DNA of 53,645 nt from the NCBI GenBank assembly GCA_022844265.1, contig JALHMA010000002.1:16686-70330 (forward strand), read 5' to 3'. The notes beneath the pieces are model-generated. The model was not told the origin of the DNA. It saw only the letters and a list, made by a program, of their open reading frames with translations, and did no database searches. Positions 1-53,645 of this stretch are shown one piece after another (the first letter of the stretch is position 1; each line of letters begins with the position of its first letter). The position numbers and the translations under genes were made by a program. The DNA is from Saprospiraceae bacterium. Its GTDB lineage: Bacteria; Bacteroidota; Bacteroidia; Chitinophagales; Saprospiraceae.

Positions 1-30
1 AAAACACTAAAACACATAAATACATAAACA

Positions 31-834
31 ATGAAGTATTATTTTTTCGCCTTTGGCGTATTCATCCTTATCGCCCTTTCGGCCTGTAAACAAGACGGGA
101 AAAGCAGCGGCAATCCGCAGGAACAAACCAATGCCAGCACCCTTTCCGGTTACTGGGTCTCTATTGACTTCTGTACGCGCGCCGGCAAAACCGGCTCTAT
201 CCTCAAGACGATCAATAACAGGAACAAACCTTATGCCTACGCATTGACATTTGACGGTGGAAATCCCGACAGCGTAACCTGCTACAACGGATTTGAAACC
301 TGGAAAATGCACGTGACCTATCGAAAAGATACCCTCGAAATCAAAAATGCCAAAGGGGATCGCTCTGTATATATGGTGTATGACCCGGCCACCAATCAGG
401 ACCTGACCATGTTTGACGGAACGGGTGGAAGTACCCAAATCGACCGGTTTACACTTTCTAAAGCCAAAGTGAAAAACGGATACTCGGCATTCCGGACGGC
501 CATCAATGCCAGTATGATGGCCGGCAATTTTGAATCCGCCGGAAAAGGCGGCGGCCCGGCTCGTTTCGACGTCGACGGCAACATGACCGGCTATAAGGAT
601 TATGACCGCTACGAATTGTGCGCCGGCGGCGATTGTTTTGTAATGGACGACATGGACGTTATTACCCTGCGCAGTTCAAAAAAAGAAGACTCCGAACAAA
701 TGTTCGGCTTTCGTTTCTCCTCTAAAAAGGATAGTCTTTTTCTGTACAACCTCATCAATCAGAACCCCGAGGAAAAAGACGCTTACGCAGTTGGCGGTAT
801 CGCACAGACATTTTTGAGAAAAAATTCCAAATAA
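31..834 (+). CDS. Hypothetical outer-envelope lipoprotein (267 aa)
   Basis: The protein opens with a lipoprotein signal peptide: charged/aromatic start, hydrophobic stretch and a lipobox LSAC with Cys at residue 19, followed by a polar Lys/Ser/Gly/Asn linker. The remaining 235 residues are soluble, with beta-rich character (alternating polar and hydrophobic positions) and two cysteine-containing stretches (FCTRAG, LCAGGDCF). I do not recognise a family. It ends 2 nt before ribH, so the two are probably co-transcribed, but nothing in the protein suggests a riboflavin role. The promoter must lie in or before the 30 nt visible upstream. The gene is intact; a lipoprotein is well supported, a function is not. 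Confidence 0.8.
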   Translation: MKYYFFAFGVFILIALSACKQDGKSSGNPQEQTNASTLSGYWVSIDFCTRAGKTGSILKTINNRNKPYAYALTFDGGNPDSVTCYNGFETWKMHVTYRKDTLEIKNAKGDRSVYMVYDPATNQDLTMFDGTGGSTQIDRFTLSKAKVKNGYSAFRTAINASMMAGNFESAGKGGGPARFDVDGNMTGYKDYDRYELCAGGDCFVMDDMDVITLRSSKKEDSEQMFGFRFSSKKDSLFLYNLINQNPEEKDAYAVGGIAQTFLRKNSK

Positions 835-836
835 CG

Positions 837-1352
837 ATGGCCAGCGCATTAAAAAACCTTTCTTCCTACGATGCTGCAACGATACCTGATGCCGGAGAAC
901 TGGCATTCGGTATCGTCGTAGCCGAATGGAACGCCCATATTACCCACGCCCTGTACGAAGGTTGTTACGATACCTTGCTTAAACACGGCGCAAAACCTGA
1001 AAACATCTATACGGTTCAGGTGCCCGGTTCGTTCGAACTGCCCGCTGGCGCGCGTATCCTGCACGGACAACACAAACTGGATGCCGTTATCTGCCTGGGC
1101 TGTGTCATCAAAGGGGAGACGAGCCACAACGAATACATCAACAATGCCGTCGCACAAGGCCTCACCAGCCTCAGTATCGCCACCGGTAGCCCTTTTATTT
1201 TCGGGGTACTGACACCTAATGACGAACAACAGGCCCTCGACCGGGCCGGCGGTCAGCACGGCAACAAAGGGGTGGAAGCAGCCGTAACGGCTATTCGTAT
1301 GGCGGCGCTGAAGAAAAACCCGGATCAGGAGAAAAGGAAGATCGGGTTTTAG
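837..1352 (+). CDS. ribH: 6,7-dimethyl-8-ribityllumazine synthase
   Basis: Lumazine synthase condenses 5-amino-6-ribitylaminouracil with 3,4-dihydroxy-2-butanone 4-phosphate, the penultimate step of riboflavin synthesis, in the cytoplasm. Family signatures are in order: the N-terminal substrate-binding stretch GIVVAEWNAHIT (24-35), VPGSFELP (62-69), the GxxxxGETxHxxY loop with catalytic His97, TPNDEQQALDRAGG, and the C-terminal helix GNKGVEAAVTAIRMAAL. At 171 aa it is slightly longer than the usual 150-160, with about 18 extra residues at the N terminus. It starts 2 nt after the upstream lipoprotein gene. No other rib gene is in the window and no FMN riboswitch is visible in the short upstream stretch. 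Confidence 0.96.
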   Translation: MASALKNLSSYDAATIPDAGELAFGIVVAEWNAHITHALYEGCYDTLLKHGAKPENIYTVQVPGSFELPAGARILHGQHKLDAVICLGCVIKGETSHNEYINNAVAQGLTSLSIATGSPFIFGVLTPNDEQQALDRAGGQHGNKGVEAAVTAIRMAALKKNPDQEKRKIGF

Positions 1353-1364
1353 GGATGTTGCGCT

Positions 1365-1533
1365 CAAATCCTGTTCAAAATACCAGGCAAAAAAGTCCGA
1401 ACCAGGATTCCAGGGATTAAAAAAAAGGATTTACAGGATGGAATCAGCCTTTGGCTTAACCTTTCCACCGATCCCGGAGCGTACCGCATCCTTTAAATCC
1501 TTGTCAATCCTGCAAATCCTGTTCAAAAATACC
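1365..1533. repeat. Direct repeats of an aggatt-rich intergenic element
   Basis: In the gene-free stretch 1353-1948, the 20-nt word beginning caaatcctgttcaaaa occurs at 1365-1384 and again, with one extra A, at 1513-1533. Between them lie inverted variants (ggatttacaggat against atcctttaaatcc). The element begins 13 nt after the ribH stop. No convincing coding region was seen. Confidence 0.6.
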
Positions 1534-1564
1534 CCGCCGGCATGAAGCGCCGATGCCATGCGCA

Positions 1565-1595
1565 GTGAGGGGGTGACTGGCAGTCACCCCCTCAC
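1565..1595. repeat. Perfect 15-bp hairpin
   Basis: Arms 1565-1579 and 1581-1595 are exact reverse complements (gtgagggggtgactg / cagtcaccccctcac) around a single G. No T-run follows, so it does not look like a classical intrinsic terminator. It may stop or stabilise the ribH transcript, or be a REP-like element. Confidence 0.75.
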
Positions 1596-1620
1596 TTGGT
1601 ACACGGACGGCTTCTCAAGA

Positions 1621-1859
1621 CGGATGAACGCGGATCTTTTCCCTCGTAGCGTGGACGGATTCCGTCAGAATGACAAAAGTAGCGTACACCGTAGAGTGTA
1701 CCACAATTTGGGCTGTTAGCATTAAAATCAAGTCCACTCTACGAGGGAAAAATCCGCGTTCATCCGCCCAATCCGCTCAATCCGCGTTGCCATTAACTCT
1801 ACGAGGGGAAAACGGCGCGAAGCGCAAAAATCCGTTAAAATCAAGTCCACTCTACGAGG
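1621..1859. repeat. Inverted repeat followed by an imperfect tandem copy
   Basis: Segment 1621-1656 is the reverse complement of 1732-1767 with one mismatch and one 1-nt gap (core gtccac-N-ctacgaggg). The 25-nt word beginning ttaaaatcaagtccactc at 1722-1746 recurs exactly at 1835-1859, a 113-nt period. The surrounding aatccgc-type words and three copies of gcgcgaagcgc (near 1815, 1910 and 1932) extend almost to the stop of the OmpA gene at 1949. Open frames here on the plus strand are repeat translations. Confidence 0.7.
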
Positions 1860-1948
1860 AAAAAAATCCGCCTAATCCGCCCAATCCGCGTTGCCATTAT
1901 TCCTACGGGCGCGAAGCGCCTTTATAATATGCGCGAAGCGCAAAACCC

Positions 1949-3742
1949 CTACTTCTTCTCCATCAAAAACAAATTAAACTCCACCCGCCTGTTTTTCGTC
2001 CGGCCCGACGCCGTTTTATTATCGGCGACCGGGCGCGTTTCCCCGAATCCCGCCGATTTCAGGCGGCCTTTGTCGATACCTTTTTTAACCAGGAAATCGA
2101 GGCAGGCAAGGGCGCGTTTTTCCGATAAGATCTGGTTGCTTTTGTCATTGCCGGCGCTGTCCGTATGGCCGTCCATGCTGAGACCATAGTAGGGGTACTT
2201 GGTCAGGATATTGGCAATATCCGTGAGTATTTTGCTGGATTCAGGTTTCAGGACGGCTTTTCCGGTCTGGAATTTGACGGCTTTGACCGCCAGTTCCAGT
2301 TTTTCCCGGTCTTTCTTTTCCACAACCGGACAACCCTTGTTGTCTTTTGGTCCGACGATGGTGGGGCAGAGGTCCAGGGCATCTTCCACGCCGTCATTGT
2401 CGGTATCGGGGCAACCTTTGAATTCGGCTTTGCCGGCCACGAGCAGGCAGGCGTCTAATTTATCTTCCACGCCGTCGCCGTCAGTGTCGCGCACGGGGCA
2501 GCCGTAATAATATTCCAGGGGGCCTTTTTCGGTCGGACAGGCATCCTTGCGGTCTTCTATGCCATCTCCGTCGGTGTCGGGGCAGCCGTTGAATTGTGGC
2601 AGACCCGCCATGGTAGCGCAAGAATCCTTGCGGTCTTCGATGCCGTCGCTATCAGTGTCGGGGCAGCCCTTGAACTGGACCAATCCGGGCAGGGTAGGGC
2701 ACTCGTCGTCCACATCCGGGATACTGTCATTGTCAACATCCTTGATCGGGCAACCGCCTAATGAAACCACGCCGTGTCGGTGCGGGCATTCATCGTCGCG
2801 GTCGGCTATGCCGTCGTGGTCGGCGTCGGGGCAACCCTGGGAGCGGCCGAAGCCGGGGATTTCCGGGCATTTGTCCTGTTTGTCCGCGATGCCGTCGCCG
2901 TCTTTGTCTTTTTTACCAAGCCGGACAGCAATATTCAGTCCGGCGAACCAGTACCAGTCAGGTTTATCAGGATTGCCGGACAGGCTGATGCCATCGAAGT
3001 AGTCGGAAAAAGCAGTGCGGGCGCCCAGTTCCAGACCGATCATCCAGGTTCTGCTAAGGTCGAGGTTGAGTCCTGCGCCCAGGGCCAGGGTCGGTTCATT
3101 TTGACTTTTGCCGCCGATGCGGAGGTCTTCCACTGCTTTTGGCAGCAGACTGGTGCCTTCCAAGTATGTCTGGTCAAAAACGGCTTCCGCTTTGCTGAAA
3201 ACGAAGCCGCCGCCGGCAAACAGATAGGGCGCAAGCATGGATTTGAACTTATTGACCTGCGCAATTTGCCGGTACCTGTCCAGTTCATACACGGTGGTAT
3301 CCACCCTGCGAAAACGTTTTTTCCCAAAAATATCCCATTCCGCCTGTATGGAAAGTTCGGTCACCCTGGTTTCAAACGCGTATTTTCGCTGTTGTCGCCA
3401 GTCATTATCGGTGTAATCCACGTCTTTTGCGGCGATTTTACCAAACAGCAGATTGCCGCGCATGGCCAGGATGGGACACAGGTGCCGGCGGAGAAATATG
3501 CCTGCGGCCGGTTTTAAGCCGGTTGTATTGGAGAGCCGGTCGTTGGACAGATCACCATTGTAACGCATCGTACCCAGCGCAAGTCCGAGTTCGGTCGTTT
3601 TTTCAAAATAACGCGCAGTATCGGCGAAATTAAAAGTCTCTTCTTTGGGCAGGAGACTTGATTTGCCGTTAGGCATTTGCGCCACTGACACCTGGCATAC
3701 CAAAAGCAGCCCAATGGCAGGGAGTTTGAGAATATGGCGCAT
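1949..3742 (-). CDS. OmpA-family outer-membrane protein with seven thrombospondin type 3 repeats
   Basis: A 597-aa envelope protein. A signal peptide ends near VSVAQ (residues 18-22). An N-terminal membrane beta-barrel-like region (about 30-275) resembles PorT/OmpA-type barrels. Seven Ca2+-binding TSP3-type repeats follow (about 279-475), each with a DxDxDGxxDxxDxCP-like loop, ending in a peptidoglycan-binding OmpA C-terminal domain (about 490-595; GHTDSAGNDKSNQILSEKRA and the NRRVEF end). It probably links outer membrane and murein and may bind Ca2+ at the surface or in the periplasm. At the DNA level the TSP3 part (about 2318-2908) is a degenerate tandem repeat. The promoter box lies at 3795-3802. 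Third repeat has DNDSIPD, replacing a Gly. Function inferred from architecture. Confidence 0.93.
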   Translation of the reverse strand: MRHILKLPAIGLLLVCQVSVAQMPNGKSSLLPKEETFNFADTARYFEKTTELGLALGTMRYNGDLSNDRLSNTTGLKPAAGIFLRRHLCPILAMRGNLLFGKIAAKDVDYTDNDWRQQRKYAFETRVTELSIQAEWDIFGKKRFRRVDTTVYELDRYRQIAQVNKFKSMLAPYLFAGGGFVFSKAEAVFDQTYLEGTSLLPKAVEDLRIGGKSQNEPTLALGAGLNLDLSRTWMIGLELGARTAFSDYFDGISLSGNPDKPDWYWFAGLNIAVRLGKKDKDGDGIADKQDKCPEIPGFGRSQGCPDADHDGIADRDDECPHRHGVVSLGGCPIKDVDNDSIPDVDDECPTLPGLVQFKGCPDTDSDGIEDRKDSCATMAGLPQFNGCPDTDGDGIEDRKDACPTEKGPLEYYYGCPVRDTDGDGVEDKLDACLLVAGKAEFKGCPDTDNDGVEDALDLCPTIVGPKDNKGCPVVEKKDREKLELAVKAVKFQTGKAVLKPESSKILTDIANILTKYPYYGLSMDGHTDSAGNDKSNQILSEKRALACLDFLVKKGIDKGRLKSAGFGETRPVADNKTASGRTKNRRVEFNLFLMEKK

Positions 3743-3794
3743 ATCGGATTTATATTGTGTAGAAAAAATGAGTAAACGGATTAACCCTTCCGGG

Positions 3795-3802
3795 CAAAAG
3801 TA
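3795..3802 (-). promoter_or_regulatory. Bacteroidota -7 box (TACTTTTG) of the OmpA/TSP3 gene
   Basis: Reads TACTTTTG on the minus strand, matching the TAnnTTTG consensus, with a TTG 22 nt further upstream (3825-3827) as possible -33 element. The box ends 52 nt before the ATG. Confidence 0.6.
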
Positions 3803-3871
3803 ACAATACCTGCCAGCGATTTGACAATTTAGCGCCGTAAGAAGCCAAGTTCTGTCGTATATATTACTGTT

Positions 3872-3979
3872 AATGATGAATGATGAGCGATGAATGATGA
3901 ATATTTGGCCTGACTGGTGAAGTGAATTTCGTTTATTTTCTTTTTACACTATGCGATTCATCATTCATCATTCATCATT
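3872..3979. repeat. Heptad palindrome (atgaatg family)
   Basis: Left arm 3872-3901 and right arm 3956-3979 are inverted copies of repeated atgaatg heptads, differing by a short insertion (gcgatga) in the left arm. The loop is unique. The right arm directly abuts the promoter box of the MBL gene, in a divergent intergenic space. Confidence 0.75.
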
Positions 3980-3987
3980 TACCTTCG
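3980..3987 (+). promoter_or_regulatory. -7 box (TACCTTCG) immediately before the MBL hydrolase start
   Basis: TACCTTCG ends only 5 nt before the ATG at 3993, implying a leaderless or nearly leaderless mRNA. It excludes the in-frame ATG at 3951 as the real start. Confidence 0.55.
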
Positions 3988-3992
3988 CCCCC

Positions 3993-4850
3993 ATGAAACT
4001 GACTGTTATTCCAGCCGGCACCTTAAAACTCGATGGCGGCGCCATGTTCGGAGTTGTTCCCCGCACGATGTGGTCGAAACTAAACCCGCCGGATGAGCAA
4101 AATCTGTGCACCTGGGCCATGCGCACCTTGCTTGTCCAAACGGCAGATCGCAACATCCTCATCGATACCGGGGTCGGTAACAAGCAGGATGACAAATTTC
4201 GTACCCATTTCAAACCGGAGGGGCCAAATGCGTTATTTGATTCCTTGCGTAAGGCCGGGTTGGAACGGAATGACATCACGGATGTTTTTCTGACGCACCT
4301 TCATTTTGACCACTGCGGCGGCGCGCTCTGGAAAAACGAAACCTCAAATGAAGTGGAATTATCTTTTCCCCGGGCTACATACTGGTCGAACGAGCGCCAT
4401 TTTAAATGGGCCATGCAGCCCAATGACCGCGAAAAAGCCTCATTTCTGCAAGAAAACTTCCTGCCCCTGTATGAAAAAGGCAGGCTCCGGTTTTTGCCGG
4501 TCAAACAAAACGAAGTCTTTCTGCCCGGATTCCGGGTGCGTTTTTATTACGGCCATACCGAGGCGATGATGGCGCCGCTGCTGCAAACGGATAGGGGCGA
4601 ACTGCTGTATTGCGCCGACGCCATGCCCTCTCAATGGCATATCGGAATGCCCTACATCATGGCGTACGACGTACGACCGCTGCTTACGATGCAGGAAAAA
4701 GCGAAGATGCTGGAGGAAGCGGTTCGCAAAAAACAAATCCTGTTTTTTGAACACGATCCGGTAGCGGAATGCGGCAGGGTGCGGCGTGAAGCGAATGGGC
4801 GGATTGTGCTTGACCGGGCAGGCGCGTTGTCGGATTTACTCCATTTTTGA
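3993..4850 (+). CDS. MBL-fold metallo-hydrolase
   Basis: A 285-aa cytoplasmic metallo-beta-lactamase-fold hydrolase. The metal-binding signature THLHFDHCGG (H102, H104, D106, H107) is intact; further candidate ligands are in the YYGHTEAMMAP segment and in FFEHDP near the C terminus. The N-terminal part (VQTADRNILIDTGVGNK) is typical of MBL proteins related to quorum-quenching lactonases and to YtnP-like enzymes. The substrate is unknown. The ATG at 3993 is preferred because it follows the promoter box; 14 more codons are open upstream but fall in the heptad repeat. Its 3' end overlaps the convergent lipoprotein gene by 15 nt. Confidence 0.93.
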   Translation: MKLTVIPAGTLKLDGGAMFGVVPRTMWSKLNPPDEQNLCTWAMRTLLVQTADRNILIDTGVGNKQDDKFRTHFKPEGPNALFDSLRKAGLERNDITDVFLTHLHFDHCGGALWKNETSNEVELSFPRATYWSNERHFKWAMQPNDREKASFLQENFLPLYEKGRLRFLPVKQNEVFLPGFRVRFYYGHTEAMMAPLLQTDRGELLYCADAMPSQWHIGMPYIMAYDVRPLLTMQEKAKMLEEAVRKKQILFFEHDPVAECGRVRREANGRIVLDRAGALSDLLHF

Positions 4851-5201
4851 AAAAAACAGCACCTGCTCTTTTTCTGCGCGCTGCATTTTTAGTTTCAGCG
4901 AATCTTCTGTCAACAACAGGATTTTCAAGGCGCGTTCTTCCGCATCACGCCTGGTGGAATCGCGCAAAAACAGGTAACTGGAAGATGTTCGGAATGCGCC
5001 TTTTTCCCGGTACAATCCGATAGAGCGAAATTCATAAACCCGGTTGGGGTGCAGCACCAATCCAACTGAATCCAGCGGCACCGGTATGGCTTGCCCGTCC
5101 TGGTAATAGCCGGTCAGCCGCCAGGCGCCTTCCAGCAGCCGGGCATCGGGAGCGCAGGCGCTGATAAATGTTAAGCTGCCCAACAAAAAAATCCATTTCA
5201 T
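4836..5201 (-). CDS. Small lipoprotein, lipocalin-like (121 aa)
   Basis: Signal peptide with lipobox ISAC (Cys16). The following 100 residues begin with LLEGAWRLTGYYQDG, the type of opening (GxWxLxG) found in small Bacteroidota lipocalin-like domains, and then run as alternating beta strands (YEFRSIGLYREKGAF, SYLFLRDST, LKILLLTEDSLKLKM). A small beta-barrel that may bind a hydrophobic ligand is a reasonable guess; the family is not certain. The gene converges on and overlaps the MBL gene by 15 nt. Promoter box at 5222-5229. Confidence 0.82.
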   Translation of the reverse strand: MKWIFLLGSLTFISACAPDARLLEGAWRLTGYYQDGQAIPVPLDSVGLVLHPNRVYEFRSIGLYREKGAFRTSSSYLFLRDSTRRDAEERALKILLLTEDSLKLKMQRAEKEQVLFFSKME

Positions 5202-5221
5202 GTTTTGTGCGTTTAAGAGGG

Positions 5222-5229
5222 CGAAGGTA
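5222..5229 (-). promoter_or_regulatory. -7 box (TACCTTCG) of the small lipoprotein gene
   Basis: TACCTTCG on the minus strand, ending 20 nt before the ATG at 5201. Confidence 0.55.
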
Positions 5230-5231
5230 AA

Positions 5232-5306
5232 AGGAATGAGGGAATGAGGAATGACCGAGCGTTATGTCGGACATAACGCTCGGTCATTCCTCATTCCCTC
5301 ATTCCT
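5232..5306. repeat. Perfect 37-bp palindrome with heptad arms (ggaatga / accgagc core)
   Basis: Arms 5232-5268 and 5270-5306 are exact reverse complements with a single base between them. Outer arms are ggaatga-type repeats; the inner core (accgagcgttatgtc) is shared with the palindrome at 36094-36194. It sits between two divergent genes and directly behind the -7 box at 5222. Confidence 0.95.
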
Positions 5307-5355
5307 AATCAATTCCTGACCCATGTATTTTTTATCAATTTTTCCGCTGCTACCC

Positions 5356-6225
5356 ATGCGTTTACACCTGTTTTTATACCTGATTGCCTCATTTTTAATG
5401 CCTGTCTCCTGCGTTAAACCCAAAATATACAAAGCCGAACTGTCGGCCCGCAGCGCTGCGGAAGCCCGGGAAAAGGTGCTGGTAAAGGAACTGGGCGACC
5501 GGAAAAACGAAACCGCCACCCTGATAAAACAAGTGGGCGATCTTAACCGGACGATCGGCGTACAGGAAAATGAAATCAGTAACCTGCGCAGCGAACTGTC
5601 CAACCGCACCCAGGTTATGGGTGCATCTTCCAGCAGATTAGCCAACGAAAAGGCAGAACTGGAAAAAGAACTGACTGCCAAAAATATACTGCTGAACCAA
5701 CGGGAAGAGACGCTGCTGCGCATTCGCGATGCGCAGGCGGATCGGAAAAAATTAATAGACGAAATGGATGCCGCGCTGGCAAGCGCCTATGCGCCATTTA
5801 TCGAATCCGGCGTCACGGTTACCATAAACAACGAAACGGTATTGCTGACTTTGCCAGACAAAAGCCTTTTTGATGATAAAGCCCTGAATATCAGTACTTC
5901 CGGCAAAGAATTATTGATGCCTTTGGCAGCATTTCTGGCCGCGCGGCCCAGCCTCGACGTGGATGTGGTGGCATATACGGACAATATACTTCCGCCCAAG
6001 GAAAAATCACTGAAAGATACATGGGACTGGAGTTTGCAGCGGGCAACCAACCTCACCCGCCTGCTGATCCGCGAATTCAACATCAACGCCAACCAATTGA
6101 CGCCCGTCGGGCGCGGCGAATTTTATCCGGTCACATCGAATGAAACGCCGGAAGGGCGGCAAAAAAACCGTAGAACGGTGGTGGCGTTACGCCCGGCATT
6201 GCCTGCTGTGCCTAATGCGGAGTAA
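5356..6225 (+). CDS. OmpA-family lipoprotein with coiled-coil stalk
   Basis: A 289-aa protein. From the ATG at 5356 it has a lipoprotein signal peptide with MPVSC (Cys19); an ATG 11 codons upstream is in frame but spoils the signal peptide. Residues about 25-135 form a long charged coiled coil with heptad-like Leu/Ala spacing, followed by an OmpA-type peptidoglycan-binding domain (about 150-280: ALNISTSGKELLMPLAAFL, VVAYTDN, LSLQRATNL-like helix, GRGEFYPVTSNETPEGRQKNRR). It probably anchors the outer membrane to peptidoglycan through a rod-like spacer. Similar architecture is common in Bacteroidota. Confidence 0.92.
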   Translation: MRLHLFLYLIASFLMPVSCVKPKIYKAELSARSAAEAREKVLVKELGDRKNETATLIKQVGDLNRTIGVQENEISNLRSELSNRTQVMGASSSRLANEKAELEKELTAKNILLNQREETLLRIRDAQADRKKLIDEMDAALASAYAPFIESGVTVTINNETVLLTLPDKSLFDDKALNISTSGKELLMPLAAFLAARPSLDVDVVAYTDNILPPKEKSLKDTWDWSLQRATNLTRLLIREFNINANQLTPVGRGEFYPVTSNETPEGRQKNRRTVVALRPALPAVPNAE

Positions 6226-6260
6226 AATGGCAAACAAGGGCCATCTTGAATTTTTTATTG

Positions 6261-6353
6261 GTAGCACGGCCTTCACGCCGTCGGTATAGCGCCTTTTAAG
6301 GCGGTTTAACTGGCATAAATGCCCTTGTCCCGACGGCCTGAAGGCCATGCTAC
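6261..6353. repeat. Imperfect inverted repeat with 24-bp arms
   Basis: Arms 6261-6284 and 6330-6353 are reverse complements with two mismatches (gtagcacggccttca... / ...tgaaggccatgctac). The right arm stops 8 nt before the acidic small gene's stop codon. The loop contains a further short hairpin (cgccttttaaggcg). Confidence 0.8.
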
Positions 6354-6360
6354 AAATTCC

Positions 6361-6522
6361 TTATTCGCTCACTTCTTCCTCGTCACTTTCCTCTGCTTCT
6401 TCCGTTTCCTCTTCCTCATCAGACGTATCTTCATCGTCTGCACCGATCATTTCTACGGATTCAATTTCCTCGTCAGATACTTCAAGGTTTTCTACTGGTT
6501 CGATTTCTTCAAAATTGAGCAT
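6361..6522 (-). CDS. Very acidic small protein (53 aa)
   Basis: Minus-strand frame ATG at 6522 to TAA at 6361. Opens MLNFEEIEPVENLEV and ends in a run of Glu/Asp/Ser/Thr; about half of all residues are Asp or Glu and there is no Lys or Arg. No signal peptide or membrane segment. The plus-strand Ser-rich frame over the same DNA is its shadow. The next gene upstream on the same strand encodes a second acidic protein with a similar opening (MHFLEKIELHDL), suggesting a duplicated pair. Low-complexity composition makes coding status less certain, but the shared start pattern favours it. Role unknown. Confidence 0.6.
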   Translation of the reverse strand: MLNFEEIEPVENLEVSDEEIESVEMIGADDEDTSDEEEETEEAEESDEEEVSE

Positions 6523-6636
6523 GGTTTCAAATGTTAGAAATGATAAATGGTGAACTTACACCGCAAAGCACGCATTGAAATGTTGCCTTAATTTTGCGTG
6601 CAGGTTAAGTTGCCATGAATTTAAAACATCATCCCC

Positions 6637-6657
6637 CATTCCTCATCCCTCATTCCT
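6637..6657. repeat. Solo heptad run (cattcct/catccct)
   Basis: Three heptads of the same type as the arms at 36.1 kb, without an opposite arm, running right into the stop codon of the acidic protein gene (6656-6658). Confidence 0.6.
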
Positions 6658-6913
6658 ATATCTCATCCTCATCTTCCAACCCTTCATCCAGGTCATACTC
6701 ATCTTCTTCACCTTCTTCTTCTAAGGCAAAGCCGTCATCCAAATCGTCATCACCCAGACCCAGGCTATCTTCGTCTTCTTCAAATTCTTCATCCAGACCG
6801 TATTCTTCTTCTTCCATTTCTTCGGCATCCAATTCGTCATCGAGTTGGTTTATAACGGTTTGGCTTTCAAAGTCGTAAAGATCATGTAGTTCGATTTTTT
6901 CTAAAAAGTGCAT
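6656..6913 (-). CDS. Very acidic small protein (85 aa)
   Basis: Starts MHFLEKIELHDLYDFESQTVI, then becomes almost purely acidic (EEMEEEEYGLDEEFEEDED, DDDLDD and so on) to the end, with regularly spaced Tyr/Phe/Leu. Estimated pI is extremely low. No signal peptide, so cytoplasmic. The aromatic-spaced acidic pattern resembles histone-chaperone-like or DNA-mimic tails, but there is no sequence evidence for that. It is followed on the same strand by the 53-aa acidic gene. The stop codon is fused to a heptad repeat. Confidence 0.68.
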   Translation of the reverse strand: MHFLEKIELHDLYDFESQTVINQLDDELDAEEMEEEEYGLDEEFEEDEDSLGLGDDDLDDGFALEEEGEEDEYDLDEGLEDEDEI

Positions 6914-6954
6914 GGCTTTTTTATTTTAAGTTGAACAATAACAGGGGTGAGATG

Positions 6955-7087
6955 AGTTATGAGTTATGAGTTATGAGTTATGAGTTATTGGAGTTTCAGG
7001 CTGGAATGGGAAAATGAAGTATGCATTCTTTCTCATTCCAGCCTGAAACTCCAATAACTCATAACTCATCACTCATAACTCATAACT
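6955..7087. repeat. 59-bp palindrome, heptad arms (agttatg) with gtttcaggc core
   Basis: Arms 6955-7013 and 7029-7087 are reverse complements with two mismatches; loop 7014-7028. Five agttatg heptads form the outer arm, then a core containing gtttcaggc (6993-7001). The word agtatgcat spans the loop (7018-7026). Core and loop word recur in the palindrome at 50296-50407. The right arm ends 2 nt before the OPT stop codon. Confidence 0.95.
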
Positions 7088-7089
7088 AC

Positions 7090-9138
7090 TTATTTTTTCC
7101 TTGCCGCCCGTATCAGGAAGAATGCCAACGTTGCAAAGAACAGCACACCGAGGAAATGGTATCCGCCGATACCGAGTACGTGGGTTAGCGATTCTTCAAC
7201 ACTGATGGCAGCCAGCGAACCGGCGGTTGCGTCAGAGGCTTGCAGCAGGGCGACCACTACACCGGCCAAAGCGCCGCCTGCCACCAATCCGGTTGCAAAA
7301 AGACTGCCTTTGCCCAATTCCGAATCTTCCGTTGCTTCCCCTTTGCGCTGCGCCATCCAGTCCGTCAGGCCTTTCAGTGCGCCGCCGATCCAGATAGGCA
7401 GGGTAGTACTGAGCGGCAGGTAAAGACCTACGGCAAACGAAAGCGATTTGACGCTGCACAGTTCGAGTGTAATGGCGATAAATAGGCCGACGAGCACGAA
7501 TTGCCAGTCGAGGTTAAAAGATAAAAGCCCTTTGATGAGTGTTGCCATCAGGGTCGCCTGCGGAGCGTTGAATTTTTCACCGATAGCATGTTCTATCCCG
7601 GCAGCGCGCATATCCGCAGTCGGGTTATCCAGGAACAATACTGTTGCGCCAATGACCAGGGAAGAGACAATAACGCCGATAAAAAGCGCCATTTGCTGGT
7701 ATTTAGGCGTCGCACCCACAATATAACCCGTCTTCAGGTCTTGCGAGGTGGCGCCGGCATTGGCAGCGGCGATACAGATCATACTGCCCACGACCAAAGC
7801 CATCGGCTCGAATACTTTTCCGGTCCAGCCGACACCGATAAATACCAGTGCTGTCCCCATGATGGTTGCAATCGTCATGCCTGAAATCGGATTGTTGCTG
7901 CTGCCGATAATGCCGACGATGCGGCTGGAAACGGTAACAAAGAAAAATCCAAAAATAATGACCAGAACGCCGATCATCAGTTTGCTTAAAATACTGTCAC
8001 CAGGGATGCTGGGCAGTACCGCCATCAGGAGAATCAGCGCCAGGCATCCGATCGCCACTATTTTGAGGGAGAGGTCCTGTTCCGTACGGGCCACGGCTAC
8101 GGAGGCGTCGCGGTTGCGCATGGAGGCCACACTTTCCCGGAAAGAGGAAACGATGGTAGGCATGGTTTTAATCAAGGTGATAAATCCCGCTCCCGCTACT
8201 GCGCCGGCGCCGATTTGCCGGACATAAGCCCTGTACAAAGCACTGGTCAGGTCGGTGAACGTATGCGTTTCCGGGTTCCAGCCGTAGGGATAACGCACAT
8301 TGCCCGCTGCGTCCGTGATGGGTTTGAGTAAATCGAGTTTATTGAGTTGCAGGGCAACGGTATCCATCGGAACCAGCGTTGCCAGCAAGGGAATAAGCCC
8401 CATCCAGGCCAGTACGCCGCCGGCAACCAGCACGCCTGCGATACGCGGCCCGATGATGTAACCCACCCCGAGGTACTCCGGCGTGATTTCACCGCTGACC
8501 CGCGCAGAGGGCAGGTATTTGTTGTTGGAGGCCGTTTCCCAGACCGGCGATTCGGCAATGACGCGGAATACCCGTTGCAACAGCGCATATCCGAATGCAA
8601 AACCCAGTCCCTGGAAAGCAGTTTTGGCAAAATCGCCTCCTTTTTCACCCGCAATGAGCACATGCGCGCAGGCAGTGCCTTCAGGGTAGGGTAGGTTGGC
8701 GTGTTCTTTCACAATCAGCGATTTGCGCAGCGGAATCATCATGAGAACGCCCAGGATGCCGCCAAAAATAGCCAGCATCAGGATAGTCCAGTAACTGAAA
8801 AATCCTTTGCCGATGCCATCGCTCAAAAATAAAAATGCGGGCAGGGTGAATACCACGCCGGCGGCTACCGATTCACCCGCCGAGCCGGTCGTCTGAATGA
8901 TATTGTTCTCTAAAATGGTGGTACCGAGGAACTTACGGCCCAATGAAATGGCCAGCACGGCAATGGGGATAGAGGCGGAAACCGTCAGTCCTGCTTTTAA
9001 AGCCAGGTAAACAGTGGCTGCACCGAACAGGATGCCAAACAGGGATCCCAGCAGAATGGCCCGGATGGTAAATTCTTTGACCGACAAATCGCCGGGCGCA
9101 ACATAGGGTTTGAAGTCGGAGGTGTCAGTTGGCTGCAT
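7090..9138 (-). CDS. OPT-family oligopeptide transporter
   Basis: A 682-aa inner-membrane protein with about 15 hydrophobic segments. It opens with the OPT pattern (EFTIRAILLGSLFGILFGAATVYLALKAGLTVSASIPIAV, cut here into recognisable pieces: LFGAATVYLALKAGLTVSAS) and contains ENNIIQTTGSAGESVAAGV, PEGTACAHVL and SNNPISGMT, all hallmarks of the bacterial OPT subfamily. OPT proteins import oligopeptides or metal-chelator conjugates by proton symport. No partner gene is adjacent. Upstream space 9139-9355 holds a damaged gccgaac-type repeat near 9284. Substrate cannot be read from the sequence. Confidence 0.95.
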   Translation of the reverse strand: MQPTDTSDFKPYVAPGDLSVKEFTIRAILLGSLFGILFGAATVYLALKAGLTVSASIPIAVLAISLGRKFLGTTILENNIIQTTGSAGESVAAGVVFTLPAFLFLSDGIGKGFFSYWTILMLAIFGGILGVLMMIPLRKSLIVKEHANLPYPEGTACAHVLIAGEKGGDFAKTAFQGLGFAFGYALLQRVFRVIAESPVWETASNNKYLPSARVSGEITPEYLGVGYIIGPRIAGVLVAGGVLAWMGLIPLLATLVPMDTVALQLNKLDLLKPITDAAGNVRYPYGWNPETHTFTDLTSALYRAYVRQIGAGAVAGAGFITLIKTMPTIVSSFRESVASMRNRDASVAVARTEQDLSLKIVAIGCLALILLMAVLPSIPGDSILSKLMIGVLVIIFGFFFVTVSSRIVGIIGSSNNPISGMTIATIMGTALVFIGVGWTGKVFEPMALVVGSMICIAAANAGATSQDLKTGYIVGATPKYQQMALFIGVIVSSLVIGATVLFLDNPTADMRAAGIEHAIGEKFNAPQATLMATLIKGLLSFNLDWQFVLVGLFIAITLELCSVKSLSFAVGLYLPLSTTLPIWIGGALKGLTDWMAQRKGEATEDSELGKGSLFATGLVAGGALAGVVVALLQASDATAGSLAAISVEESLTHVLGIGGYHFLGVLFFATLAFFLIRAARKK

Positions 9139-9326
9139 ATTTCGTTTTTGATTGGAAAGAACCGGAGGATAAGATGGCGAAAGGTATAAAAATTTTGATT
9201 TCCTTTAAAAAGACCAAAAAATGGCCTGTGTGCGTTTAAGGAGCGACGCCGGACATTTATTCAGACTGGCGCCGAAAAATATCGCCGAACAGGGGTCTGG
9301 CGGTACTATACCTTTACAAACCGTAT

Positions 9327-9334
9327 TACCTTCG
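9327..9334 (+). promoter_or_regulatory. -7 box (TACCTTCG) of the PorP/SprF gene
   Basis: Ends 21 nt before the ATG at 9356 and lies inside the longer open frame that begins at 9221, so the longer frame's start is not used. Confidence 0.55.
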
Positions 9335-9355
9335 CCCAAATTTATTCCCATCAGC

Positions 9356-10393
9356 ATGAAGAAATCGCTTTTTTACACCCTCTTTTTATTCTTTTTTGTA
9401 ACTCAAATACATGCCCAGGACAAGCATTTTACCCAGTTTTATGCTTCTCCGCTGACCCTCAATCCGGCTTTGACCGGCGCTTTTGAAGGTAGTTACCGCC
9501 TGGGAACCATTTATCGCGATCAGTGGCGGCAGGTGCTTGACAATCCGATCAAAACGTTTTCCATGGGAGCAGATCTGCGTTTTGATGCGCCCGGAAAAAA
9601 TAACAACGACGACGCTATCGGACTGGGCCTGATGTTTTTTAACGACAAAGTAAGTGTGATCGACTTTAGCACCACCCAGATTGCCCTTTCCATAGCCTAC
9701 CACAAATCATTGGGCGGCGGTAAAAGACAGTTCCTTACCCTTGGCGCCCAACTCGGCCTGACCCAGCGCAATGTCAACTACGAATCCCTCGATTTTCACG
9801 ATGAATTCGACGGATTTAACGGCTACACGGGTACGACCCTGGAAGATTTGCCCACCAATAATTTCGCATTTGCCGACTACAATGTAGGTTTGAACTATAC
9901 GGCGAAATTCGGACGTTCGGGGCGTATTTTTGTCGGTACCGCTTTACACCACTTTTTGCAACCGACCATTTCTTTTTATGAAACGGATGCCGAAGGCGAT
10001 AAACTGTACATGAAATTAAACGGTCAGTTGGCTGCCAGCATTCCCCTCACGCGCGACAACCGGGTTTCGCTGCTCCCGCGTGTACTGGTGGCTGCACAAG
10101 GGCCGCACATGGAAATCAATGCAGGCGCCAATATTCGCTCAGCCATGGGAAAATATGGCGGTAGCGCCGTACACTTCGGCGCCTGGGTGCGACCGGTGCG
10201 TAACAACGACGGTCTCGGTCTCGACGCCGTTGTTGCAATGCTGGGATTTGAATTGAACAGTGTGCTTTTAGGCTTGAGTTATGACTTGAATATCAAGGCA
10301 TTAGAAGCCAAACAACGCCAAAGCGCCTTTGAAATTTCTATAGCGTATCTGGGTAACTACGACAACGAGGAAATTGTCTGCCCTAAATTCTGA
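9356..10393 (+). CDS. PorP/SprF-family type IX secretion membrane protein
   Basis: A 345-aa outer-membrane protein. A signal peptide (MKKSLFYTLFLFFFVTQIHAQ) is followed by the family opening DKHFTQFYASPLTLNPALTGAFEGSYRLGTIYRDQWR, in which FTQFYASPLTLNPALTG and YRDQW are the diagnostic blocks, then a beta-barrel. PorP/SprF proteins serve T9SS, often in combination with a large partner secreted substrate. The ATG at 9356 is chosen because it gives a signal peptide and follows the promoter box. It is separated by 5 nt from the redoxin lipoprotein gene, so the two likely form an operon. No porL/M/N/K/T genes are in the window, so it is a satellite copy. Confidence 0.94.
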   Translation: MKKSLFYTLFLFFFVTQIHAQDKHFTQFYASPLTLNPALTGAFEGSYRLGTIYRDQWRQVLDNPIKTFSMGADLRFDAPGKNNNDDAIGLGLMFFNDKVSVIDFSTTQIALSIAYHKSLGGGKRQFLTLGAQLGLTQRNVNYESLDFHDEFDGFNGYTGTTLEDLPTNNFAFADYNVGLNYTAKFGRSGRIFVGTALHHFLQPTISFYETDAEGDKLYMKLNGQLAASIPLTRDNRVSLLPRVLVAAQGPHMEINAGANIRSAMGKYGGSAVHFGAWVRPVRNNDGLGLDAVVAMLGFELNSVLLGLSYDLNIKALEAKQRQSAFEISIAYLGNYDNEEIVCPKF

Positions 10394-10398
10394 TTACC

Positions 10399-11580
10399 AT
10401 GAAAACAATTACCTTTTTTGCCCTTTTGCTCTGCGGCATTGGATGGGCATGCCAGTCGCCTTCACAACCCGCCAATGCGACATCGGCTGCAGTGTTTGTG
10501 GCAAACCCGCAGCCGGTGCCTTCTCAAACGGTCAAAACGCTCGAAACCGGAGCGGCTGCGCCGGATTTTAATCTCCCGGGCGTAGATGGCAAATTTTACA
10601 GCCTGAAAGATTTTAAAGACGCGCGGGCATTGGTCATCGTGTTTACCTGCAACCACTGCCCGACGGCACAGGCTTACGAAGACCGGATCATGGCTTTTAC
10701 CCACGATTATAAACCAAAAGGTGTGGAAGTAGTGGCTATTTCACCCAATAGTCCGCTGGGTTTGTTGTACGAAGAACTGGGTTACAGCGACCTCAACGAC
10801 GATTACAAAGACATGCAACGCCGCGCGGAAGACAAAAAATTCAATTTCCCTTATTTGTACGACGGTGATACGGAAACCGCGTCTTTGCAATACGGCCCGG
10901 CTGCAACGCCGCAGGTATTTGTATTTGACCAGGAACGCAAATTGCGCTACACCGGCCGTCTCGATCGCAGCGAGAAACCGGGCACTGCCAATGCCGACGA
11001 TTTAAGGGCCGCCACCGATGCTGTGTTGGCCGGACAAGCGGTAAAAGAACCCGTGACGCAAACCTTCGGATGTTCCACCAAATGGGGCTGGAAATTGGAT
11101 TTGCGCACCAAAGCAGACGCAGACTGGGCAAACAAGGAGGTTAAGGTGACCGGGATCGATGCTGCGGGCATTCGCAGCCTGTTGAAAAACGAAGGCTCCG
11201 ATAAATTGCGACTCATCAATATCTGGGCAACCTGGTGCGGCCCCTGTGTGCTGGAATACCCGGAATTCATCGTGTTGCAGCGGATGTATGGCGCACGCGA
11301 TTTTGAATTTGTATCCGTTTCAGCAGATAAAGCCGAAAAAGAAGCCAAAGTGCTGGAATTCCTGAAAAGCAAACAATCTGCCGTCACCAATTACCTGTTT
11401 ATGGAGCCGGACAAGTATGCCCTCACGGAAGCCATCGGCAAGGATTGGAATGGCGCTTTGCCCTACACGGTGCTGCTGGAACCGGGCGGTAAAGTAGTCT
11501 GGTCTCACCAGGGAGAAGTTGATTTTCGTGCCCTGAAACGCGTTATTGTGGAACACCCTTTGATGGGCAGGGTATATTAA
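10399..11580 (+). CDS. Double-domain redoxin lipoprotein (TlpA-like)
   Basis: A 393-aa lipoprotein (IGWAC, Cys18) with two thioredoxin-fold domains. Domain 1 (about 50-215) is an AhpC/TSA-like redoxin with CNHCP (C84, C87) and a cis-Pro in AATPQVFVF. Domain 2 (about 255-390) is a TlpA/ResA-like thioredoxin with WATWCGPC (C280, C283). Both are likely exposed to the periplasm on a lipid anchor and may reduce or relay electrons to envelope proteins. The first half matches the 'thioredoxin family protein' with CNHCP found alone elsewhere; the fusion is a little unusual. It follows PorP/SprF after 5 nt. Confidence 0.92.
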   Translation: MKTITFFALLLCGIGWACQSPSQPANATSAAVFVANPQPVPSQTVKTLETGAAAPDFNLPGVDGKFYSLKDFKDARALVIVFTCNHCPTAQAYEDRIMAFTHDYKPKGVEVVAISPNSPLGLLYEELGYSDLNDDYKDMQRRAEDKKFNFPYLYDGDTETASLQYGPAATPQVFVFDQERKLRYTGRLDRSEKPGTANADDLRAATDAVLAGQAVKEPVTQTFGCSTKWGWKLDLRTKADADWANKEVKVTGIDAAGIRSLLKNEGSDKLRLINIWATWCGPCVLEYPEFIVLQRMYGARDFEFVSVSADKAEKEAKVLEFLKSKQSAVTNYLFMEPDKYALTEAIGKDWNGALPYTVLLEPGGKVVWSHQGEVDFRALKRVIVEHPLMGRVY

Positions 11581-11588
11581 AAAAAGAT

Positions 11589-11704
11589 ATCTGTTTACCA
11601 CATAGTTCACAGTAGGTTTTTCACATAGGACACATTAGTTAAAAAGTAATCAAAACGGGCTATGTGATCTATGTTTTTTCTATGTATCTATGTGGTAAAC
11701 AGAT
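11589..11704. repeat. Imperfect palindrome (ccacatag family)
   Basis: Outer 17 bp arms 11589-11605 and 11688-11704 are perfect (atctgtttaccacatag); the inner arms are diverged catag/cacat repeats. It lies between two convergent genes and ends 8 nt before the stop at 11713. Same word family as 25564-25679 and 38777-38854. Confidence 0.8.
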
Positions 11705-11712
11705 GTAAAAAA

Positions 11713-13371
11713 TTACATCCCCAGTAACACATTTCCGAAATACCGGCCATCCACTTTTATGACATGCAGACCGGTCATCGGGCTTCCCGGTTGTACCGAA
11801 AGCATGTTCGCTCCTTTGTTTGTTTGAAACGTTTTTTCCAACATAATTTTTCCGTTCATATCTGCCACCTGCACCAGTACTTCCGCTTCTTCCGGACTGT
11901 CATAATACACCTGAAACATACTGCGGGCAGGATTTGGGAAAATGGATCCGGCTTTGGGCTGTTCCGGGGCGCTATGTTGCCAATGTAAATCTATATCCTG
12001 TTTCCGCATCTCGGTGTCGTACAATTCAGGAGGCAATTGAGCAGAACGAAAACGCAGCATATCGGACAGTTGTCCGCCCCGGAGCGCGGTAAGTTCTATG
12101 GAAAACAGGGCTTGATTGGGGGAAATTTGAGTTGCAGCGCCATCTACCCACAACAACGGCAGGCGCCCTTCCGAAACAGCCGAAAACCTGTAACAAGTAG
12201 CATCAAAACCCGGAAGCCCTGGTGCGCTTATGTTATTGATTTGCAGGGCGTTCGGATCAAACCCGAAATCGAGTTGCAAGCCCACAATTTCCATCCATGC
12301 CGTTCCAGTAAGATCAAGGGTATAACGTTCTCCGGGATTCAGGTACTTGTCGGTGGCGTGCAGGGAAAAAGCACCCCGGTCGCTGGGAGGAGGTGCAAAA
12401 TAAGGCCCTGTCAGATCGCCCAATTTCACGCCCATCAGATCGACGCAACTGCCGTTGGCCTGCACATTTGAGCCTTGCGCGATAAATTTCCATGCGTTGC
12501 AGGGAAGATTTTCCAGAATGCCGAGAATTAACTGCCTGCCAACTACAATATCGTAAGTCGTAATCACACCGGAACAATTCATATCAGCAGCGAGCAACTG
12601 CCAGTCTTGTACGAAGGTATCCAGTCCAAGGATGTGTTTGCTGATTCGCACGAGGTCGAATGTAGAAAGTCCCTGAAGTGGGTCGGTATCTGTCTTTGTT
12701 GCGGTAATGGTGTAACTGGTATTTTGTAGTTGCTGTACATTGGAAAGACTGTAAGTGCCGGATGCGGTAAGGTTGACAGTCATGGCAGGTGTCGTAGCGC
12801 TGATCTGAATATTAGAAACAGGATTTCCAAAGGGGGATTCTATCACGCAGGATTGTTCCAACTCGGCGGCGATACTTTGAGCAATCATATCCATGGTAAC
12901 CTGGGGAGTGCTGCCCCGCACATCAAATTCCACTTCGCCGCCAGGGTAGATGATGATAAAAGTTGGCGTACCCTGAAATTCGCCAAACTGCCCGGTGATG
13001 TAGGGTTGCAGGGCAGTCAGGCCGCCGCCATCGGTACCAGCCCCGGGCATGGTGAGGTTTTTTGCGGTTTTGTATTGGGCGACTTTAAAATTATTATCTG
13101 ATTGTAGCGTACTCAGTATGAGAAATTCCACCTGACCCGGGTGGGCTGCCAGTTGGCTTTGGTATAAAGCCTGCCAAAAGGGAGCATGGGTGTTGCATGG
13201 CGGACAGGTTGTGAAGAATGCCTCGATTACAACAATTTTTCCTTGATTCAGGTAGTCATTATACAGGTTTCGCGATTGTCCATCGGAAGTTACAATGGTA
13301 AAATTGGGCGCGGTTTGTGCGAAGCCAAGGGCATATAAAAGCAGTAGAAACAGTGTAAATAAATTTTTCAT
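11713..13371 (-). CDS. Secreted redoxin-dockerin-cohesin-like protein with T9SS type A sorting domain
   Basis: A 552-aa multidomain secreted protein. Signal peptide to about FAQT; a TlpA-like redoxin domain (about 22-170) with FFTTCPPCN (C56, C59); a short beta domain; a dockerin-like segment (about 235-300: LSTFDLVRISKHILGL and AADMNCSGVITTYDIVVGRQLILG); a cohesin-like beta domain (about 340-440: GLQLDFGFDPNALQI); and a C-terminal T9SS type A sorting domain (about 475-552: SIFPNPARSMFQVYY, GLHVIKVDG). It should be exported by T9SS and retained or released at the surface. A redoxin attached to dockerin/cohesin-like parts implies a surface thiol function. The gene is convergent with the double redoxin lipoprotein gene. 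Confidence 0.88.
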   Translation of the reverse strand: MKNLFTLFLLLLYALGFAQTAPNFTIVTSDGQSRNLYNDYLNQGKIVVIEAFFTTCPPCNTHAPFWQALYQSQLAAHPGQVEFLILSTLQSDNNFKVAQYKTAKNLTMPGAGTDGGGLTALQPYITGQFGEFQGTPTFIIIYPGGEVEFDVRGSTPQVTMDMIAQSIAAELEQSCVIESPFGNPVSNIQISATTPAMTVNLTASGTYSLSNVQQLQNTSYTITATKTDTDPLQGLSTFDLVRISKHILGLDTFVQDWQLLAADMNCSGVITTYDIVVGRQLILGILENLPCNAWKFIAQGSNVQANGSCVDLMGVKLGDLTGPYFAPPPSDRGAFSLHATDKYLNPGERYTLDLTGTAWMEIVGLQLDFGFDPNALQINNISAPGLPGFDATCYRFSAVSEGRLPLLWVDGAATQISPNQALFSIELTALRGGQLSDMLRFRSAQLPPELYDTEMRKQDIDLHWQHSAPEQPKAGSIFPNPARSMFQVYYDSPEEAEVLVQVADMNGKIMLEKTFQTNKGANMLSVQPGSPMTGLHVIKVDGRYFGNVLLGM

Positions 13372-13478
13372 GTGACTCGGATTTGGATGATAAGACTCCG
13401 AAAATTACTCCTTTCGCGTTAACAATGCATTATATCACTGATTTTTACTTTGTTGCATGGCGATTTTGTCAGGTACTT

Positions 13479-13486
13479 TACTTTTG
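13479..13486 (+). promoter_or_regulatory. -7 box (TACTTTTG) directly before the peroxidase ATG
   Basis: Full TAnnTTTG match; ends 4 nt before the ATG at 13491, implying a leaderless mRNA, and excludes the 36-codon upstream extension. Confidence 0.6.
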
Positions 13487-13490
13487 TTCC

Positions 13491-14429
13491 ATGAAAAGTC
13501 GCATTTCCATTTTTGCAGTTGCACTGTCGCTGTTTGCTTTGTTCGCTTTTGAAAAAACAGCCTTTCAAAGCCCGGAGCAACTGGGGGAGCGTTTGTTTTT
13601 TGACCCTATTCTCTCCCTGGACAGTACCATCAGTTGCAGCAGTTGCCATATTCCACAATTTGCTTTTTCAGATACCGCCTTGTTTAGTCGTGGTGTTGGC
13701 GGCAGAACGGGCAGGCGCAATTCGCCCGCCATCACCAATATGTCGGCACGGGCGCATTTTTTTTATGACGGACGGGCTGCTACCCTGGAAGATCAGGTAT
13801 TGATGCCGATACAGGATACGCTGGAAATGCGCGCCAATGCGGCATTGATCACCCGTAGATTAAAACAACATCCGTATTACGGCCCTGCTTTTATCCAACT
13901 ATTTGATAAAGAAGCAGATATGGCCGCGCTTGCACAGGCCTTGGCCGCTTTCGTGAGGACTTTGGAAACTGGCAACACACCCTTTGACCGCTGGATGCAG
14001 GGCAAAGAAGGTGGCATGAACGCTGCGGCGGTTCGGGGCCGCGATGTTTTTATGGTTAAAGGCAAATGTTTCGATTGCCACTTTTCCCCTGATTTTACCG
14101 GAGATGAATTCAGAAATGTGGGTCTTTACACCGGACGGCGTAACCTGCAGGATCGCGGGCGATTCGACGTTACGGGTGATAGCACCGACCTCGGAAAATT
14201 TAAAGTGCCGGGACTGCGAAACGTAGCCGTTACGGCGCCCTACATGCACAATGGCATGTTCAAAACCCTGGAAGAAGTGATTGACTTTTATGATACGCCC
14301 AATCAGGTTGTTCCGGGCGGCATCAACCGGGACAGTCTGCTCGACCAGCCCCTGCGACTCACACCGGAGGAAAAAAACGACCTGAGATTGTTTCTGGAAG
14401 CCTTGACAGACGACAGATTTATCAGGTAG
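13491..14429 (+). CDS. Di-haem cytochrome c peroxidase (CcpA/MauG family)
   Basis: A 312-aa periplasmic protein with an N-terminal hydrophobic export segment (residues 3-20). Two haem c attachment sites are seen: CSSCH (C49, C52, H53) and CFDCH (C193, C196, H197). Between them are the family blocks RNSPAITN, FFYDGRAATLEDQ and FVRTLETGNTPFDRW; late blocks are RGRFDVTGDSTDLGKFKVPGLR-type (KVPGLRNVAVTAPYMHNG) with the distal axial Met. It reduces H2O2 with electrons from a c-type donor, or could be a MauG-like oxidase. Next to the redoxins and MsrB it fits an envelope oxidative-stress cluster. Confidence 0.93.
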   Translation: MKSRISIFAVALSLFALFAFEKTAFQSPEQLGERLFFDPILSLDSTISCSSCHIPQFAFSDTALFSRGVGGRTGRRNSPAITNMSARAHFFYDGRAATLEDQVLMPIQDTLEMRANAALITRRLKQHPYYGPAFIQLFDKEADMAALAQALAAFVRTLETGNTPFDRWMQGKEGGMNAAAVRGRDVFMVKGKCFDCHFSPDFTGDEFRNVGLYTGRRNLQDRGRFDVTGDSTDLGKFKVPGLRNVAVTAPYMHNGMFKTLEEVIDFYDTPNQVVPGGINRDSLLDQPLRLTPEEKNDLRLFLEALTDDRFIR

Positions 14430-14456
14430 TTATCGGTTATTAGTTATCGGTTATCC
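14430..14456. repeat. Solo heptad run (gttatcg)
   Basis: About four gttatcg/gttatta heptads begin immediately after the peroxidase TAG with no opposite arm. A second low-complexity stretch of gtttga repeats follows at about 14471-14507. The space up to msrB (14618) holds no gene. Confidence 0.65.
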
Positions 14457-14617
14457 GTGTTGATATAGTAAGGTTTGAGTGGTTTGAAAGGGTTTGATGG
14501 TTTGAAGTCTTCGCTTTCAGGCACTTGCACCGGTCTTTCGTTCAAAACCACTTTGCGTTTACCCCTTTTGTTTAACTTTTTATGCAGCCCGTTGTTTAAA
14601 GCCTAAAAATCAGTTCC

Positions 14618-15004
14618 ATGGAAAATAAAGATCAAAACTGGAATACCCTCACTCCGGAAGAAGAATATGTAATTGCCAAAAAAGGCACGGAAAGGGCTTT
14701 TACCGGCGAATATAACAACCACAAAGCTACCGGTACATTCATCTGCCGCCGCTGCAATGCGCCATTATACCAGTCGTCCGATAAATTTGACAGCGGCTGC
14801 GGCTGGCCTTCTTTTGACGATGAAATCCCGGGCGCTATTGTTCGCCATACGGATACTACGCTGGGCATGAAGCGGACGGAAATCGTTTGCGCCAATTGCG
14901 ACGGGCACCTGGGGCACGTTTTTGAAGGCGAACGCCTGACCGAAAAAAATACGAGACACTGCGTCAATTCGCTTTCCATTAGGTTTGTCCCGGCCGCCGG
15001 CTGA
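14618..15004 (+). CDS. msrB: Peptide-methionine (R)-S-oxide reductase
   Basis: MsrB reduces the R epimer of methionine sulfoxide in proteins. The 128-aa protein has the two zinc CxxC pairs (C43/C46 and C91/C94), the block SGCGWPSF with a potential resolving Cys61, [10 protein letters not shown], and the catalytic RHCVNS with Cys115. No signal peptide is present, so this is a cytoplasmic, single-domain form of normal length. No msrA is in the window. It stands alone between the peroxidase and malic enzyme genes. Confidence 0.96.
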
Positions 15005-15032
15005 AAAATCAAATTGTTAGTGTAAGGTACTT

Positions 15033-15073
15033 CCGAACCCTTGTTAGGCATCCATCGCCGAACAAGGGTTCGG
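15033..15073. repeat. 13-bp inverted repeat (ccgaacccttgtt)
   Basis: Arms 15033-15045 and 15061-15073 are exact reverse complements. The same gccgaac word forms a smaller hairpin at 42502-42520 and a damaged copy near 9284, so it is a dispersed REP-like family. It lies just after msrB. Confidence 0.75.
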
Positions 15074-15179
15074 CGCTACCTCCCGACCGCTGACTGGAAA
15101 ATGTCAGTTAGTATGGCCTGATCCTTTTTTTCCCCATACATTAGCCCCCTGTTCTAACCATAGATCAACCAACTACTGT

Positions 15180-16358
15180 ATGTCGAAAAACTACTCAAAA
15201 GAATCGCTCGAACTTCACGAAAAATATAAAGGTAAAATCGGCATCCGCTTGAAAATGCCCGTGGTCACCAAAGACGACCTGGCTACGGTTTATTCCCCTG
15301 GTGTGGCAGCTCCCTGCGAAGCGATCAGAGACAACCCCGAAGATGTTTACCGGTATACGATCAAGTCAAACACTGTTGCGGTGGTGTCGGACGGTTCTGC
15401 GGTTTTGGGCCTGGGAAACATTGGCGCTGCGGCAGCCATACCGGTGATGGAAGGCAAAGCCATGCTTTTCAAAAAATTTGCAGACATCGATGCCTTCCCG
15501 ATTTGCCTCGATACACAGAATGCCGAGGAGATTATCCGCACAGTGCGTCTGATTGCCCCTGTTTTCGGCGGCATCAACCTGGAAGATATTTCCGCGCCGC
15601 GCTGTTTTGAAATTGAAGAAGCCCTGCAAGACCTGGGTATCCCCGTATTTCACGACGACCAGCACGGCACGGCCGTAGTAACCCTTGCAGCCCTGCTCAA
15701 TGCCTCAAAAGTGGTCAACAAAAAGATGAATGACCTTAAGGTAGTCATTAATGGGGCAGGCTCTGCCGGCATCGCTATTGCAAAACTGCTGAAAGGGTAC
15801 GGAGAAAAAAAACCTAAAGTAAAAGTCCGCGATGTTATTTTATGCGACCGAAAAGGGGCCATCCACAAAGGCCGCAAGGACCTGACCAGCCACAAGGAAG
15901 AGGCGCTTCGATATACCAACAGACACCATCTGAGCGGTTCCGTACATGCCGTGCTGAAAGACGCCGACGTATTTATTGGCGTCAGTGAAGCGGGACTATT
16001 AACAGCCGACGATATCCGCACGATGGCTAAAAATGCCATCGTGTTCGCTATGGCCAATCCCAATCCCGAAATTATGCCGGAAGAGGCATACAAAGGCGGC
16101 GCCGCCATTGCAGGCACGGGGCGTAGCGACATGCCCAATCAGGTCAATAATGTACTGGGATTTCCAGGTATTTTCAGGGGAGCGCTGGATGCGCGTGCGC
16201 CCCGCATCAGTACGGCTATGAAACTGGCCGCTGCTTTCGCGATTGCCAAATACCTCAAAAACCCCGACCGTGAGCACATTATTCCGTCTTCCCTGGATAA
16301 AAAAGTTACGAAAGCGGTCGCGAAGGCTGTGTACAGGCAGGCGATGAAGGAAAAGTGA
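15180..16358 (+). CDS. NAD(P)-dependent malic enzyme, short form
   Basis: Oxidative decarboxylation of malate to pyruvate. The 392-aa protein has the malic N-terminal domain (VYSPGVAAPC with catalytic Tyr, KGKAMLFKKFADIDAFPICLD-type block with catalytic Lys in EGKAMLFKKF, metal-binding GINLEDI and FHDDQHGTA) and a C-terminal NAD-binding domain (VVINGAGSAGIAIAKLL). It lacks the C-terminal phosphotransacetylase domain of MaeB, so it is a short-form enzyme. Cofactor preference cannot be decided here. The stop codon is followed at once by a 40-bp palindrome. Confidence 0.95.
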   Translation: MSKNYSKESLELHEKYKGKIGIRLKMPVVTKDDLATVYSPGVAAPCEAIRDNPEDVYRYTIKSNTVAVVSDGSAVLGLGNIGAAAAIPVMEGKAMLFKKFADIDAFPICLDTQNAEEIIRTVRLIAPVFGGINLEDISAPRCFEIEEALQDLGIPVFHDDQHGTAVVTLAALLNASKVVNKKMNDLKVVINGAGSAGIAIAKLLKGYGEKKPKVKVRDVILCDRKGAIHKGRKDLTSHKEEALRYTNRHHLSGSVHAVLKDADVFIGVSEAGLLTADDIRTMAKNAIVFAMANPNPEIMPEEAYKGGAAIAGTGRSDMPNQVNNVLGFPGIFRGALDARAPRISTAMKLAAAFAIAKYLKNPDREHIIPSSLDKKVTKAVAKAVYRQAMKEK

Positions 16359-16365
16359 GTGTATG

Positions 16366-16478
16366 GTGTATGGTGTATGGTGTTTGGGGGTGCTTCGCTT
16401 TTGGCGGTAGTTGATATTATGGCCAAATTTTCACAAAGGCCAAAAGCGAAGCACCCCCAAACACCATACACCATACAC
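16366..16478. repeat. Perfect 40-bp palindrome (tgtatgg heptads, cttcgcttttggc core)
   Basis: Arms 16366-16405 and 16439-16478 are exact reverse complements; loop 33 nt. An extra heptad of the left arm reaches back to the malic enzyme stop codon at 16358. The core resembles those at 32.1 and 41.5 kb, and the loop word tatggccaaatt recurs as tatggctaaatt near 32447. Between two convergent genes; right arm ends 7 nt before the next stop. Confidence 0.95.
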
Positions 16479-16485
16479 GAAACAC

Positions 16486-16992
16486 TCATTTGGGCGGCGC
16501 AATCAACGGTTCCGGAAATTTAATTTCAATAATGCGCAGGCGGTGCTTGTTGCCGAGTTTCAATTTCCGTTTGGAGAGAAAAAACAGCCCGGTGCCCGCC
16601 GAAATGACTGACATACTATATAATTTGGGCAGGTCTAAATCCCGGTCGTTGTACAGCAGGCGCCCGGCGGTAGCGGCCAGCGCCAGGGTGCCGCCCAGAC
16701 TAACCAATGAAGCGCCGCTGATCCGCCATATAGGCCTTCTGGAGACCTTGATCTGAGCGATACTGTCTAGTTTGACAGGAAAATTATCCAGCAGCAGCAG
16801 ATTTGATTCAGGCAATATATCAGTGATGGTGCGTTCGTACCAATAGTTTTCAGCCCCGTTCAATCGAAAACGCAGGGTCTCACCCACATACATTTTTGTT
16901 GTTTTGGCACGGTTAGCCCTTTCCAGCAGCAACATTTTCTGCCCGTAAGAGGGTATGGAAAGGAAAAGTAATAAAACGTAGCAAAGTCGCAT
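16486..16992 (-). CDS. Hypothetical exported protein with two membrane segments (168 aa)
   Basis: A signal peptide (MRLCYVLLLFLSIPSYGQ) is followed by a soluble beta-like region (about 25-85: MYVGETLRFRL, RTITDILPESNLLLLDNFPV) and then two hydrophobic stretches (about 92-110 and 125-140), ending in a basic tail. The pattern is seen in small Bacteroidota envelope proteins of unknown function. It begins 27 nt after the cysteine desulfurase gene on the same strand, so it is probably the last gene of the glmM-like/iscS operon. I do not recognise it. Confidence 0.75.
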   Translation of the reverse strand: MRLCYVLLLFLSIPSYGQKMLLLERANRAKTTKMYVGETLRFRLNGAENYWYERTITDILPESNLLLLDNFPVKLDSIAQIKVSRRPIWRISGASLVSLGGTLALAATAGRLLYNDRDLDLPKLYSMSVISAGTGLFFLSKRKLKLGNKHRLRIIEIKFPEPLIAPPK

Positions 16993-17019
16993 AAAGCCGC
17001 AGGTTGGTATACACAGAAA

Positions 17020-18174
17020 TCAGTGGTATGCATAAGATGCCTGCACAGGTACTATACCTTTCAGTTTTTCCACCACAAAATCCACTTCGTCGCGGGTATT
17101 GTAATGGGAAAAAGAAAAACGGATACTTTTTCTGGCCGGGTCGGCCTGAATAGCTTCCAGCACATGGCTGCCTTTTTCAGAGCCGCTGGAACAGGCGCTG
17201 CCGCCCGAACAACTGATACCTGCAATATCGAGGCTCAACAGGAGCAGTTCATTTTTGGGAGAAGGAGGAAACGCTACATTGAGTACGGTGTACAAGCTGT
17301 CGCCTTCCAGATCGCCATTGAACTGAATATTGTCGAAGGTTTGTAAAAGCCTTTCTTTCAGATAGTTGCGAATATCGGTTATGTAATTGGTACGCGCTTC
17401 CATCTCGGAGCAGGCGAGTTCAAGCGCTTTGGCCAGCCCGATGATACCGTACACATTTTCCGTACCGCCCCGCATATTGCGTTCCTGCGCTCCGCCATCA
17501 ATAAACGGTTTAATCGGCGTTTCAGGATTGATGTAGATAAAGCCCACACCTTTCGGGCCGTGGAATTTGTGCGCGGCGCCCGCCATAAAACTGAGCGGCG
17601 TTTTTTGCACATCTATAGGGAAGTGCCCTACTGTTTGAACGGTATCGGAGTGAAAAAGCGCGCCGTATTGCGTGCATAAGGCCGACACCTTTTCCAGGTC
17701 TATCATGGTACCGATCTCGTTGTTGGCGTGCATCAGCGAAACCAGCGTTTTTTTATCGCCCGATGCAGCCAGTTCGGTCTCCAGAACAGCGTAGTCAATA
17801 CGTCCACAGGCATCTACGGGAAGCCAAACCACTTCTGTCCCTTTTATTTTTTGTACCATTTCAATGGCGTGGGTACCGCAGTGGTGTTCGGTCGGACTGC
17901 TGATAATACGTTGAACACCCAGGTCTCTGACGGCGCATTTGATGGCCATATTATTGCTCTCCGTGCCGCCGGAAGTGAAAAATATTTCACCGGTGCCTGC
18001 TCCAATGCTTTGCGCTACAGTTTTGCGGGCAGTTTCCAGTGCTGCACGTGCTGCGCGGCCTTCAGCATGGATGGAGGATGGGTTGCCGTACAAATTGCGT
18101 AATACGGGCAGCATCGTTTCGATGACCTCTTCCGAAATGGCAGTAGTGGCTGCGTTGTCGAAATAAACTCTCAT
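17020..18174 (-). CDS. Cysteine desulfurase (NifS/IscS family)
   Basis: A 384-aa PLP enzyme that takes sulfur from cysteine for Fe-S clusters and other thio-cofactors. Signatures: YFDNAATT start, TSGGTESNN, HANNEIGT, HSDTVQ, the PLP lysine in AAHKFHGPKG (K203), and the persulfide Cys in GGSACSSGS (C328). The start overlaps the stop of the upstream phosphohexomutase gene in an ATGA arrangement, so translation is coupled. No iscU or sufBCD is present nearby. NifS- versus IscS-type cannot be settled, so no symbol is given. Confidence 0.95.
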   Translation of the reverse strand: MRVYFDNAATTAISEEVIETMLPVLRNLYGNPSSIHAEGRAARAALETARKTVAQSIGAGTGEIFFTSGGTESNNMAIKCAVRDLGVQRIISSPTEHHCGTHAIEMVQKIKGTEVVWLPVDACGRIDYAVLETELAASGDKKTLVSLMHANNEIGTMIDLEKVSALCTQYGALFHSDTVQTVGHFPIDVQKTPLSFMAGAAHKFHGPKGVGFIYINPETPIKPFIDGGAQERNMRGGTENVYGIIGLAKALELACSEMEARTNYITDIRNYLKERLLQTFDNIQFNGDLEGDSLYTVLNVAFPPSPKNELLLLSLDIAGISCSGGSACSSGSEKGSHVLEAIQADPARKSIRFSFSHYNTRDEVDFVVEKLKGIVPVQASYAYH

Positions 18175-19547
18175 TTTATTAGATTGATATCCTGAATGAT
18201 CTTTTTGGCCAGGTTTTCCGCTACAACAATGGAGTTGCTTTCAGAATACACACGGATGATCGGCTCCGTATTGGAAGGGCGAAGATGTACCCAGCCCTGC
18301 TCGAAGTCGATTTTCAGACCGTCCTCCGTGTTGATTTGCTCATTGCGGTATTTCTCACGCAGGGATACAAATATTTTTTCCAGGTCAATATCCGCAGTGC
18401 GCGCCAATTTTGTTTTGGACATCTGGTACTCCGGGTAGGTCTTGCGAAGCGTCGACATTTGTTTATTCGCCTGCGATAAATGGGTGAGAAACAGGGCAAT
18501 ACCTACCAGCGCATCCCGTCCGTAATGCAGTTCGGGCAAAATAACGCCGCCATTACCTTCGCCGCCGATAACGGCGTTTACCGATTTCATTTTTTCCACC
18601 ACATTCACTTCGCCCACCGCTGCGGCATAATATTCACCGCCGTATTTCCGTGTAACGTCGCGCAGGGCGCGGGTGCTGCTCAGGTTACTCACCGTATTGC
18701 CCGGTCTTTTGGAAAGCACATAGTCCGCCACGGCAACCAGGGTATATTCTTCGCCAAATATTTCGCCGTCTTCGCACATAAAAACCAGTCGGTCCACGTC
18801 GGGGTCGACGGCAATACCTAACTGCGCTTTTTGCTGGCGTACTTCTGTTGAAAGTTGGCCCAGATGCTCTTTAAGGGGTTCGGGATTGTGCGCAAAATGG
18901 CCGTTGACTTCGCCATTAATCAAAATAACCTGGCATCCAAGCGCTTCGAGCAGGGGAGGAACGCTCAGGGCGCCGGTAGAATTGATGGCATCCACGACGA
19001 TGCGAAAATTTTTCGCCCGTACAGATTCCACGTCCACCAAAGAAAGCGCTAAAATCTGATTAATGTGTTTTTGAATATAGGAGTCGTCTTGTCTATATGC
19101 GCCCAGTTTATCAACCGATGCGTATTCTACTGACCCATTTGCCACAATATCAAGCACTTCCGCTCCATCATCAGCACTGATGAACTCTCCTTTGTGGTTG
19201 ACCAGTTTGAGGGCATTCCATTCTTTGGTGTTATGACTGGCAGTCAGGATTATCCCGCCGCCTGCATTTTCCAAAGGAACTGCTATTTCCACCGTGGGCG
19301 TCGTACTCAGTCCAAGATCAATTACAGAAATACCCATGGCACGCAAGGTATTGATGACCAATGCACTCACGATGGCGCCGGAAATACGTCCGTCGCGTCC
19401 GACAACAATTGTCTGGATGCCAGTTTTATCCACAATCCATTGCCCGAAGGCTGCTGTGCATGTCACGATATCCTGAGGCGTCAGGTTGTCGCCGGGGCGG
19501 CCTCCGATAGTGCCTCGGAAACCGGAAATAGATTTAATAAGTGGCAA
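18171..19547 (-). CDS. glmM: Phosphoglucosamine mutase / phosphohexomutase
   Basis: A 458-aa alpha-D-phosphohexomutase. Catalytic serine in TASHN (S104), metal loop DPDVDR (about 246-251), sugar-binding GEGNGG (about 333) and phosphate-binding RPSNTEP (about 428) are all present. In the Bacteroidota this group is annotated GlmM (glucosamine-6-P to glucosamine-1-P, for UDP-GlcNAc); phosphomannomutase activity cannot be excluded. It starts with TTG: there is no in-frame ATG near the conserved N terminus PLIKSISGFRGTIGG, and codons just upstream lead only to the leader. Promoter box at 19599-19606. It heads an operon with the cysteine desulfurase. Confidence 0.9.
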   Translation of the reverse strand: MPLIKSISGFRGTIGGRPGDNLTPQDIVTCTAAFGQWIVDKTGIQTIVVGRDGRISGAIVSALVINTLRAMGISVIDLGLSTTPTVEIAVPLENAGGGIILTASHNTKEWNALKLVNHKGEFISADDGAEVLDIVANGSVEYASVDKLGAYRQDDSYIQKHINQILALSLVDVESVRAKNFRIVVDAINSTGALSVPPLLEALGCQVILINGEVNGHFAHNPEPLKEHLGQLSTEVRQQKAQLGIAVDPDVDRLVFMCEDGEIFGEEYTLVAVADYVLSKRPGNTVSNLSSTRALRDVTRKYGGEYYAAAVGEVNVVEKMKSVNAVIGGEGNGGVILPELHYGRDALVGIALFLTHLSQANKQMSTLRKTYPEYQMSKTKLARTADIDLEKIFVSLREKYRNEQINTEDGLKIDFEQGWVHLRPSNTEPIIRVYSESNSIVVAENLAKKIIQDINLIK

Positions 19548-19598
19548 GTTGAAAAAGGTTATTTTTTAAAAAGATGTATGCTCGATTCTTTACGGGCG

Positions 19599-19606
19599 CA
19601 AAGGTA
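19599..19606 (-). promoter_or_regulatory. -7 box (TACCTTTG) of the glmM-iscS operon
   Basis: Exact TAnnTTTG match on the minus strand, 51 nt before the TTG start at 19547. Confidence 0.6.
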
Positions 19607-19689
19607 CGCATAACCATGCGCATACAATTCGTCAGGTATCGGCATAAGAGCGTGTTGGAGGGTTTCTGTTAGTCTATATTTCTGTTAAA

Positions 19690-20868
19690 CTATCTTTCCG
19701 GCTTTGACAAACCCAATGCCTGTCGCATTTTAATATAAATATCCGTGTTGTCGTACATACCGCTAAACAATTGATGCTGCGGGCCGTATGCATAAACCGG
19801 TACCATGGCGGCAGTATGGAGCCGTGTAGAAAAAGCAGGATTAAACTGATTCCTGCTCGGACTTTTTACCAAAGCAAGACCGCCACATTCATGGTCGCCT
19901 GTTACGATCACAAGTGTTTCGCCGTTCGATGCGGCAAATTCAAGCGCTTTGACAATGGTTTTATCAAAGTCTTCCATTTCAGCGCGGAGCCAGTTGCGGT
20001 CATTGGCATGTCCGGCCCAATCGATCTGGCTGCCTTCCACCATCAGGAAAAACCCTTTGGGTGAGCGTTTTTGCAAAAAATTACAGGCAATTTCAGTGGC
20101 TTCCGGCATATAAGTGCGGCCGCCTGATGCGGTAGGCGGTTCTCTTTCATGTGTAAATTGCATAAATGGCGCCGAACCATCGAGTGGAAGTTTTTTGAAC
20201 ACGGTTCCGTGCCGGAGCACATATCCGCGCTGGCGAAGTGAATCTTCGAGGTTGATCCGATCCGGCCGTTGGTTAAAAAGTGCTGCGCCACCGCCGATGA
20301 AACAATCGATGTCTGTTTTGAGGTAATCCACCGCTATTTCTTCCGTAAACGCGCGCAGTTCCCGGTGTGCAATAAAGGAAGCGGGCGTTGCATGGGTCGC
20401 AGTACAAGATACCACCATACCGGTGGCATATCCTTTCATGTCAAGGTCTTCCAGAATAGTAGTGCAGGGTTTGTTGTTCGGAGGGGTCACTCCGATCGCG
20501 CCGTTGGTGGTTTTTTCCCCGCAGGAGAATGCCGTAGCGCCCGCGGCAGAATCTGTGACGAGATCGTCGCAGGAGTGACTTTTATGAAAACCAACGGTCG
20601 GAAACGTTTCAAAAACAGTACGACCCACTCCCCGCCAGTAAATATGGGCAGACACCTGCGCCAATCCCATACCGTCTCCAATGAGCAGGATGATATTTTT
20701 GGGCTGTTCCGAAAAAGTAACGGCCTGATAATCAACACCAGCCTTTCGATTACCGGAGCAACTGAAAATGACAAAGAGTACAGGCAGCAAAAAGAGTACC
20801 TTATTCGTTTTGCGTCTGTATTGCCGGATTTGTATAGAAAGCCCAAAAATGCTTCGGAGAAGAGTCAT
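19690..20868 (-). CDS. Alkaline phosphatase lipoprotein
   Basis: A 392-aa phosphomonoesterase. From the ATG at 20868 it has a basic N-terminal tail, a hydrophobic stretch and lipobox IFSC (Cys37). Metal and active-site residues are present: LIGDGMG (D65), VTDSAAGATA with nucleophile S107, HATPASF, EGSQIDWAGH, VTGDHECGG. It should hydrolyse phosphate esters in the periplasm or on the outer membrane. An open frame continues to a TTG at 20892, but the promoter box at 20890-20897 overlaps that codon, so 20868 is the supported start. The neighbouring ABC ATPase gene lies 46 nt upstream. Confidence 0.92.
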   Translation of the reverse strand: MTLLRSIFGLSIQIRQYRRKTNKVLFLLPVLFVIFSCSGNRKAGVDYQAVTFSEQPKNIILLIGDGMGLAQVSAHIYWRGVGRTVFETFPTVGFHKSHSCDDLVTDSAAGATAFSCGEKTTNGAIGVTPPNNKPCTTILEDLDMKGYATGMVVSCTATHATPASFIAHRELRAFTEEIAVDYLKTDIDCFIGGGAALFNQRPDRINLEDSLRQRGYVLRHGTVFKKLPLDGSAPFMQFTHEREPPTASGGRTYMPEATEIACNFLQKRSPKGFFLMVEGSQIDWAGHANDRNWLRAEMEDFDKTIVKALEFAASNGETLVIVTGDHECGGLALVKSPSRNQFNPAFSTRLHTAAMVPVYAYGPQHQLFSGMYDNTDIYIKMRQALGLSKPER

Positions 20869-20889
20869 GATTTGTCGGAAAATGATTTG

Positions 20890-20897
20890 CAAAGGTA
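20890..20897 (-). promoter_or_regulatory. -7 box (TACCTTTG) of the alkaline phosphatase gene
   Basis: Exact consensus match 21 nt before the ATG at 20868. It gives the gene its own promoter downstream of the ABC ATPase gene. Confidence 0.6.
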
Positions 20898-20914
20898 TTT
20901 CGCCTGCTGTGTGC

Positions 20915-21568
20915 TCATATCAACACGCCGTCCCGCATTTCCAGACAGCGATCCGACAGATCGGCGAGTTCTTTATTATGTGTAACAATAACAAAAGTCT
21001 GGCCATAGTCATCCCGGAGTTGGCGAATGAGTCGGTGCATGTCCTGCGATGCTTCAGAATCGAGGTTGCCGGTCGGTTCATCCGCGAATATCAGGTCGGG
21101 TTGGTTAATCAGCGCGCGTGCAACAGCCACCCGTTGTTGTTCGCCTCCCGAAAGTTGCGAAGGTTTGTGGGAGATTCGTTGTGACAGTCCAAGGTAACCC
21201 AGTAGTTCCTCAGCGCGTTGACGCACTTGCGATTCCGGTTTTTTTTGAATAAAACCGGGGATACAAACGTTTTCCAGTGCGCTGAACTCGGGCAATAAAT
21301 GATGAAATTGAAAAACAAATCCGATATGGCGATTGCGGAAAGATGCCAGTTGTTTGGCGTTCAGCGACTTAATGGAAGTATCACTGATCGTTAACTGGCC
21401 TTCATCGGCAAGATCGAGGGTTCCAAGAATGTGTAACAGGGTACTTTTGCCTGCGCCGGATTTTCCGACAATGCTTACAATTTCTCCGCGTTGCACGGCA
21501 ATGTCAACGCCTTTCAGGATTTCGAGGGCGCCATAGGATTTGTGGATATGCTGGGCTTTTAATACCAT
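20915..21568 (-). CDS. ABC transporter ATP-binding protein, LolD-like
   Basis: A 217-aa ATPase of the lipoprotein-release/MacB group. Walker [10 protein letters not shown] (about 35-43), Q-loop in [12 protein letters not shown], signature [15 protein letters not shown], Walker [13 protein letters not shown], and an H-loop in IVTHNKEL. LolD-type proteins work with an inner-membrane permease (LolCE) to extract lipoproteins; no permease gene is adjacent. It ends just before the alkaline phosphatase gene and is divergent from the glycosyltransferase gene. LolD is a likely but not proven assignment. Confidence 0.92.
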
Positions 21569-21649
21569 AGCGCAAATGTCCGAAAAAGTTGTCGAGTTGT
21601 GGCGATGAAGTATGAAGACTCTGAAAAAACGATTGATTCAAGACCGACT

Positions 21650-22882
21650 ATGAAAATTCTGCAAATCTGTAATAAGTTTCCTTACCCGCTGAAAGACGGC
21701 GCCGCTATTGCCATCACGTACCTGGCGAAGGCCTTTAACGAACTGGGCCATGAAGTGACGTTGCTATCCATGAATACCAGTAAACACTGGTTTGACACGG
21801 AGTCTTTACCCCATGATTTTGACCATTACGAGGCGCTGCATACGGTATATATCGACAATAGAATAAGGCCTTTCCCGGCACTCTGGAATTTGTTTTCCGA
21901 AAAATCTTACCACATCGAACGATTTGAAGACGCCAATTTTGAAGAAAAACTGCGCGAAATCCTCCAAAATTCATGGTTTGATGTCGTTCAACTGGAATCT
22001 GTTTACCTCGCACCGTATATTCCGGTTATCAGAAAACATTCTTCCGCCATAATTGCCCTGCGCGCGCACAATGTTGAATATGAAATTTGGGAACGGGTGG
22101 CATCGAATGCGCATCCGATGAAACGCTGGTACCTGAAAAAAATAACGCCCAGGCTGAAACAATATGAAATGGAGCGTTTGAATCAGTATGACCTGCTGGT
22201 GGGAATTACGGAACGGGATGTCGAACATTTCAAACGCCTGGGTCTGCAAAAACCGGCAGTAATCAGCCCTATCGGCCTGGATTGCAGGGATTACCTGGCA
22301 GATGATAGTTGTTTCAGTCGTCCCCTCAGCCTTTCTTTTATCGGTTCGCTGGACTGGATGCCCAATCAGGACGGTTTAAAATGGTTTCTCGATGAGGTTT
22401 GGGAACCGTTGCTGGCGCCCAATTTCCCTGAAATGACGTTTCATATCGCAGGCCGAACCGCGCCGGCCTGGTTGCGAAACCTGCGTAAAGAGCGCGTTGT
22501 TTTTCATGGAGAAGTCGACAGCGCCGCCGATTTTTTAAACCAGCATGCTATTATGGTTGTACCGCTGCTTTCCGGCGGTGGTATGCGGGCCAAAATCCTG
22601 GAAGGAATGGCCGTCGGCAAAGTGGTGCTTTCAACCCGGATCGGGATGGAAGGCATCGCAGCCCAAAATCGCCGGGAATGCCTGCTGGCCGATTCTCCGG
22701 AGGATTTTTTATCTGCTGTGCGCTGGTGCGTTGAACGTGGCCCGGAGTTAGTCGACATTGGCCGGCGGGCACAGGTTTTTTGTTCAGAAAACTTTGATAA
22801 TGTGCAGGTTGCAAGAAGATTACTGGGAACTTACCAGAGCATGGTCAATGAAAGACCTGTGCTCATGGATGCCAAGTGGTGA
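21650..22882 (+). CDS. Glycosyltransferase family 4 protein
   Basis: A 410-aa GT-B-fold glycosyltransferase. The N-terminal half begins KILQICNKFPYPLKDGAAIAITYLAKAFNELGHEV, whose pieces KFPYPLKDGAAIA and LGHEV are typical. The C-terminal half has SFIGSLDWMPNQDGLKWF, HIAGR and the nucleotide-sugar-binding block VPLLSGGGMRAKILEGMAVGKVV-type (EGMAVGK), matching GT4 enzymes related to exopolysaccharide synthesis. ATG at 21650 is preferred; in-frame codons back to 21599 have no family support. Donor and acceptor are unknown. It is convergent with the peptide-binding lipoprotein gene across a palindrome. Confidence 0.93.
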   Translation: MKILQICNKFPYPLKDGAAIAITYLAKAFNELGHEVTLLSMNTSKHWFDTESLPHDFDHYEALHTVYIDNRIRPFPALWNLFSEKSYHIERFEDANFEEKLREILQNSWFDVVQLESVYLAPYIPVIRKHSSAIIALRAHNVEYEIWERVASNAHPMKRWYLKKITPRLKQYEMERLNQYDLLVGITERDVEHFKRLGLQKPAVISPIGLDCRDYLADDSCFSRPLSLSFIGSLDWMPNQDGLKWFLDEVWEPLLAPNFPEMTFHIAGRTAPAWLRNLRKERVVFHGEVDSAADFLNQHAIMVVPLLSGGGMRAKILEGMAVGKVVLSTRIGMEGIAAQNRRECLLADSPEDFLSAVRWCVERGPELVDIGRRAQVFCSENFDNVQVARRLLGTYQSMVNERPVLMDAKW

Positions 22883-22894
22883 TTTTGGGATTAA

Positions 22895-22987
22895 ATGGCA
22901 CACGGATTGAAGGGATGAGACACGGATTTCATTCGATCACTCTACATCGGGAAAATCCGTGTCTCACCCCTTCAATCCGTGTGCTAT
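22895..22987. repeat. 35-bp palindrome (acacggattgaa family)
   Basis: Arms 22895-22929 and 22953-22987 are reverse complements with two mismatches. The right arm ends exactly one base before the stop codon of the next gene (22988-22990). A closely related element is at 47053-47155. Confidence 0.95.
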
Positions 22988-24622
22988 CTATTTCCGGACG
23001 CGTTTCAAAGACAATAAATTGATCGCATTTCGCGAAAGCCCTTGTACCTGCCTGTCCGCAAATTGCGCCGTTTCATCATAAAACAGGAAAACAACCGGGG
23101 CTTCCTCCACCAATATCCGATCCATAGCCTGGTACAATTCATAACGCCGCTCCGTATCCGTTGTCTGAAGTGATGCTTCGTATAAACGGTCAAATTCGGT
23201 GTTGCTGAAACGGGTATAATTCGGTGGGGCAGTGTTTTTTGAGTAAAAACAAGTTAAAAAACTTTCAGCATCCGGGTAGTCCGCTATCCAGGAGGCCCTG
23301 AAAAAGGGCGCCTGTCCGTTGCGCATACGCTCCCGCAACAAGGCCGTTTCGGTCATTTCAACCTGAATATTGATCCCCAGGTCTTCCCATTGGCGGGTCA
23401 AAAAAGTACACAGGTCGAGGTAATCCGCATTGCACAGCAGGGTAATGGCAGGCAGCCCCAGGCCTTGTGGAAAGCCGGCTTCCGCAAGCAGTTGTGCCGC
23501 ACGCGCAGGGTCATAACGATAACCTGGCACACGCAGGTCATCAAAAGAGGGCAGACCGGAGGGCGCAAAGCCGGAAGAGGCCGGTTTCCCGACATTATTG
23601 CGCAGAACGCGCAGCATTTGTGCGCGGTTGATGCCATAATTGAGCGCCTGCCTTATTTTTTTTTGCTGTAGCGGCGTTGCGCTGCTATCCATACGAATGC
23701 CGAGGTACTCTGAATTGAGATAGGGGTTTTTCAAAAAGATGAATTGCCCGGCAAGGGGTGGCTGGAGTTCACCCTCGGCCGTGAGCAATTCGTTGATATA
23801 GGAACTTTCAAGCCCGAAAAAGTAGTCGAGGTTTCCTTTTTTAAATTCCAGAAATGCCGTTTTTCGATCGGTGATAAAACTCGTTTTTACGGCATCCAGG
23901 TAGGGTAGGGAGTTCCCCTCCCGGTCTTTTTCAAAATAATTTTCGTTTCTGACCACTACCAGCGCCTGGTTTTCAGCCCAGATTTTCATTTTAAACGGCC
24001 CCGTACCTACAGGATGCCGTCGGAAGTCGCGCCCGTAATAAGAACATGCTTCATGGGGCACAATGCTGGCGTATTGCATGGTCAGGATTTGCAACATGGG
24101 CTGAAAAGGACTTTTTAGCCGCAAAAGAAAAACGGAATCATTAATGGCTACAAAACCTGAATCCCTGGAAACCCTGTCTTTAAATATCCAGGAACCCGGC
24201 TTTGGCCAGGAATCGTCGAGTAGTCGCTGGAAACTATACACGACATCCGAAGCCACCATCCGGCGACCTTTTCCTTCGGGAAAAGCCACATTATCATGAA
24301 AAAAAACATCCTGCCGCAATAAAAACTGATAAGTCAGTCCATCCGGCGAAATATGCCACTCTTTAGCGATACATGGCTGCACCCGCAGACTGTCATCGAG
24401 TTGTACCAGGCCGTTGAATAAACAATCCACCACCCAAATGTTGTTCTGAGTACGGGCAAATGCCGGATCGAGAGAGGTGACGGGATTGTGCTGGTTGTAT
24501 CGAAAAGACTTGCGCGTTTCCACAACTTTTTCAGCACGACGACATTGTATCTGAGACAGTGTCGCCGTCAAAAGCAGTAAAACACCATATTTAAAAAGAT
24601 ACTGAGAAAACTGAATTGGCAT
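22988..24622 (-). CDS. Peptide/solute-binding lipoprotein (family 5)
   Basis: A 544-aa ABC-transporter extracellular solute-binding protein of the DppA/OppA type. Lipobox SQIQC (Cys27). Family blocks: NHNPVTSLDPAFARTQNN-like opening (NPVTSLDPAFARTQ), VVDCLFNGLVQ, PDGLTYQFLLRQDVFFHDN, VVYSFQRLLD, GTGPFKMK, RQALNYGINR and DLGINIQVEMTE. It should capture peptides or similar solutes outside the inner membrane. No DppBCDF permease genes are present, so its partner is elsewhere; it may work as an orphan binding protein. Confidence 0.93.
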   Translation of the reverse strand: MPIQFSQYLFKYGVLLLLTATLSQIQCRRAEKVVETRKSFRYNQHNPVTSLDPAFARTQNNIWVVDCLFNGLVQLDDSLRVQPCIAKEWHISPDGLTYQFLLRQDVFFHDNVAFPEGKGRRMVASDVVYSFQRLLDDSWPKPGSWIFKDRVSRDSGFVAINDSVFLLRLKSPFQPMLQILTMQYASIVPHEACSYYGRDFRRHPVGTGPFKMKIWAENQALVVVRNENYFEKDREGNSLPYLDAVKTSFITDRKTAFLEFKKGNLDYFFGLESSYINELLTAEGELQPPLAGQFIFLKNPYLNSEYLGIRMDSSATPLQQKKIRQALNYGINRAQMLRVLRNNVGKPASSGFAPSGLPSFDDLRVPGYRYDPARAAQLLAEAGFPQGLGLPAITLLCNADYLDLCTFLTRQWEDLGINIQVEMTETALLRERMRNGQAPFFRASWIADYPDAESFLTCFYSKNTAPPNYTRFSNTEFDRLYEASLQTTDTERRYELYQAMDRILVEEAPVVFLFYDETAQFADRQVQGLSRNAINLLSLKRVRK

Positions 24623-24647
24623 TTTATCTTTGGCTTAAATTTATTGA

Positions 24648-24730
24648 TATTGAGATATTAGGATATTGAGATATTGTTTCTCAATTTGTTGATTTTCAGT
24701 AAAATATGTCAATATCCTAATATCTCAATA
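24648..24730. repeat. Perfect 21-bp palindrome (gatattga family)
   Basis: Arms 24648-24668 and 24710-24730 are exact reverse complements built from gatatta/gatattga repeats of about 7-8 nt. It lies between divergent genes, 26 nt from the binding-protein start and 44 nt before the SOD start. Confidence 0.85.
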
Positions 24731-24773
24731 CCCCAATAACAATTTATCATTCCAACCATAACAGTAGAAAAAC

Positions 24774-25541
24774 ATGGAAAAACGCACATTTTTGAAAACC
24801 GGCATCATACTGGGTGTGACAGCAGCCGTCGCTCCTTTTTTTGAAGCCTGTAAAAAGGCAATAAAAGAAACGCCCACCACTGCGGCGCCCGTCATCCCGC
24901 CACCCAAAATGCGACGCAGCAAACCATTTGACCTCCCGGCTTTGGGTTATGAAACCAGCGCACTGGAACCCCACATCGACAAATTAACGATGGAAATCCA
25001 CCATGGCAAACACCACGCTGCTTATGTCAGCAACCTGAACGACGGAGTGAAAGGTACCGTTTATGCTGATTACGAACTGGAAGATATTATTGCACGTATT
25101 TCTACGGCCGACGCGGATAAAAAAATACGCAATAATGCAGGCGGGCACTGGAACCACAGTTTTTTCTGGCAAATCATGTCGCCCAAAGGCGGCGGCATGC
25201 CACAGGGTGCTCTGGCCACTGCAATCAATGGCACGTTCGGGTCTTACGATAAATTTAAAGAGGAATTTTCAAATGCCGCAAAAGGGGTATTCGGCTCCGG
25301 TTGGGCCTGGTTGTGCGTTGGGGCCGATAAAAAATTGTTTATCAGCAGCACACCCAATCAGGATAATCCATTGATGATGCAAGTGGTAAAACAGACCGGA
25401 ACACCCATACTGGGCCTCGACGTGTGGGAACATGCCTATTATTTGAAAAATCAGAACCGCCGCCCGGAATACATCAACTCTTTCTACAATGTAGTGAATT
25501 GGTCGGAAGTGGGCATGCGGTATCAAAAAGTCCTCGGGTGA
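24774..25541 (+). CDS. Exported superoxide dismutase (Fe/Mn family)
   Basis: A 255-aa SOD. The catalytic domain (about 50-255) has metal ligands H76 (EIHHGKHH), H128 (HWNHSFFW), D216 and H220 (LDVWEHAYY); the GGHWNH block resembles Mn or cambialistic enzymes. Unlike cytosolic SODs it has about 48 extra N-terminal residues: KRTFLKTG followed by a hydrophobic stretch and FFEAC (Cys26) then a Pro/Thr linker, consistent with export as a lipoprotein, perhaps through Tat (only one Arg of the twin-Arg pair is seen). It would remove superoxide in the envelope. It stands alone between palindromes. Confidence 0.95.
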   Translation: MEKRTFLKTGIILGVTAAVAPFFEACKKAIKETPTTAAPVIPPPKMRRSKPFDLPALGYETSALEPHIDKLTMEIHHGKHHAAYVSNLNDGVKGTVYADYELEDIIARISTADADKKIRNNAGGHWNHSFFWQIMSPKGGGMPQGALATAINGTFGSYDKFKEEFSNAAKGVFGSGWAWLCVGADKKLFISSTPNQDNPLMMQVVKQTGTPILGLDVWEHAYYLKNQNRRPEYINSFYNVVNWSEVGMRYQKVLG

Positions 25542-25563
25542 TAAAAATCGAAAGGCCGAATGC

Positions 25564-25679
25564 GACATTTTTTACCACATAGGCACATAGTTTTTACACA
25601 TAGAACACATAGCGTAGAGTACTCTAAAAACTATGTGTTCTATGTGTGAAAACTATGTGCCTATGTGGTAAAAAATGTC
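25564..25679. repeat. 49-bp palindrome (ccacatag family)
   Basis: Arms 25564-25612 and 25631-25679 are reverse complements with one mismatch; the 18-nt loop contains its own palindrome agagtactct. Arm words ccacatag and gcacatag are shared with 11589-11704 and 38777-38854. Between two convergent genes. Confidence 0.95.
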
Positions 25680-25703
25680 ACGCTTTGCCTTTCGACTTTA
25701 AAC

Positions 25704-26135
25704 CTACACCATGTTTTCTGGGACAAACTTGTCCAGATTTTCCGGATACTCTTTACGAAATGCGTATTTCAGCAGGTCATAAGTCGTAACGATTCCTTTT
25801 AATACATGGTCGTCATCCACTATTGGAATAGCATGGAACAAGTGTGTCATCAATACTTCCGCTGCTGCACCCAGGTGGCTGTCCGGTTCCAGTGTAGCCA
25901 GTTTCTTCGTCATCACATCGGATATTTTGATGTCGGCTAACTCGTCTGCCGATTTCCCTAATTTAAAAATATCCCAGGACGTCACCATTCCCACTAATTT
26001 ATTGCCCGCATCCACGATTGGAATGTGGTGGATACGTTTTTTTAGCAGAATCTCCCTCGCATCCCCCAGGGTATTTTCAGGGGTAAGGGTAACGACTTCA
26101 GTCGTCATAAGCAATTGTAATTGTTCGTTCATCAT
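25704..26135 (-). CDS. CBS-domain-pair protein
   Basis: A 143-aa protein that is almost entirely two CBS domains (about 8-60 and 72-130; PENTLGDAREILLKKRIHHIPIVD and the second PDSHLGAAAEVLMTHLFHAIPIVDDD are the paired cores, cut short: RIHHIPIVDAG, LFHAIPIVDDD). Such pairs bind adenosine nucleotides and regulate partners. No enzyme domain is attached and no obvious partner is adjacent. Its promoter box is at 26185-26192. The space 26193-26320 behind it shows only downstream sequence of the DUF1684 gene. Confidence 0.93.
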   Translation of the reverse strand: MMNEQLQLLMTTEVVTLTPENTLGDAREILLKKRIHHIPIVDAGNKLVGMVTSWDIFKLGKSADELADIKISDVMTKKLATLEPDSHLGAAAEVLMTHLFHAIPIVDDDHVLKGIVTTYDLLKYAFRKEYPENLDKFVPENMV

Positions 26136-26184
26136 AGGCTGACTGTATTTATCTTTTTGTTTTTAAAACAATTTTTGTCCGAGC

Positions 26185-26192
26185 CGAAAGTA
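26185..26192 (-). promoter_or_regulatory. -7 box (TACTTTCG) of the CBS-pair gene
   Basis: TACTTTCG on the minus strand, 49 nt before the ATG at 26135. Confidence 0.5.
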
Positions 26193-26320
26193 AGACTCTT
26201 CGCGGCTGTGCACCAAAAGGAAGCGGAATTTTCCTCGAAAATTAACACTTGCAGGTTCTGGGGGGCTCTTTTTAGTACAATTAGGCAGTAATTTGCTTGT
26301 TTTCAGAAAGGAAAAATCTC

Positions 26321-26953
26321 TCAATGTTTGCCCGGAGCCTCTTCTTTTTTGAACACCCGCTCACCTGCTTTCACCTCCACATCCAGGTGGTTTTCGCGGG
26401 GCGGAATAGGACAACTGTATCCGTCGCTATAAGCGCAATAAGGATTGTAGTTTTTATTAAAATCCAGTATCAATACGCCTTTTTTGATATCATTTATCCT
26501 GAAATCAAGATAACGGCCTCCTCCATAAGTCTCCACGCCATTCGTATGGTCTTTGAAAGGCAGAAACAGGTAGTCATGGTAGGAAGAGTCATTTGCCATC
26601 AAAGTCAGATTTTGATAGAGTGTTAATTTATTGGAACGGCCTTCAATTTCAAAATGAAGTGTCGCATAGACCCGATAGAGCCTGCTGTCGCCGCTATAAG
26701 TACGCATGTCGAAAGATGGCGCTTTCGGCACGAGCGTCACCCTGGCTTGAATTCGCCAGGCCGGGTCGGGCGGATAAAAGTCGAGCAATCCGGTATCCCG
26801 GGCTGTAAGTGGCGACCGGGGTTCACTGATAAATTCATTTTTGTAGTGCTGGCGGTGTGCGTTTATTTCAGCCATGTAGGCAACATCGTCTTTGTTTTGA
26901 GCAAAAGAGATGTTACAGATGGTGCAAAATAAGATGATGGATAACAGTCGCAT
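26321..26953 (-). CDS. DUF1684-domain exported protein
   Basis: A 210-aa protein with a signal peptide (ending near FAQ). The conserved DUF1684 end block DFNKNYNPYCAYSDGYSCPIPP is seen in pieces (YNPYCAY, CPIPP), and the middle has ARVTLVPKAPSFDM-type strands. The function of DUF1684 is not established; it is usually exported in Bacteroidota. It starts 14 nt after the end of the DUF5686 gene on the same strand, so the two are probably one operon. Confidence 0.92.
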   Translation of the reverse strand: MRLLSIILFCTICNISFAQNKDDVAYMAEINAHRQHYKNEFISEPRSPLTARDTGLLDFYPPDPAWRIQARVTLVPKAPSFDMRTYSGDSRLYRVYATLHFEIEGRSNKLTLYQNLTLMANDSSYHDYLFLPFKDHTNGVETYGGGRYLDFRINDIKKGVLILDFNKNYNPYCAYSDGYSCPIPPRENHLDVEVKAGERVFKKEEAPGKH

Positions 26954-26967
26954 AAAATTAAGTTATA

Positions 26968-29523
26968 TTAAAACTCCATCTGGAATTTTGCCCGAAGCGC
27001 CACAGGTGTCGTATTCGGCAGGTTCAGGTAGTTCAGCCTGCGAACAACATCGATACGCAATACCCTGAAAATGTTGGAGATACCAACGCTGGCTTCTATG
27101 TAAGGTCTTGCTTCAAGCGTATTGGTAATGGTTTCTCCTGCATCGTTTACAGGAAACTGAATCAGGCCGTTGTCCGCATTGGGGCGATTGCGTTCGTCCA
27201 CGCCGCCCCAAAGGGCTTTGAATGTTACCACTTCCCGGAGTTTTAATCTCCGGAGCAGCGGGACGCGATTGAAAAAGAAACCTGCAAAATTGTGGCTGAT
27301 GTTCACAGAGGCAAACTTGTCGCTGACAAATTCAAAATTATTCATCAGGTTGTAGTCACTGCTGCTGTAAGAAAAAGTCTGATTGGCGGGGTGCAACACC
27401 AGCAGCGTATACGGCATCTGACCAAAAACGCGCCCGGCCTCAATAGTTGCATCGGCCCAGCCCAATGGGCTAAGATAGATACCCTTGCTTACTTTGGCCC
27501 GCAGAACATGGTAACTGTATTCGCCTCCCATGACTCCTTTCAGGCCGGCGGTGTACCAAAGTTGAAAAGTAGGGTATTTGTTAAATGCATATAACCGGGC
27601 ATCGGGCGCCTGGTAAAACTTTTCGTTGGGCGCATAGCGCAGCATCAAGCCCAATTCGTTGGTTATGATGGTATTGCGCTGCGCCACACCATCCGGCGTC
27701 AGATAGTCGAAACGCAAAGTGCCGGCAGGTTCCTGGGTCGCTATTTTATAGGAAGCGGCATACGAAAAACCGTTTTTCCACTCTTCCAGACATTCAATGC
27801 CCAAAGTCTGGGCATACAACATCTTGTCATTGGCGCCTCTGCGGAATGACAGCAACAAGCCGTTTTGCAAATCCTGCCCGGGTATTTGCATATCATTGAG
27901 GTACCAGACACGGAGTTGGTGCAGGGGGTATTTCATCACCTGGTCCGGCCCGAAAGAGTAGCGCAACCCCGCAAAGCCTTTCAAGCGGGTGTCCGTAAAT
28001 CCATAAGCGCCATAACCTTCCAGCAGCAGGCGTTTGTTAAATTTCAGGTTGGTGCGCCCGCCCAGACGCAGCCGATATCCTTCAATGGGATTAAAACTGG
28101 AAAAAGTATTGATCGGCCCGATATCGAATTTCCCCTGCGTGTGGTAACCGTCGACTACAACCCGCATAATATTCATAAACCTTCGAAAGTTCATGTTCCG
28201 GTTGAGGCTGTCCACCATTTTATACACGCCGGCCTCATGCCTGTCAAGACTGTCGTGGCGGTGTGCAATCCAGAACGTTTCATTGCGCTCGATGGCGTCG
28301 GAGTCGCGCTGTACTTGGCCGCCTACATTTAACAGTGTTTCCGACACAGGCTGATTAATGCGATACCGGGCATAGGAACTTGTTTTTTGCGCCAGAATTG
28401 TTTTGGAATTTTCCGTCTTCATCACGCCAAATTCCATAGTCACTACATCAGCAGTGGGCAACAAGGCCCTGCCCCCGGGAATATCTATCCAGGCAAATTC
28501 CTGTTCTATCTGCAAACCATTGACCCAGTTCAGGTTAATCTGAGCAGGGATTTCAACCTGAATCTTCTTTAAGGCATAAGAAGAATCGAACGCTATCCAC
28601 ATATCGCCGTTGAAGGCGAGATCTGTTTTCTGTCGGGGCGTAAAGTAAAGGTGTACACAACGCGTATCTCCCAGCATCGCAGTGTCGCGCAGGTAGAATT
28701 GATAAATTCCCGGAGAAAAGTCGGCCAGAGGACTGACAAATTCCACCGTTACCAGGTTGACGGTATTATTATAAAAATCAATTTTGCGGTACAGATTTTC
28801 CACCATATTGGAAATACCGTCGTCGTCCAGATACCCGGGAAGCCGGGTGCTTTTTTCCCCGCGGACATATTCGCGTTCCGTACGGGGAGATTTGCGGTAA
28901 TACACATCGGAAATGGTCTCCTTGAGGTAAAATGGCAGGTTTACCTTGCCGGTCACCTGGTTGGTATCGACGTTTTCAAAGATGAATTGCGTTTTGCGGA
29001 AAAAGAAATTGCGCCGGAGTTTATTGTCGATATTATTGATCGCGAATTCGATTTTGTCATACCGTTCGAGGCTGTAATAATCTAAATTTTCTTTGCGATT
29101 CTGCTCTTTATGGGCAATAACTTCCCGCATGAAGTCCACCGCCGGATTGTTCTTGTTTCGGTATTTTTTGGATCGGCTTACCACCTCCACCTCATTCAGG
29201 GAGGTGCTGCTTTCAACGAGGCGTATCTGAAGTTCATTGGTTTCGCCCGATTTAATCAGTACAGTCAAGGGGTCATAACCGATACAGGTGACGACAATAA
29301 AATTCCCTTTTTCTTTACTTTTCAGGCTGAATTTCCCAAAAGCGTCTGTCCGTGTACCGATATTGAGACTGTCATAACGAATCGTTGCGGCAGCAATAGC
29401 CTCGCCGGACTTACTGTCTGTCACTTTACCGTGTACAATGGTCAGATTCTGGGCTGATAAACCAAGACCTGTCAACCAACACGTTATCAGCACTAAAAAA
29501 CTTGTTTTGGGAAAACTACGCAT
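26968..29523 (-). CDS. DUF5686 outer-membrane protein with carboxypeptidase-regulatory-like domain
   Basis: An 851-aa protein: signal peptide (to about LSAQ), a carboxypeptidase-regulatory-like domain (about 28-105: VHGKVTDSKSGEAIAAATI, RTDAFGKFSLKS, CIGYDPLTVL), then the long DUF5686 region (about 125-851) ending as a predicted outer-membrane beta-barrel with terminal aromatic Phe. The architecture resembles TonB-dependent receptors without plug or TonB box. Its role is unknown. Promoter box at 29554-29561; DUF1684 gene follows 14 nt downstream. Confidence 0.92.
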   Translation of the reverse strand: MRSFPKTSFLVLITCWLTGLGLSAQNLTIVHGKVTDSKSGEAIAAATIRYDSLNIGTRTDAFGKFSLKSKEKGNFIVVTCIGYDPLTVLIKSGETNELQIRLVESSTSLNEVEVVSRSKKYRNKNNPAVDFMREVIAHKEQNRKENLDYYSLERYDKIEFAINNIDNKLRRNFFFRKTQFIFENVDTNQVTGKVNLPFYLKETISDVYYRKSPRTEREYVRGEKSTRLPGYLDDDGISNMVENLYRKIDFYNNTVNLVTVEFVSPLADFSPGIYQFYLRDTAMLGDTRCVHLYFTPRQKTDLAFNGDMWIAFDSSYALKKIQVEIPAQINLNWVNGLQIEQEFAWIDIPGGRALLPTADVVTMEFGVMKTENSKTILAQKTSSYARYRINQPVSETLLNVGGQVQRDSDAIERNETFWIAHRHDSLDRHEAGVYKMVDSLNRNMNFRRFMNIMRVVVDGYHTQGKFDIGPINTFSSFNPIEGYRLRLGGRTNLKFNKRLLLEGYGAYGFTDTRLKGFAGLRYSFGPDQVMKYPLHQLRVWYLNDMQIPGQDLQNGLLLSFRRGANDKMLYAQTLGIECLEEWKNGFSYAASYKIATQEPAGTLRFDYLTPDGVAQRNTIITNELGLMLRYAPNEKFYQAPDARLYAFNKYPTFQLWYTAGLKGVMGGEYSYHVLRAKVSKGIYLSPLGWADATIEAGRVFGQMPYTLLVLHPANQTFSYSSSDYNLMNNFEFVSDKFASVNISHNFAGFFFNRVPLLRRLKLREVVTFKALWGGVDERNRPNADNGLIQFPVNDAGETITNTLEARPYIEASVGISNIFRVLRIDVVRRLNYLNLPNTTPVALRAKFQMEF

Positions 29524-29553
29524 CTAAAAAGTTATTACCGTACAAAAAAAAGA

Positions 29554-29561
29554 CAAAGATA
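29554..29561 (-). promoter_or_regulatory. -7 box (TATCTTTG) of the DUF5686-DUF1684 operon
   Basis: Exact TAnnTTTG match on the minus strand, 30 nt before the ATG at 29523. Confidence 0.58.
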
Positions 29562-29623
29562 GTACGAGACGATGCCTGTTCCCTTTTGTTCGTTTTCGTT
29601 ATCACGATAAATTTTAGTTAATT

Positions 29624-32029
29624 TTAGCGGTATAACAATACATCGCCTTTTAAGACAACAACCTTTCCCGGATTGAGTTCCACACGGGCCATGAATACAT
29701 AAACGCCGGGCAGCGATTCCTTCCCCCTGAAAGTACCATCCCAGCCATCCTCCGGCGCGTTGGTCATGAAATCCCGGCGTTGAAACAACTGCTCTCCCCA
29801 GCGATCGTAAATGGAAAGTTCCAGTATTGGCAGCGGTTCCCTGCTGAAAAATGTAAAATGCGCATTGCCAGTAACAGATGCCGGCGAGAATACATTCGGG
29901 GCAAAAACATTCGGTTCTACCTGCAGGAAAAAACTATCCATTGCCGGACAACCCTCCGAATCGTACACCGTCACACTCACCCACATGTTTTCCTGCGGAT
30001 AAAAAGAGTTGACGAGGCAATCGGGGCACTCATTATTGTCGGCAGGCTCCCACGATGCACCAATGACCGGAAGACTGGATTGGGCTTCCAATTCCACCCG
30101 CACCCCGGGCTTCAGGGGATCAGGAAGCAACAAAGGAACCAGTTCTACCGAAAAACTGTCTGGCTGGCCGATAGTCAGCGAAAGCGGCCTGTTGTAACAA
30201 CCTGTTGAATCCCGCACCAATAAACCGTAATTACCGGCTGTTACCGTGGAAAACTGATGATTAGAACTAAAATTCACACCATTGTCGATAGAATACTGGT
30301 AGGGCGGAAATCCGCCGTAAGGACTTCCAAAGTCAATCTGTCCGTTTGAAAAACCAAAGCAGGACGGCTCTTCCGATGTAAATGGAAATACCGGAGAATT
30401 AAACACCGCTACCAGCGAATCGGATGCGTAATCAGCCTTGCGGCAAACGCCCAGATAACCGATTGCCGTATAACGGCCTGGTACATAAGCAATTAGAAAG
30501 GTATCGGCCCCAAACTGGATAATCGAATCTTCAAACACCCATTGTACGCCGTCAAATAATCCCTCGGCTACGAGAGTATCGGGACAAACGCCGTCGCCGA
30601 TCAGGGAAAGGTCAATTTTTGGGACAACACTTTTGCTGAAACCGGAATAAAACGCGGCAAAACTGGCAGGTTCGTTGCGGCCGAATAAAGCCACCTGGAC
30701 GGCGCCCTCCGCCACTACGCTAAGGGTTGATATGGTGCTCGACTGCGTAAACAAGTTCAACTTACGATAAGTGACAAAGTCGGGGTTTCCAGGCACCTGC
30801 GCCGGCGGCGGCAGTGGGAATACCACTCCGTCGATCCGAACGGTTACGTTGGAGTCGCGCATAGCCGTTATCATCAAACCGCCCTCAAAACGCATCGTCC
30901 CAATGAGGTTGGGTTGAAAAATATTATCCACTGTATTGGGAACGCTGCAACTGATGGGTGGCACAAAAACCAATCCGGCAGTTCGGGCTGCATCCATCCC
31001 CAGGGAAGTGCCGCCGATCATCTGGTACATAAATACCGGCTCGGAAGTGCTGATATACATATTGCCATTGATGGAAAAATCACTCGTCGGCACTTCAAAA
31101 TAATCGCCTGGCCCAAGCGTGGCGCTGGGATTGGTATTGCCATTGATATACACCCGGGTACCCGCGACATGCGCGACGACAATAGGGTGCTCTAATACTT
31201 GTGAACCATTGCCCCTGCATAAAATATACTCTTCACCTACCAGTTCGAACGGAACTATCTGATCGATCCCGATATCGTGCGCCATAGCCATCAGCGGCGC
31301 GCCAACCCAGGATCCGCAGTTGACCGCTACGGGTTTGCTGGATTCCAGCAATGCGCCCATCAGCCCGTTGGGAGGCTGTGTAATGTTGTTGATAGTAACA
31401 TAATTGGCAAAAACGACGGATTGCCCGCGTTGCAACATAACCGTTTGGGGGCCGGTAGAAGGCACGTCAACACCGTCAATCCTGAAATCAGTTTGTGTAT
31501 CAAAATCTGACAACGTAACGACTGTAGAATCTTCCGTGGCCAGCACGCCGACAAAATTGGAGCGCCGGTCCTGGTCGTCTGCTTCCTGTATCAAATGCCC
31601 GATGCGGAACACCTTTCCCAATGCCGCGCGGCCTTTGCAGGTCAGGTCGCCTGCATGATTCAGCGAATTGGAATGAACCCGGAAATAGGCATAAAATTTT
31701 TTTGGTCCTGAAATAACCAATCCTTTGGCAGACAATGGTTTATGCAACTGGCTTTCCAAAGCGAGTACTGGAGTGTTGGCCGAAGTGCCCAAACTGTAAC
31801 GAAAGGGCTGACTGTTGCTGATGATCACCGAGACGATCAGGTTGTCAGCGCCGTCGCGGACTTCAACTGGGAAAGGATCTGTTTCAGGCGTGGATAAATA
31901 GAGAAATTGTGGGCCAACCTCATTGCGCGCATGCATGGGAGGAAGCCAGTGAATCGTATCTAGTTGCCCAAACAGCGCAGTTGTTTGAAGCAAGAAGATT
32001 ATTTGAAGCAAGAGTCGCGTTACATTCAT
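29624..32029 (-). CDS. IgGFc-binding-like secreted protein with gliding-motility C-terminal (T9SS type B) domain
   Basis: An 801-aa secreted protein. Signal peptide (to about FGQ). An N-terminal IgGFc-binding-protein-like region (about 40-470) with FYAYFRVHSNSLNHAGDLT-type sequence (FYAYFRVHS), GVLATEDSTVVTL, GDYFEVPTSDFSI and VFMYQMIGG. Then Ig-like/SprB-like beta repeats (about 490-700; YSIDNGVNFSSN, YGLLVRDSTGCYN is the repeat hallmark). It ends in the gliding-motility C-terminal domain (about 710-801; NVFSPASVTGN, LSIYDRWGEQLF, DGWDGTFRGK, PGVYVF), a T9SS type B signal. It is likely surface-associated, possibly adhesive. No PorP/SprF partner is adjacent. Confidence 0.92.
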   Translation of the reverse strand: MNVTRLLLQIIFLLQTTALFGQLDTIHWLPPMHARNEVGPQFLYLSTPETDPFPVEVRDGADNLIVSVIISNSQPFRYSLGTSANTPVLALESQLHKPLSAKGLVISGPKKFYAYFRVHSNSLNHAGDLTCKGRAALGKVFRIGHLIQEADDQDRRSNFVGVLATEDSTVVTLSDFDTQTDFRIDGVDVPSTGPQTVMLQRGQSVVFANYVTINNITQPPNGLMGALLESSKPVAVNCGSWVGAPLMAMAHDIGIDQIVPFELVGEEYILCRGNGSQVLEHPIVVAHVAGTRVYINGNTNPSATLGPGDYFEVPTSDFSINGNMYISTSEPVFMYQMIGGTSLGMDAARTAGLVFVPPISCSVPNTVDNIFQPNLIGTMRFEGGLMITAMRDSNVTVRIDGVVFPLPPPAQVPGNPDFVTYRKLNLFTQSSTISTLSVVAEGAVQVALFGRNEPASFAAFYSGFSKSVVPKIDLSLIGDGVCPDTLVAEGLFDGVQWVFEDSIIQFGADTFLIAYVPGRYTAIGYLGVCRKADYASDSLVAVFNSPVFPFTSEEPSCFGFSNGQIDFGSPYGGFPPYQYSIDNGVNFSSNHQFSTVTAGNYGLLVRDSTGCYNRPLSLTIGQPDSFSVELVPLLLPDPLKPGVRVELEAQSSLPVIGASWEPADNNECPDCLVNSFYPQENMWVSVTVYDSEGCPAMDSFFLQVEPNVFAPNVFSPASVTGNAHFTFFSREPLPILELSIYDRWGEQLFQRRDFMTNAPEDGWDGTFRGKESLPGVYVFMARVELNPGKVVVLKGDVLLYR

Positions 32030-32128
32030 CAGCCAGGCTTTTTCCGGCTGAAATATAACGGGTTATGACCAATGCTTTGGGTTATTCTTTTCCTAAATGT
32101 GGAATTTGGCTTGAAATATCCTTTTTTA

Positions 32129-32513
32129 CGTGTGTAGTGTATGGTGTTTAGTGTTTGGGGCACTCCGCTCTTGGCTCAGGTATTAATTTAGATATAAATG
32201 ACTTTCTGTACTCTACAGGATACTGTTTTGGGTGGACGCTCTAGCCGCGTAGCGGCATAAGGTCGGTAGAAGAAACCAATGATCAACGTACAAAGGTGCA
32301 TAGCACCGTAACTTTTAGCCCTTGTTACGGTGCTATGCACCTTGTGGGCACACATGGCATTTGTTTCTACCGACCTTATGCCGCTACGCGGCCTAATGCG
32401 GCCAACCAAAATCAGGCTCCTATACAACTAGGTTGGATAGTTATTTATGGCTAAATTAACACCCGAGCCAAAGGCGAAGCGCCCTAAACACCAAACACTA
32501 AACCCTAAACACG
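32129..32513. repeat. Nested giant palindrome (outer tgtttgg/cttcgc family, inner independent palindromes)
   Basis: This fills most of the 485-bp gap 32030-32514, which has no gene. Outer imperfect arms run from about 32129 inward and from 32513 outward (about 60 bp, roughly ten mismatches) and match the 16.4 kb and 41.5 kb family. Inside, a perfect 28-bp arm pair (32244-32271 / 32365-32392; gccgcgtagcggcataagg type) encloses a perfect 20-bp pair (32293-32312 / 32324-32343). The inner palindrome looks inserted into the loop of the outer one. The outer right arm ends 2 nt before the stop at 32515. Confidence 0.9.
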
Positions 32514-32514
32514 G

Positions 32515-34692
32515 CTATTGCTTGACCAGCGATCCATCCATTCCCAACAGCCCCATCATCCAGGAATATTCCAGTGCGCGTTCTTTCAACCGTTCAAAAC
32601 GCCCGGAAGAGCCGCCATGAGAGCCGGTCATGTTGGTTTTGAACAGCAGCACATTTTGATCCGTTTTCAGATCGCGCAAACGGGCAACATATTTAGCCGG
32701 TTCAAAGTACTGCACCTGCGAATCGCTGAAAGAAGTCAGTACCAGCATATTCGGGTAATTGCCCTTTTTCAGGTTGTCGTAAGGCGAGTATTGTTTCATG
32801 TATTCATACTGCTCTTTGACGGCCGGATTGCCCCATTCCGAGTATTCGCCGGTGGTAAGCGGAATACTTGGGTCGCTCATAGTAGTCAGCACATCTACGA
32901 AGGGTACACCTGTGATAATGCCTTTATACAAGTCGGGGCGCATGTTGGTGACGGCGCCCATGAGTAGTCCGCCCGCTGATCTGCCTTCCGCAAAAAGGCG
33001 GTCGCTGCTGGTATATTTTTCTTTGACCAAAAAATCAGAACAGTCGATAAAATCGGTAAAAGTGTTCATTTTTTTGAGCATTTTACCGTCTTCGTACCAT
33101 TTGTAGCCCATTTCCATACCACCCCTGATATGGGCAATGGCCACCACAAAACCGCGGTCGACAAGACTGATTTTGTCCCGGTTGAAATACGGATCGTATG
33201 AAGAGCCGTAACTGCCGTAGCCTGTCAGGTGACAGGGCGCAGAACCATCGCGTTTCAGTCCTTTTTTGTACATAATGGAAACGGGCACTTTCACGCCGTC
33301 GCGGGCAGTGGCCCACACAAATTCCGTTTGGTAGTTGTTGGTATCAAAATTACCGAGTACCGGCGCTACCTTTTTTACCTCTTTCTGGCGCGTTTCCATG
33401 TTGTAATCCACCACCGTTGTGGGCGTCTTCATACTGGCATAGTTGTAGCGCAGGGTTTTCGTGTCAAACTCCGGATTGTTGTCGAGCGAGGCAGCATAGG
33501 TAGGTTCTCCGATCTCGATATAATGATCCGCTTTGTCGGCCCAGCGGATGATGTGAATCTGGTTGAGGCCGCCTTTGCGTTCTGCCGTGACGAGGTAATC
33601 TTTGAAGACAGTCAGGCCTTCCAGCAAAACGTCTTCGCGGTGCGGCAACACGTCTTTCCAGTTTTCGCGGCGCAGATCGCTGACGGGCGCTTCCATAAGA
33701 CGGAAGTTGCGCGCGTTCCAGTTTGTTTTGATCAGAAATTTATCGTCGCGATGGCTGATTTCGTAAAAAAAATCGGTTTCACGCGGACGCACGGATTTGA
33801 ACGACCCCGTGGGTTTGTTGGCATCCAGATACAACACCTCTACTGTTTGCGTATAGGCGCAATTGATCAGAAAATACTGCTCGGATTTGGTTTTGGACAA
33901 AAAAGCATACTGCGTTTCATCCTTTTCATGGTACATCAACACATCCGATTTGTGGTCAGAGCCCAGGTTGTGCCGCCAGATTTTGTCATTGCGCAGGGTG
34001 ACCGCATCTTTGGTGTCGTAAATGATCGTTTTGCTGTCATTGGCCCATTCAGCACCCCCCGCATAATCGAAAGAATCCGGCAATACTTGCTGGGTAATCA
34101 GGTCTTTAAAAAACAATTTGAATAGGTTCCGGCCGGTGTAATCCACCCCGAACGCCACCGTTTTGTTGTCGGGACTCACTGTTAGGCCGCCTAACTGACA
34201 ATAGGCATGACCTTTGGCGAGTTCGTTTACATCGATCATGATTTCCTCTGCCGCTTCCAGCGTTCCTTTTTTACGGCTGTAAATCGGGTATTCTTTTCCT
34301 TTTTCGAAGCGGCTGATATACCAGTAGCCGTTTTTGAAATACGGCACACTGCTGTCGTCTTCTTTGATACGGGCTTTCAATTCCTCAAATAATTTGGCCT
34401 GTAGCCCTGCGACAGGCGCCAGTACCGAATCGGCGTACCGGTTTTCGGCTTCGAGGTAGGTGGTTACGGCCGGATTTTCCCGCTCATTGAGCCAGTAATA
34501 TTCGTCTATGCGTTTGTCGCCGGAAGTGGACACGAGTTCTTTGGGTTTCTTTTCCGGGTGTGGGCCGCTGAATTGTTCGGGATGGAAAACGGATGGTTGC
34601 AAAATAGAAGTTGTAGTTTCGTTAGTATTCGACTGTTGACAGGCATTCAATAAAGTGAAGGCCAAAACGGTTAGGGCGATGAATTGTTTCAT
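32515..34692 (-). CDS. Prolyl oligopeptidase family (S9A), oligopeptidase B-like lipoprotein
   Basis: A 725-aa serine peptidase. From the ATG at 34692 it has lipobox LLNAC (Cys18). A seven-bladed propeller region (about 60-480) is followed by the alpha/beta hydrolase domain with catalytic Ser572 (GRSAGG), Asp657 (FSDSQV) and His692 (SHGGSSGRFE). The opening DEYYWLNERENPAV and RGGMEMGYKWYEDGK match oligopeptidase B (PtrB). Probably cleaves peptides after basic residues, in the periplasm or on the outer membrane. The upstream open frame to 34737 is excluded by the promoter box at 34710-34717. Confidence 0.94.
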   Translation of the reverse strand: MKQFIALTVLAFTLLNACQQSNTNETTTSILQPSVFHPEQFSGPHPEKKPKELVSTSGDKRIDEYYWLNERENPAVTTYLEAENRYADSVLAPVAGLQAKLFEELKARIKEDDSSVPYFKNGYWYISRFEKGKEYPIYSRKKGTLEAAEEIMIDVNELAKGHAYCQLGGLTVSPDNKTVAFGVDYTGRNLFKLFFKDLITQQVLPDSFDYAGGAEWANDSKTIIYDTKDAVTLRNDKIWRHNLGSDHKSDVLMYHEKDETQYAFLSKTKSEQYFLINCAYTQTVEVLYLDANKPTGSFKSVRPRETDFFYEISHRDDKFLIKTNWNARNFRLMEAPVSDLRRENWKDVLPHREDVLLEGLTVFKDYLVTAERKGGLNQIHIIRWADKADHYIEIGEPTYAASLDNNPEFDTKTLRYNYASMKTPTTVVDYNMETRQKEVKKVAPVLGNFDTNNYQTEFVWATARDGVKVPVSIMYKKGLKRDGSAPCHLTGYGSYGSSYDPYFNRDKISLVDRGFVVAIAHIRGGMEMGYKWYEDGKMLKKMNTFTDFIDCSDFLVKEKYTSSDRLFAEGRSAGGLLMGAVTNMRPDLYKGIITGVPFVDVLTTMSDPSIPLTTGEYSEWGNPAVKEQYEYMKQYSPYDNLKKGNYPNMLVLTSFSDSQVQYFEPAKYVARLRDLKTDQNVLLFKTNMTGSHGGSSGRFERLKERALEYSWMMGLLGMDGSLVKQ

Positions 34693-34709
34693 GTTTGTTA
34701 AGTTTGGAG

Positions 34710-34717
34710 CAAATGTA
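34710..34717 (-). promoter_or_regulatory. -7 box (TACATTTG) of the oligopeptidase gene
   Basis: Exact TAnnTTTG match on the minus strand, 17 nt before the ATG at 34692. Confidence 0.6.
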
Positions 34718-34775
34718 ATTTGAATGCATTGATACATGGTGCGGTTTGTACCTTGGCCTCATAAATTTTGATCAA

Positions 34776-36071
34776 ATGCGCCTTTTGTTCTTCACTTTTT
34801 TGTTGTCTCACACACTTTCTGGACAGACTTATCAATCGTTTTACACCGGCGACACGACCGATGTTACCACTGCCACGCAGGGTGGGGTGGTGCTGATGGG
34901 TGGCGCAACAGAGGACGACAATGCCATGCGCTGGTTTTTGGAGCAGAGTGGCGGCGGCGATGTGGTAGTTATTCGAGCCAGTGGCTCTGACGGCTACAAT
35001 GATTACTTTTTTAGCGAGTTAGGTGTGGCGGTCAACTCTGTGGAGACCATTGTAACTTCCAACCTTATTGCTGCGCAACAACCTTATGTCGCGCAGCAAA
35101 TCCGCAATGCCGAAGCCTTGTGGATTGCCGGAGGCGACCAGGGCAAATACGTGCAGTTCTGGAAAAATGAATCGGTAGAAGATGCGATTAAGTACCTGAT
35201 TCATACTAAGAAAGCAGTAGTGGGCGGCACCAGCGCCGGAATGGCTATTTTAAGTGATGCTTATTTTTCTGCCCTGAACGGCAGCATCACTTCCGCAGAA
35301 GCATTGGCAAATCCATACCATTCCAAAATGACGATCGGCTACAACGATTTTATAGATCATCCTGATTTACAATACGTTATAACTGACACCCATTATGACG
35401 ACCCCGACCGCCGGGGCAGGCATATGGCATTTATGGCACGATTGACACAAGACCGCGGCGTCAGGGCGCTGGGCATCGCCTGTGAGGAATACACAGCCGT
35501 TTGTGTGGATTCCGCCGGGCGCGCGCGCGTTTATGGCGGATATCCGCAGGATCAGGACTACGCCTACTTTTTACAGGTCGATTGCAGCCCGGATTTTTTA
35601 CCGGAAATATGCGCCCCCAACCAAGCCCTGCATTGGGTGCGTGGAGAGCAGGCGGTACGGGTTTTTAAAGCGGAAGGCCGATCCAACGGGCAGGTGACAT
35701 TTAATTTGCGCGACTGGCAAACCAACTCCGGCGGCGGTGTCTGGCAGCAATGGTGGGTAGAAAACGGCGTGCTGCAAACGGGGCCTTCCGGTTCGCCGGA
35801 TTGTTTGAGCGCAACCGATCATCCGGGGAATGATCCGGCTGTTTTTCGTATTTCACCAAATCCAGCCCGGGTTTTATTACAAATGGAACTGAAGGAGAAT
35901 CTTTTGCCGGCGCAGGTAGAAGTCCTTGATTTGCAGGGAAAATGCTTTTTTACGCAAAAAGTCACTACAACTGATTCTTCCATTCAGGTCAACGACTGGC
36001 CCTCTGGGATGTATTTTTTCCGGGTTAAAAGCAGCGGCATGTCCTATTGCCGGCGGGTGGTGATTGAATAA
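34776..36071 (+). CDS. Secreted cyanophycinase (S51) with T9SS type A sorting domain
   Basis: A 431-aa protein. After a signal peptide (to about LSGQ), the S51 domain (about 25-280) carries GGVVLMGGATEDD, WIAGGDQGKYVQFW and the nucleophile block VVGGTSAGMA with Ser153; later DTHYDDPDRRGRHMAFMAR contributes the catalytic histidine region. Cyanophycinases hydrolyse the Asp-Arg polymer cyanophycin. A C-terminal T9SS type A sorting domain (about 360-431; ISPNPARVLLQMEL, PSGMYFFRVKSSG) directs secretion, pointing to extracellular use of cyanophycin or related peptides. A weaker box TACCTTGG lies at 34749-34756, 19 nt before the ATG; ten upstream in-frame codons are not used. Confidence 0.93.
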   Translation: MRLLFFTFLLSHTLSGQTYQSFYTGDTTDVTTATQGGVVLMGGATEDDNAMRWFLEQSGGGDVVVIRASGSDGYNDYFFSELGVAVNSVETIVTSNLIAAQQPYVAQQIRNAEALWIAGGDQGKYVQFWKNESVEDAIKYLIHTKKAVVGGTSAGMAILSDAYFSALNGSITSAEALANPYHSKMTIGYNDFIDHPDLQYVITDTHYDDPDRRGRHMAFMARLTQDRGVRALGIACEEYTAVCVDSAGRARVYGGYPQDQDYAYFLQVDCSPDFLPEICAPNQALHWVRGEQAVRVFKAEGRSNGQVTFNLRDWQTNSGGGVWQQWWVENGVLQTGPSGSPDCLSATDHPGNDPAVFRISPNPARVLLQMELKENLLPAQVEVLDLQGKCFFTQKVTTTDSSIQVNDWPSGMYFFRVKSSGMSYCRRVVIE

Positions 36072-36093
36072 TGGATATTTGGAGGACCATGCT

Positions 36094-36194
36094 GATTTTA
36101 AGGGATGAGGAATGAGGGATGAGGAATGGCCGAGCATGATGTCGGACATAACGCTCGGCCATTCCTCATCCCTCATTCCTCATCCCTTAAAATC
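36094..36194. repeat. 50-bp palindrome (ggatgag heptads, gccgagc core)
   Basis: Arms 36094-36143 and 36145-36194 are reverse complements with two mismatches and one central base. Heptads ggatgag/ggaatga alternate outside; the core gccgagc...tgtcggacataacgctcggc is the same as in 5232-5306. The two mismatches lie in the inner core. It lies between two convergent genes; right arm ends 6 nt before the next stop. Confidence 0.96.
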
Positions 36195-36200
36195 TGTGTT

Positions 36201-36689
36201 CTATTTCCGTGATCCATTGCGAGACTTAAAAGACCAAGTGATCCACACCTTTACAGCGACCGTCTCATCGGGCAGCCGGCCAACAGAAGCGGCGCGGTAT
36301 ACCTGTGCTTCCCCACTTTCCAGGGCCAGTTCTATGGCCTTCGCCAGTTCAGCGCCTTCCGTGCAGGTAAAAAGCAGTGTTTGATCCGCTTTTTTCAAAA
36401 ATTCTGCTTCAATATGCGTCACCAGCATGGAAACCGGCTGCTTATCCTGCAAATGCGCCAATGCCAGAATACCGGTGGAAAGTTCTGCAGCGGCGCACTG
36501 TGCAGCAAAATAAGTGGACCGAAAAGGATTTTGGGAACGCCACCCATAAGGAAGTGAAACGGTCGCCTGCTCCGTATCGCAATGCCGGACGCCAATGCCC
36601 ATAAACCAGGCCGAAGGAAGTTTTTGAAACAGGAACAGTCGCATCTTCCAGGAAGTATTCACCAATCGTAAAAACACTGATAACTTCAT
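36201..36689 (-). CDS. DUF4442 hotdog-fold protein
   Basis: A 162-aa protein. The stretch MKLSVFLRLVNTSWKMRLFLFQKLPSAWFMGIGV, then RSQNPFRSTYFAAQCAAAEL with the hotdog helix (NPFRSTYFAAQCAAAE) and the late strand VKVWITWSFKSRN, fit DUF4442, a thioesterase-like family related to acyl-CoA hydrolases. No catalytic role has been shown for most members. The ATG at 36689 is chosen because the promoter box at 36707-36714 excludes the longer frame to 36749. Confidence 0.88.
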   Translation of the reverse strand: MKLSVFLRLVNTSWKMRLFLFQKLPSAWFMGIGVRHCDTEQATVSLPYGWRSQNPFRSTYFAAQCAAAELSTGILALAHLQDKQPVSMLVTHIEAEFLKKADQTLLFTCTEGAELAKAIELALESGEAQVYRAASVGRLPDETVAVKVWITWSFKSRNGSRK

Positions 36690-36706
36690 CGCTGAAACTT
36701 TTTGGG

Positions 36707-36714
36707 CAAATGTA
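36707..36714 (-). promoter_or_regulatory. -7 box (TACATTTG) of the DUF4442 gene
   Basis: Exact TAnnTTTG match, 17 nt before the ATG at 36689. Confidence 0.6.
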
Positions 36715-36843
36715 TAGTTTACTAAATCGTTAATATTGGTGAATGCCAAAATTAATATGCTAAACCGGCTTATTTTTCCGGCATAATTTCTATTATTTCA
36801 AAGCATACGGTAAATCATTCGTTCACTATTCAATTTTTAAGAC

Positions 36844-37314
36844 ATGGAATGGAGAAGACTCAATGGCCAGCGTATAGCGCAACCATTGCTGAATGCGGTA
36901 GAGGAAACCTTGCGGCGGGAAAAGGCAGATGGGTACAACATGAAAGTTTGTATCGGAACTGATTCTCAAGTAATAGGAACAGAGGTGCATTTTGCCACTG
37001 TTATTGTGTTTTTGCGCGAAAAGCGCGGAGGTTTTATGTTTATTTCTAATGACAAAAGTGTACGGAAAATGACCCTGCGCGAACGAATGATTCTGGAAGT
37101 AGGCCGCTCCGTTGAAGTAGCTTATTCGCTTTGTCATCTGCTCGACGAACACGATGTCGCCCTCGAAGTACATGCCGATATCAATACCGATCCTGCGTTT
37201 GAAAGCAATACGGCCCTGAAAGAAGCAATGGGTTATATCCTGAGCATGGGTTTTGTATTCAAAGCCAAGCCAGACGCATTCGCTTCCTCCTGCTGCGCCG
37301 ATAAAGTGATCTGA
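36844..37314 (+). CDS. YkuK-like RNase H-fold protein (DUF458)
   Basis: A 156-aa cytoplasmic protein. The opening pattern VCIGTDSQVIGTEVHFATVIVFL has the RNase H-type acidic residue (GTDSQ), and HADINTDPAFESN carries further acidic residues, as in the YkuK (DUF458) family. YkuK-type proteins have an RNase H-like fold, but their substrate is not established. A 66-codon frame on the minus strand overlaps its 3' end. It sits alone between the DUF4442 and M16 genes. Confidence 0.85.
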   Translation: MEWRRLNGQRIAQPLLNAVEETLRREKADGYNMKVCIGTDSQVIGTEVHFATVIVFLREKRGGFMFISNDKSVRKMTLRERMILEVGRSVEVAYSLCHLLDEHDVALEVHADINTDPAFESNTALKEAMGYILSMGFVFKAKPDAFASSCCADKVI

Positions 37315-37433
37315 TTTGCCTTTTTTTCTTCGCTTTTAGCCCCTTTGCCGGACTTAGCCAAACTTTCATCGAATAACAGATGCAGGTAGCCTTCCTTTTT
37401 TAGGAACTTCGCGGCGAATTTCATTTTCATCAT
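37233..37433 (-). CDS. Possible small basic protein (66 aa), overlapping
   Basis: Minus-strand frame MMKMKFAAKFLKKEGYLHLL, then DESLAKSGKGAKSEEKKANQ. The first 40 residues fill the otherwise empty gap 37315-37433 and look protein-like (amphipathic, Lys-rich); the last 26 are antisense to the YkuK-like gene. No family recognised and no clear promoter box. It may be a real short protein or a chance frame. Confidence 0.35.
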   Translation of the reverse strand: MMKMKFAAKFLKKEGYLHLLFDESLAKSGKGAKSEEKKANQITLSAQQEEANASGLALNTKPMLRI

Positions 37434-37450
37434 TAAAAAATAACGGGTTT

Positions 37451-38767
37451 ATGCAGCGACTTATCACGCTCTTGCTCCTTTGCTGCCTCTCAGCAGGAAC
37501 AACTTTCAGCCAGAATATCAAGTTCGTCGAATACGATTTGGACAATGGTTTGAAAGTACTTTTACACGAAGATCATTCTACGCCCATTGTCGCCGTTTCG
37601 GTGATGTACCATGTGGGTTCCAAGAATGAAAAACCCAACCGCAGCGGCTTTGCCCACTTTTTTGAGCACCTGCTTTTTGAAGGTTCGGCCAACATCAAAC
37701 GCGGCGAATTTGACGATTACATCAACAATGCAGGCGGAACGAACAACGCCAATACCTGGTATGACCGCACCTACTACTACGAAGTATTGCCGAGCAACCA
37801 ACTGGCGCTCGGACTTTGGCTGGAAAGCGAACGTATGCTCCAGGCAAAAGTAGAGCAGATTGGTATTGAAACACAACGCCAGGTCGTGAAAGAAGAACGC
37901 CGCCAACGGGTTGATAATCAGCCTTACGGCGCATTGTTGGAAGAAACGATGAAGCGCGTTTTCAAGGTGCATCCGTACAAAAGTTCCGTCATCGGTTCCA
38001 TGGATGATCTCGATGCGGCACAGGAAGTAGATTACAAACAGTTTTACAAGGATTTCTACCGCCCGGACAATGCAATTCTCTCCATTGCAGGCGATATCAA
38101 CATCGAGCAGGCGAAAGAAATGATCAACGTTTATTTCAAAGATATTCCACGTGGTACGGGCGTCATTCAGCGCACTTTCCCGCAGGAACCTCCGATGAAA
38201 GGCGTTACCCGCGACACCATATATGACAATGTACAATTACCTGCAGTCATTTTCGGGTACCACATTCCGGCACAAGGAACTCCCGATTTTTACGCCGTAC
38301 AAATGCTCAGTACCCTGCTCAGCCAGGGAGAAAGCAGCCGTATGAACAAAGTGATTGTCGATGAACAACAAAAAGCCGTTGCCGCAGGCTCCTTCCCGCT
38401 CCAACTGGAAGATCCGGGCGCTAACCTGGCTTATGCCATCGCCAACATGGGTGTGAATCCTGCGGAATTGGAAAAATCTATGGATGCCGTGATTGAAGAT
38501 GTTCAGAAGAACCTGATCTCGGAAAAAGAATTCCAGAAACTGCAGAATCAGATTGAAAACGACTTTGTCAGCGCCAATGACAACGTAGCCGGTATTGCAG
38601 AAAGCCTGGCCAACTACGAAATGTATTTCGGCGACGCCAACCTGATCAATACTGAACTGGAACGTTTCCGCAAAGTGACCCGCGAAGACCTCCGTACCGC
38701 TGCAAACAAGTACTTTAACAAAAATGCCCGCGTGATCCTGTATTGGATGCCCAAGGTAGCACCGTAA
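37451..38767 (+). CDS. M16-family zinc metallopeptidase, catalytic subunit
   Basis: A 438-aa processing-peptidase-like protein with a signal peptide (MQRLITLLLLCCLSAGTTFS). The inverted zinc motif HFFEH (H69, E72, H73) is intact, and the distal glutamate lies in VVKEERRQRVDNQP. The middle and C-terminal M16 halves (SAGTLLSQGESSRMNKV-type block LLSQGESSRMNK) are complete. Exported, so it acts in the periplasm or at the outer membrane. It is followed after 138 bp by a second M16 protein lacking the motif, the usual pairing for M16B heterodimers. Confidence 0.95.
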   Translation: MQRLITLLLLCCLSAGTTFSQNIKFVEYDLDNGLKVLLHEDHSTPIVAVSVMYHVGSKNEKPNRSGFAHFFEHLLFEGSANIKRGEFDDYINNAGGTNNANTWYDRTYYYEVLPSNQLALGLWLESERMLQAKVEQIGIETQRQVVKEERRQRVDNQPYGALLEETMKRVFKVHPYKSSVIGSMDDLDAAQEVDYKQFYKDFYRPDNAILSIAGDINIEQAKEMINVYFKDIPRGTGVIQRTFPQEPPMKGVTRDTIYDNVQLPAVIFGYHIPAQGTPDFYAVQMLSTLLSQGESSRMNKVIVDEQQKAVAAGSFPLQLEDPGANLAYAIANMGVNPAELEKSMDAVIEDVQKNLISEKEFQKLQNQIENDFVSANDNVAGIAESLANYEMYFGDANLINTELERFRKVTREDLRTAANKYFNKNARVILYWMPKVAP

Positions 38768-38776
38768 TTTCCTTTT

Positions 38777-38854
38777 TTTACCACATCACAAAGCGTTAGA
38801 CACACAGATAACATGTGTTCTATGTGAAAAAACTATTGTGTATTATGTGGTAAA
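38777..38854. repeat. Degenerate palindrome (ccacat family)
   Basis: Only the outer 10 bp pair perfectly (38777-38786 with 38845-38854: tttaccacat / atgtggtaaa); the inside is a diverged acacag/catgtg repeat. It lies between the two M16 genes. Weaker member of the family at 11.6 and 25.6 kb. Confidence 0.7.
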
Positions 38855-38905
38855 TATTCTCCTTTCTGTTGAAGTTTATTTCACAACTTATTGAAATTCA
38901 AATAA

Positions 38906-41053
38906 ATGAAAAAAGCGCATTTTTTTACGCTGTTTGCTGCACTGCTTCTTTTTGCCTGCACGCCTAAAAGCAGCGACAAAATGAGCGGCACACCAGCTGC
39001 CAAATCAACAACTGCGCCTGCGATGTCGGGCGATATAAGGGCAGCGGCGCCCCTGGCCGGTCCTGCACCAAAAATCCAGATCGGTAAAGCCGAAACTTTT
39101 AAACTGGAAAATGGCCTTACCGTTATTGTCATGGAGAACCACAAACTTCCGAAGGTATCCTTCCAGGTTTTTGTGGATTACGATCCCACACTTGAAAAAG
39201 ATGCCGCAGGTTATGTGGATATGATGGGCGATATGCTTTCCAAAGGCACTGCAAAACGCAGTAAGTCGCAAATCGACGAGGAAATCGACTTTTTGGGCGC
39301 TTATATCTCCTCCAGCGCCAATGGCGTGTCGGGCGGCTGCCTCAGCAAACACTCCGACAAATTGCTGGAAATCATGTCCGATGTGTTACTCAACCCGACT
39401 TTTCCGCAGGAAGAATGGGATAAAGTAAAACGCCGCGTGGAAAGCGGACTTGCACAGGAAAAAAATGACGCCAATGCCATTGCAGGCAAGGTAGCCTCTA
39501 TCCTGCGTTATGGCAAAGACCACCCTTATGGCGAGCAGATGACGGAAGCCACGCTGGCTAAAATCAGTGTGGATCAGTTCAAAAGCCACTATGAGAAATA
39601 CCTCAAACCGAACATCGCTTATTTCGTAGTAGTGGGCGACATCACAAAAGCGCAGGCTGAAAAATATGCCCGCCAATATTTCGGCGCCTGGAAAAAAGGA
39701 GATGTATCCAAACATACCTATCCTACGCCGGCACAACCGGAAAAAGCACAGGTTGATTTTGTACACAAACCCGGTGCTGTCCAGTCGGTTATCAATATCA
39801 CTTATCCGGTGGAATTGCGCCCCGGCACCCCCGACGTTATTCGTAGCCGGGTAATGAATGCGATCCTGGGCGGTTATTTCAACAGCCGGGTGAATGCCAA
39901 CCTGCGCGAAGGGCACGGGTGGACGTACGGCGCGCGCACTTCCCTGAATGCGGATAAATTGATCGGCTCCTTTACGGCCAGCGCTTCTGTTCGCAATGCA
40001 GTATCGGATAGTTCTATTATCGAGTTCTTGAAGGAAATGAACCGTATGCGCACCGAACTCGTACCTGTGAGTGAATTGCAGGTGGTGAAAAATGTGATCA
40101 CCGGCCAATTTTCCCAAAGCCTGGAAGAACCGGGTACCGTAGCCAATTTTGCACTTTCCACCGCACGTTACGGCTTACCTGCCGATTACTATGAAAAGTA
40201 CCTGGAAGTGTTGCAAAGTGTAACGCCTCAAGAGGTATTGACAATGGCACAGAAGTACATCAAACCCGGACAGGCTCATATCCTTGTCGTAGGTAACAAA
40301 GATGATGTGGCTGATCGCCTGAAGCAGTTTTCCCCCGAAGGAAAAATCAACTTCTTCGATGCACAGGGAAATCCGGTGAAAACGAACAATACCGGGATTC
40401 CGGATGGTATGACTGCTGAAAAAGTGGTGGAAGACTATATCAATGCCATCGGAGGCGCCGCCAAAATTGCCATGCTCAAAGACGTTCAGACAACAGCCTC
40501 CATGCAAGTAAGCGTTCAGTCGCTGAATGTTGTTACCTGGCAGAAAGGCGGCAATAAAGTTGCCATGGAAATGGGTATGAACGGTCAGATATTCTCCAAA
40601 CGCGTATACGATGGCACTACCGCATCCGAATCAGGTATGGGTAACGTCCGCACGCTGGAAGGCGAAGAACTGGCCGACCTGAAAGAACAGGCTGCTTTTT
40701 GTAAAGAAGCCAATTATGCCACAGGTGGTTACAAACTTGCTTTGAAAGGCGTCGAGGAAGTAAATGGCAGCAATGCTTATGTTGTGGAAGTGGAACGACC
40801 CGACGGTAAAAAAACGACGGAGTACTACGACATGAAAAGCAGCCTGAAAGTACGCGAAGTTAGTGCAACGACTGGTCAGGACGGATCGCCGGCTACCATG
40901 ACCATCGATTTTGCGGACTATAAGGAATCCAATGGTGTGAAATTTCCTAACACTATGGATATCAATGGTTTGATGCCTATTCCAATTAAGTCTACGGTCA
41001 GTGAAATCAAGGTAAATACAGGTATCGACGACAAAGTTTTCAACCTGAAATAA
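38906..41053 (+). CDS. M16-family non-catalytic subunit lipoprotein fused to a LolA-like domain
   Basis: A 715-aa lipoprotein (LFAC, Cys18). Residues about 60-500 form the M16 fold, but the HxxEH site is replaced by YVDMMGDMLS, so it is not a zinc peptidase itself. It keeps a Gly-rich substrate-loop segment (HGWTYGARTSLN) with the Arg/Tyr pair expected of the inactive M16B partner. Residues about 505-715 add a beta-rich LolA/outer-membrane lipoprotein-like domain (ending IDDKVFNLK). With the upstream catalytic subunit it likely forms an envelope M16 heterodimer. The LolA-like fusion suggests binding of a hydrophobic or membrane-bound substrate. Confidence 0.92.
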   Translation: MKKAHFFTLFAALLLFACTPKSSDKMSGTPAAKSTTAPAMSGDIRAAAPLAGPAPKIQIGKAETFKLENGLTVIVMENHKLPKVSFQVFVDYDPTLEKDAAGYVDMMGDMLSKGTAKRSKSQIDEEIDFLGAYISSSANGVSGGCLSKHSDKLLEIMSDVLLNPTFPQEEWDKVKRRVESGLAQEKNDANAIAGKVASILRYGKDHPYGEQMTEATLAKISVDQFKSHYEKYLKPNIAYFVVVGDITKAQAEKYARQYFGAWKKGDVSKHTYPTPAQPEKAQVDFVHKPGAVQSVINITYPVELRPGTPDVIRSRVMNAILGGYFNSRVNANLREGHGWTYGARTSLNADKLIGSFTASASVRNAVSDSSIIEFLKEMNRMRTELVPVSELQVVKNVITGQFSQSLEEPGTVANFALSTARYGLPADYYEKYLEVLQSVTPQEVLTMAQKYIKPGQAHILVVGNKDDVADRLKQFSPEGKINFFDAQGNPVKTNNTGIPDGMTAEKVVEDYINAIGGAAKIAMLKDVQTTASMQVSVQSLNVVTWQKGGNKVAMEMGMNGQIFSKRVYDGTTASESGMGNVRTLEGEELADLKEQAAFCKEANYATGGYKLALKGVEEVNGSNAYVVEVERPDGKKTTEYYDMKSSLKVREVSATTGQDGSPATMTIDFADYKESNGVKFPNTMDINGLMPIPIKSTVSEIKVNTGIDDKVFNLK

Positions 41054-41093
41054 AAGAAGCATTCCATTGCTTCCACAAAACGAGTATTTTTGC

Positions 41094-41130
41094 GCGCCCT
41101 GTTGCTATTCCGGCAGCAGGGCGCATTTTT
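41094..41130 (+). terminator. Intrinsic-type terminator after the M16 lipoprotein gene
   Basis: GC-rich stem gcgccctg...cagggcgc (41094-41101 / 41117-41124) extended by four more pairs including one G-T pair, followed by a run of T (41126-41131). Confidence 0.7.
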
Positions 41131-41140
41131 TACACACACC

Positions 41141-41148
41141 TAATTTTG
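41141..41148 (+). promoter_or_regulatory. Possible -7 box (TAATTTTG) before yajC
   Basis: TAATTTTG, 6 nt before the ATG at 41155; an apparent TTG start at 41146 is part of the box. Confidence 0.5.
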
Positions 41149-41154
41149 AAAGAA

Positions 41155-41454
41155 ATGTTACAATTCGTTTTTCTACAGGCACAACCCGGCGGTAATCCAT
41201 TGCTGAGTATGTTGTTTCCATTCCTGATACTGATTGTTTTTTATTTTTTCCTGATCCGTCCGCAAATGAAGCGGCAGAAAGACCAGCAAAAATTTGTGGA
41301 AAGCCTCAAAGAGGGCATGGAAGTAGTCACCAGTGCAGGCCTGATCGGTCGCATTACAAAAATTGACGGACCGGTTGTTCGCCTCATGGTGGATGAAAAA
41401 ACTTTCATCCGTGTTGTCAAAACTTCTATCCAAGGCGAATTCAAAAGCGCATGA
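41155..41454 (+). CDS. yajC: Preprotein translocase subunit YajC
   Basis: A 99-aa inner-membrane protein from the ATG at 41155. A short periplasmic N terminus (FLQAQPGGNPLLSML) is followed by one membrane helix (FPFLILIVFYFFLI), the YajC signature RPQMKRQKDQQKF, and a cytoplasmic domain (VVTSAGLIGRITKIDGP). YajC associates with SecDF in the Sec translocase; secD/secF are not adjacent here. Its stop overlaps the ATG of the next open frame (ATGA). Promoter box at 41141-41148. Confidence 0.95.
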   Translation: MLQFVFLQAQPGGNPLLSMLFPFLILIVFYFFLIRPQMKRQKDQQKFVESLKEGMEVVTSAGLIGRITKIDGPVVRLMVDEKTFIRVVKTSIQGEFKSA

Positions 41455-42497
41455 TAACTGCTTTGGTGTTTGGTGTTTGGTGTTTGGTGTTTGGGGCGCT
41501 TCGCCTTTGGCCGTGTTTGGGGTTTAGGTTTTGGTGTTTCGGACACTTGTCCATGCTACTAACTATTGCCAAAAGCGGAGCGCCCCAAACACCAAACACC
41601 AAACCCCAAACACGGCCAAAGGCGAAGCGCCCCAAACACCAAACACCAAACACCAAACACGTTTTTGCGCTTTGCTTTCTCGTGTTGTTGTGCGTACAAA
41701 TGTCGGCACAAAGTCCATGGACACGCGGAAAAGCAGGTTTTTATGCCCAGGCGGCCTGGCAGACGATTCCGACCTACCAATACATTTACGATAAAGATGC
41801 GATGGATGGGAAACGGGCTTTGGAAAGGGAAATCGCGGAGAACGCATTTCAACTGTACGGAGAATACGGTATTTCACATAAAACAACCGTATGGACGGCT
41901 ATTCCCTACCGTTTCGTACGCTCCGGTGGGGTAGTCGGCAATGCACATACACAACTGCAGTCAGGCGCCTTGCGCGGCTTCGGGAATGTTTCGGTTGCGG
42001 TCCGGCAAAATTTTATAGATGGAAATTTGGCCTTCAGTGGTCAGATCAGGATTGATCTCCCCAGGAATAAAGAAAGTCAGATCACCGGGCTGAGTACCGG
42101 TTACGACGCCCTGACCCTGTTTTCCACGCTTAGCATAGGGCAGGGTTACGGAAAAATCTACTGGTATGCCTATGCCGGTTGGGGCGGTCGCGGAATCATA
42201 AGCAATCATTTTATACATGCCGGTTCGGAAGCCGGCGTGAAATGGCGTAAACACTGGTTCATTCTGTTCAGCGATTATTTGCAGAACATCGGATCGGAAA
42301 CCTATTTTGTCTCGCCGGCCAACATTAAAACGGGGCTTTTTCTGCCAGACCAGAGTTATTGGGCTTTCGGCGGGAAAGGAATTTTTGCATTCAGTCGCTT
42401 TTTCGGCGGCATGCTCACCGCTGCCGGCGCCTTCAACGGCGACCTCGTACCCAGCCAACCCGCGTATTCCGCAGGTCTGTATTTCAAATGGGATTAA
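41451..42497 (+). CDS. Putative outer-membrane beta-barrel protein, N terminus in a palindrome
   Basis: The conserved part begins around residue 70 with a signal-peptide-like stretch (VFALCFLVLLCVQMSAQ) and then a beta-barrel pattern to the C-terminal YFKWD, resembling small transporter-like porins (phenol-degradation MetA-type family at most). The first 69 codons are translated palindromic repeat (VFGVWCLV, then QTPNTK/PKAKRPKHQ). The only in-frame ATGs before the signal peptide are 41451 (overlapping the yajC stop) and 41553 (in the loop). So either the ATG in the repeat is used, giving an odd N terminus, or the original start was destroyed by the element. The barrel assignment is fair, the start is not known. 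Confidence 0.65.
   Translation: MITALVFGVWCLVFGALRLWPCLGFRFWCFGHLSMLLTIAKSGAPQTPNTKPQTRPKAKRPKHQTPNTKHVFALCFLVLLCVQMSAQSPWTRGKAGFYAQAAWQTIPTYQYIYDKDAMDGKRALEREIAENAFQLYGEYGISHKTTVWTAIPYRFVRSGGVVGNAHTQLQSGALRGFGNVSVAVRQNFIDGNLAFSGQIRIDLPRNKESQITGLSTGYDALTLFSTLSIGQGYGKIYWYAYAGWGGRGIISNHFIHAGSEAGVKWRKHWFILFSDYLQNIGSETYFVSPANIKTGLFLPDQSYWAFGGKGIFAFSRFFGGMLTAAGAFNGDLVPSQPAYSAGLYFKWD
41466..41660. repeat. Perfect 60-bp palindrome inside the 5' part of a coding frame
   Basis: Arms 41466-41525 and 41601-41660 are exact reverse complements. The arms are tgtttgg heptads flanking gcgcttcgcctttggcc. The loop (75 nt) includes a third partial copy (41568-41600). The heptad unit has no stop codon in any frame, so the whole element stays open in six frames. 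It starts 12 nt after the yajC stop. Confidence 0.96.
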
Positions 42498-42501
42498 GTA
42501 C

Positions 42502-42520
42502 CGCCGAACCTTGTTCGGCG
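42502..42520. repeat. Small hairpin (cgccgaac / gttcggcg)
   Basis: 8-bp arms 42502-42509 and 42513-42520 with a 3-nt loop, starting 4 nt after the barrel gene's stop. Same word family as 15033-15073. Confidence 0.65.
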
Positions 42521-42634
42521 TTGGTTGAGGTTAAATTCAAAAATGCCCACTAGTATGGGTTTTAGCGAAAAAATCGGGACACTGGTCGGGAAATGACAAC
42601 CGCATCAGGCGCCGCTTATGCATTTTTGCCCCGT

Positions 42635-42675
42635 TCTCACTACTCACCACTCACCACTCACGATTCACCACTCAC
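42635..42675. repeat. Solo heptad run (actcacc) abutting a start codon
   Basis: About five actcacc/attcacc heptads, without an opposite arm, ending one base before the ATG at 42677. Confidence 0.7.
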
Positions 42676-42676
42676 A

Positions 42677-43462
42677 ATGAGAAGCAACCACGAAATTGAC
42701 TACAAAATCCACGGCGAAGAGATGCAATGCGTCGAAATTGAACTTGATCCGCAAGAAACGGTCATCGCCGAGTCGGGCAGTTTTATGTTTATGGACGAAG
42801 GCATCGAAATGGCCACCGTTTTTGGTGACGGCAGCGGTCGGGCGGAAGGGTTTTTCGGAAAACTCATGACGGCGGGTAAACGCCTGCTGACAGGTGAAAG
42901 CCTGTTTATGACGACTTTCACCAACCATGTGCACGGAAAACAAAAGGTGACTTTTGCAGCGCCTTATGCCGGTAAAATTGTGCCCTTGGATTTGATGCAT
43001 TATAACGGTAAAATTATTTGCCAAAAAGACGCATTCCTCTGCGCCGCCAAAGGTGTACAGGTGGGCATCGAATTCCAGCGCAAACTGGGCACAGGCCTGT
43101 TTGGCGGCGAAGGTTTTATCATGCAAAAATTGGAAGGCGACGGCATGGCATTCGTACATGCGGGCGGTTATATCCTCGAACGCGAATTGCAGGTCGGTGA
43201 AACCCTGCGGGTCGATACCGGCTGTATTGTTGCATTTACCAGCAGGGTAGACTATGATATTCAGTTCGTAAAAGGGGTGCGCAATATGGTTTTCGGCGGC
43301 GAAGGTTTGTTTTTCGCCGTGCTGCGTGGCCCGGGAAAGGTATGGTTGCAATCACTGCCGGTCAGCCGTTTGGCGGCCAAGATCATTTCCTACGGCACGT
43401 ACAACCGCAAAGAAGAAGGAAGTATCCTCGGCGGTCTGGGTAATATGCTGGACGGGAATTAA
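42677..43462 (+). CDS. AIM24/TIGR00266-family protein
   Basis: A 262-aa cytoplasmic protein. Family hallmarks: [31 protein letters not shown] in pieces ([13 protein letters not shown]), and a late [22 protein letters not shown] (GPGKVWLQS). Such proteins form beta-sandwich trimers; the mitochondrial homologue AIM24 is linked to membrane organisation, bacterial function unclear. ATG at 42677 is preferred; 28 upstream codons read through the heptad run. The next gene, tyrS, has its own promoter box. Confidence 0.93.
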
Positions 43463-43490
43463 ATCATTATGACAAATTGGAATGTTGCTC

Positions 43491-43498
43491 TACTTTTG
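43491..43498 (+). promoter_or_regulatory. -7 box (TACTTTTG) upstream of tyrS
   Basis: Exact TAnnTTTG match, 68 nt before the ATG at 43567, leaving a long leader with no obvious riboswitch or T-box. Confidence 0.5.
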
Positions 43499-43566
43499 CG
43501 GCCCCTTGGGAAACTTTTATCCCGTTTTTATCATTCCCTTGTGGCAACAACTAACGCAACATAGAC

Positions 43567-44844
43567 ATGGACTTTGTTTCAGAACTCCGCTGGCGCGGAC
43601 TTATTCACGATGTAACACCGGGTATCGAAGAGCACATGCAAAAAGGCCCGATACGCGCTTATATCGGTTTCGACCCTACGGCTTCTTCGCTGACGATTGG
43701 AAATTATGTCCAGATCATGCTGCTGACCTTCCTGCAACGCGCGGGACACCAACCTGTTGTGCTTATGGGCGGCGCTACCGGGCGCATTGGCGACCCGAGT
43801 GGAAAAGACAAGGAACGTGAACTGAAAAGTTACGATGAACTGGATGGCAATATTGCCCGCCAGATGTTGCAGATGAAGCAATTTCTGAACTTCGATCCCG
43901 CGTTATCCAACCATGCCCTGCTGCTCAATAACTACGACTTTTACAAAGACATGAACGTACTCGATTTCCTGCGGGACGTTGGTAAGTACCTGACTGTCAA
44001 TTACATGATGTCGAAGGAAAGTGTGAAACGCCGCATAGAAGGAGAAACAGGCATTTCCTTTACCGAATTCAGTTACCAGTTGCTGCAAGGCTACGATTTT
44101 GTTTTATTGAATCGCGAGCACAAGATCAGCGTACAGATGGGCGGCTCGGATCAATACGGCAACATCACTGCCGGGGTAGAACTGGCCCGCAAGATCGACG
44201 AAGCCAAAGTATTTGCACTGACCACGCCGCTGCTGACCAAAGCGGACGGTACCAAATTTGGCAAAAGCGAAGGCGGCAATATCTGGCTGGACCCGGCTAT
44301 GACCAGCCCTTACAAATTTTACCAGTTCTGGTTGAACGCGGATGACCGCGATCTACCCAAATACCTGCGTTACTTCTCCCTGCGCGGAAAGGAAGAAATA
44401 GAAGCATTGGAAAGTACCGAAACACCACAGGCCATCAAGCGCGTTTTTGCGGAAGAAATGACCAGACGGGTGCATGGAGATGCCACTTTTGAAGCGGTAT
44501 TGGCGGTTTCGGCGTTGCTGTTTGATCCGAAAGCCGATGCGGAGACGCTGCGCAGCCTCGATGCCAACATGCTGGCGCAGGTAGTGGAAGAAATACCTTC
44601 ACCTAAAATATCGGCTTCGTTGTTGCTGGAACCTCAAAATCTGCTGGACTTTTTAAGCGATCAAACAGGCATTTTATCGAGCCGTACGGAAGCAAAAAAA
44701 GCCATTCAGAACAACGCAATTTCTGTCAATAAGGTCAAAATAACCGATTTGAATACCACAGTAAGCGATACAGACTTGCTGCATGGACGATTCATTATGG
44801 TGGAAAATGGTAAGAAAAACAAGTTTTTGGTGGAAATCACTTAA
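43567..44844 (+). CDS. tyrS: Tyrosine-tRNA ligase
   Basis: A 425-aa class I aminoacyl-tRNA synthetase that charges tRNA-Tyr. The catalytic half has YIGFDPTASSLTIGNY, where the usual HIGH motif reads TIGN (43-46), then GRIGDPSGKDKER, GGSDQYGNI, KADGTKFGKSEGG (KMSKS equivalent KFGKS) and the C-terminal S4-like RNA-binding domain (about 360-425: ILSSRTEAKKAIQNNAISVN). Thr for His in the HIGH motif is worth noting but the rest is canonical. Stop overlaps the convergent Uma2 gene by 8 nt. Confidence 0.97.
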   Translation: MDFVSELRWRGLIHDVTPGIEEHMQKGPIRAYIGFDPTASSLTIGNYVQIMLLTFLQRAGHQPVVLMGGATGRIGDPSGKDKERELKSYDELDGNIARQMLQMKQFLNFDPALSNHALLLNNYDFYKDMNVLDFLRDVGKYLTVNYMMSKESVKRRIEGETGISFTEFSYQLLQGYDFVLLNREHKISVQMGGSDQYGNITAGVELARKIDEAKVFALTTPLLTKADGTKFGKSEGGNIWLDPAMTSPYKFYQFWLNADDRDLPKYLRYFSLRGKEEIEALESTETPQAIKRVFAEEMTRRVHGDATFEAVLAVSALLFDPKADAETLRSLDANMLAQVVEEIPSPKISASLLLEPQNLLDFLSDQTGILSSRTEAKKAIQNNAISVNKVKITDLNTTVSDTDLLHGRFIMVENGKKNKFLVEIT

Positions 44845-45457
44845 ACAAATCCGCCAACCGCAACTCAAACCCCGGCAGCACCTCGCCACCTGATAAAGTG
44901 TCGTCAAAAGAAACGGTCTGTATATCGCCATTCTCTGTGTACACAAATGTCTTGCGGCCCTGTGGATCGACGAGCCAGCCCAGGCGGCAGCCGACGGCGA
45001 TATATTCCTCCATTTTCTCCTTCAAATAAGCCAGGCTTTGATCTTCCGACCGAAGTTCCAGTACAAAGTCTGGCGCAATGGGTGCAAAGCGTTTGCGTTC
45101 AGCCTGGGTCAATGCTTCCCAGCGGTCTTTGCGTATCCAGGCTAAATCGGGTGAACGTTCAGCGCCGTTGGGTAGTTTAAAACCGGTGGAAGAGTCGAAA
45201 CCTTCTCCCAATTGATATTTTCGATTCCAAATAGCCAACTCCGCTACAATTTCAAAGTTCTTATTGCCAGTTTCAGATGTTGTGGGGGCCATAATGAAGA
45301 TGTTTTTCTGTGCATCGCGCTCGATGCGCAACTCGGGATTAAGTTGACAGAACTCAAAAAATGTTTCATCATTCATGACGCTGTTGGGTAGCCTGAAAGA
45401 AATGCCCGGAAATGTTTGTTCATCTTGCTCAGGAGTAACATGCAGTGCTGCTGTCAT
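44837..45457 (-). CDS. Uma2 family endonuclease-like protein
   Basis: A 206-aa PD-(D/E)xK-type restriction-fold protein (DUF820). Features: MAPTTSETGNKNFEIVAELA, GFKLPNGAERSPDLAWIRKDRW with the conserved SPDLAW acidic residue, FVLELRSEDQSLAYLKEKMEEYIAVGCRLGWLVDP (LELRS and GWLVDP blocks). Uma2 proteins are common in cyanobacteria and in some Bacteroidota, often in many copies; their role is unknown. Convergent with tyrS. Promoter box at 45475-45482. Confidence 0.93.
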   Translation of the reverse strand: MTAALHVTPEQDEQTFPGISFRLPNSVMNDETFFEFCQLNPELRIERDAQKNIFIMAPTTSETGNKNFEIVAELAIWNRKYQLGEGFDSSTGFKLPNGAERSPDLAWIRKDRWEALTQAERKRFAPIAPDFVLELRSEDQSLAYLKEKMEEYIAVGCRLGWLVDPQGRKTFVYTENGDIQTVSFDDTLSGGEVLPGFELRLADLFK

Positions 45458-45474
45458 AAGAAATGATTTTGAAA

Positions 45475-45482
45475 CAAAAATA
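45475..45482 (-). promoter_or_regulatory. -7 box (TATTTTTG) of the Uma2 gene
   Basis: Exact TAnnTTTG match on the minus strand, 17 nt before the ATG at 45457. Confidence 0.58.
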
Positions 45483-45536
45483 ACGGAATTTCACAAATAT
45501 CTGCACCTGAAAAACAGCATCACCGTTTTTCACCCC

Positions 45537-45562
45537 AATAACTGATAACGAATAACCGATAA
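45537..45562. repeat. Solo heptad run (ataactg/ataaccg)
   Basis: Four heptads running straight into the stop codon (45563-45565) of the cystathionine beta-synthase gene. Same word family as the arms at 50.3 kb. Confidence 0.65.
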
Positions 45563-46921
45563 CTATATGGCCTGAATCAAATCATACTGTGTCACAATAT
45601 GCAAGCCGCCGGAACGGTCGGTCGCAATAACGGCAGGAATATCCTTGCTGATAAAGCGGTTTAGGTGACTGATCGGCATGTTGTCTTTCACCACCGGAAA
45701 TGCTTCGCCCATGACCGCTTTGAGTGGCTTTTCCGCATTTTGCAGCGGGTTTTCCAGCAGAATATGCAGCACCTGTGTTTCGGTGATGGAGCCGACTACT
45801 TTGTCGCCGTCCTGTACGGGCAGTTGACTGATGTCGTGCGATTTCATCAGGTTGAATGCGCTGCGCACCGTGTCATCCACCTGTGCGGCCAGGAAACGGC
45901 GGTCTTTTTTGCGGGCGATCAGGTCGCTTACTTTCATTTCTTCTTCCAGGAACCCGCGTTCACGCATCCAGTCGTCGTTGTAGATTTTGCCGACATAACG
46001 GCTGCCGTGGTCATGGAAAATGAGCACTACCACGTCATTTTTCTTCAGGCGGCCGCGCAGTTGCCACAGTGCGCCCATAGCGCTGCCTGCGGAATAACCC
46101 AGTAGAATTCCTTCTTCGCGGGCGAGCCGACGCGCCCATAGCGCCGCATCTTTATCACTTACTTTTTCAAATAAATCAATGAGTCCGAAATCGACGTTGG
46201 CGGGAAGAATATCTTCCCCGATGCCTTCTGTGATGTAAGGGTAAATCTCTTTGGGGTCAAAAACGCCCGTTTCATGGTATTTTTTGAACACAGAACCGTA
46301 CGTGTCGGCGCCCCATACCTGAATATTCGGATTTTTTTCTTTCAGGAATTTGGCCACGCCGCTGACCGTTCCGCCAGTACCCACACCTACTACGAGGTGC
46401 GTGATTTTGCCATCAGTTTGTTCCCATATTTCGGGGCCGGTACTTTCGTAATGCGCCTGGCGATTGGAGAGATTGTCGTATTGATTGCACCAAAACGAAT
46501 TCGGAATTTCGGTGCTGAGTCGACGCGCTACGGAATAGTAGGAGCGTGGGTCGTTGGGCTCTACGTTGGTTGGGCAAACAATCACTTCTGCGCCAACAGC
46601 CTTTAATAAATCGACTTTTTCCTTGCTCTGTTTATCCGTTGTGGTAAAAATGCAGCGATATCCGCGTACACAGCCCACTAAAGCGAGTCCCATACCCGTG
46701 TTGCCGGAGGTGCATTCGATGATCGTACCGCCCGGTTTGAGATCTCCCCGCGCCTCGGCGTCATCGATCATTTTGACCGCCATACGGTCTTTGGTGCTGT
46801 GTCCCGGATTGAATGTTTCCACTTTGGAAAGCACCAAAGCAGGTATATCGGCCGCGACATTGTTCAGTTTTACAAGCGGGGTGTTGCCTATGGTTTCGAG
46901 GATATTTTTCTTATAATTCAT
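45563..46921 (-). CDS. Cystathionine beta-synthase-like PLP enzyme with CBS pair
   Basis: A 452-aa enzyme. The PLP domain (about 1-320) has NTPLVKL, FNPGHSTKDR with PLP Lys44, ECTSGNTGMGLA, WCNQYDN and VVGVGTGGTVSG. Two CBS domains follow (about 335-452) for nucleotide regulation. It condenses homocysteine and serine to cystathionine, or makes cysteine from activated serine. The usual GGSxKDR is here GHSTKDR. The ATG at 46921 is chosen because the promoter box at 46985-46992 overlaps the longer frame's TTG start. No cystathionine gamma-lyase is nearby. Confidence 0.93.
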   Translation of the reverse strand: MNYKKNILETIGNTPLVKLNNVAADIPALVLSKVETFNPGHSTKDRMAVKMIDDAEARGDLKPGGTIIECTSGNTGMGLALVGCVRGYRCIFTTTDKQSKEKVDLLKAVGAEVIVCPTNVEPNDPRSYYSVARRLSTEIPNSFWCNQYDNLSNRQAHYESTGPEIWEQTDGKITHLVVGVGTGGTVSGVAKFLKEKNPNIQVWGADTYGSVFKKYHETGVFDPKEIYPYITEGIGEDILPANVDFGLIDLFEKVSDKDAALWARRLAREEGILLGYSAGSAMGALWQLRGRLKKNDVVVLIFHDHGSRYVGKIYNDDWMRERGFLEEEMKVSDLIARKKDRRFLAAQVDDTVRSAFNLMKSHDISQLPVQDGDKVVGSITETQVLHILLENPLQNAEKPLKAVMGEAFPVVKDNMPISHLNRFISKDIPAVIATDRSGGLHIVTQYDLIQAI

Positions 46922-46984
46922 TCGTTGACTATATTTTTTGCCAGGACAAAATTCAAAAAGTGTTTCAGTTGGATTTGGAGCGCG

Positions 46985-46992
46985 CAAAATTA
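46985..46992 (-). promoter_or_regulatory. -7 box (TAATTTTG) of the cystathionine beta-synthase gene
   Basis: Exact TAnnTTTG match on the minus strand, 63 nt before the ATG at 46921. Confidence 0.55.
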
Positions 46993-47052
46993 GCGCTTTT
47001 ATACCCCGTTGAAAACGATTTTGTTGATTTTACAAAAAAGGAATACGGGGTT

Positions 47053-47155
47053 AGGATAAAAAGAACACGGATTGAATGGATGAGACACGGATTTAAGCGT
47101 ACAAAAAACTTAAAAATCCGTGTCTCATCCATTCAATCCGTGTTCCTTTTATCCT
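47053..47155. repeat. 42-bp palindrome (acacggattgaa family)
   Basis: Arms 47053-47094 and 47114-47155 are reverse complements with one mismatch. Related to 22895-22987, but both arms here read gaatgg where both arms there read gaaggg. Between two genes on the minus strand. Confidence 0.95.
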
Positions 47156-47181
47156 ATTCTAAATCCGGAAACGCAGTATTG

Positions 47182-47904
47182 TTATTCTTCCACCGGCGCA
47201 GGGATGGTCGCCAGACTCACGATATTATCATTGGGTTCATCGCTTTCAATGAGTCCGTCGCGCAAACGCACCACGCGGTGGGCATGCAGCGCAATGTCAT
47301 GTTCGTGCGTAACCAGGATGACCGTGTTGCCTGCTTTATGGATTTGTTCAAACAAGCCCATGATTTCATAGGATGTTTTACTGTCCAGGTTACCGGTCGG
47401 TTCGTCGGCCAGAATAATAGCCGGATCGTTCACCAAAGCACGTGCCACGGCGACGCGTTGGCGCTGACCGCCGGAAAGTTCGTTGGGTTTGTGGTTCACA
47501 CGGTCGCCGAGGCCGACCGATTCCAGCACTTTGCGGGCCTTGGCAAGTCGTTCTTCCCTGCCGATACCTGCATATACCAGCGGCAGCGCTACGTTTTCCA
47601 GCGCCGACAACCGGGGCATCAGGTTGAATGTCTGGAATACAAATCCGATTTCCTTGTTTCGCACTTCTGCCAGTTCGCCGTCGTCCATGGTGCTGACTTC
47701 CGTGCCGTTGAGCCAGTATTCGCCGCTGGTAGGGGAGTCCAGGCAGCCAAGCAGGTTCATGAGCGTGGACTTGCCACTACCTGAAGGCCCCATGAGTGCG
47801 ACGTATTCATTTTTGGCGATATCCAGAGATACGGTTTTGAGCGCCTCGACGATTTCGGCGCCCATAATATATGTCTTGTTGAGATTTTTGATTGAAATCA
47901 GCAT
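47182..47904 (-). CDS. ABC transporter ATP-binding protein, MacB type
   Basis: A 240-aa ATPase. Walker [11 protein letters not shown]-loop [12 protein letters not shown], signature [15 protein letters not shown], Walker [14 protein letters not shown]-loop LVTHEHD. The [16 protein letters not shown] opening and LALP-type spacing ([10 protein letters not shown]) match the MacB/lipoprotein-export group. It lies 42 nt after the 54-aa membrane protein gene and after gatC on the same strand, so the three probably share an operon. No permease gene is adjacent. Confidence 0.93.
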
Positions 47905-47946
47905 TTTTCAGTACGATGTATATGAAAAGGATGTGTATGCAGGATA

Positions 47947-48111
47947 TCAGGTTCGTTTTTTTCTTAAAAACAATCCCGTTACTACGGCAAATAAACCGAC
48001 GAGCAAACCGGTAAATTTGCCAATCAGGTAGGGAAACCAGCGATCTGCAATGAAGTAGAGCAAAATGGCAACAACCCCGAAAATAATGATCCAGTAAAGT
48101 GGTTTTCGCAT
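47947..48111 (-). CDS. Small two-helix membrane protein (54 aa)
   Basis: A minus-strand frame of 54 residues: MRKPLYWIIIFGVVAILLYF, a short basic loop around DRWFPYLIGK, and a second hydrophobic stretch (TGLLVGLFAVVTGLFLRKKRT). Two membrane helices with a positive C-terminal end on the cytoplasmic side. Its ATG is 2 nt after the gatC stop, so translation is coupled to gatC. No family recognised. Confidence 0.75.
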   Translation of the reverse strand: MRKPLYWIIIFGVVAILLYFIADRWFPYLIGKFTGLLVGLFAVVTGLFLRKKRT

Positions 48112-48113
48112 GT

Positions 48114-48401
48114 TTAATCAATCATTTTAGGTACCATAAAAAACTGCCCGTTTTGCTCCGGGGCGTTTTGCAGCGCTTCTGATGTAGTGAGTTGTCGGCC
48201 CACTTCGTCCGCTCTCAGTACATTTACGGCATCATTGAGGTATACCAGTGGTTCTACATGCTCCGTATCTAAAGCGCGCAGGGTGTCTACCATATCCAGA
48301 ATGCGCTGAAGATCGCCTGTAAGTTTTTCACGTTCGGCATCTCCGAGTTGCAAACGGGATAGTTTTTCAAGGCGTGAAATAAGCGCTGCATCGATTTGCA
48401 T
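48114..48401 (-). CDS. gatC: Aspartyl/glutamyl-tRNA amidotransferase subunit C
   Basis: A 95-aa subunit of the GatCAB amidotransferase, which converts misacylated Asp-tRNA-Asn or Glu-tRNA-Gln. Features: LISRLEKLSRLQLGDAEREKLTGDLQRILDMVDTL (ISRLEKLSRLQL, DLQRILDMVDTL), VEPLV, RADEV, and the C-terminal FMVPKMID, which are the conserved GatC core. Length is normal. gatA and gatB are not adjacent. The next gene starts 2 nt after its stop. Confidence 0.94.
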   Translation of the reverse strand: MQIDAALISRLEKLSRLQLGDAEREKLTGDLQRILDMVDTLRALDTEHVEPLVYLNDAVNVLRADEVGRQLTTSEALQNAPEQNGQFFMVPKMID

Positions 48402-48528
48402 AAAAAAAGGTTAGAAGTTTGTGACAATATGACCGTTCAACGTGGCCTGTCACTCGTTGAACGAAATTTAATTTATCGGATGTTGATAAAAAATGTGCGG
48501 GAAGGGCAATACCCAACGGCCAACAATT

Positions 48529-48536
48529 TACCTTCG
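48529..48536 (+). promoter_or_regulatory. -7 box (TACCTTCG) of the deoxynucleoside kinase gene
   Basis: TACCTTCG, 20 nt before the ATG at 48557. Confidence 0.55.
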
Positions 48537-48556
48537 CTGCGCACAAAAGTACAGCA

Positions 48557-49207
48557 ATGAATCAAAGCTTACCATCCGATAAATCAATTATCAAACATGT
48601 TGCCATCGCCGGGAATATCGGGGCGGGCAAAACGACCCTCTGTGAAATCCTGGCCCGCCACTTTGGGTGGGATGTTCACTACGAGGACACTGAAAGCAAT
48701 CCTTACCTGTCCGATTTTTATATGGACATGAAACGCTGGTCTTTCAACTTACAGGTTTTTTTCCTTTCCAGCCGCTATCAGCAGGTTTTGCGCATCCTGA
48801 ATGGCAATCGCACGGTCATACAGGATCGTACGATTTATGAAGATGCATTCATTTTTGCCCCGAATCTGGCAGATATGGGACTGATGGAGCGCCGGGATTT
48901 TGAAAACTACCTGACGCTTTTTCAGTCTATCGTTTCGCAGGTAAAAGCGCCGGATCTGCTGATTTACCTGAAAGCGAGTATCCCAACGCTGGTAGAACAC
49001 ATTCAAATGCGCGGGCGCGACTACGAAGGAAGTATCAGCATCGACTACCTCAAACGCCTCAACGAGCGCTACGACAACTGGATCGGCAACTACCGGGAAG
49101 GTAAATTGCTGGTGATCAATGTCGATCAACTGGATTTTTCCAGCAATAAAGAGGACTCCGGGAAGGTGCTGGAAATGGTACAGGCTGAATTACACGGATT
49201 ATTCTAA
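48557..49207 (+). CDS. Deoxynucleoside kinase (dNK/dGK family)
   Basis: A 216-aa kinase that phosphorylates deoxynucleosides for salvage. P-loop GNIGAGKTT (19-27), substrate block YEDTESNPYLSDFYMDM, the DRT variant of the DRS motif in VIQDRTIYED (about 93-99), and a lid region RGRDYEGSISIDYL with Arg residues. Purine versus pyrimidine preference cannot be decided. It is followed after 13 nt by the MmcQ/YjbR gene in the same direction. Confidence 0.94.
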   Translation: MNQSLPSDKSIIKHVAIAGNIGAGKTTLCEILARHFGWDVHYEDTESNPYLSDFYMDMKRWSFNLQVFFLSSRYQQVLRILNGNRTVIQDRTIYEDAFIFAPNLADMGLMERRDFENYLTLFQSIVSQVKAPDLLIYLKASIPTLVEHIQMRGRDYEGSISIDYLKRLNERYDNWIGNYREGKLLVINVDQLDFSSNKEDSGKVLEMVQAELHGLF

Positions 49208-49220
49208 ATATGCCAGGCCA

Positions 49221-49574
49221 ATGGATATCGAACAGTTTCGCGACTACTGTTTAGCCAAAAAAGGGGTCATCGAAGACTTTCCGTTCGGTGAAATGACGCT
49301 TTGCATGAAAGTGGTGGGCAAAATATTTGCCATCACAGGCCTCGATGGCGCACAGTTTACCGTAAACCTGAAATGCGATCCCGATTATGCACTGGAATTG
49401 CGCGAACAATATCCGGAAGTACAGCCCGGTTTCCACATGAATAAAAAGCACTGGAATACGGTCGATTTTGAAGGCTCGCTCGAAGAACGGCTGCTTCGCC
49501 ATCTTATCGATCACAGCTATGAGCAGGTGGTCAAGTCGCTGAAAAAGGCGGAAAAAGAAGCGCTGGAAGGTTGA
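49221..49574 (+). CDS. MmcQ/YjbR-family DNA-binding protein
   Basis: A 117-aa CyaY-like-fold protein. The start MDIEQFRDYCLAKKGVIEDFPFG, MKVVGKIFAI, VNLKCDPDYALELREQY and FHMNKKHWNTVDF (HMNKKHWN is diagnostic) fit MmcQ/YjbR, which binds double-stranded DNA in characterised members. ATG at 49221 gives the family N terminus; upstream codons to 49119 overlap the kinase gene. The last two codons are part of the 51-bp palindrome arm. Confidence 0.92.
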   Translation: MDIEQFRDYCLAKKGVIEDFPFGEMTLCMKVVGKIFAITGLDGAQFTVNLKCDPDYALELREQYPEVQPGFHMNKKHWNTVDFEGSLEERLLRHLIDHSYEQVVKSLKKAEKEALEG

Positions 49575-49691
49575 TGAGGGTTTATAAGGGTTGATAAGGT
49601 TGATATACAGCCACTCGAAAAGGGGACTTTCCTGCTTCATTCGAGTGGCTGTATATCAACCTTATCAACCCTTATAAACCTTCATCAACCT
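49568..49691. repeat. 51-bp palindrome overlapping a stop codon
   Basis: Arms 49568-49618 and 49641-49691 are reverse complements with one mismatch, extendable by one more pair. Outer words gggtttata/gggttgata repeat about every 9-10 nt. The left arm contains the MmcQ/YjbR stop codon (49572-49574) and the right arm ends one base before the stop of the next, convergent gene. Confidence 0.96.
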
Positions 49692-50294
49692 TTAATGAAC
49701 GAGCAAACTCAAAATCCCCGACGCCACCAGCGTCAGCCCCGTGATAATGCCTGCATTGTGCTCCCAGGCATGCCAATTGAGCCGGTGCAAGCCGCGTAAT
49801 GCCAGCCAAACCCAAACCACCATTCCCGTAACAGTCGTGATGCCATAAGTGAGGGCCAGCAAAGCCACAAACCACCAGCCGTACTGGCCTGCTGCCAGAA
49901 AATAGCCTTCAATTTCCAGACAGGGTGAAAAAAACATGGCCACAGCCAGCGATACTATGACGCCCCAACGCGTGGATTGACGATGCAAATGAAAATGGTG
50001 GTGGTAATAATGTGCCCAGATATAGTATCCTCCAAGTCCGATCAGCGCGACCGGAGCGATCCATTCTGTGAAATGTTCAGCCTGGCCGGCCAGTGCTCCT
50101 CCCAATGCAGCAAATATTCCGCCCACCAGGACCGTGCTCAGCACATGCATCAAACCTGCTAAAAAGGTAACCCACAATACCTTATAGTTGCTCCAGCTAT
50201 CCTGCCGGCCTATAGCCAGCACCGGCAGCCAGTGACTGGGTATCAGGGCATGAAATAAACTGAGCAGTGCACTCCCAACAAGTAAGGTCTCCAT
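49692..50294 (-). CDS. His-rich six-helix membrane protein, NicO/UreH-like
   Basis: A 200-aa inner-membrane protein with about six hydrophobic segments. HALIPSHWLP near the N terminus and a cytoplasmic or periplasmic His cluster HYYHHHFHLHR (about 96-106) resemble the NicO/RcnA/UreH metal-exporter superfamily, so metal (Ni/Co or similar) transport or handling is a reasonable guess. The ATG at 50294 is 1 nt from a palindrome arm that fills the upstream space, so the promoter must be inside the palindrome. Confidence 0.8.
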   Translation of the reverse strand: METLLVGSALLSLFHALIPSHWLPVLAIGRQDSWSNYKVLWVTFLAGLMHVLSTVLVGGIFAALGGALAGQAEHFTEWIAPVALIGLGGYYIWAHYYHHHFHLHRQSTRWGVIVSLAVAMFFSPCLEIEGYFLAAGQYGWWFVALLALTYGITTVTGMVVWVWLALRGLHRLNWHAWEHNAGIITGLTLVASGILSLLVH

Positions 50295-50295
50295 G

Positions 50296-50407
50296 TTTTG
50301 TTATCAGTTATCTGTTATCAGTTATCGGGGTTTCAGGCAGAAATTATGAGAGTATGCATCGTCCATTTCCCTATGCCGAAACTGATAACTGATAACTGAT
50401 AACAAAA
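50296..50407. repeat. Palindrome with gttatca heptads and gtttcaggc core, abutting a start codon
   Basis: Arms 50296-50321 and 50382-50407 are reverse complements with one mismatch. The core gtttcaggc (50330-50338) and loop word agtatgcat (50351-50359) match those of 6955-7087, while the heptads differ (gttatca versus agttatg). It fills the space between two genes. Confidence 0.9.
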
Positions 50408-50412
50408 AAGGT

Positions 50413-51558
50413 TCATACGATTTTTTCCACTTCATAAATCGAATTGATCTTGCCTGAAAAGAGGCAGTAAAAACGCGGGTTATCGCGGAGCATAGAAATT
50501 TCAGTCGGACGACCATCATCTATATAACTGGATTTCAGTTTTGATTTTATGGTAAAATAGGAAAAAAAGTATTCAAATTGAACCGATTCGGAAAAATACT
50601 GCCGCATTTGGGCCAGCATTTTGTTCGCATTGCTGACAGGTCTGCGCGGGCAATCCGTGCAGATACCAGGCGCTTCGGGCCTGCAAGCCGTATCCTCCGG
50701 AATCTGACAATCAAACTGCGGCAAGTCTTCATAAGATATTTTATGATGGGTGTACGCTACGGAAGACAACGACAGCAAGCCGCTGAGTCCATAAGGCATG
50801 ATCGAGCCAAATGGGCCGTCCATCACAGTCAATCCACGGTCGCCAAACTGTTTGGAGGTCACAAATGCAATTTCCGACAATTCATGTGTAAGCGCCAGAT
50901 TCCCGGCATCAAAAAGTTGATTTATAGCATTGGATGCGGCATACGTGGCATTGATAACAGTAGACGTTATCACTTGTTGTAGGGAAGCATCGGGTAGGGT
51001 AGGGTGCTGGTAAAAATCAATGACCCACTGATTCGCTTCTGCCTTTGCAGTATCGAGCCGAACATTTTTAAAAACGGTAATTCCAGGTTCGTTTTCCACT
51101 TTTTCGCGGTAAAAATGCCCGAGCAAGACCGGATCAAATGAATATTCCTCTGTCAGATAAAGCGCTTCTAAACGATTGAAATTAAACAGGTTATGCTCCT
51201 GAATACGTTTAAATGGAATATTCAGCCTGCTACAGAAACGCTCGAATTGCAGTGGATCGGTAAAGGAGCCAAACCTGTCAATGGCATAATATTTTTCAAA
51301 GGAGGCATGTACAAAACGGCGATGCTCAGATGTGAACCGTTCTTTATGCTCGTCGCTCAATGCAGCAGTGGCAATGCTGCGCGGATAATGGTACCCGCTG
51401 TGCAACCTGGCCTGGTTGACTAAGGAGGCTTTTCGAAACAAATGCGCTTCTTTCTCTAAAAGCGCTACTTTTGCACCTCTTTTGGCTAAATATAATGCGG
51501 CGTAACAGCCGAAGATACCGCCGCCAATAATTACAAAATCAAAATGTTGAGTATTCAT
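50413..51558 (-). CDS. FAD-dependent oxidoreductase
   Basis: A 381-aa flavoprotein of the DAO-like group. Rossmann start FVIIGGGIFGCYAALYLAKRGAKVALLEKE (GxGxxG motif in GGGIFG), then RKASLVNQARLHSGYHYPRS, which is typical of FAD oxidoreductases in surface-sugar or other carbohydrate clusters. Substrate unknown. A 7-nt variant box TACTTTG lies at 51567-51573, 8 nt before the ATG, so the mRNA may be nearly leaderless. Confidence 0.88.
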   Translation of the reverse strand: MNTQHFDFVIIGGGIFGCYAALYLAKRGAKVALLEKEAHLFRKASLVNQARLHSGYHYPRSIATAALSDEHKERFTSEHRRFVHASFEKYYAIDRFGSFTDPLQFERFCSRLNIPFKRIQEHNLFNFNRLEALYLTEEYSFDPVLLGHFYREKVENEPGITVFKNVRLDTAKAEANQWVIDFYQHPTLPDASLQQVITSTVINATYAASNAINQLFDAGNLALTHELSEIAFVTSKQFGDRGLTVMDGPFGSIMPYGLSGLLSLSSVAYTHHKISYEDLPQFDCQIPEDTACRPEAPGICTDCPRRPVSNANKMLAQMRQYFSESVQFEYFFSYFTIKSKLKSSYIDDGRPTEISMLRDNPRFYCLFSGKINSIYEVEKIV

Positions 51559-51681
51559 TCGCGCTGCAAAGTAAGCTCTATGACAATTCCGCCGAATTGT
51601 CTTTTTAAAAGGTCACTTTGGCTCGAAGCTTGTAATATCCCACGTGGCCCCCGTTTTCGGTTAATCTGTATCCTTAGAAGC

Positions 51682-53115
51682 ATGAAACTTTATTTACATT
51701 ATTTCGCCATCGTTGCACTGTTCTTTGTCGTTTGTCCACTTTTTGCGCAACAAATATCCACTTTTCCAACGGCAGGATTTCAACTTAAAAAATACAAATT
51801 TGATGAAATGCCCGTTGTCGGCACACACAACGGATTGATTGTCAAAGAAGGAGGCGTTTCAGGTATTGTCTACCAGAACGGTGTATTTTATCTGATCAGC
51901 GACCGCGGTCCGAACGCCGATGTGGGCGCAGGTACGGCCGCCAAAGGTAAGTCGCCCCTGCTATTCCCTTTTCCAAAATATGCCCCAAAAGTATGGCAGG
52001 CTACTTTGGAGGGTGATAAATTGCAGGTACTGCGCAATTATTCCATCAAACGCCCGGATAATACAACTGCAAGCGGATTGCCTTTGCCGCCTTCTGCGGG
52101 TAATCCGGAAGATATGGCCTGGTCAGACACCTTGGGAACAACCATTCCCTATGACACCTGGGGACTGGATGCGGAAGGGTTGGCACGAACGCCGAATGGC
52201 GACTGGTGGATATGCGAAGAGTACGGCACCAGCATCTGGCAACTCGATGCGCAATTCAGGGTAAAAAAACGGTATACACCCTATCCTTCTCAACCGCAGG
52301 ACGTCGCACTTGACCCGCTATGGGGCAAACGCCGCTCTAACCGCGGCTTTGAAGGCATCACATGTACGCCCAATGGCAAGGTGTATGCATTATTGCAAAG
52401 TCCGGCAAATATTCCCGATGAAAAAACCGGCCAGAAATCCCGCCTGCATCGCCTGTTGGAACTTGATCCTGCTACGGGACTCACCCGCACATTTGTCTAC
52501 GAACACGCAGAACCACAGGGGAATATTCGCAACCAGGACTGGAAAATAGGAGACATTTCAGCGATCAATAACAAGGAGTTTCTGGTGCTGGAACATGCAG
52601 AACGCAAAAAGGAATCCGTAAAAAATATCTATAAAATTAGTATTGAATCCGCTACACCATTGTCTGCCGCAATGGAATTCTATACGCCCATAGAAGCATT
52701 GATAGATGCTAACACACTGATTTCCAAGGGTATTTATCCAGTGGAGAAAAAATTACTGGCAGACCTCACACAGTTGGGATGGGAGCAGGACCATGATAAG
52801 CCGGAAGGACTTACTGTAATGAGCGACTCTACTTTTGCCGTTATCAACGACAATGACTTTGGTATAGACGCGCCGAAGGCCGACGGCAATATTGTCGGCA
52901 CAGGCAAAACAACCCGGCTTTACGTTTATACGCTTCCCGGCGACAAAAGACTCGGATATAAGGCTCCGGATGCCAGAACTCCCGCCGGTATGATCAGCCG
53001 TTCTCCTAAAAGTATCACCACCGGAAGCGCCTTATTGCCAAGTTTGAAATACCACCTGGAAAACAGTATTTCCCGCATGCCTGTTTCCATTTGGCGGCAA
53101 CTCCGGGTGCGTTAG
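51682..53115 (+). CDS. Esterase-like activity of phytase family protein
   Basis: A 477-aa exported protein. Signal peptide MKLYLHYFAIVALFFVVCPLFAQ, then a beta-propeller-like domain with GISGIVYQNGVFYLISDRGPNAD-type core (SGIVYQNG, LISDRGPNAD), GLDAEGLARTPNGDWWICEEYG, RGFEGITCTPNGKVYALLQSP, and FAVINDNDFG. These are the blocks of the 'esterase-like activity of phytase' family. It may release phosphate or sugar esters outside the inner membrane. ATG 51682 gives the signal peptide; upstream codons do not. The stop shares four bases with the convergent glycosyltransferase gene. Confidence 0.92.
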   Translation: MKLYLHYFAIVALFFVVCPLFAQQISTFPTAGFQLKKYKFDEMPVVGTHNGLIVKEGGVSGIVYQNGVFYLISDRGPNADVGAGTAAKGKSPLLFPFPKYAPKVWQATLEGDKLQVLRNYSIKRPDNTTASGLPLPPSAGNPEDMAWSDTLGTTIPYDTWGLDAEGLARTPNGDWWICEEYGTSIWQLDAQFRVKKRYTPYPSQPQDVALDPLWGKRRSNRGFEGITCTPNGKVYALLQSPANIPDEKTGQKSRLHRLLELDPATGLTRTFVYEHAEPQGNIRNQDWKIGDISAINNKEFLVLEHAERKKESVKNIYKISIESATPLSAAMEFYTPIEALIDANTLISKGIYPVEKKLLADLTQLGWEQDHDKPEGLTVMSDSTFAVINDNDFGIDAPKADGNIVGTGKTTRLYVYTLPGDKRLGYKAPDARTPAGMISRSPKSITTGSALLPSLKYHLENSISRMPVSIWRQLRVR

Positions 53116-53645
53116 GATTTTCGGAGCATATTTTGGTAAACGTCCGTATACCGCTTTGCAATCAATGCGTTGGCGTATTGCGACGTTGCCTTTTCCCGTG
53201 CCTGTATGCGCAGTACAGATGTATCCGCTTTGTTTAGCACCCAATAGATACCTTCCGCTAATTTCCTGCTGTCACCCTGCGGTGCAATAAAACCTTGCTC
53301 CAGATGGCCTACCATTTCCGGGATACCGCCGGTTTGGAACCCTGCAACAGGGGTGCCGCAGGCGAGGGCTTCCATCACGGTGTTCGGCAGGTTGTCCTCT
53401 AAAGAAGGGATTACAAACACATCCGCAGAGCCGTAAATCCGAATCAATTCCTGTTGATCCTTAATCATACCCAAAGCATGAACAGGGTAGGGCAGTGTAG
53501 ATAAAACTTCCGGCTGCGCTTTTCCAATAACGAGTATTTCCAATTGAAAATCAGGATGTTGTGATTTTAGAAAATCCAGCGCTTCCTGTAAAAACCTGAA
53601 TCCTTTCCGCTCTTCACTGACATTCATCGCTGCAAAAAGAAGTAA
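53112..53645 (-). CDS. Glycosyltransferase family 4, C-terminal part (cut by window end)
   Basis: The frame is open beyond the window end (codons before the internal ATG at 53627 read LLFAA, matching the family pattern LLF-AMNVSDERKG), so the gene is truncated by the window rather than starting at 53627. The visible 178 residues form the GT-B C-terminal domain: MNVSEERKGFRFLQEAL, ILVIGKAQPE, YGSADVFVIPSLEDNLPNTVMEALACGTPVAGF (EDNLPNTVMEALACG is the nucleotide-sugar site). It is a retaining GT4-type enzyme, probably for surface polysaccharides. Confidence 0.92.
   Translation of the reverse strand, partial: LLLFAAMNVSEERKGFRFLQEALDFLKSQHPDFQLEILVIGKAQPEVLSTLPYPVHALGMIKDQQELIRIYGSADVFVIPSLEDNLPNTVMEALACGTPVAGFQTGGIPEMVGHLEQGFIAPQGDSRKLAEGIYWVLNKADTSVLRIQAREKATSQYANALIAKRYTDVYQNMLRKS

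Follow-up and report, generated by a model that had tools for sequence, protein, structure and literature searches.

Rickettsia palindromic elements (RPEs) are described as palindromic repeats of ~150 nt that lie inside reading frames without breaking them, having been inserted into genomic open reading frames (ORFs) and carrying a conserved peptide (PMC10969869). Arrays of the heptamer TAACTGA, reported for Beggiatoaceae, Cyanobacteria and some Bacteroidetes, are described as intergenic, many of them lying just before start codons (PMC4679880), and template switching between inverted-repeat arms has been described in yeast coding DNA (PMC8604942). We analysed a window of 53,645 nucleotides from a Saprospiraceae bacterium, whose genome (G000) is one draft assembly of 561 contigs, and in which a palindromic repeat lies between yajC and the signal peptide of an outer-membrane barrel gene.

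As in the RPEs so described, this repeat would be read in frame; it measures 195 nt (65 codons) and is stop-free. By contrast with that description, the element here is ordinarily intergenic and probably reached the frame by loss of the gene's start. As to insertion into the coding region, the close relative G030 carries an element of this type ahead of its ATG. With the heptamer arrays of PMC4679880 the locus shares seven-base tandem words in intergenic DNA abutting gene boundaries, whereas the arrays of that account are direct, with one indirect repeat, and those here have two arms and a core, use several words and lie mostly after stops. In a G000 sample of 470 ORFs, period-7 arrays lay no more than 8 nt past the stop codon of 43 and never in mid-gene, and 10 array-ATG matches (two from one locus) preceded a start; period 8 gave 10 and 1, and the other periods from 5 to 10 gave 0-2. 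The family is also short, dispersed and mostly intergenic, like MITEs and REP-type palindromes, and has the terminal inverted repeats of a MITE (arms by construction), but unlike a MITE it lacks target duplication at the arm ends.

A hairpin element within the barrel reading frame

The plus-strand yajC gene (41155-41454; PF02699, YajC, E 6e-24) ends in a TGA stop at 41452-41454, and the barrel ORF of 348 aa (41451-42497) is open along its whole length. The array of heptads begins 12 nt past the yajC stop, and the hairpin element of the TGTTTGG family (41466-41660, assigned to no strand) occupies exactly residues 6-70 of the open frame. The first-pass annotation had reported a 60-bp palindrome in frame near the start of a coding region, which we confirm, the 60 bp being the perfect outer arm (on the plus strand, left 41466-41525 and right 41601-41660) of a longer element with an imperfect 75-nt middle. 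At a complementarity of 93%, the inverted-repeat arms extend to 82 nt (41466-41547 and 41579-41660), and the right arm comprises two tandem 47-nt units on the plus strand (41568-41661; 93% matches). The longest arm in 500 dinucleotide shuffles of 41301-41800 was 18 nt, and the RNA fold of 41431-41720 reached -172.5 kcal/mol (z -17.7), with 0 of 200 shuffles equally good. An Rfam search of 35000-51000 gave 29 matches, all under the gathering score and all to microRNA-type or snoRNA hairpin models. Translated in the barrel frame, the left outer arm yields a hydrophobic stretch and the right outer arm a basic one, with D and E absent from both.

The right arm runs directly into GTT TTT GCG, and the rest of the signal peptide (VFALCFLVLLCVQMSAQ; 41661-41711, plus strand), which relatives begin with their own start codon, leads to the mature outer-membrane barrel and its stop codon (41712-42497, plus strand). 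The mature protein is taken to start at SPW, after a typical signal peptide with a predicted cleavage site. The barrel matched no family in Pfam or NCBIfam; its AlphaFold2 model, built on a 24-sequence alignment (window plus 23 relatives), consists mostly of beta strands (pLDDT 90), and its best Foldseek matches in the PDB were FapF (E 8e-10) and a COG4313 channel (E 1e-9), at 9-14% identity.

Between the barrel genes of G000 and G030, dN/dS was 0.07 with a pS of 0.73, so that dS is near saturation; for most other barrel pairs dS was not computable. The two barrels are similarly distant from those of G015, G008, G006 and G037, with G008 and G006 near-identical to each other, and the coding region shows no sign of decay or acceleration. 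These data bear on the reading that the barrel is no longer translated in G000, or that some bases of the right arm are missing from the assembly, as the lack of a conventional start, the draft of 561 contigs and the two G030 contigs (C82 and C505) that end beside a hairpin present in the window at 36094 might suggest. However, the 277-codon frame from 41664 is intact and its dN/dS low without acceleration, even if a very recent loss would not show, and the locus is syntenic with relatives on both flanks; we consider lost translation or misassembly quite improbable. Just downstream, a one-armed heptad array of CTCACCA words (42636-42679) ends 4 nt before ATG 42680, where a gene for an AIM24 family protein (PF01987) starts, and elsewhere in the window two copies of an 81-nt unit (2543-2701; 78% matches) are possibly coding repeats.

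Ancestral and putative present starts

Of 100 genomes from the genus, family and order, 33 yielded the barrel, and among the 30 loci fetched, one of them the window's, yajC adjoins the barrel gene in 20, window included. In every one of the 19 yajC-linked relatives, the motif [ST]PW is preceded at 19-26 codons by an ATG (taking only ATGs at least 15 codons from the motif), and the window genome has no ATG 15-52 codons before the motif. Ten fetched relatives had no yajC found nearby; in nine of these an ATG closely precedes the signal peptide, and in one (L024) only a TTG does. In a midpoint-rooted tree of yajC and barrel, the window genome groups with G008, G006, G030, G015, G034 and G027 (support 100/99), in a branching order that the tree does not fix for G000, G030 and the G015 group. 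In all six clade-mates yajC stops in TAA and a separate ATG follows after a gap of 128-152 nt (with the start MR[NK]F common to G030, G027 and G034), and the TGA stop giving an ATGA overlap is found within the clade in the window genome only.

G030 is the closest relative by DNA identity (74-82% over long matches versus 72-85% for G015; 80% versus 77% over the longest comparable pieces) and by barrel identity (69%). Its yajC-barrel gap holds a TGTTTGG/TGTGTAG hairpin whose array starts 5 nt past the yajC stop, differing from the window's by one heptad; ATGAGGAAC is retained downstream of this hairpin, and the sequence past it reads TTCTTCTGGTTGGT ATG AGG AAC TTC. The two elements differ in core and loop, and the G030 arms are imperfect. 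No empty site lacking the element was found among the relatives, and scans of genome contigs with the barrel and with a 25-nt core pattern matched no second strain.

The ancestral start is conserved in relatives, and G030 has an element of the same type before its ATG; the element was therefore probably intergenic, with the start lost where its right edge now lies. The first-pass annotation had offered loss of the gene's start as one of two options, and it gains support from the ATG that relatives conserve and the window genome lacks; orthologues do start at another codon, which that annotation had thought would count against its proposal, and this is the very codon that the window genome has lost. 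We give about an even chance to the course of events in which an element inherited as intergenic DNA erased the start at its right edge and the gene came to be read through it, most likely from 41451. A dispersed heptad-armed hairpin would have stood in the yajC-barrel gap before the window genome and G030 split, and in the window lineage its right edge would have grown or been rewritten, removing the spacer together with the ATG of the barrel gene and about one codon after it. By chance the element would have been 65 codons long and stop-free in the needed frame, so the gene could survive by read-through, and the long N-terminus may be tolerated with a basic right-arm peptide preceding the intact signal peptide. 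The erasure may have occurred by copying one arm onto the other (template switching), as the first codons would be overwritten if the left arm were copied outward on the right side or if the outer 47-nt unit were added; a plain deletion would leave the same picture. Judged by type and position only, the G030 and window elements are probably one inherited insertion, although the element may have arrived independently in G030, where its type is common (73 first-look candidate places), which counts against start loss.

The comparison with relatives also bears on an RPE-like insertion in frame, in which the ancestor already used 41451 and the 195-nt element entered after codon 5 of the signal peptide. 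A length of 65 codons fits such an event, and joining the flanks without the element gives the in-frame sequence MITALVFALCFLVLLCVQMSAQ, which could plausibly serve as a signal peptide from 41451, and leaves 62 nt from stop to SPW, matching the 62-65 nt of G004, G007 and G023, whose starts overlap the yajC stop. However, the gaps, TAA stops and separate ATGs of all six clade-mates, together with the same element type at nearly equal distance from yajC in G030, mean that the ancestral gap would have to be lost and the same family freshly inserted, and we regard this insertion as unlikely.

Start loss leaves the question of where translation begins now. As the first-pass annotation had stated, and a codon listing bears out, the only in-frame ATGs before the signal peptide are 41451 and 41553; TTG or GTG codons occur in frame upstream of the signal peptide at 41463, 41466, 41484, 41487, 41517 and 41547. 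No ATG, GTG or TTG separates the element from the signal peptide in the window genome, and the next alternative start codon, GTG 41682, lies within the signal peptide and would leave ten residues before SPW. We scored start context with a model contrasting 334 ORF starts (median 4.6) with 3054 internal ATGs (median -4.5), its training starts being the first ATGs of long ORFs, probably including 41451. The plus-strand ATG that overlaps the yajC stop (41451-41453) scored 4.29, at the 46th percentile of starts and the 99th percentile of internal ATGs, and the plus-strand ATG in the loop region of the fold (41553-41555) scored -0.62, at the 13th percentile of starts. Native starts of ten relatives ranged from -1.9 to 7.6, and the score is not decisive because those of G030 (-1.9) and G015 (-1.6) fall below 41553. 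The weight of 41451 is further reduced by its position in the A-rich 3′ end of yajC, and its use would add a second hydrophobic stretch, with the hydrophobic left-arm and basic right-arm stretches preceding the signal peptide. By context, 41451 is most likely the best present start, and ribosomes finishing yajC could use its overlapping ATG.

The other option of the first-pass annotation, that the element supplied a new start, would make the loop ATG 41553 the present start after loss of the old one and have the element provide a basic n-region as well (MLLTIAKSG...RPKAKRPKHQTPNTKH). This ATG is in frame, and from it the protein would have a single hydrophobic stretch, following a basic stretch free of D and E; in addition, 46 of 68 arm readings of family copies match the motif at the loop base, 14 with ATG there and 6 with TTG. 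A start built in at the loop base was rejected as a family trait, being seen in a minority of copies. With its weak context and its place between the arms of a long stem, set against the typical context of 41451 outside the element, a start at 41553 is the less likely of the two, and we think it rather improbable.

A dispersed TGTTTGG hairpin family

The element is not special to the barrel gene but is one of a large dispersed family. A 21-nt TGTTTGG pattern with one mismatch allowed gave 105 genome matches per strand, counting overlapping matches inside one array separately, and a reversed control gave 0. Among 100 genomes, the window's included, it matched 210 times in G000, 52 in G015, 7 in G030 and once each in G009, G061 and G084, and a whole-copy query returned 132 first-look candidates in G015 besides those in G030, 40 of each being scored. 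Defining hairpins by arms of at least 18 nt, at least 80% pairing and a span of at most 350, we found 221 in 722,189 sampled bases, or one per 3.3 kb, and none in 190 kb of mononucleotide-shuffled sequence. Words of the TGTTTGG family occur in 34 of them, 20 in the 311,859 bases picked for pattern matches and 14 in the other 410,330, window included.

A typical copy reads GTGTTTGG...GGGGCGCTTCGCCTTTGGC, a loop and the mirror image, and 18 of 34 copies open with GTG and close with CAC precisely where the detected arms end. In 33 of 34 copies no target duplication adjoins the arm ends, and flush identical flanks of at least 2 nt were seen in one, though arm ends may not be insertion ends. An 8-nt complementarity outside the barrel element (AAAGCGCA / TGCGCTTT) was considered as the remains of an older hairpin target and rejected as too weak; flank complementarity of at least 8 nt was found in 28 of 219 true pairs, many extending their own arms, versus 5.8 of 219 mismatched pairs (2.6%). 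One family's words lie between the arms of another, in the order outer-inner-outer, in six of six nested hairpins (L051 14704-14994 and 16364-16648; L142 5270-5453; L138 7190-7377; L052 15744-15990; L048 12099-12304). Loop-targeted insertion was set aside as a candidate, since six of 221 hairpins holding a second family's words (by nine word patterns of our own) are too few to test.

The first-pass annotation had held that the heptad TGTTTGG has no stop in any frame and that the insert does not break translation. The former is read directly from the heptad, but harmlessness fails as a general rule and was rejected: 14 of 34 copies have no open frame at all, and 21% of frames are open in family copies versus 32% in length-matched random genome pieces, coding DNA included. 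Open passage in a given frame is thus about a one-in-five event. We inspected 21 places where the family frame is long or open; seven run into a protein recognised by eye, and each of these keeps a start after the element (six ATG, one GTG). At L047 11982-12100 a start also follows the element, ahead of a Porph_ging protein.

Hairpin positions and arm rewriting in related genomes

Of the intergenic hairpins in 450 kb, 89 have known neighbours, and 39 of these lie in convergent, 44 in codirectional and 6 in divergent gaps, compared with a split of 58, 145 and 51 for the 254 adjacent ORF pairs that are more than 40 nt apart; a further 26 hairpins partly overlap an ORF and 11 lie inside one. Using mechanical ORF calls, we examined 52 gaps, of which 30 were matched in G015 and 34 in G030. 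Hairpins were present in both G000 and G015 in 12 gaps, in G000 only in 3, in G015 only in 3 and in neither in 12 (Fisher p 0.003), and the corresponding counts for G030 were 8, 6, 4 and 16 (p 0.036), both p values being raw and without control for gap length or orientation. Where both genomes of a pair have a hairpin in the gap, no more than 7% of 8-mers are common to the largest hairpins in 10 of 12 cases (G015) and 5 of 8 (G030). For some gaps this comparison exaggerates turnover: in the window, TGTTTGG arms surround the compared hairpin at 32029-32514, where G015 has the TGTTTGG family and the G030 words take the related form TGTTTTGG, one that 8-mers may fail to catch; weak hairpins are involved in the pairs at 15051 and 47904. 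At intergenic window positions 36094, 47052, 49567 and 50296, the G015 hairpins differ in sequence from the window's; G030, comparable at the first three, has a different hairpin at 49567, one of the same family at 47052 and none at 36094.

The yajC-barrel gap is absent from the 52 because the barrel ORF runs through it. Its hairpin is of the same type in G030 and of other sequence in G008, G006, G015, G034 and G013, and no hairpin was found in G027 and G019 (gaps >100 nt) or in short gaps. Related genomes therefore tend to keep hairpins in the same intergenic gaps, often of different sequence, and in a limited search of open-licence literature we recognised no earlier description of such slots by title.

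Changes within hairpins were followed in G006 and G008, which align over 271 kb at 95% identity. Among 34 hairpins in the G008 stretch, 17 were comparable with G006, 10 were not spanned and 7 had no match. Raw counts over 363 arm pairs gave 334 unchanged, 19 with a change in one arm only, 9 altered in both arms yet still paired, and 1 altered in both with pairing lost; one hairpin had an inverted loop. Paired arm changes and an inverted loop are what template switching yields, although selection on RNA structure could also explain the paired changes. Arm homogenisation and spacer inversion between two close genomes resemble template switching as described (PMC8604942; PMC8794818), whereas here, unlike in the yeast account (PMC8604942), we infer it as the cause of a lost start codon. 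The same two genomes differ by 24 clean small indels, and five hairpin-bearing ones have end overlaps of 2-7 nt, the pattern expected of target duplications, which suggests that they are mobile and MITE-like.

We put forward as a tentative and somewhat doubtful generalisation that the genus keeps hairpin slots with exchanged families whose arms are kept perfect by copying, and that such turnover between yajC and the barrel gene consumed the start, giving a protein whose 65-residue N-terminus is encoded by the element and whose translation is coupled to that of yajC. At the barrel gene itself, a repeat looks to have been caught in the act of moving the start of a conserved gene, and since the ancestral start can still be read in close relatives, the event and its repair are both testable. 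That related species fill the same gaps with different hairpins would be informative about the role of such repeats in the host and about how they spread.
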